From the IMG/VR virus record IMGVR_UViG_3300044954_000152, positions 1-25,342 of that record: a DNA stretch of 25,342 nt. The stretch is one strand, 5' to 3'. Position numbers and translations under genes: made by a program. The notes under the pieces are model-generated. The model ran no database searches. It was not told where the DNA came from and saw only the letters and a list, made by a program, of their open reading frames with translations. This document shows positions 1 through 25,342 of the stretch, in pieces. How positions within the stretch are numbered: the first letter of the stretch is position 1; every line of letters starts with the position of its first letter. The DNA comes from a virus.

Positions 1-1
1 G

Positions 2-748
2 AATGGAAAAATCTCTATAAGAGACATGAATTACTACAACAAGTCGGATTTGGAGGCACTTAAAACTCAAATGGGAATTTCAAGTGAGGAAAATGTGATC
101 TATTCATTCAACCCATTTGTACAGAATTCTCTTTTAAAGGAGTTCTCTTTCAACGTAAAATTGTCTGATGCGGTTGCAAACATGGTAATAAATCAGGCCA
201 ATAATCAAATGGAACCGAGTTCTTCCGGAGTATTTATCCCTGACCGGTATTCCTTTCCTGAGAGCAGAGATCTTCTTTTAAGTTCGTTGAATAAAGATAA
301 ATTCACCAAATCATCCAATACCGTTGACTCGAATGTTTCTGGAAATAGTTGGAAAAAGAAGAGTGATCCGCCTCAAAACATAGATGAAAAAGCTATGGCG
401 TTCACAAAAACACTGGATGAAAATAGAAAACAAGTCTCACGTTTAATACTTCCGGGAGATTCTGGAAAAGCCAAACTAAGACAGATTTTAAATGACGAAT
501 CAGCCGCGTTCTCGGAATACAACACGCCTCCTATACCAGGGGTAAGAGTGGAATTTTCGTTGTTGGGAATCGCCGGATTTAAGACGTTTCAAGTCATTGA
601 TGTAGAAAATTTACCGAAACCTTATGAACGTGGAAAGGTAGTTTTTCAAATCGTGGATGTAAAACATAGTGTAACTATGGAAGGATGGACGACCCAAGTT
701 TCTTCTGTAATTAGGCCGGTTAAATCTTTAGAACTCATACAAAAATGA
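2..748 (+). CDS. Baseplate hub-like tail protein, C-terminal part (5' end outside window)
   Basis: The reading frame is open to the left window edge, so this is probably the tail end of a longer gene; an ATG at 26 is possible but has no ribosome binding site before it. The last ~70 residues have a pattern known from baseplate-hub and VgrG-like proteins: a beta-rich stretch with GVRVEFSLLGIAGF, then LPKPY, then FQIVDVKHSV and a closing W-T-T...RP. In that family the domain forms part of the barrel at the tail centre. The middle (about residues 70-150) is polar and probably linker. It overlaps the next gene by four bases (ATGA), which suggests translational coupling. The hub assignment rests on this C-terminal pattern alone; another tail or baseplate protein is possible. 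Confidence 0.55.
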   Translation, partial: NGKISIRDMNYYNKSDLEALKTQMGISSEENVIYSFNPFVQNSLLKEFSFNVKLSDAVANMVINQANNQMEPSSSGVFIPDRYSFPESRDLLLSSLNKDKFTKSSNTVDSNVSGNSWKKKSDPPQNIDEKAMAFTKTLDENRKQVSRLILPGDSGKAKLRQILNDESAAFSEYNTPPIPGVRVEFSLLGIAGFKTFQVIDVENLPKPYERGKVVFQIVDVKHSVTMEGWTTQVSSVIRPVKSLELIQK

Positions 749-1083
749 AATCCGACTTCATTAAAAGATACGAGAAACTTAATTCTTTTCCGTATGATTT
801 TGTTTTTGCAGAAGAATTCCAACCTTCTCCGACTGAATCCGACTATAAACTTGGAGAAATCGAAAGATTTTTCCTAACGAAACACAGTGGGGAAATTACC
901 GAAGTAGGCAGAGTAAATTACAAATCTTCGTCACCGATCATTTACACCAAAACGGAAATTCGGTGGATAATCGTTGGAGAAAAATCCGAGGTCTATAGAA
1001 AGAATTTAAAGACGATAAAAAAAGTAGGATTGGAAGATAAGTTAATAAATCCTCTGCAATTTTATAAATCTGAAACAAGTTGA
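745..1083 (+). CDS. Small conserved phage protein, unknown function, next to tail gene
   Basis: 112 residues, starting at an ATG that overlaps the stop of the hub-like gene (ATGA). No signal peptide or membrane segment is visible. The pattern GEIERFFLTKH, then V-x-Y, then an aromatic-rich strand (IRWIIVGEKSEVYRKN) and a C-terminal NPLQFYKS looks like a compact alpha/beta protein often seen beside baseplate genes in T4-like phages; I recognise the pattern but not a function. The coupling to the upstream gene suggests a tail or baseplate role, which is inference. Confidence 0.7.
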   Translation: MKSDFIKRYEKLNSFPYDFVFAEEFQPSPTESDYKLGEIERFFLTKHSGEITEVGRVNYKSSSPIIYTKTEIRWIIVGEKSEVYRKNLKTIKKVGLEDKLINPLQFYKSETS

Positions 1084-1115
1084 CGGTTTTACGATTCAAC
1101 TCTACCATCAATATA

Positions 1116-2486
1116 ATGGTAGTATTGGATACAAATACGTATAGAGAATTCATAACCGAAATAACCGGTAGGAATGTGTTCATTGATTATGTTTTAGAAA
1201 AACAATCAATTCACACTGCGAACAACTCTCCCTTGGTGGTTTTTGTAAAGAATACTAAGTCTGACACGACCTACGTAATAAATCTTGGCCACAACGACTT
1301 ATCCTCTGTAAAGCTGGATTACAAGAAGGTCATAGAACTGATTTTGAAAACGGTTTCGACCGCGTTCGTTGTTAATAAAAAGCGATTCATTAACTTGTTC
1401 AAAGATAAAAATGTCAAAGACGTGTTGATAGCTGACTTTCAATCCGGTTATGAAATACCGGAGCCAGAGCACTTCGACACCGCTGCTCACCAACTTTTCC
1501 ACAGAAAATTCAGTGAAAACTACGCTGACATCAACCGTATAATTCCGATGTCAAAACACGTAGAACGGTTTGAAAATGTCTATAAGTTCTTTAAAGAAAG
1601 TATCGATGATTTTTCAGAAGATGAGTCTTTTGTTCAGTTGAACGGAATAATTACAGAGACGCTTAGCGAAGTGGAGTGTAACGGAATGCACATAGATGTT
1701 GAACTGTTCAACAAATACTTCGCTGGTAGAGGAATAACTGAGTCTAATCCGATGGTTTACTCGGAATACAATTTATTTACATCTACTGGCCGACCAAGCA
1801 ATCGTTTTGCTAAAGTCAATTATGCAGCGTTAAATAAAGAAAATGGGTCACGGAGTGCGTTCACCTCTCGTTTTGGAAACGATGGAGTTTTATTTGGTGT
1901 GGATTATCGAGCATATCATCCTCACATAGTTGCCAACCTCATAAATTTCAAATTAAGTTTAGATGTGGATATTTATGAATTTTTTGGAAAGTCTTACTTC
2001 AATAAGCAATCACTCACGGAAGAAGATATAAAAAAGTCTAAAAACCTGACTTTCCAAAATTTCTATGGGGGTATTCGCCCTGAGTATTTGTCTATTGAAT
2101 TCTTTAAGAAAACTAACGACTACATAAATCACCGTTGGGATTTCTTTGAAAGAAATGGGTATGTCGAAACACCTGTGTTTAAACGTAGAATAACCGAGAA
2201 TCATATTTCGGAACCGAACCCAAACAAACTGTTTAACTATCTCCTCCAAGCCGCCGAAACAGAGTTTTCCATTCAATCCATAGGTAGGGTCAATGACTTT
2301 TTAAGAAAGAGAAAATCGAAGGTCATTTTATATACTTACGACTCAATATTGGTTGATATGTTCAAGCCGGAGTCGGAACAAGAAATCCAAGAGATAGCCA
2401 AAATAATGGTAGATAATCAGTTTCCTGTGAAAGTGTATGTGGGAAACAATTATAATGATTTATGTGAGATTAAACCCACTATTTGA
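1116..2486 (+). CDS. Divergent, minimal family A DNA polymerase
   Basis: 456 residues from ATG 1116; a TTG at 1080 would add 12 residues but would overlap the previous gene without a ribosome binding site. The polymerase motifs of family A are readable in order: STGRPSNRF (214-222), motif A FGVDYRAYHPH with D263, motif B with K309, F313, Y317 and G318, a QAAETEFS helix near 378, and motif C YTYDS with D409. Both metal-binding aspartates are present. Residues ~38-60 (PLVVFVKN...INLGHND) resemble the exonuclease fold of Pol I, but no DxE pair is seen, so proofreading is probably lost. Only ~25 residues separate NGMHID (189-194) from the TGR motif, where Pol I has roughly 120, so most of the thumb is missing. 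The steric-gate Glu is His268 and motif C is YDS instead of HDE. Probably the replicative or an accessory polymerase of this phage. Confidence 0.8.
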   Translation: MVVLDTNTYREFITEITGRNVFIDYVLEKQSIHTANNSPLVVFVKNTKSDTTYVINLGHNDLSSVKLDYKKVIELILKTVSTAFVVNKKRFINLFKDKNVKDVLIADFQSGYEIPEPEHFDTAAHQLFHRKFSENYADINRIIPMSKHVERFENVYKFFKESIDDFSEDESFVQLNGIITETLSEVECNGMHIDVELFNKYFAGRGITESNPMVYSEYNLFTSTGRPSNRFAKVNYAALNKENGSRSAFTSRFGNDGVLFGVDYRAYHPHIVANLINFKLSLDVDIYEFFGKSYFNKQSLTEEDIKKSKNLTFQNFYGGIRPEYLSIEFFKKTNDYINHRWDFFERNGYVETPVFKRRITENHISEPNPNKLFNYLLQAAETEFSIQSIGRVNDFLRKRKSKVILYTYDSILVDMFKPESEQEIQEIAKIMVDNQFPVKVYVGNNYNDLCEIKPTI

Positions 2487-2497
2487 TATTTATATTA
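2484..2497 (+). promoter_or_regulatory. ATATTTATA motif before the 2512 gene
   Basis: ATATTTATA at 2486-2494 overlaps the end of the polymerase gene and ends 17 bases before the GTG start at 2512. It matches a motif (ATAYTTATW) found before several other genes on both strands here, so it may be a phage-type promoter. No TTGACA-like box lies at a fitting distance. Confidence 0.4.
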
Positions 2498-2511
2498 AGT
2501 AACGTGGAATC

Positions 2512-4086
2512 GTGCATACTATTGATTCAATTTTATCGGAATGGTCGCTGAAATCTGAGACGGGCATAATAGATCCAAAGGATTTAGATTGCTTGTATTC
2601 TATACTAGAGTCCAACATCCCAGACCAAGCTATTGTAGATGAGGTTTTTAAAAATTACAACAATTTAGTAAACGAATTGACTATCCGTGACGACACTGGA
2701 AAAGATTTATCATTGACGCTTAAACAGTCTTTCATAGATAAATTAAGAAAAATAGAACCGAGCTGGGCGGAAGGTTTGTCGGAGGGCGATGAAATAGTTC
2801 GCCAATCAACAACAGTAACCGATGGGGAAAAAGTAAAAATAGGCAGCACGTCCCTGTCCAGAGCAAATTCCCCCGGAGATACTTCGTGGATAATAGCCAG
2901 CAAACCGAACTTGGTTTTCTACATAGATTTTTCTACCGAAGTTGGAACGTTGTTGAGACGTTCCTCCAAAAAATCCGAAAAGTTACAATCGACGGATACG
3001 GAAGCGTTACATGAATGTTTTTTCGTTGTTGCGCTTGCTTCACAAATAGACTCCCAAGGTCAATCAGCAGGGCTTAATGGAGTAGATTCGATTTCTTCAC
3101 TGATAGGATTGATGGATACGACTAATATAGTCATAAAAGACAAGGAAAAGATTCGCCACGTATTTTTGTCAAGAATAGGTGAATCCGCATTTTCTTCCGA
3201 GGTCAATCTAAGAAAGTTGGATGCACAGAAATGTGCTGAAGCGACTTATCAGAAAATCTCGACCACTTATAAGACTCCTTCCTTTGATTACGTCACTCGT
3301 GTATTTGAGGGGTCAAACGGAAAGAAAGTAGTCGCCGATGCGTCCATAAAGATATCTGGAGAGATATTGAGCATTTCTCTAAAATACAAAAAGGGTCAGT
3401 TGAACAACTTAAAGTGCGCAACTGTCTTAGATAATCTTTTTGGAATCAAGATGGAAGAAAAGACTTTCATGGATGCCATATATCGGTTTGATTCGGAAAA
3501 AATAGACCAATTGCTTAAGTATTTCATCATAGGAATAAATTTGGTGTTGCCTCCAAAAGATAAAAAACACTATATAGACGAGAGAACTGTGACCTATCCT
3601 ATGTTCAAGAAACATCTCTCTAAGGATGAATATTATCCTTTGGCATATACAACCATATCAACGGAATTGGCGAAGAAAGACAAAGATGCAGCGGACTTTT
3701 TGGAAAAATATAAGAAATTGAAGGTTGCGAATTTGTCAAACACGATAAGCCGTTACATTGAATCCAAGAAGACGGAAAACCACAATTTTTCTAAATTCTT
3801 AACATACATATTGAGATGTGAACCTGACAGAAGTTATATGTATGTCGGAGATAGCGGAAAGTCTATATACACAATTCCGTCTCAACAGACATTGTTAGAA
3901 AAACAACTGAGGGTCACAGTGGAACCAAAATCCGCAGTCGATTATAACGCTGCGGTAAAAGTGTATGTTGATGAAAATTTGGCATTTGAATTTGATATCA
4001 ATTTTAGATGGACAAAGTCACAGTGGGTCGGAGATATGAGTCAGGTCGGAAAGAATTTGAAGGCATACGAAATAAATTGGGAATAA
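2512..4086 (+). CDS. Large protein of unknown function, possible PD-(D/E)xK-like fold
   Basis: 524 residues from a GTG start; no in-frame ATG lies nearby. I do not recognise the family. A helix with LHECFFVVALAS (E164), then VVADASIKI (D276), then ILSISLKYKKGQ (K291) is spaced as in restriction-endonuclease-like nucleases, where E, D and (E/Q)xK form the active site; here the third motif is S-L-K, so catalysis would be altered or absent. The C-terminal ~50 residues (VDYNAAVKVYVDENLAFEF...) look like a separate beta-rich domain. No membrane segment. It is followed one base later by the next gene, so they share a transcript. A structural role is an alternative, since head and tail genes often have such large unknown proteins. 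Confidence 0.75.
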   Translation: MHTIDSILSEWSLKSETGIIDPKDLDCLYSILESNIPDQAIVDEVFKNYNNLVNELTIRDDTGKDLSLTLKQSFIDKLRKIEPSWAEGLSEGDEIVRQSTTVTDGEKVKIGSTSLSRANSPGDTSWIIASKPNLVFYIDFSTEVGTLLRRSSKKSEKLQSTDTEALHECFFVVALASQIDSQGQSAGLNGVDSISSLIGLMDTTNIVIKDKEKIRHVFLSRIGESAFSSEVNLRKLDAQKCAEATYQKISTTYKTPSFDYVTRVFEGSNGKKVVADASIKISGEILSISLKYKKGQLNNLKCATVLDNLFGIKMEEKTFMDAIYRFDSEKIDQLLKYFIIGINLVLPPKDKKHYIDERTVTYPMFKKHLSKDEYYPLAYTTISTELAKKDKDAADFLEKYKKLKVANLSNTISRYIESKKTENHNFSKFLTYILRCEPDRSYMYVGDSGKSIYTIPSQQTLLEKQLRVTVEPKSAVDYNAAVKVYVDENLAFEFDINFRWTKSQWVGDMSQVGKNLKAYEINWE

Positions 4087-4087
4087 T

Positions 4088-4795
4088 ATGAACATCATAG
4101 AAAAATTCATAAACAAGTTGTCTCTTGATGAACGTATATCTGATGGAATTTTTAATCCAGAGGTAAACGAACATTTGGATATTTTTCAAGAATATTTGGA
4201 AAAGATGGGTGCGTCCACGGAAGAGGCGATGGATGTCCGAAATAGAATGATGGAAGGAAAATATCCAGAACGTCAGGCTTACAATGCCAATGGAATCTTG
4301 GTTACATTTCCTACTCCGGAATATAAACAACGGGCCATCAAACGGGGGACTCACTTTGAAAAGAACCCAAAAAAGTTGGCACCTAATGTAAGTTTTGACG
4401 ACAAACCCGCAAAACCAGAACCAACACCAGAGAAGGAACCGGAACCAAAGAAGGAGCCTGAACCAAAAAAAGAGCCAGAACCTAAGAAAGAACCTGAGCC
4501 AGTCGCTCCACCGGAACCACCTAAACCAACTTTGCCACAACCAACTGTAGGAATACCGGTTTTGGTTTTGCCTCCGGGAGAATTAAAGAAGCGAGATGAC
4601 GCGGAAGTTAAAAAGGCTCAAGAAGAGTATATAGAAAAGATTCTCACAAGCGAATCCCGTTCCGTGAAGTTCACGTTGGAAGAAGCAAAAAATAATGGGT
4701 TCTACAACAAAGGAGTTAGTTGGTATGATTCAAACGGCACTTTTGTTGGAGTAATGTGTTATGAAGAATCATCAAAAACTTGTTTTATAGTTTAA
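4088..4795 (+). CDS. Unknown protein with Lys-Glu-Pro repeat linker
   Basis: 235 residues, ATG one base after the previous stop. Three parts are visible: an N-terminal helical part (1-50) followed by a conserved-looking stretch around EGKYPERQAYN and ILVTFPTPEYKQRA (55-85); a low-complexity linker of repeated KKEPEP units rich in Pro, Lys and Glu (about 108-155); and a C-terminal globular part ending in WYDSNGTFVGVMCYEES. The linker should be extended and stiff, separating two folded domains. No signal peptide. The stop overlaps the next start (TAATG). Function unknown; the genes on either side share its operon. Confidence 0.75.
   Translation: MNIIEKFINKLSLDERISDGIFNPEVNEHLDIFQEYLEKMGASTEEAMDVRNRMMEGKYPERQAYNANGILVTFPTPEYKQRAIKRGTHFEKNPKKLAPNVSFDDKPAKPEPTPEKEPEPKKEPEPKKEPEPKKEPEPVAPPEPPKPTLPQPTVGIPVLVLPPGELKKRDDAEVKKAQEEYIEKILTSESRSVKFTLEEAKNNGFYNKGVSWYDSNGTFVGVMCYEESSKTCFIV
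4433..4501 (+). repeat. Tandem 18-base repeat encoding KKEPEP
   Basis: About four units of an 18-base in-frame repeat encode residues 116-138 of the 4088 gene. The units differ at many synonymous positions (for example aag/aaa, gag/gaa, cct/cca) while the protein repeat stays exact, so the amino-acid pattern seems to be under selection and is not a recent slippage product. Confidence 0.85.
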
Positions 4796-5187
4796 TGAGA
4801 ACTCAGCTTCTGTGCACATTTTCGGATAGATCAGCGTGCAATGTAACGCTCTCTTCCATAAATAAATTCTATAAACTGTCTGACGGAAAGTTCTTTATTT
4901 TTGAAGATTGCAAAAACCCGACTACGTTGTTGATAACCTACAATGTGTTTATAGATGGACAATCCAGAGCTAGGTTGCCAATGACAATCTCCATCCATAG
5001 GAAAAAACAGACCAACACTTTGTATACGTTGAACGCACTCAACAAGATAGTCATGGAAGAAAACGCAGGCGTGCTGGACAAGAACTTTCAAATCGATTGG
5101 GAGATATACAAGAACTGTTTGATAATAACTTCCGACGACGGTTACAGAATCATAGACCTTCAGTTGATTGATATAATTAAGTCGTAA
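4795..5187 (+). CDS. Small conserved protein of unknown function
   Basis: 130 residues from ATG 4795, which overlaps the previous stop as TAATG; a TTG at 4780 would lengthen it by five residues but the coupled ATG is the better start. Predicted beta-rich with strands such as KFFIFEDC, TTLLITYNVF and CLIITSD. The middle LYTLNALNKIV and the later FQIDWEIYKN give it a recognisable phage-like character, but I cannot name the family. Three cysteines are scattered and do not form a clear metal site. It ends the 2512-5187 unidirectional group. Confidence 0.72.
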   Translation: MRTQLLCTFSDRSACNVTLSSINKFYKLSDGKFFIFEDCKNPTTLLITYNVFIDGQSRARLPMTISIHRKKQTNTLYTLNALNKIVMEENAGVLDKNFQIDWEIYKNCLIITSDDGYRIIDLQLIDIIKS

Positions 5188-5206
5188 CGTGTTTTATGAA
5201 GGGGTC

Positions 5207-5220
5207 ATACTATTTATTAG
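5207..5220 (+). promoter_or_regulatory. ATAYTTATW-like motif before homing endonuclease
   Basis: CTATTTATT at 5210-5218 stands three bases before ATG 5222. The same arrangement (ATATTTATA three bases before ATG) occurs at 15356-15364. This is very close for a -10 box with a normal leader; either the transcript is leaderless or the sequence acts in translation initiation. Confidence 0.35.
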
Positions 5221-5221
5221 T

Positions 5222-6136
5222 ATGACAAATAATATAACTAAGGTTAAGTATAAAGGACAGGAATATGAATTTAATTTTGATAAAACCGGGGATTACCCTT
5301 ACATCGTCTGTGATTGTAGAAGGAAATATTTTAGGGCGTGCAAAAAGTGTGGAGAAAATATATTTTATGGATTAAAAACCGATTTAATTCGTAGGTTGAG
5401 TGGGAACTGTATGGCGTGTAGAGACTTCTCTGGAAAAAATCATCCGATGTTCGGTAGAAAACACAGCGAATTAACCAAGGATAAACTCCGAAATTATAGA
5501 AAAGGGACTATACTTTCCGAAGAAACAAAACAAAAAATACGTTTAAAAATGAGTGGAAAAAATCATCCATTTTTCGGAAAAAAACACACCAAAGAAACTA
5601 AAGAAAAAATAAGCAAAGCCAATTCAGGAGAAAATTCAGCGTGTTTTGGAAGAACTGGAGAATTACATCCATTCTTTGGCAAACATCACACTGAATCGGT
5701 TAAACTTAGAATAAGTGAATCGAACTCCGGAAAACGGACTGGCATAGAAAATCCTGCGAAAAGAAAAGATGTAAGAACCAAAATAAGAACGTCACACAAT
5801 AAACGTCGTGAATCTTTATATTGTGGGCAATCTTCTCCAAATTTTAATGTGGATGCCTGTAATTATATGGATATGTTAAACAAAACACACGGATGGAATT
5901 TAGTTCATGCGATGAACGGTGGAGAATTCTATATAAAGGATTTGGGGTATTGGGTGGACGGGTATGATAAAGCCAGAAATATCGTAGTGGAGTATGATGA
6001 ACCAAGACACTACAAAAATGGAGAACTAAAAGACAGCGACGTGATTCGTCAGAATGAAATAATCGCACATCTAAACTGTGAGTTTTATAGATATGATTTC
6101 TCTAAAAAAATCTTAATTAAAATAACTTCCAATTGA
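5222..6136 (+). CDS. Free-standing homing endonuclease with zinc ribbon, three NUMOD3 motifs and Vsr-like nuclease domain
   Basis: 304 residues from ATG 5222; a GTG at 5189 would add 11 poorly fitting residues. The N-terminus has a cysteine set suggesting zinc binding (C30, C32, C40, C43, C63, C66). Three repeats of the type SGKNHPxFGxKH follow at 70, 111 and 145: these are NUMOD3 DNA-binding motifs, typical of homing endonucleases. The C-terminus (about 232-292) has YWVDGYD (D246), NIVVEYDEPRHY (E257, D259, H263) and a D-S-D-x-x-R helix, ending FYRY, which fits the very-short-patch-repair-like (PD-(D/E)xK superfamily) nucleases used by some homing enzymes. It would cut a related allele lacking the gene and spread by repair. 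It sits as an insert between an unknown gene and the SSB gene and has its own upstream motif. Confidence 0.85.
   Translation: MTNNITKVKYKGQEYEFNFDKTGDYPYIVCDCRRKYFRACKKCGENIFYGLKTDLIRRLSGNCMACRDFSGKNHPMFGRKHSELTKDKLRNYRKGTILSEETKQKIRLKMSGKNHPFFGKKHTKETKEKISKANSGENSACFGRTGELHPFFGKHHTESVKLRISESNSGKRTGIENPAKRKDVRTKIRTSHNKRRESLYCGQSSPNFNVDACNYMDMLNKTHGWNLVHAMNGGEFYIKDLGYWVDGYDKARNIVVEYDEPRHYKNGELKDSDVIRQNEIIAHLNCEFYRYDFSKKILIKITSN
5429..5716 (+). repeat. Three NUMOD3-coding repeats inside homing endonuclease
   Basis: Three diverged copies begin near 5429, 5552 and 5654, each encoding (S/T)G-x-x-HPxFGxxH followed by a short basic helix. The first two are also similar at base level. They are DNA-reading modules of the endonuclease rather than independent elements. 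Confidence 0.75.
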
Positions 6137-6156
6137 ACGAATCTCTCTGTAAGATG

Positions 6157-6165
6157 ATACTTATT
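6157..6165 (+). promoter_or_regulatory. ATACTTATT motif upstream of SSB gene
   Basis: ATACTTATT lies about 77 bases before the SSB start and just after the homing endonuclease stop. It is identical to the motif at 13881-13889 and to the minus-strand copy at 20289-20297, so SSB may have two promoters, this one and the TTGACT-type below. Confidence 0.4.
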
Positions 6166-6200
6166 AGAAGATAAGACATTACTTAACCTGTAGTTAACAA

Positions 6201-6229
6201 TTGACTTATTTACTAATTAACAGTTAAAC
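6201..6229 (+). promoter_or_regulatory. Sigma70-like promoter for SSB gene
   Basis: TTGACT (6201-6206), 17 bases, then TTAAAC (6224-6229); transcription would begin near 6236, just before ATG 6242. The -35 box and the following TATTT match the promoter at 16419. The -10 box is weak. Confidence 0.5.
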
Positions 6230-6241
6230 ACATAAAACATT

Positions 6242-7075
6242 ATGCCGCTAAATATTGATAGAATCAAGAGCCGTTTGAGCTCCCTCTCAAACACAAATTC
6301 AAAATCAACCCTCATTTGGAAACCAAGTCCAGGAAAACAGGTTGTTCGTATTGTCCCTTACAAGTTCAATGTGGAAAATCCGTTTATTGAATTGAAGTTC
6401 CACTATGGATTAAACGGAAAGACCTATCTCTCTCCAGACAGCTTCAATCGTCCTGACCCAATCGTTGAGTTTAGCAATAAGCTCAAGAAGTCCGGTGACA
6501 AAGAAGAGTGGAAGTTTGGAAAGAAAATCGAACCAAAGATGAGAACTTTCGTTCCGGTGGTCGTTCGTGGTGAAGAATCGCAGGGCGTAAAGTTTTGGGG
6601 ATTCGGAAAGAACGTTTATCAAGAAATTCTTTCTATCATCTCCGACCCTGATTACGGTGATATCACTGATATGGCAAATGGACGTGATATTGTAGTCGAG
6701 TTCAAGACTGCTGAAGAAACCGGAAAGTCTTTCCCTGAGACATCTATTCGGGTCAAACCAAATACGTCTCCGGCGGTGCCTCCAACCGACAAAGACTTGT
6801 TGGCTAAACTGTCGAATCAGACAAACATCCTCGAACTCTTCCCAGAGTTGAGTTACGACGAATTGAAGGGCGTGATGGAAGCTTGGCTCCACAGCTCTGA
6901 AGCAGGCGAAGAATCTGCACACTCTCCTAGTGCTGAAGCGTCTTCTGAAAACAAGGCCGCACTTGAAGAAGAGGCTCCGGCCCCAAAGGCTGCTCCTAAG
7001 TCTCCATCGGCTGCTTCTGCTAAAACAAATTCCGACGATGCTCTAAAAGCATTTGACAATCTGTTCAATTCGTAA
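6242..7075 (+). CDS. 32: T4 gp32-like single-stranded DNA-binding protein
   Basis: 277 residues, close to gp32 (about 300). The N-terminal basic part IDRIKSRLSSL is followed by WKPSPGKQVVRIVPYKF, the opening strand of the gp32 OB fold, and by KFWGFGKNVYQEI and the DITDMANGRDIVVEF strand. The C-terminus is a long Ala/Glu/Pro/Ser tail ending DDALKAFDNLFNS, the acidic tail that recruits other replication proteins. It coats single strands during replication and recombination. In gp32 and its relatives a zinc subdomain uses one His and three Cys; here H54 is kept but the cysteine positions read S64, D72 and V75, and the protein has no cysteine at all. It stands alone between a promoter and a strong terminator, and uses many C-ending codons, fitting high expression. 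Confidence 0.9.
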   Translation: MPLNIDRIKSRLSSLSNTNSKSTLIWKPSPGKQVVRIVPYKFNVENPFIELKFHYGLNGKTYLSPDSFNRPDPIVEFSNKLKKSGDKEEWKFGKKIEPKMRTFVPVVVRGEESQGVKFWGFGKNVYQEILSIISDPDYGDITDMANGRDIVVEFKTAEETGKSFPETSIRVKPNTSPAVPPTDKDLLAKLSNQTNILELFPELSYDELKGVMEAWLHSSEAGEESAHSPSAEASSENKAALEEEAPAPKAAPKSPSAASAKTNSDDALKAFDNLFNS

Positions 7076-7092
7076 TAAATTGTTAAAAACCT

Positions 7093-7136
7093 ATCGGGGG
7101 AAAGGGAAATATCCTCCCTTTCCCCCGATTTACATA
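7093..7136 (+). terminator. Strong hairpin terminator after SSB gene
   Basis: A perfect 15-base-pair stem (7093-7107 with 7115-7129, sequence ATCGGGGGAAAGGGA and its complement) with a 7-base loop, followed by TTTACAT. The U-run is short, but the stem is exceptionally stable. It would limit read-through from SSB into the recombinase gene, allowing SSB to be made at a higher level. Confidence 0.85.
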
Positions 7137-7147
7137 CCTATACATTT

Positions 7148-8305
7148 ATGGCAAAATCAAAAAGCACAAGTAAAGTGGAATTTGACGCTAAGGGAGATCG
7201 TGATGAATTGATAACTACCCTAGCTACGGAACTTAATAAATCCTCAAAGGATGGAAAAGTTGCATATTTTCTTGACGACCAAGACGATCCATCGACGGTA
7301 ACAGATTGGATTTCGACTGGTTCTTCTATTTTAGATTTGGCTATCAGTAACAGGCCCAAAGGCGGTTTGCCTGTCGGAAGAATGGTCGAATTTAATGGAT
7401 TGGAAGGCACAGGTAAAAGCTTGGTGTCCGCACATATAGTTGCTGACACTCAGAAAAAAGGCGGTGTCGCAGTCGTTATCGATACTGAAAACGCTGCTGC
7501 TCCAGAGTTTTGGGCAGCACTTGGGGTAAATCTCAAGAACTTATTGTATGTTCAGTGTGAGACTGTGGAAGACATCTTCTCTAAGATGGAAGACCTAATT
7601 GCGATAGTAAGAAAGTCTACAAAGAAAAGAATTCTTACTATAATCGTTGACTCAGTTGCTGCCGCATCGACAAAAACTGAACTTGAGAGTGAACACGGTA
7701 AAGATGGTTATGCTACCTCAAAATCTATCATCATAAGCAAAGCTATGAGAAAGATAACCACCATGATAGGTCGCCAACAGGTTTTGATTGTTTACACAAA
7801 TCAACTCAGACAGAACCTTAACGCAATGGCCTTCGGTGACAAATACATCGTATCTGGCGGAAAGGCATTGGCTTACCACTGTTCCGTAAGAGTTCGTCTA
7901 AACAACATGGGTAAATTGAAACGAGACGAGTTGGTGATTGGAAATAAGTGTAAGGCTCAGGTTGTAAAAAACAGAATGGGCCCTCCACACCGAGAAGCAC
8001 AGTTTGACATTTACCATGACAGCGGAATCGCTGATTATGGAAGTTGGTTGGAAGTTCTTAAAACCCACAACATTGTAAAACAAGCCGGTGCTAATTATAG
8101 TTACCAGCGAAATGCCGGTGGCGAACCTGTCAAGTTCATGTCTAAGGAGTTCGTCGGATTGTTAGCCGAGGACGAACCATTAAAAGAAGAACTGTATTCA
8201 AAAATCTGTGAAGCGGTCATAATGAAATACAAAGACCCGAATTCAAAGATTGTAGAAGATGCGGTAGTTGACGAAGACACTGCCGGCGTGGATGCTTCTG
8301 AATAA
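7148..8305 (+). CDS. uvsX: UvsX/RecA-type recombinase
   Basis: 385 residues. The RecA core is clear: Walker A GLEGTGKS (84-91), the catalytic glutamate in VVIDTEN (E114), Walker B ILTIIVDS (D168), the TNQLRQN segment with following loop (217-235), and SGGKALAYHCSVRVRL (236-251), the strand seen in RecA and UvsX. The C-terminal tail is acidic. It forms filaments on SSB-coated DNA for strand exchange and recombination-dependent replication. Downstream of the SSB terminator and eight bases before the 5'-nuclease gene, so it shares a transcript with it. An ATACCTATA sequence at 7134-7142 is one base off the ATAYTTATW motif. It could equally be called RecA; the T4-like setting favours UvsX. Confidence 0.9.
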   Translation: MAKSKSTSKVEFDAKGDRDELITTLATELNKSSKDGKVAYFLDDQDDPSTVTDWISTGSSILDLAISNRPKGGLPVGRMVEFNGLEGTGKSLVSAHIVADTQKKGGVAVVIDTENAAAPEFWAALGVNLKNLLYVQCETVEDIFSKMEDLIAIVRKSTKKRILTIIVDSVAAASTKTELESEHGKDGYATSKSIIISKAMRKITTMIGRQQVLIVYTNQLRQNLNAMAFGDKYIVSGGKALAYHCSVRVRLNNMGKLKRDELVIGNKCKAQVVKNRMGPPHREAQFDIYHDSGIADYGSWLEVLKTHNIVKQAGANYSYQRNAGGEPVKFMSKEFVGLLAEDEPLKEELYSKICEAVIMKYKDPNSKIVEDAVVDEDTAGVDASE

Positions 8306-8313
8306 TAATACCT

Positions 8314-9390
8314 ATGGATGCTCTTAATACTGAGGATAAGAAAAAGCTGTATTCTCTTTTTTCAAACATAAAAGAGGACATGAAATCTGCTAGTTTGAAT
8401 ACGTCTGAGTCTTCAAACGTTCTTATAATAGACGCATTGAATCTGTATCTAAGAGTTTGGTCAGTCGTTCCGTCTATGAACGACGATGGTGTTCATACGG
8501 GCGGCGTCTCCGGATTCCTAAAGAGTCTTGGAGCCGCCGTCCGTTTATTATCTCCAACGAAATGTATCTTGGTATTTGATGGACAAGGCGGAAGCTTAAA
8601 ACGAAGAAAGATATATCCGGATTATAAGAGCAAACGTCGAACTAAAATAAGAATAAATCGGACTTACGTAGATAATTCTTCTCCTGATGAAGAAGAACAG
8701 AATCTTAAAAAACAATTAGTTAGGACGTTAAATTATTTGGATTACTTGCCGGTGACTGTCATGGCGGTGGATAACGTAGAGGCGGATGACGTTATTGCTT
8801 ATTTAGCCTTGGAAAAATTCAAAGACAGTCAGATAACTATAATGTCGTCTGACAAAGACTTTCTTCAACTTGCCAGTGACCGAATAAAGATATGGAGTCC
8901 TGTAAAAAAGAAGTTATATGGTTGTGCGGAACTGTTGCAAGAATATGGTGTAAGCTGCCAAAACTTCATAAATTATAGAATCCTCGAAGGCGACGATAGT
9001 GATAATATAGATGGGATACATGGTGCGGGATTAAAAACTATACTAAAGTGTTTCCCAATTTTCGCTGAACCTAATAGATATACTGTCGAAGAGATTTGTA
9101 ACTACGCTGAAACCCATAAGGGGAAGTATAAATTGTATAATACGATTTTGGAAAATCGTTCCATCCTTGAAAGAAATTACGCATTGATGCAGTTGAATAC
9201 CTCCGAAATGCAGGGATTTACCCAATTACGAGTAAATGAGATTATAGATTCAAATGCAACACGGCTCAACCGATTTGAATTCAGCAAATTAGTCACCGAA
9301 GACAAGATTTGGAATAATATACCTAACTATCAAATATGGTTGTCCGAAAGTTTTGGAAAACTTGATAATTTTGTTAAAGTGGTGAAGTGA
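8314..9390 (+). CDS. rnh: 5'-3' exonuclease / RNase H of the FEN family
   Basis: 358 residues. The acidic residues of the flap-endonuclease family are all present: D40 in VLIIDALN, D89 in LVFDGQ, the NVEADDVIAY cluster (E156, D158, D159), SSDKDFLQL (D180, D182) and GDDSDNI (D227, D230), followed by the helix-hairpin-helix region IDGIHGAGLKTIL. Basic residues at 96-113 (KRRKIYPDYKSKRR) form the helical arch. It removes RNA primers from lagging-strand fragments, like T4 Rnh. The first ~35 residues before the core are polar and may be a binding tail. It follows the recombinase by eight bases and ends just before a bidirectional terminator. Confidence 0.88.
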   Translation: MDALNTEDKKKLYSLFSNIKEDMKSASLNTSESSNVLIIDALNLYLRVWSVVPSMNDDGVHTGGVSGFLKSLGAAVRLLSPTKCILVFDGQGGSLKRRKIYPDYKSKRRTKIRINRTYVDNSSPDEEEQNLKKQLVRTLNYLDYLPVTVMAVDNVEADDVIAYLALEKFKDSQITIMSSDKDFLQLASDRIKIWSPVKKKLYGCAELLQEYGVSCQNFINYRILEGDDSDNIDGIHGAGLKTILKCFPIFAEPNRYTVEEICNYAETHKGKYKLYNTILENRSILERNYALMQLNTSEMQGFTQLRVNEIIDSNATRLNRFEFSKLVTEDKIWNNIPNYQIWLSESFGKLDNFVKVVK

Positions 9391-9431
9391 TTTACTATTT
9401 ATAATCGGAAGCTATACAACCCGTCGGCAAA

Positions 9432-9466
9432 AAGGGCCCGTTCAGAAATGAACGGGCCCTTCGACT
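9432..9466. terminator. Bidirectional terminator between convergent genes
   Basis: A 13-base-pair GC-rich stem (9432-9444 with 9449-9461) closed by a GAAA loop. On the plus strand it is followed by CGACTTTTA, and on the minus strand by TTTTTGCC, so it can end both the 8314 gene and the minus-strand 9478 gene. Confidence 0.88.
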
Positions 9467-9477
9467 TTTATGTTCAA

Positions 9478-10263
9478 TTATTCAACCCAGCCAGGTGGAG
9501 GGGAAGCATATTTTGGAAAACTTTTGGGAAATGCCACTTGACTCGTCCTTGGTTGTATGATTCCCATACTTATCAAAGACTGTCTTGAAGCATAATAGAT
9601 TTCAAATCGTTGAGTTTTTTCTCCACGAGTGAATTCCGTTTTAGTTACTTTACTTTCCTTAGATTTCCCCCAACCGGAACCCATATCAAAAGAACGCACG
9701 TCAGCGACACTTTTACATGACAAACCCTCGGCACCATCAGTCTGCGATAGATAACTTGCGTTTATTGTCTTGCTCGAATATGGTTCTATAGATTTCAGTG
9801 TATATGAAGAGTCGGAACTATCGTTGTTCATGGATATAAGTGTGCTTGTGCTGGTTAAAGTCCAATCTACATAAGGTTGGTGTTCGTCATAAACAATCAC
9901 CCCAATGACTCCACAGTTGGCAATCGAACCGTCATTTTTAGATCCTGCGTAAGACTGTGATTTCTTCACAAATTTAAACGCACCAACTTTTTCATCATTG
10001 TATCTGAACCCTTTTATTCTATATGAAGAATAAGCACCGATGACGTATCCAGAGTCTTCGATGGACGACTGTTCTCCGGTCAATACATTCAAACCGTCTA
10101 CACTTGCAACGGCTAGAATTCGGGAAGGACCGTGATTTTTTATTGATATTTCGTATTCGCTACCTTCTTTGGCTTCGACATACACTTTTCCGTCTTTGTG
10201 GTATTTGGCGACGGAGTTTCCATTCACGAGGATTGATACCTCGGACAATGCATAGTTTAACAT
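9478..10263 (-). CDS. Conserved beta-rich protein of unknown function (lone minus-strand gene)
   Basis: 261 residues, ATG at 10263 reading leftward. Residues 10-140 form a repeated-strand domain with NGNSVAKYHKDGKVYVEAKEG, then ILAVASVDGLNVLTG, then GYVIGAYSSYRIKGFR and NCGVIGVIVYDE. I have a sense of this pattern from uncharacterised bacterial and phage proteins, but know no function. The second half is Ser/Thr-rich and ends in PPPGWVE. No signal peptide or membrane segment. It is transcribed against all neighbours, lies between a bidirectional terminator and its own upstream ATACTTATA motif, and so is an independent unit. A late or virion-associated role is possible but unproven. Confidence 0.78.
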   Translation of the reverse strand: MLNYALSEVSILVNGNSVAKYHKDGKVYVEAKEGSEYEISIKNHGPSRILAVASVDGLNVLTGEQSSIEDSGYVIGAYSSYRIKGFRYNDEKVGAFKFVKKSQSYAGSKNDGSIANCGVIGVIVYDEHQPYVDWTLTSTSTLISMNNDSSDSSYTLKSIEPYSSKTINASYLSQTDGAEGLSCKSVADVRSFDMGSGWGKSKESKVTKTEFTRGEKTQRFEIYYASRQSLISMGIIQPRTSQVAFPKSFPKYASPPPGWVE

Positions 10264-10312
10264 AGTTTTTATCTTTCTCTTTATGAAAGCTGGTCATACA
10301 CCAGATTCCGAG

Positions 10313-10321
10313 TATAAGTAT
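10313..10321 (-). promoter_or_regulatory. ATACTTATA motif for the minus-strand gene
   Basis: Read on the minus strand, ATACTTATA lies 49 bases before the start of the 9478-10263 gene, inside the 114-base divergent gap. It supports the idea that ATAYTTATW marks promoters, because its orientation follows the gene. Confidence 0.45.
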
Positions 10322-10377
10322 GGCGGAAATGTTAAAAAAATTTGTATATTTTCTAGTGGGTGTTAACATTGTGACAC

Positions 10378-11760
10378 ATGGAAACTAAAATTATAGATAA
10401 CCTAAAGAAATTTGGAGCGGAGTTCCAACTAAAGTGCATATCAAGTCTTTTAAGCGACAAGTCTTTCTTGGAAAGAATTTCTGACATAGTAGATCCCTCC
10501 AGTTTTGAATCCGATGCTCACCAGTGGATAGTAAAGACCATTATAGAATACTTTTTGAAATACAAGGATGTGCCGACACTGAATGTATTTAAAGTTCAAG
10601 TGGATACTATTGAGGTGGAACTCCTAAAGAAGTCGGTTGTAGAACAATTGAAAGTGGTATATCAAAAAATCAGTGACAGCGATATAACTTTCGTAAAAGA
10701 ACAATACTTGGAATTTTGTAAGAACCAGAAGATGAAAAGCGCTATTATGGATAGCGTGGATTTGATAAAATCTGGTGAATACGATAAAATCTCTCACGTC
10801 GTTCAAGATGCCTTGAAGGCTGGTATGGAAAGAAACGTCGGGCATTCTTATATGACTGATGTTGAAGCACGTATGTCGGTCATGGCTAGAAACACCACCA
10901 AAACAAATTGGGTCGAAATCGACTCCATAATGGATGGTGGCTTGGCTCCAGGAGAACTTGGAGTTATAACCGCGTGTGCTGGTTCCGGTAAGAGTTGGGT
11001 ATTGTCGAAGATAGGTGCGGAAACGATGAAACAAGGCAAGAACGTAGTTCACTTTACTCTTGAGTTGAATGAAAATTACGTCGGACTAAGATACGATGCG
11101 TGCTTTACTGGAATAGATTTCCAAAATGTAAGGAAGAACATAGATATAGTTAAGGCCAAAATCTCTCAGGTTCCCGGAAAACTGATTATAAAATACTTCC
11201 CAATAAAAACTGTCTCGGCTCACAATCTTAAACTCCACATTGAGAGAATACAGATGCTTGGAACAAAGGTCGATTTGGTTATAGTCGATTATGCGGATAT
11301 TTTGAGGCCAAGTTTGTCGGAAAAGAACAGTAACAGTTATAGTGAAGCTGGCGGTATTTACGAAGAACTCCGTGGAGTTGCAGGAGAACTTCAAATTCCA
11401 ATTTGGACGGCGTCACAGAGCAATCGTGCCGCAATGGATGAAGATATTATTCAGGCCAATAATATCTCCGACAGTTACAGAAAGATAATGACCGCTGACT
11501 TCGTTATGAGTTTGTCTCGTAAGGTAAACGACAAGGTAAGTAACACGGCGAGATTCCATATAATTAAAAACCGATTCGGTCCTGACGGAATGACGTTCCC
11601 AAGCCGAATGAACGCCGGTTGTGGCGACATCCAAATATTCTCAGAATCTTCACGGGAAGGAATCGCTGCAATATCCGAAATGAATGAGGGAGAAAACATT
11701 GTTAAGAAAATGATTTCTAACAAATGGAAGTCACACATGGGTTCGGATGATGACGAATAA
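10378..11760 (+). CDS. 41: Replicative DNA helicase, gp41/DnaB type
   Basis: 460 residues, the size of T4 gp41. An N-terminal helical domain (1-150) precedes the RecA-like motor: Walker A ACAGSGKS (199-206), a LELNENYVGLRYD helix start, Walker B VDLVIVDYAD (D304), the TASQSNR motif (344-350) and FHIIKNRFGPDG, which holds the basic residues of the arginine-finger region. It would form a hexamer that unwinds DNA ahead of the polymerase. The first glycine of Walker A is Ala199. The C-terminus is acidic (GSDDDE). Its start has no clear ribosome binding site. It is separated from the next gene by 117 bases. Confidence 0.9.
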   Translation: METKIIDNLKKFGAEFQLKCISSLLSDKSFLERISDIVDPSSFESDAHQWIVKTIIEYFLKYKDVPTLNVFKVQVDTIEVELLKKSVVEQLKVVYQKISDSDITFVKEQYLEFCKNQKMKSAIMDSVDLIKSGEYDKISHVVQDALKAGMERNVGHSYMTDVEARMSVMARNTTKTNWVEIDSIMDGGLAPGELGVITACAGSGKSWVLSKIGAETMKQGKNVVHFTLELNENYVGLRYDACFTGIDFQNVRKNIDIVKAKISQVPGKLIIKYFPIKTVSAHNLKLHIERIQMLGTKVDLVIVDYADILRPSLSEKNSNSYSEAGGIYEELRGVAGELQIPIWTASQSNRAAMDEDIIQANNISDSYRKIMTADFVMSLSRKVNDKVSNTARFHIIKNRFGPDGMTFPSRMNAGCGDIQIFSESSREGIAAISEMNEGENIVKKMISNKWKSHMGSDDDE

Positions 11761-11824
11761 TTCACTATCAATTTATTTTGAAAAACACAAATATATTTTG
11801 CTAAAAAGTTTTTAACAAAGTGAC

Positions 11825-11877
11825 GATAATCAAAAAATTGACAATAATTATTTTTCACAAAAGGAATAAAGTTTAGT
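11825..11877 (+). promoter_or_regulatory. Probable promoter region of the RNR gene with ribosome binding site
   Basis: The very AT-rich gap holds GATAAT (11825-11830), TTGACA (11838-11843) and AAGGAAT shortly before ATG 11878. The TTGACA box has no good -10 at 16-18 bases, so the exact promoter is unclear. AAGGA (11860-11864) is one of the better Shine-Dalgarno candidates of the window. Confidence 0.35.
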
Positions 11878-13851
11878 ATGACAGAAATTATTACGCAGGA
11901 TTTTTTAAAGAGGTATAAAAACAAACAACCAAATTGGGGATTCGGTGAACTTGGATATATAGTTTACAAGAGAACCTATTCAAGAATAAAAGAAGACGGC
12001 AATTCAGAAGAATGGTGGGAAACCGTTGCTAGATGCATAAACGGTGCTCAGAAAATCGGAGCCAAATACACCAAATCAGAAGCAGAACGTTTGTATGATT
12101 TGGTTTTTAATCTGAAATGCAACTTCGCGGGAAGAATGCTCTGGCAATTGGGCACATCCACTGTTGATCGATTTGGTGCTAACAGTCTATTGAACTGTTG
12201 GTATGTTTCCATGAAAGAACCAAAGGCATTTTTGTTTCTTTTTGAGAATTTGATGCTTGGTGGTGGTGTTGGTTTTAGCGTTCGTAGAGAGGACGTTCAC
12301 GAACTTCCAAAAGTCTTAAAGGGCGCCGGTGCCATTCACAAGAATACAAAGGACGCTGATTTTATCGTTCCTGACACTCGTGAGGGTTGGGTAAAATTGT
12401 TAGAACACACGTTGAACGCCTTTTACGTCACCGGAAAACCATTCACTTACTCAACCATTTTGGTGAGAGGCGCTGGCGAGGTGATAAATGGATTCGGTGG
12501 AAAAGCGTCCGGCCCAGGAATCCTTGTAGAAGGAATCACAAAAATCTGCAAAATATTTTCCGAACGGGAAGGCAAGAAATTGAGAAGCATAGATGTTCTT
12601 GATATATGTAACATTATCGGAAGCATTGTGGTTGCCGGAAACGTCCGTCGGTCAGCCGAAATTGCGCTTGGTGACCCTGACGACATACTCTATTTGAGAG
12701 CGAAGAATTGGTCTAAACAAAATATTCCAAACTGGCGGGGAATGTCTAATAACACTATTTACGTGGACGACTATGAACATATCATGCCTGAGGTTTGGAC
12801 TAATGGATATGTTGTAAATCCGGAAACAGAACACGCAGACGGCGAACCGTATGGATTTTTCAATCTTCCTCTTTCTCAAAAATATGGAAGGCTTATTGAC
12901 GGACCAATGAAGAACAATTCGATGTATCCATCCGACATGGATAATGTAATTGGCACCAATCCATGTGGAGAAATATCATTGGCGGATTATGAATGTTGTA
13001 ATTTGTCGGAATTGTATCTAAACAACATTACTTCCAAGGAAGAACTTTTTGATGCAGCAAAGTTGCTCTACAAGACTCAGAAGGCTATCGCTGCACTCAA
13101 CTTCATTCACGATGAAACCAACAAGATAGTTCATAAAAACATGAGACTTGGATTGGGCGTCACCGGCGTATGTCAGTCGCTTGATAAAGTTGATTGGTTG
13201 GATGAGTGTTATGTCAAACTTAGAAAATTTGACAAGGAGTGGAGTAAAGAACGTGGTTGGCCAGAAAGTGTAAAGTTGACCACAATAAAACCGTCAGGAA
13301 CTCTTTCTATATTGGGTGGTGCTACTCCAGGAATCCATCCTGCTTATAGCGAGTATTATTACAGAACGATCAGACTCTCAAGCACCGATCCTTTGGTGAC
13401 TATTTGTAAGGATTCTGGCTACCGTTGTGAATATCTGTTGAGAAATGATGGCACAGAAGACCACGGCACGGTGGTTGTCTACTTCCCATGTAAATCCACC
13501 AATGAATCTATTTTGGCGAAGGACATGGGAGTAATAAATCAGTTGGAATTGGTTAAGAAGTTACAACGACTGTGGAGCGATAACTCGGTCAGTGTGACTG
13601 CTTACTACTCTATGGAAGAATTGAATCATCTCAAAGATTGGTTGAAAGAAAATTTCCAAAAAAATGTCAAGAGTCTGAGTTTCTTGTTAAGAAAAGAACA
13701 TGGATTCAAACAGGCCCCATACCAAGAAATAACCAAGGAACAATACGCTTCTGCTTCGGCAAATCTTAAAAGACCGTCTCACAAATCCATTTCCTCGGGG
13801 GAAACCATTCAAGGGATTGAATGTGAAGGTGGAATTTGCCCAATAAGATAA
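11878..13851 (+). CDS. nrdJ: Adenosylcobalamin-dependent ribonucleoside-triphosphate reductase (class II, monomeric)
   Basis: 657 residues, somewhat shorter than the Lactobacillus enzyme (about 740). Active-site signatures: LLNCWYVS with C107 and ECCNLSE with C373/C374 (the redox pair region), NPCGEIS with C363 and E365 (thiyl radical cysteine and general base), KPSGTLSILGGATPGIHP (472-488), and the C-terminal CEGGICPIR whose cysteine pair (C649, C654) passes electrons from thioredoxin. It makes deoxynucleotides directly from triphosphates, using vitamin B12 and no oxygen, and needs no second subunit. In phages it frees DNA synthesis from host supply. A CobS/CobT-like pair lies 2.6 kb downstream, which may or may not be related to cofactor supply. 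Confidence 0.93.
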   Translation: MTEIITQDFLKRYKNKQPNWGFGELGYIVYKRTYSRIKEDGNSEEWWETVARCINGAQKIGAKYTKSEAERLYDLVFNLKCNFAGRMLWQLGTSTVDRFGANSLLNCWYVSMKEPKAFLFLFENLMLGGGVGFSVRREDVHELPKVLKGAGAIHKNTKDADFIVPDTREGWVKLLEHTLNAFYVTGKPFTYSTILVRGAGEVINGFGGKASGPGILVEGITKICKIFSEREGKKLRSIDVLDICNIIGSIVVAGNVRRSAEIALGDPDDILYLRAKNWSKQNIPNWRGMSNNTIYVDDYEHIMPEVWTNGYVVNPETEHADGEPYGFFNLPLSQKYGRLIDGPMKNNSMYPSDMDNVIGTNPCGEISLADYECCNLSELYLNNITSKEELFDAAKLLYKTQKAIAALNFIHDETNKIVHKNMRLGLGVTGVCQSLDKVDWLDECYVKLRKFDKEWSKERGWPESVKLTTIKPSGTLSILGGATPGIHPAYSEYYYRTIRLSSTDPLVTICKDSGYRCEYLLRNDGTEDHGTVVVYFPCKSTNESILAKDMGVINQLELVKKLQRLWSDNSVSVTAYYSMEELNHLKDWLKENFQKNVKSLSFLLRKEHGFKQAPYQEITKEQYASASANLKRPSHKSISSGETIQGIECEGGICPIR

Positions 13852-13880
13852 TAAATTCTCGACTTTATTATTATAAATTA

Positions 13881-13889
13881 ATACTTATT
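13881..13889 (+). promoter_or_regulatory. ATACTTATT motif before the PAS gene
   Basis: ATACTTATT followed by GATAAC ends 11 bases before ATG 13901. The extended form ATACTTATT(A/G)ATAAC recurs on the minus strand at 20289-20297 with nearly the same spacing (12 bases) to that gene's start. A TATAAATT close to the T4 late box lies just upstream at 13872-13879. Confidence 0.5.
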
Positions 13890-13900
13890 GATAACTGTGT

Positions 13901-14515
13901 ATGTTTGAACCTACGTTAGAAAATATCGTATCAGCCTTAACTATTATTGGATTGTTAGCTAAAGGAGGTTGGGTGGTTTTCAAGTTCGCTCGAAAACAAT
14001 ACTTAAATCTAACTCGTGTTCACGACCAAGTTGACAAAATCTTCAAAGAAATAATCCCTAACGGCGGAGGATCTATAAAAGATAAGGTCAATTTCATGTC
14101 GAAAGAGATAATAACCAACACAAAAATGACTGAACAGATATTCCATCGCCAACGATGGATGATGGATCATCGGGCTGAAGCTATATTTGAGGCTCAACTG
14201 TCTGGGGAATATTTTTGGGTAAATAAACCTTATTGCAAGTTGGTCGGAAGGGATTCTTCTCACTTACTTGGTCATAATTGGAAAAATACTATCTTAGAAG
14301 AAGATCGTGAAAGAGTGGTTTCAAATTGGGAAGCAAGCGTAAAGGATGAAAGGAACTTCGAGGACGAATATAGAATTATTATGCCTGACGGAAAGATCAT
14401 CAAAGTCGTCTGTTCAGCTAATCCGGTTTGTGGGCATGGATATATAGGAAGTCTCCAGTTAGCCACAGATGCGTGTGTTTCTTGCCCGGCTCATAAAGAC
14501 GAAAAAAAGTTGTAA
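13901..14515 (+). CDS. Membrane-anchored PAS-domain protein
   Basis: 204 residues. An N-terminal hydrophobic helix (about 9-28, IVSALTIIGLLAKGGWVVFKF) probably anchors it in the membrane, followed by a helical stretch with EIIPNGGGSIKDKVNFM (50-66). Residues ~85-190 form a PAS fold of the common type: IFEAQLSGEYFWVNKPYCKLVG, then LLGHNWKNTILEEDRERV, EYRIIMPDGKIIKV and a closing GYIGSLQLATDA. PAS domains bind small ligands or mediate contacts. No kinase, cyclase or other output domain follows; the protein ends in a C-x2-C stretch and a charged tail. A sensor or a decoy partner for a host signalling protein is conceivable; this is inference. Confidence 0.82.
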   Translation: MFEPTLENIVSALTIIGLLAKGGWVVFKFARKQYLNLTRVHDQVDKIFKEIIPNGGGSIKDKVNFMSKEIITNTKMTEQIFHRQRWMMDHRAEAIFEAQLSGEYFWVNKPYCKLVGRDSSHLLGHNWKNTILEEDRERVVSNWEASVKDERNFEDEYRIIMPDGKIIKVVCSANPVCGHGYIGSLQLATDACVSCPAHKDEKKL

Positions 14516-14545
14516 TATTAAGTTTTCTTGATAGATTGGAACTTA

Positions 14546-15337
14546 ATGACAGTTCCAAAAAATAAGGAAGCCCCATTTATCAAAGAGAAGGTTTATCTAA
14601 GACAGATAAACAAGAATGTGGCTAAAGAGATGATTGTAAAAAATCATTACACCCACAAATGGAGTCTTTGTCAGGTTGCCTACGGTGTATATTACAAATC
14701 TGAATCCGATAATAAATATTTCGATGGTGAAGGAGTCGGTGACACCTTAATAGGCTGTTTGATATACGGTCAGCCTGTAGGTCGAAGTGCCGCAGCCTCT
14801 TTATCAGAATTACTATCCATAGACGAAGTATTTGAGTTAACTCGACTTTTTATACATGATGGGTATGGTAGAAACATAGAAAGTTACAGCATAACCCAAT
14901 CCTTCAAGTTGTTAAATAAAGAGTTCCCAAAAATAAAGGCCGTGTTAAGCTATGCGGATGGAGAACAAGGTCATGCGGGGGTGATATACCAAGCAACCGG
15001 ATTTTTGTATCAAGGGAATTCCTCATTAGCTTTAATGCCTAATTATAGTTTAAGTTTAAGTGGTCCACCTGATTACAATTGGATGCATAGTAGGTCTGTA
15101 ACGTCTAAGTGGGGAAGTTGTAATATAGAACATTTAAAAAACTGTATAGGAAAGACGTTTTGGTTAAAAAAGGAGTCTACCAAACACCGATATGTAATTT
15201 TTATAGGAAACAAGAAGGAGAAACGAACCCTCCAAAAGAGTTTAAAACACCCAATCCTTCCATACCCAAAGTCCTGTAATTATGTGGAGGAAATTAGAGA
15301 AATTCCTGTCGAACCCAAAACGAACAATTTTTTCTAA
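14546..15337 (+). CDS. Mom-family-like protein (candidate DNA base modification, GNAT-related)
   Basis: 263 residues from ATG 14546; a TTG at 14528 would add six. The order of motifs fits phage proteins annotated as Mom family (Mu Mom turns adenine into a carbamoylmethylated form): IVKNHYTHKW (30-39), YGVYY then LIGCLIYGQPVGR (68-80), ELTRLFIHDGYGRNIESYSITQSF (97-120), and VLSYADGEQGHAGVIYQATGF (133-153) with a following YQG. These form the acyl-CoA-binding-like core known for GNAT folds. The C-terminal ~90 residues are basic and could bind DNA. Mom proteins protect phage DNA from restriction. Whether this one is active cannot be judged from sequence. Confidence 0.75.
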   Translation: MTVPKNKEAPFIKEKVYLRQINKNVAKEMIVKNHYTHKWSLCQVAYGVYYKSESDNKYFDGEGVGDTLIGCLIYGQPVGRSAAASLSELLSIDEVFELTRLFIHDGYGRNIESYSITQSFKLLNKEFPKIKAVLSYADGEQGHAGVIYQATGFLYQGNSSLALMPNYSLSLSGPPDYNWMHSRSVTSKWGSCNIEHLKNCIGKTFWLKKESTKHRYVIFIGNKKEKRTLQKSLKHPILPYPKSCNYVEEIREIPVEPKTNNFF

Positions 15338-15355
15338 AGATTGTATTTTACATCG

Positions 15356-15364
15356 ATATTTATA
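15356..15364 (+). promoter_or_regulatory. ATATTTATA motif before the 15368 gene
   Basis: ATATTTATA ends three bases before ATG 15368, the same close spacing as at 5210-5218. It decides for ATG 15368 over the upstream TTG at 15341. Confidence 0.4.
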
Positions 15365-15367
15365 CAC

Positions 15368-16402
15368 ATGACAATCAAATTATCCGACTTAAAAAGAATT
15401 ATACGGGAATCCGTAGATGAAGCAATTGATGAAATGTATGGTTCAAAGGGGACAGATATATCCGGTAAAGGACAAACCTCTGTGGACGACTTGTTTAATA
15501 ACGGAAGTATGGTGGTGGCTTTCTCGGACATAGAAGACATTGCATACGTCTTGGAACACGATGCAGCAGACGCAGAGAAGTTGTATCAACATCTGCTTGA
15601 TTATGCTGAAAAGTCCGCAGCTGAATTTGGTTATACGAAAGATGTTCGTGGAGATTTCTTTTCAAAACAATCGTCTTCAAGCAAGAGTCCGGTTAGGGTA
15701 GATGACGACGGATTTGCAGGAAACACCGAACTCCAGGAAGGCAAGCTCGCCACGTTAAAGAAGCTCATATTTGAGGCGATAGAAGAGATAAAGGCGGAAT
15801 CAAAATCCGTCGAGGAAGATATGAAGTCGGTATCACGAGTTCTCAAAGAACACAATAAGCTGTTGTCTTTGAAGAAGAATAAAGCAGGACACTATGAAGT
15901 ATCTGGATGCTCTCCTACTCAAATAGAAATTCGTCCGATGATGAAAGATTCGTATGATGTGATTTTCATAAAGAACGGAACTGACCGGGAGAAAAAGATG
16001 AATTTGAACGCAAAAGGAGTCAGAGATTTCTTGAAGAAGAAGTTGGAAGATGATCTCGGATATACACAAGTGACATACAACCAAGCCGCAACTCAGGTTT
16101 CAGATGAAACGTCGAAGTCGAAGGGATTGCCTGATTCAAGTCTTGATAACTTCAAAACCGTCGAAGACAAAAAGACAAAAGACAAGGATTTTAATGAATC
16201 CGAAGTTAAAGATGAAAAAGACCTTCCAGAGAAGCCTATGTCTGAAGTAGGCAAGATCAAAACTCAATCCGACCATGACGGTGATAAAGGTAAAGCAAAA
16301 TACGTTTTCCCAAAACAAAACAAAGAGGAAAAGTCGCACGTCGTGAAGGGTGGAAAAGGTAAAGAGTTGAAATTGCCTTTGAAGAAAATAAAGAAAAAGT
16401 GA
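15368..16402 (+). CDS. Charged protein of unknown function with duplicated N-terminal helix
   Basis: 344 residues from ATG 15368. It opens with an amphipathic helix KLSDLKRIIRESVDEAIDE (4-22) of a kind found at the start of several phage structural proteins. A similar helix, KLATLKKLIFEAIEEIKAE, recurs at 126-144, so the unit is duplicated. Residues ~150-240 may fold (NKAGHYEVSG, IEIRPMMKDSYDVIFIKNG), while the last ~100 are Lys/Glu/Asp-rich low complexity, probably disordered and ending in a basic KLPLKKIKKK. No signal or membrane segment. A virion-assembly or scaffold-like part is a guess. It is followed by its own promoter-bearing gap. Confidence 0.75.
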   Translation: MTIKLSDLKRIIRESVDEAIDEMYGSKGTDISGKGQTSVDDLFNNGSMVVAFSDIEDIAYVLEHDAADAEKLYQHLLDYAEKSAAEFGYTKDVRGDFFSKQSSSSKSPVRVDDDGFAGNTELQEGKLATLKKLIFEAIEEIKAESKSVEEDMKSVSRVLKEHNKLLSLKKNKAGHYEVSGCSPTQIEIRPMMKDSYDVIFIKNGTDREKKMNLNAKGVRDFLKKKLEDDLGYTQVTYNQAATQVSDETSKSKGLPDSSLDNFKTVEDKKTKDKDFNESEVKDEKDLPEKPMSEVGKIKTQSDHDGDKGKAKYVFPKQNKEEKSHVVKGGKGKELKLPLKKIKKK

Positions 16403-16418
16403 TTTAATTTAATCACAG

Positions 16419-16446
16419 TTGACTTATTTTTGATCTGTGATATGTT
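16419..16446 (+). promoter_or_regulatory. Sigma70-like promoter for the AAA+/VWA operon
   Basis: TTGACT (16419-16424), 16 bases, TATGTT (16441-16446). Transcription would begin near 16453, so the ATG at 16454 would be on an almost leaderless message. The TTGACTTATTT start is shared with the SSB promoter. Confidence 0.55.
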
Positions 16447-16453
16447 GGTGGTG

Positions 16454-17419
16454 ATGGAACCTACTGACATTAAAAAACGGCTAAAAGCCCTCGTTTCCAA
16501 AAAGCCTGACACGCTCATCATTAGTGATTTGAAGTGGAAGTATTTGTGTAGAAACGTGATTCGTGGAAAAAACATCCTTATCTTGGGTCCAACTGGTTGT
16601 GGAAAAACCCTAGCGGTAAATAGCGTGGGAAAACTGTTTGTTCCTGATGAAAATTATTTTTGTTTCAATTTAGGAAGCACCCAAGATGCCCGGGTTTCTC
16701 TAATAGGAAATACCAATTTTGACAAAGCCACGGGGACGGTATTTAATGAATCCAAATTCGTTTCGGCCATCCGGACGGAGAATGCAATAATTCTGTTGGA
16801 TGAAATTTCTAGAGCGCATCCGGATGCATGGAACATATTAATGTCCGTTTTGGACCCTATTCAGAGATACTTGAGACTGGATGAACACCGTGAGGGTGAA
16901 ATTGTGAAGGTGGCTAAAGGGGTTACTTTCCTCGCCACCGCTAACGTAGGAAACGAATATACATCCACTAAAGTAATGGATCGTGCTTTATTGAACCGAT
17001 TTAATGTGAAAATCGAAATGGAACCATTGGGACTTTCGGATGAATTCAATTTGTTGAAAAATAGACTGTCAATCACAGACGAAACCGAGTTGGAGACGCT
17101 TAATGCTCTGCTTAAAATTTGTGAACACACCAGAAACGAAATCAAAAAACCAGAATCTAAATTGTCGAATTTCATTTCTACAAGAGATGCGGTTGAGATG
17201 GCGGAATTGATAGTTGATGGGTTCTCATTGGTGGAGATCGCTGAGAATGTCATATATCCTAATTTTGAGGCAGATGGTGGAGTCGATAGTGAAAGAACGT
17301 TTGTAAAACAGATAGTCCAGAAATACGTGGCTGCCCCAAATCTGCCTAAGACGTTGTTCCCATCTTCCGGAGGCACGGCTGCTTCTACTCCGGTACCGGA
17401 TTCAAAGGTTCCATTTTAA
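16454..17419 (+). CDS. MoxR/CobS-like AAA+ ATPase
   Basis: 321 residues from ATG 16454; earlier in-frame starts (16430 TTG, 16442 ATG) overlap the promoter. Walker A GPTGCGKT (45-52), Walker B AIILLDEISR (D116, E117), sensor-1 FLATANVGN (N164) and RALLNRF (R177, R182) make a complete AAA+ motor. The insert after Walker B and the order of motifs fit the MoxR/CbbQ/CobS clade, whose members work with a VWA partner to remodel or insert metal into a target. The partner gene starts three bases downstream. In cyanophages a relative is annotated cobS (cobalt chelatase). It could therefore act on cobalamin metabolism or as a protein chaperone; sequence alone does not decide. Confidence 0.85.
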   Translation: MEPTDIKKRLKALVSKKPDTLIISDLKWKYLCRNVIRGKNILILGPTGCGKTLAVNSVGKLFVPDENYFCFNLGSTQDARVSLIGNTNFDKATGTVFNESKFVSAIRTENAIILLDEISRAHPDAWNILMSVLDPIQRYLRLDEHREGEIVKVAKGVTFLATANVGNEYTSTKVMDRALLNRFNVKIEMEPLGLSDEFNLLKNRLSITDETELETLNALLKICEHTRNEIKKPESKLSNFISTRDAVEMAELIVDGFSLVEIAENVIYPNFEADGGVDSERTFVKQIVQKYVAAPNLPKTLFPSSGGTAASTPVPDSKVPF

Positions 17420-17422
17420 CGT

Positions 17423-19534
17423 GTGAATACAGTACATTCAGATTTTTGGTTGCCTGACATTGTAGAATCTGACGGAGATTCACTTGAATACGTTCATTTG
17501 ATAAGATTGGCACAGAACAAACGTGCGATAAGTAACTTTGTCAACATACTTACGCAGAGAAATATACCTGTATATTTTAACACAAAGGATAAAAACGTTA
17601 CGGATGGTGAGGTCATATATCTTTCTCCTAAACTTCAAACCCGGAAAGATTTCGATGTCGCAGTGGGATTATCTTTACATGAAGCTGCGCATATAGTTGA
17701 AAGTGATTTCACGATACTAAAAACTTTATGGCAACGAACGCCTAGAAAACTGTATGACGCAGCAATAAAACACAACATAGACAAATCTAACATAGTCAAA
17801 TTTTTAAAAACTATGTTGAACTATGTAGAAGATCGTTACATAGATTCAATGATTTATAGAGATGCTCCTGGCTACAGAGGATATTACATTGCTTTATACG
17901 AAAATTACTTTAACTCGCCAATAAATTCTGTCGCACTGAAATCCAATGTATACAGATTTCCAAGTATCGCTGCTTACGAGTTTCGTATATTAAATTTTAC
18001 CCATCCAGATTCGGATTTATCTGCTTTGCCGGAGTTGGATGTAATTTATAAATTAATCGATTTACCTAACATACTTCGGCTTAAAACCCCTAATGACCGA
18101 TTTTTGATTGCAGTGGAAATGTGTGAAATTGTATTGAAAAATATAGGTAAAGAAGACAGTAAAAAGAAATCGTCAGATTCACAAGACCAGTCTAATAAAA
18201 ATGGAAAGTCTGATGAAATCGCGAAATCCGGTGAGAATGGTGAAAAAGGTGCCGGTGCTGGTGAAGAGAATGGTGAAAGTTCGGATGAACCAGCCGCCGC
18301 GGATGGTGAAAAAACAAAGGAACCGGATGGTTCCGATGACGTGTTGGGAGGATCCCAAGCCGAATCTACTGTTTCATCGGAAGATAACGCCTCGTCCGAC
18401 CCCAATGATTTAGAAACCGGAAAAGGAGACGTATCGGGAATAAATGAAGACAAGCTTGACAAGGCAATAAAAAAACAAAAAGATTTCGTAAACGGAACCC
18501 TGCGACTTCCTGTGTTGAACGATAAAGATGCAACTACAGTTTCTTCTATAGAAAATAGCGGAATGAGTTTAATCCGAGTAGGAAAATCACTTACCGGAGA
18601 GGGAAACGGTTTAGATGGAATTGAATGTGTGGTTGTAAAAAAACTTACTGACGAACTTTTAAATGACCCTTCGTTTCCGATGTATACGATGAATTTACCG
18701 GTATTTAATATAAATTCAAATCCAAATGAGGCAGCTGTATCCGATGGGTTGGTTTTAGGCAGGCTTCTCGGAAAAAAGTTACAAATACGTGATGAAGAAC
18801 GTATAACAAAGTATAATAGACAAAGATGTGGAAAGATTGATAGACGAATTTTATCGGAGATCGGCCACGATTATTACAATATATTCTACACGGTTAAATC
18901 AGACAAATTTAATAAAATTTCGTTACATATCTCAGTTGACGCTAGTGCATCAATGGCAGGGAAAAAGTGGAGAAAAACCGTAACGTCCGTAGTTGCCATC
19001 TGTAAGGCTGCTTCGATGACGACCAACATAAAAACCTCAGTCAGTCTAAGAACGTCGATTGTGACGAAATCTTCTGGTACACTTCCTTATATTGTTATTG
19101 CATACGACTCAACGAAGGATTCTATAATCACGCTCGCGGAAAGATTTAGAAAATTATCACCCAATCATACAACTCCGGAAGGACTTGCGTTTGAGGCGAT
19201 AATGGATTCTATTCCAAATAAACTGAACATGGATGAAGACCACTATTTCCTTAATTTTTCTGATGGAGAACCGTGTTTTTCTACAGTGGTATCTGATACA
19301 CCATTTCTTTATACAAAAGAACCTGCGGTAGAACATACCAGAAAACAAGTTTTAAAAATAAAACAGAAGGGGTATAGGGTACTTTCATACTTTATAGAAG
19401 ATGAATCTAATCATAGACCGGACCTCAAAACAAACTTTGAAAGAATGTATGGAAAAAATGCTGCTTTTGTTGACGTTAATAATATAACCAAAATAGCAAA
19501 CACGTTGAATGCTATGTTTTTAGAAAAAGATTAA
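17423..19534 (+). CDS. CobT-like VWA-domain protein with zincin motif
   Basis: 703 residues from GTG 17423, three bases after the AAA+ stop. Three parts: an N-terminal domain with LHEAAHIVE (HExxH, 86-90) and NYVEDRYID (E136), which looks like a metallopeptidase-type zinc site; an acidic, Gly/Ser/Glu-rich linker (about 243-340); and a C-terminal VWA domain with intact MIDAS residues, DASAS (D506, S508, S510), TTPEG (T584) and NFSDGEP (D615). The stretch before the VWA, LLGKKLQIRDEERITKYNR then GKIDRRI, is like that in CobT. Such proteins are the substrate-binding partners of MoxR/CobS ATPases. Whether the zinc site cleaves a peptide bond, or only binds metal, is unknown. Confidence 0.85.
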   Translation: MNTVHSDFWLPDIVESDGDSLEYVHLIRLAQNKRAISNFVNILTQRNIPVYFNTKDKNVTDGEVIYLSPKLQTRKDFDVAVGLSLHEAAHIVESDFTILKTLWQRTPRKLYDAAIKHNIDKSNIVKFLKTMLNYVEDRYIDSMIYRDAPGYRGYYIALYENYFNSPINSVALKSNVYRFPSIAAYEFRILNFTHPDSDLSALPELDVIYKLIDLPNILRLKTPNDRFLIAVEMCEIVLKNIGKEDSKKKSSDSQDQSNKNGKSDEIAKSGENGEKGAGAGEENGESSDEPAAADGEKTKEPDGSDDVLGGSQAESTVSSEDNASSDPNDLETGKGDVSGINEDKLDKAIKKQKDFVNGTLRLPVLNDKDATTVSSIENSGMSLIRVGKSLTGEGNGLDGIECVVVKKLTDELLNDPSFPMYTMNLPVFNINSNPNEAAVSDGLVLGRLLGKKLQIRDEERITKYNRQRCGKIDRRILSEIGHDYYNIFYTVKSDKFNKISLHISVDASASMAGKKWRKTVTSVVAICKAASMTTNIKTSVSLRTSIVTKSSGTLPYIVIAYDSTKDSIITLAERFRKLSPNHTTPEGLAFEAIMDSIPNKLNMDEDHYFLNFSDGEPCFSTVVSDTPFLYTKEPAVEHTRKQVLKIKQKGYRVLSYFIEDESNHRPDLKTNFERMYGKNAAFVDVNNITKIANTLNAMFLEKD

Positions 19535-19552
19535 CTTTTTTAATTTTAACTG

Positions 19553-19580
19553 TTGACATGACAAAATCTTATGGTAATCT
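19553..19580 (+). promoter_or_regulatory. Sigma70-like promoter for the 19605 gene
   Basis: TTGACA (19553-19558), 16 bases, TGG-TAATCT (extended -10, hexamer 19575-19580). Start would be near 19587, giving an ~18-base leader that holds TAGGAT, a possible ribosome binding site, before ATG 19605. Confidence 0.6.
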
Positions 19581-19604
19581 TGTAATTGTAGGATAAAAAC
19601 AAAT

Positions 19605-20009
19605 ATGAAAAATACAAACACAAATACACAACCAACAGGCTCAACCTCAACTAAGACGGGTCGCAAGAACCGAACCAAGTTAACTGAGGTGTTGCCTGAG
19701 AGTGGATTTTATACAAACGAAATGCTTTTTGCTTTGAACAAATCCTTCAAAGAAATCACTCTCCGCGTGAGAGTGAAGAAGCTCGTTGAATCGGGGAAGG
19801 TTTTGGAAGTTGGCACATTGCACCAACCGAAGGGCCGGCCCGCCATTGTTATGGCCACCGCTCCTGTCAGTAAGGAAACTTGGGCGAAGATTGCCGCTGC
19901 CGGTGTTCTCTTGAATGAGAAGTATTCCGTTAATGTGGTTTCCATCGGAAACACCGAAAACACCACTGAGACTGCTGCTGTTTCGACCACCGATTTAGTT
20001 TCGGCCTAA
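19605..20009 (+). CDS. Small winged-helix-like DNA-binding protein
   Basis: 134 residues. The N-terminal 27 residues are Asn/Thr-rich and then basic. A helix-turn-helix with wing is suggested by SGFYTNEMLFALNKSF, LRVRVKKLVESGKVLEVG and the hairpin PKGRPAIVMATAP. The remaining tail (from ~95) is Ala/Thr/Val-rich without clear structure. It has its own promoter, ribosome binding site and terminator, so it is monocistronic, and its codons are richer in C and G than most neighbours, which suggests strong expression. A transcription regulator or nucleoid-type protein is likely; its target is unknown. Confidence 0.72.
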   Translation: MKNTNTNTQPTGSTSTKTGRKNRTKLTEVLPESGFYTNEMLFALNKSFKEITLRVRVKKLVESGKVLEVGTLHQPKGRPAIVMATAPVSKETWAKIAAAGVLLNEKYSVNVVSIGNTENTTETAAVSTTDLVSA

Positions 20010-20031
20010 TACATAACTAAAATCACGAAGA

Positions 20032-20062
20032 AAAGGGACACATTAGTGTCCCTTTCTTTTTT
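20032..20062. terminator. Bidirectional terminator between 19605 and 20043 genes
   Basis: A 10-base-pair stem AAAGGGACAC / GTGTCCCTTT (20032-20041 with 20046-20055), ATTA loop, followed by CTTTTTT on the plus strand and TTTTC on the minus strand. The minus-strand gene's stop codon (20043-20045) lies in the loop. Confidence 0.85.
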
Positions 20063-20276
20063 CATATATTTTACCAATTTTTATATAATCCTCGTTGGTT
20101 GTATAGTAATTTATCCTTATTGTCGTGGGGAGATTCTTAATGACTGCGGCCACCCGATTCTTACTACCGTATATGATTGGTTGATTTAGTTCTGAGTCAA
20201 ATAAAACGCAATTCGTTGCGTCAATTTCTATATAATGAAACAGCGTTTCTTTTGTGTTGATTTTCTTGAAAGTCAT
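20043..20276 (-). CDS. Small unknown protein on the minus strand
   Basis: 77 residues, ATG at 20276. No known motif, no membrane segment; the composition is mixed with strands such as HYIEIDATNCVLFD and TIRINYYT, and a basic end KIYEKRKGH. It is supported as a gene by its own ATACTTATT motif 12 bases before the start and by the convergent terminator. It is divergent from the DruA-like gene at 20296. Confidence 0.6.
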   Translation of the reverse strand: MTFKKINTKETLFHYIEIDATNCVLFDSELNQPIIYGSKNRVAAVIKNLPTTIRINYYTTNEDYIKIGKIYEKRKGH

Positions 20277-20282
20277 GGTAGT

Positions 20283-20297
20283 GTTATTAATAAGTAT
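20283..20297 (-). promoter_or_regulatory. ATACTTATTAATAAC motif between divergent genes
   Basis: On the minus strand it reads ATACTTATTAATAAC, nearly the same as at 13881. The core TTATTAATAA is palindromic, so it could fire towards both the 20043-20276 gene and the 20296 gene, whose ATG lies inside the site. Confidence 0.45.
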
Positions 20298-21477
20298 GAG
20301 TTCTCCTAACGATTTTTTTGATGTAGTTGAGTTTGATTACGAAAAGGAAAAATCCGCATTTTTAAACAACATGAATATGTTGAAAAATATGGATGTGCAT
20401 GAACAGACATTTTATAAGAAGTGGTATGAACTTCAATTTTATAGAAGCCTAATCTCAAATTCATCCGTCACCAAATCTAAAATATGGAAACCGAGTGACA
20501 TAAATGATGAAAAACTTACGGTGGCTCAAATAGAATCCATGTCGCCTACAATAGAACTCGCCACCGAATTATCGGAAAATGACTGGCTAATGATGCGACT
20601 TTTTTGCCATACAATGGAATTTAGTCAGACACCCGGAAGATTCTTGAGATTTATAGTTCACGATGGCAGTGAGGAGAAACGGTTATTGGGTGGAATATCC
20701 ATTTCAAGTGACGTTATTGCGATAACTGACCGAGACAAATATATCGGTTGGACTGCTGACGATAAATTGAAGGGAGTCAAACGTATAAATAACAGCGCAA
20801 TAGGAAGTTGCATAATGTCTACTCAACCATTTGGTTATAATTTTCTTGGAGGAAAGCTCGCCGCGTGTTTGGTGACAACCGAACCCGTTCGTTCGGTTTG
20901 GAAGAAACAATACGGTGTTATAATGGCTGGAATGACTACCACCAGTTTATACGGAAGTTATAGTATGTATAATAGTTTAAAGTGGTGGCATAAATGTGGA
21001 ACAAGTGCGGGAAAAATGCCCATAAAACCCGACGACGCTGTTTATGAAGTCTGGCATCATTGGCTTCAAAAGAATCATCCAAAAGAATATGCTTCAATGA
21101 TGGAACAGAAGCCCGGAGTTTCCGGCCCAGTCACAGGAGCAAAACAAAGGGTAATTTCAAGAATATTCAGTGAGTTGGGAATCAAAAGCAGTGACTACGT
21201 TCACGGATTTGAACGCGGGACGTATTACAGTTCTTTCTACGAAAATACTAAGGAGTTTTTGTGTAATAAAATCAAAGAAGAAGACCTTAAAATTAAACCA
21301 CTATTTGAATCGGGCAGGGAAGGAATCGTTGAGTGGTGGAGGCCTAAAGCCATAGAGAGATATAAGAAACTGAAGTCGGAGGGTAAACTTAAATCCGACG
21401 TTCTTTATTACAATGACATGATAGGAATGTCATATAAACAAGCTAAGGAGAAATACTTAAATGAAGTCGGAAGATAA
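20296..21477 (+). CDS. DruA-like (DUF4338-related) protein
   Basis: 393 residues from ATG 20296; a TTG at 20254 would overlap the divergent gene. Residues 116-152 carry RFLRFIVHDG, LLGGISISSDVIAITDRDKYIGW, matching the start of the DUF4338/DruA domain (fold with RD-x-x-IGW signature). PFGYNFLGGKLAA (178-190) takes the place of the usual vpNLAS helix, and GMTTTSLYGSYSMYNSLKWWHKCGTSAGK (212-240) fits its closing Gly-x-x-Tyr...Trp...Gly-T-x-G. An N-terminal helical part (1-110) and a C-terminal ~150 residues are extra. DruA is a component of the Druantia anti-phage system with unknown chemistry; in a phage this may be for DNA modification or counter-defence. It overlaps the next gene by 17 bases. 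Confidence 0.72.
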   Translation: MSSPNDFFDVVEFDYEKEKSAFLNNMNMLKNMDVHEQTFYKKWYELQFYRSLISNSSVTKSKIWKPSDINDEKLTVAQIESMSPTIELATELSENDWLMMRLFCHTMEFSQTPGRFLRFIVHDGSEEKRLLGGISISSDVIAITDRDKYIGWTADDKLKGVKRINNSAIGSCIMSTQPFGYNFLGGKLAACLVTTEPVRSVWKKQYGVIMAGMTTTSLYGSYSMYNSLKWWHKCGTSAGKMPIKPDDAVYEVWHHWLQKNHPKEYASMMEQKPGVSGPVTGAKQRVISRIFSELGIKSSDYVHGFERGTYYSSFYENTKEFLCNKIKEEDLKIKPLFESGREGIVEWWRPKAIERYKKLKSEGKLKSDVLYYNDMIGMSYKQAKEKYLNEVGR

Positions 21478-21865
21478 GAAAAACATCAAAATAAAAGAAC
21501 TCGGAGACGAGTCAACAGTTTTCATTTCTGAGAATGGTATAAGACTTGCTCAAGGATATAACAGAGTAGTTTTTGGTGGCCGAGGCGCTTATGTGGAGTT
21601 TTCGCCGAAACATATGTGTTTGAAAAATATCCATATACCAGAAAATCAGTTATTTAGATTGAGTGATTTGAGGATATATTACATAGAATTTAGAAGCAGC
21701 GATGAATCCAACGTCAAGATATACTATCAAATGAAAACTGTGGCATACGCTGATTATAAGATAGGTATGTTTTATATGTGCCCGACCCAAATTTATCTTT
21801 TAGACGGAACGGTTGTATTGAATAGATTGGTTGAAAATGAAAAGAGTGTAGAATTTTTTGAATGA
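21461..21865 (+). CDS. Conserved small phage protein, unknown function
   Basis: 134 residues, starting inside the end of the DruA-like gene (17-base overlap), so probably co-translated. Beta-rich with RVVFGGRGAYVEF, IYYIEFRSSD, VKIYYQMKTVAYADY and GMFYMC. The RGAYVEF and VAYADYK pattern is one I associate with uncharacterised phage proteins; no function known to me. It ends three bases before the metallo-beta-lactamase gene, so the three genes form a unit. Confidence 0.72.
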   Translation: MKSEDKKNIKIKELGDESTVFISENGIRLAQGYNRVVFGGRGAYVEFSPKHMCLKNIHIPENQLFRLSDLRIYYIEFRSSDESNVKIYYQMKTVAYADYKIGMFYMCPTQIYLLDGTVVLNRLVENEKSVEFFE

Positions 21866-21868
21866 CCT

Positions 21869-22723
21869 ATGAATACTATAGAACTGAATAAATCCAATGA
21901 AGGTGTAATGGAACAAATAAAGAGACACAGCTTTGACGGGCTTGTTCTGTGTTTTGCTGGAGTAGGTTCTGCCTGGGCGAGAAAAAACGCCAACACCAGT
22001 TTAATCATTGCAAAAGAAGGAAAGACTATTCTCGTTGATATCGGAACAAATATTCCAATCGAATTGGAAAGAATGGGGGTAAATTTATTGGATTTCGACT
22101 ACTATCATTTCACACACTCACACGCAGACCATGTTGGCGGCGTCGAAGAACTTCTTTTAAAGATGAGATATATTAAGAGAAAGAAGGCCAAAGTAATAAT
22201 CACAAACGAATATCAACAGACTTTGTGGAACGAAACTCTAAAAGGAGGGTGTGAGATAAACGAGAACGGATTGCTCAGGTTCACCGATTTGGTGGAAGTA
22301 ATTCGTCCAAACTGGGAGGCCGGCCAACCGAGAGAAAAATATCATATAAAGTTGGACGGAATTTTGGATTTTGAAATTTTTAGAACTTTCCATGTTCCGG
22401 GTGATGTAAACAGTTGGGAAAAGGCGTTTTGGTCGACCGGATTGGTGTTGGATAACCGAACGGTGTTTACCGCTGACACCAGATTTGATTTGAGTATATT
22501 TGAACATATAGACTTCTCTAATATAGAGTCGATATTCCACGACTGTCAGCTATCTGGTATGGGAACAGTCCACGCCACTTATGAGGAACTGACGAGATTA
22601 TTGCCGTCTTACAAACACAGAATGTATTTGACCCATTACGGAGATAATTTTGATGGATTTAATCCAGAACAGGACGAGTTCGCCGGGTTCGCAAAATCGT
22701 GGACAATATATAAATTCAACTAA
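21869..22723 (+). CDS. Metallo-beta-lactamase-fold hydrolase (RNase Z/phosphodiesterase-like)
   Basis: 284 residues. The metal site is complete: THSHADHVGG (H83, H85, D87, H88), FHVPGD (H175), TADTRFD (D203) and LTHYGD (H256), so two zinc-type ions should bind. FAGVGSAW and ILVDIGT are the opening strands of RNase Z-like members. In that clade substrates are phosphodiesters, including tRNA ends and cyclic nucleotides. Phage members such as Apyc1 cleave cyclic CMP/UMP to block Pycsar immunity; this gene could be such a protein, but the activity cannot be read from the motif. It stands directly behind a DruA-like gene, fitting a counter-defence cluster. Confidence 0.82.
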   Translation: MNTIELNKSNEGVMEQIKRHSFDGLVLCFAGVGSAWARKNANTSLIIAKEGKTILVDIGTNIPIELERMGVNLLDFDYYHFTHSHADHVGGVEELLLKMRYIKRKKAKVIITNEYQQTLWNETLKGGCEINENGLLRFTDLVEVIRPNWEAGQPREKYHIKLDGILDFEIFRTFHVPGDVNSWEKAFWSTGLVLDNRTVFTADTRFDLSIFEHIDFSNIESIFHDCQLSGMGTVHATYEELTRLLPSYKHRMYLTHYGDNFDGFNPEQDEFAGFAKSWTIYKFN

Positions 22724-22751
22724 TATAAAAAACAAATTCTGAAAAATGATG

Positions 22752-22780
22752 TTGACAGTTTAGTGTATTGGGATTAAAGT
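22752..22780 (+). promoter_or_regulatory. Sigma70-like promoter for the 22845 gene
   Basis: TTGACA (22752-22757), exactly 17 bases, TAAAGT (22775-22780). This is the best match to the bacterial consensus in the window; start near 22787 leaves a leader of about 58 bases. Confidence 0.65.
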
Positions 22781-22844
22781 ATTCACACAAGTTCGATGTA
22801 ACATAGTGTTAATAATCGAAAATAAAAAAACAAAACAAAAACAT

Positions 22845-23060
22845 ATGATAACTCGTAGAAACAAAAAGAACCGCACAGCGTTTGTATATGACTCCGTTGG
22901 AACCTTTGAGGCCTTCGTGTCACAGACATTTCGTGGTGCAAAGCAGGGCAACAGACTCACATTAAGAGATGGTGACGACCGCGTTGACATTTATGGCCGT
23001 GAGCTTCGTGTTTTGAGAAACGTCTTGAATAAGGCGAACGTGCTCGCTTCCCGTGCTTAA
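22845..23060 (+). CDS. Small basic protein, possible early host-takeover protein
   Basis: 71 residues from ATG 22845; a GTG at 22806 would add 13 residues rich in Lys. Strongly basic at the N-terminus (ITRRNKKNR), then an alpha/beta part with SVGTFEAFVSQ, GNRLTLRDGDDRVDIYGREL and a basic C-terminal helix. No known family recognised. It has its own sigma70-like promoter, fitting a gene read early by host RNA polymerase; such small basic phage proteins often bind host proteins or nucleic acid. Function is inferred only from size, charge and promoter. Confidence 0.65.
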   Translation: MITRRNKKNRTAFVYDSVGTFEAFVSQTFRGAKQGNRLTLRDGDDRVDIYGRELRVLRNVLNKANVLASRA

Positions 23061-23073
23061 TAAGTTGTAGTAG

Positions 23074-23412
23074 ATGATACCGTTAATAACAATCATCGTC
23101 ACACTTATTAGTTGGTTATATCCAAAATTTATACCGATCATCTTAGGGTGTTCGGTATATTTTCTTTTTTACCAGAAGAGGTTTTTTACAAAAAACCTCA
23201 CCAGCCAAGACGAGAACAATAAATACTTCAGGAACGATATAAATTCTTTAAGCTCCAGTGTTTCTACGTTAAACTTGTCACACTCAAAATTGAGAGAAGA
23301 ATATGGCAAGACCAAAAAAGAAATCCACGACCTCAACCGAGAACTTAGACGACAAAAAGACAAAGACCTTATTCGATCATGTAAATCAGATCCGAAACAT
23401 AAAGAATCCTAA
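23074..23412 (+). CDS. Small membrane protein with coiled coil
   Basis: 112 residues. The first ~33 residues are hydrophobic with a Pro-Lys break near 17-18, suggesting one long or two short membrane segments. The rest is polar, with heptad-like SLSSSVSTLNLSHSKLREEYGK and a charged end. It overlaps the clamp-loader gene by 110 bases in another frame. The layout is like an inner-membrane spanin, but no partner lipoprotein or lysis gene lies nearby. Function unknown. Confidence 0.6.
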   Translation: MIPLITIIVTLISWLYPKFIPIILGCSVYFLFYQKRFFTKNLTSQDENNKYFRNDINSLSSSVSTLNLSHSKLREEYGKTKKEIHDLNRELRRQKDKDLIRSCKSDPKHKES

Positions 23413-23803
23413 GTATTTTGATGGGCTGACTGCTGGAGACAGAAAATCTTTCAATCATTACATGATATGTAGGTTCTTAAGCATGGACCCGTCCTGTATA
23501 ACCGAAGTGGCTTATTTGTGTAAGGTGTTTGATAAAATGGATGGAAAGTCGTTTTACAAAGTTGCTTGCGCATTAACTGTTCCTGTAAGATATACCCCAT
23601 ACATAAAAAGTAGGTCGAAAAAATTCAACGACGAGTTGATTGGGTATATTTCAAAAAAATATGAAGTATCTACTTCGGAAGCGGAGGATTATTGTAAGAT
23701 TTATATGTCGACCGACGAAGGAATCCAAAATTTGAGGGAATTGTGTCAAAACTTCGGGTTGACTGAAAAACAGATAGATAAACTTTTAGAATATGAAAAC
23801 TAA
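23303..23803 (+). CDS. 62: Clamp-loader small subunit, gp62-like
   Basis: 166 residues, near T4 gp62 (187). The pattern LFDHVNQIRNIKNPKYFDGL, then DRKSFNHYMICRFLSMDP, a central YKVACALTVPVRYTPYIK and YGISKKYEVSTSEAEDY-like YISKKYEVSTSEAEDYC fits gp62 of T4-like phages, especially marine ones. It would pair with a gp44-type ATPase, outside this window, to load the sliding clamp. A GAGAGAAGA before ATG 23303 could serve as ribosome binding site. No other ATG lies before the conserved region, so the 110-base overlap with the upstream gene seems real. It overlaps the next gene by 11 bases. Confidence 0.82.
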   Translation: MARPKKKSTTSTENLDDKKTKTLFDHVNQIRNIKNPKYFDGLTAGDRKSFNHYMICRFLSMDPSCITEVAYLCKVFDKMDGKSFYKVACALTVPVRYTPYIKSRSKKFNDELIGYISKKYEVSTSEAEDYCKIYMSTDEGIQNLRELCQNFGLTEKQIDKLLEYEN

Positions 23804-24401
23804 ATACATAGGAGTCTCTGGTGTGGCCAGAGTTGGAAAAAATTTGTTCTGTGATATAGCGTCGGATATTTTGTATAAAGAACGTGGGTTAAGCTCTAAG
23901 ACTTACTCATTGGCCAATTGTCTAAAAAAAGATTGTGAGGTATTTTTGAGAGATAAGCTGGGGTTGAATGTTTGGTCAGAAGACACTCTGGAAAAATCCA
24001 TATTTCGTCCGCTTTTAATTTGGTATGGTGGGGTAAAACGAAATGCAAGTAAAGGTCGTTGTTGGATAGAGATGTTAGACCCAGACGTAAGAAAATCCAC
24101 GGCCGATATATGTTTTATTAGCGACGTTAGGTTTTGTAAATATGCCAATGATGAGGCATATTGGGTTCAGACGGAACTTGGTGGCAAGTTGGTTCATATT
24201 TCAAAATTTAGTTATTTGAGTAGTGAGAAGGTTTACACTCAACCTGCTTCGCAGGATGAAACCGTAAATGACCCCATGCTTAAACATATCGCTGACGCAA
24301 GTATGGAGTGGATGGATTCGGGAGAGCATACATATGAGTCCGCCCGAAAATGTCCTATCTTAATAGAACAAGTTAGAACCGTCATTAACACTTTGGTATA
24401 A
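23793..24401 (+). CDS. Deoxynucleoside monophosphate kinase-like P-loop protein
   Basis: 202 residues. The N-terminal GVSGVARVGKNLFCD has the form of the P-loop of T4 gp1 kinase (GxxRxGK), but the residue after Lys16 is Asn17 instead of Ser/Thr/Asp. LRDKLGLNVWSED, then RPLLIWYGGVKR and CFISDVRFCKYANDEA (isdvRf motif) also fit. Such enzymes phosphorylate dNMPs, and some phages use them for modified bases. It starts inside the clamp-loader gene (11-base overlap) and its stop shares a base with the start of the second DruA-like gene (TAATG), so all three are coupled. Confidence 0.75.
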   Translation: MKTKYIGVSGVARVGKNLFCDIASDILYKERGLSSKTYSLANCLKKDCEVFLRDKLGLNVWSEDTLEKSIFRPLLIWYGGVKRNASKGRCWIEMLDPDVRKSTADICFISDVRFCKYANDEAYWVQTELGGKLVHISKFSYLSSEKVYTQPASQDETVNDPMLKHIADASMEWMDSGEHTYESARKCPILIEQVRTVINTLV

Positions 24402-25165
24402 TGGATAATCTCTACAATAACGGTGATGCATTCTTTGAGATAGAAAAAGAATCGTCGCCAATTGTATTGGTCAGATGTGAGACTTCTGCCCAAAACAAGT
24501 TATTTAGGGATACGATAAACACGCACCATTCTTATGTAAAATACAAAGACTCTCCCACGAGAAATCTGAGGTACCTTGTATATGAGGGTGCTAGTGGAAA
24601 CCATGTCGGTTCGGTTGGAATAAGCAGTGCTACAATTGCGGTGGCCTGTCGTGATGAGTTTATTGGATGGAAAAATGAAACCAAGATGAAACACTTAAAC
24701 AAACTTGCGAACAACAGTAGGTTTTGTCTTGTAAAGTCTAATATCACGATAAAGAACGTCGCAAGTATGTGTTTGAAACGGCTCCGAATCGAAGGAGCAA
24801 AGGATTGGTTGGAGAAGTATGGTGATCCGCTGATTTTGATAGAGACGTTTGTTCAGCCGGAAAGAGATTCTGAGTTTAATGGTAAAGACAAACGTAATGG
24901 AAGTTGTTATCTTAGTGACAATTGGATAAATGTGGGGATGACTTCTGGGGCCAGTATTCAAAAATCTCCGCTTTTGTTATGGGCCAAGGAAACCGGCGAA
25001 CGAGGAAGATTGGCAAGAGAAAATAAAGAGGAGTGTCTTAAAAAATATGGAAAGTATTTAGGCGAACACAACGGCAGTGGATATAAAGTCACTGAAAGTA
25101 AGAAAAAAATTGTGTTTGTCAAACCTTTAGTTCATAATTGGAAAAAGATATTAAATAATGAGTGA
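24401..25165 (+). CDS. DruA-like DUF4338 protein
   Basis: 254 residues. It follows the DUF4338/DruA pattern closely from 56 to 184: RNLRYLVYEG, VGSVGISSATIAVACRDEFIGW (RD at 84-85, IGW at 88-90), LNKLANNSRFCLV (NNSRF 104-108), ITIKNVASMCLKRL, DWLEKYGDPLILIETFV (ETF 148-150), then GSCYLSDNWINVGMTSG (168-183). DruA is the named component of the Druantia defence system and also occurs in transposon-related proteins; its chemistry is not settled, and a link to Mom-like GNAT proteins is my inference. The coupling to a dNMP-kinase-like gene suggests nucleotide or DNA modification. The C-terminal 60 residues are Lys/Glu-rich. Confidence 0.83.
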   Translation: MDNLYNNGDAFFEIEKESSPIVLVRCETSAQNKLFRDTINTHHSYVKYKDSPTRNLRYLVYEGASGNHVGSVGISSATIAVACRDEFIGWKNETKMKHLNKLANNSRFCLVKSNITIKNVASMCLKRLRIEGAKDWLEKYGDPLILIETFVQPERDSEFNGKDKRNGSCYLSDNWINVGMTSGASIQKSPLLLWAKETGERGRLARENKEECLKKYGKYLGEHNGSGYKVTESKKKIVFVKPLVHNWKKILNNE

Positions 25166-25342
25166 CTTTTTTGAATATACCCAAAAGGATTTAGTTGCGA
25201 AGTATAGAATTTTGGTTTGGCCAAACATAACATACTCCGAAGACTTGGAAAAGGATTCCTACGTGGTGGTGTTGTCCAATGTCATACGTGAAGTCAATAA
25301 AATTGTCCCTGGGATATTTTGGTCTATAGTTACTCCCAAAGA
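25158..25342 (+). CDS. Start of an unknown gene (3' end outside window)
   Basis: ATG 25158 overlaps the end of the DruA-like gene by eight bases, and 61 codons are open to the window edge. The visible part, KYRILVWPNITY, then DLEKDSYVVVLSNVIREVN and GIFWSIVTPK, has the strand-helix-strand pattern of the N-terminal Rossmann half of GT-B glycosyltransferases. This is weak evidence, given that only 61 residues are visible. The coupling suggests it belongs to the dNMP-kinase/DruA operon. Confidence 0.6.
   Translation, partial: MSDFFEYTQKDLVAKYRILVWPNITYSEDLEKDSYVVVLSNVIREVNKIVPGIFWSIVTPK

Follow-up and report, generated by a model that had tools for sequence, protein, structure and literature searches.

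A predicted thumbless member of the divPolA1 family of phage DNA polymerases with a histidine at the gate position and a linked orphan gene

We found that a 25,342-bp IMG/VR virus record, which was analysed over its whole length (hereafter, the window) and is probably a fragment of a viral genome, encodes a new member of the divPolA1 family at positions 1116 to 2486. The product is a family A DNA polymerase that, in its predicted structure, has kept the fingers, the palm and an inactive exonuclease domain and has lost about 88 thumb residues. To the published description of the family, the present study adds a histidine in motif A that is invariant among the members, an orphan protein linked to the polymerase, at least 595 viral loci, and the T4-type replicase that the nearest large relative encodes. 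It also extends the family to a 484-kb phage and a Microcystis phage.

The family was named by Yutin et al. in 2024 for Flavobacterium phage immuto and 13 relatives (14 phages in total), in which the palm is kept, the thumb is truncated, and the exonuclease is inactivated (PMC11348598). The genomes of these phages, of about 155-190 kb, also encode a regular PolA, PolB or PolC (PMC11348598). In the literature searched, the name divPolA1 occurs only in that paper and its preprint.

The open reading frame of the polymerase is intact, starts with ATG, and runs in a single frame of 456 codons. An alternative TTG start at 1080 is possible; however, the relatives, for example the one designated L007, start where the ATG at 1116 stands, which favours the latter. 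The C-terminal half gave a weak match to Pfam DNA_pol_A (E = 8.5e-8) with a score of 32.0 bits, below the curated cut-off of 34.3, and also matched the DNA polymerases of PHROG 17 (E = 5.8e-14). The type protein from immuto is 29.5% identical over residues 22-445 (93% of the query; tblastn, E = 6e-46), and the two proteins fall in a single family alignment. The traits of the family, namely the catalytic residues of the palm, the truncated thumb, the inactivated exonuclease, and a replication gene order downstream, are all present. Among 50,697 phage records, long tblastn matches covered 93% of the query in immuto, 75% in Microcystis phage Mel-JY01, and 68% in LR756508, an uncultured 484-kb phage whose reading frame has the full divPolA1 length; in the other phage records listed, the match is confined to the palm of a larger polymerase. 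Rhodothermus phage RM378, which is known for a split polymerase, was absent among the close matches listed.

A scan of viral contigs with the single window protein gave nothing, and an alignment was needed; the alignment-based scan of IMG/VR showed that relatives are encoded at no fewer than 595 viral loci; those of full length have about 419-467 residues. Among 84,980 cellular genomes, only six contigs of metagenome-assembled genomes matched; thus, divPolA1 is a phage gene, and a prophage or cellular role was rejected.

The initial annotation, made from the sequence of the window, had proposed that the thumb is almost gone, with only about 25 residues between the NGMHID helix and the TGR motif. 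The short gap holds, and the figure needs correction: NGMHID begins at residue 189 and TGR at residue 224, a spacing of 35 where E. coli Pol I has 123, with 29 residues strictly between the two motifs. The thumb is the part of textbook family A polymerases that grips the primer-template duplex. An AlphaFold2 model of the polymerase (54 sequences; mean pLDDT 93, pTM 0.91) contains no thumb helices; where Pol I has them, the helix at 195-205 is joined to the strand at 229-231 by a loop only. Searches with Foldseek and VIA-align gave the Klenow, Bst and Taq Pol I structures as the nearest (Z about 27), and the alignment with Bst Pol I covers 417 residues at 3.7 A, pairing residues 1-450 of the model with Bst 302-876. 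A full thumb in the model, which would have spoken against the proposal, is thus excluded. So is a hidden frameshift or an assembly artefact, because the same gap is common to the many full-length relatives and so cannot be due to chance.

The exonuclease-like domain had been described as devoid of an acidic motif, and this description proved correct. To judge from its sequence and secondary structure, none of the three exonuclease motif regions has conserved catalytic acids, and the acids of the DxE, D and YxxxD patterns of exo I, II and III are missing; the conserved acids D102 and E150 lie outside these patterns. As the profile alignment of this part was unreliable, our reading depends on the sequence, the predicted secondary structure, and a published structure-guided alignment of relatives (PMC11348598). 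Residues K89, D102 and P144 and a patch of K147-H148-x-E150 are conserved family-wide in the domain. Since the dead domain keeps a polar patch of its own (K89, D102 and K147-H148-E150), it may have acquired a binding role instead of merely decaying.

In a profile alignment with the polymerases of E. coli, T7 and immuto, D263 falls on D705, H268 on E710, R226 on R668, K309 on K758, F313 on F762, Y317 on Y766, N374 on N845, Q378 on Q849, and D409 on D882 (E. coli residues in Pol I numbering). The Asp of motif A is therefore D263, and the residue five positions after it is H268 in place of the Glu of canonical Klenow-type enzymes, in agreement with the initial annotation. Motif C is Y408-D409-S410 in place of HDE; this was also noticed earlier, and it is less unusual than it had seemed, as HDS, together with Glu at the gate, already occurs in two other polymerases, one from a Staphylococcus phage of the Herelleviridae and one from a Roseobacter phage. 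In Pol I the gate is faced by a Tyr, which is kept here as Y317. To judge from the sequence, the palm and fingers are complete in key residues except for the change of Glu to His at the gate, of HDE to YDS in motif C, and the usual loss of the O-helix Arg (R754 in E. coli).

Among 74 distinct members, D263, H268, F313, Y317, R226 and N235 are invariant, and the same holds for K309, Q378, Y408 and D409 once truncated or ambiguous stretches are set aside. The proteins from immuto, Mel-JY01 and LR756508 share the gap, the His, and a YD[SA] motif. As the search pattern for motif A itself included the His, its conservation was checked independently. His was found in 18/18 members outside the pattern and, among 61 further sequences from the orphan-seeded scan or from a genome scan with other motifs, in every one of the 58 scorable ones. 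The gate residue is Glu in the other family A polymerases with which we compared it. Because the His is family-wide, it is presumably functional. An effect on ribonucleotide discrimination, as suggested in the initial annotation, is no more than possible, since Y317 is kept and His is about as bulky as Glu, not smaller. The O-helix Arg is replaced in most divPolA1 members, which could weaken dNTP binding. However, Arg is present at this position in nine sequences of the independent set, and Met replaces F313 in 12; neither the loss of the Arg nor F313 is therefore a family-wide trait, and we rejected the former as a universal one.

In its gene content, the window resembles the replication region of T4-type phages. 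The following features, all on the plus strand, were recognised.

26 to 748, plus strand: upstream gene, found at 63 loci and longer in relatives, probably a tail or baseplate gene from its size and position; it marks the start of the replication cassette
745 to 1083, plus strand: conserved upstream neighbour, found at 63 loci, probably a baseplate gene
1116 to 2486, plus strand: divPolA1 family A DNA polymerase, 456 residues, predicted to be thumbless and exonuclease-dead
2512 to 4086, plus strand: 524-residue protein in the variable slot, found at three loci only
4088 to 4795, plus strand: 235-residue repeat-rich protein in the variable slot, found at 15 loci
4795 to 5187, plus strand: 130-residue orphan, candidate partner of the polymerase, predicted alpha/beta with a ferredoxin-like N-terminal half
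6242 to 7075, plus strand: gp32-like single-strand DNA binding protein (PF08804, E = 1.8e-14; phrog_1192)
7148 to 8305, plus strand: UvsX/RecA-like recombinase (phrog_97, E = 2e-69; PF00154)
8314 to 9390, plus strand: separate 5'-3' exonuclease (PF02739, E = 1.5e-30)
10378 to 11760, plus strand: gp41/DnaB-like replicative helicase (phrog_19, E = 5e-77; PF03796)
11878 to 13851, plus strand: class II (B12-dependent type) ribonucleotide reductase (phrog_367, E = 2e-141; PF21995)

Across 84 loci the gene order is fixed: two upstream genes, divPolA1, a variable slot, the orphan, the single-strand DNA binding protein (SSB), UvsX, the 5'-3' exonuclease, and gp41. The order of gp32, UvsX, 5'-3' exonuclease, gp41 and ribonucleotide reductase is found in the window and in relatives. 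Between divPolA1 and the orphan (2512-4795 in the window), the slot holds, depending on the phage, unrelated proteins of about 180-780 residues or nothing, and is thus a variable island in a conserved cassette. A NUMOD3 homing endonuclease lies at 5189-6136, between the orphan gene and gp32, and only two of the compared loci have it.

Several other reading frames of the window deserve mention. A small protein at 13901-14515 has a hydrophobic stretch in its N-terminal part and a PAS domain (PF08447, E = 7.4e-12), which is unusual for a phage replication region. It is followed at 14528-15337 by a Mom-family DNA modification protein (PF25680, E = 3.4e-42), which suggests that the phage DNA is modified. 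Positions 16430-19534 encode a MoxR-type AAA ATPase (AAA_5, E = 1.2e-16) and then a 703-residue protein without a Pfam match, which resembles a von Willebrand factor A partner; similar reading frames occur in the nearest relative. A DruA-domain protein, as in the Druantia defence system, is encoded at 20254-21477 (PF14236, E = 5.6e-23; phrog_19197), and a shorter reading frame at 24401-25165 weakly matches part of phrog_19197.

Clustering of neighbouring reading frames placed the orphan downstream of divPolA1 at 82/84 loci and the SSB at 75. Among the 50,697 phage records, the orphan is present in exactly the six that have divPolA1, four of which are near-identical, so that three lineages are represented; two more matches in this collection are partial and at chance level (E = 5 and 8). 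In the reverse direction, a scan seeded with the orphan found divPolA1 upstream at 61/80 loci, and the remaining 19 contigs have less than 3.5 kb of sequence upstream. Alternative TTG starts at 4780 and 4792 are possible for the orphan gene. Its invariant residues include H69, R70, Y78, N81, N84 and W103. In comparisons with PHROG, no family was common to more than 3/13 members (best single match, E = 2.4e-4), and in the viral library one protein of an uncultured phage matched. The model of the orphan (pLDDT 94) is alpha/beta, and comparison with the PDB gave no clear match (best E = 0.11 or Z = 6.6); on these grounds, we rejected the orphan as a split-off thumb or a sliding clamp.

Because of the strict linkage, the orphan may be considered the first candidate for a dedicated partner of divPolA1. 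The linkage could have another cause, such as helicase loading or regulation. A stronger version, in which divPolA1 and the orphan form an obligate two-subunit polymerase, with the orphan doing the job of the thumb and the His giving an unusual choice of substrate, is possible but, in our judgement, less likely than not; if true, it would be a new architecture among family A polymerases.

A second full-size polymerase was found in 16/18 larger records with divPolA1: 13 have a family B polymerase and three (the records G014 and G015, and immuto) have a full-size second family A polymerase. LR756508 has a family C polymerase in addition to family B. The only larger records with no second polymerase are a 44-kb and a 47-kb fragment, and the 25-kb window, which is too short to show the main polymerase of its phage, contains no second PolA. 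The nearest large relative of the window polymerase, L007 (68% identity by tblastn), lies in a 174-kb contig (G001) that encodes an 843-residue PolB, in which Pfam recognises an exonuclease domain (E = 2.7e-22), and, 2 kb downstream of it, a clamp loader. A 246-residue reading frame beside the clamp loader is placed like a clamp and has no Pfam match, and nothing scored above the cut-off of the T4 clamp model (PF02916). Given the second polymerase in relatives, divPolA1 is probably an accessory enzyme. The initial annotation had offered two possibilities, a special-purpose polymerase or a thumb function supplied by another protein; the records with two polymerases favour the former, and for the latter there is a candidate, the orphan, by linkage. 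The 174-kb contig G001 carries, at 94681-99451, two reading frames that by eye look like planctomycete or verrucomicrobial cytochrome-type and DUF1501 proteins, either a hint to the host or a sign of a chimeric assembly.

We propose, with about even confidence, that divPolA1 is an accessory, distributive gap-filling polymerase of the gp32-UvsX-exonuclease-gp41 cassette, a set of recombination and lagging-strand genes, possibly acting with the orphan. The main replicase would be the full-size family B (or A or C) polymerase encoded elsewhere. Since it has no thumb, divPolA1 would hold DNA loosely, with weak binding of the primer-template, and would carry out short synthesis of a few nucleotides per binding. 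With the 5'-3' exonuclease, the gp32-like protein, UvsX and gp41, it would constitute a 'split Pol I' and fill short gaps at Okazaki junctions or at recombination or repair intermediates, and the 130-residue orphan would probably serve as its dedicated partner. It is the gene order that points to gap filling; the position in the cassette is equally compatible with a core function at the fork, and recombination repair or lesion bypass would suit the gene context as well. In a repair or translesion role, UvsX would load divPolA1 on D-loops or damaged templates, and the open, His-gated active site, with neither thumb nor proofreading, would tolerate lesions. UvsX and gp32 in the cassette and the missing thumb and proofreading motifs are consistent with such a role, to which we give some credence but rather little, as the cassette also contains fork proteins (gp41) and a 5'-3' exonuclease, and the sequence has no readable signature of lesion bypass. 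A core fork function was suggested from the context by Yutin et al., as divPolA1 lies in a conserved replication context and the regular polymerases lie in variable ones (PMC11348598). In this scheme divPolA1 would serve one strand or initiation, the strictly linked orphan would replace the thumb for processivity, and the regular polymerase would do other work. However, divPolA1 cannot proofread, and in the nearest large relative the PolB with its own exonuclease domain and neighbouring clamp loader has the arrangement of a T4 replicase; we therefore consider the core function unlikely.

The invariant His, where the other family A polymerases compared have Glu, might also suggest an enzyme that makes or extends RNA primers, with the gate admitting ribonucleotides and the missing thumb permitting initiation without a long duplex. 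No DnaG-type primase was found in the 174-kb relative, which would fit. However, the long reading frames of that contig include no recognisable capsid or terminase gene, so that it is probably incomplete, and a T4-type DnaG primase is encoded in all three phage-collection genomes and in two large contigs. These primases make a primer role less likely and led us to reject a replacement of the primase by divPolA1; given also the size of the His, we regard the primer role as very unlikely. The loss of the thumb and the exonuclease, and usually of the O-helix Arg, would be expected of a catalytically idle scaffold or regulator. Yet members that share only about 30% identity all have the two catalytic Asps as well as Lys309, Tyr317, Arg226 and Gln378, which makes an idle protein highly improbable; we infer that divPolA1 is a catalytically competent family A polymerase.

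A widespread phage family that keeps all catalytic residues and has no thumb raises the question of the minimum required for DNA synthesis, and also why T4-like phages, which have a complete replicase, retain a second polymerase that does not proofread. The orphan and the invariant His make these questions answerable with a few purified proteins. Thumbless enzymes could be of interest to biotechnology if they accept unusual nucleotides.

Compared with known systems, divPolA1 resembles the Klenow, Bst and Taq forms of Pol I in the folds of the exonuclease-like domain, palm and fingers, and in the Asp of motif A, the Lys, Phe and Tyr of motif B, and the Asp of motif C. It differs in that the thumb of about 120 residues is missing, the gate is His instead of Glu, and motif C is YDS instead of HDE. 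The 5'-3' exonuclease domain, which is fused to Pol I in bacteria, is here the product of a separate gene. E. coli Pol I proofreads, whereas Bst and Taq, which also have vestigial exonuclease domains, do not. In T7 gp5 the thumb is retained and carries an insertion through which thioredoxin is bound. The likeness to a family A polymerase with a small partner is an analogy, as the thumb is missing in divPolA1 and the orphan is a candidate partner by genetic linkage. The polymerases of Herelleviridae (Twort/SPO1-like; phrog_17) are the best-covered matches outside divPolA1 and share FTSRF and the Ser of HDS/YDS; however, they have about 1,070 residues, the usual spacing before TGR, and a Glu gate.

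The closest comparison is the divPolA1 of immuto, which is homologous over the full length and has the catalytic residues of the palm, the same loss of thumb and exonuclease, the same replication cassette downstream, and a second polymerase in relatives; the two proteins differ in sequence, as the identity given above indicates. The divPolA2 of barbaviruses has an N-terminal domain unrelated to known domains and a variable gene context (PMC11348598). It is likewise a thumbless family A palm in phages with another polymerase, whereas in our protein the exonuclease fold is kept (included in the alignment of model residues 1-450 to Pol I 302-876) and the gene context is conserved. TV-Pols, which are also minimal family A-type polymerases of mobile elements, have a two-helix thumb module (Iyer et al. 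2008, PMC2579912), whereas the divPolA1 model has no thumb helices. TV-Pols are linked to D5 helicases (PMC2579912), and divPolA1 is linked to gp41 and UvsX.
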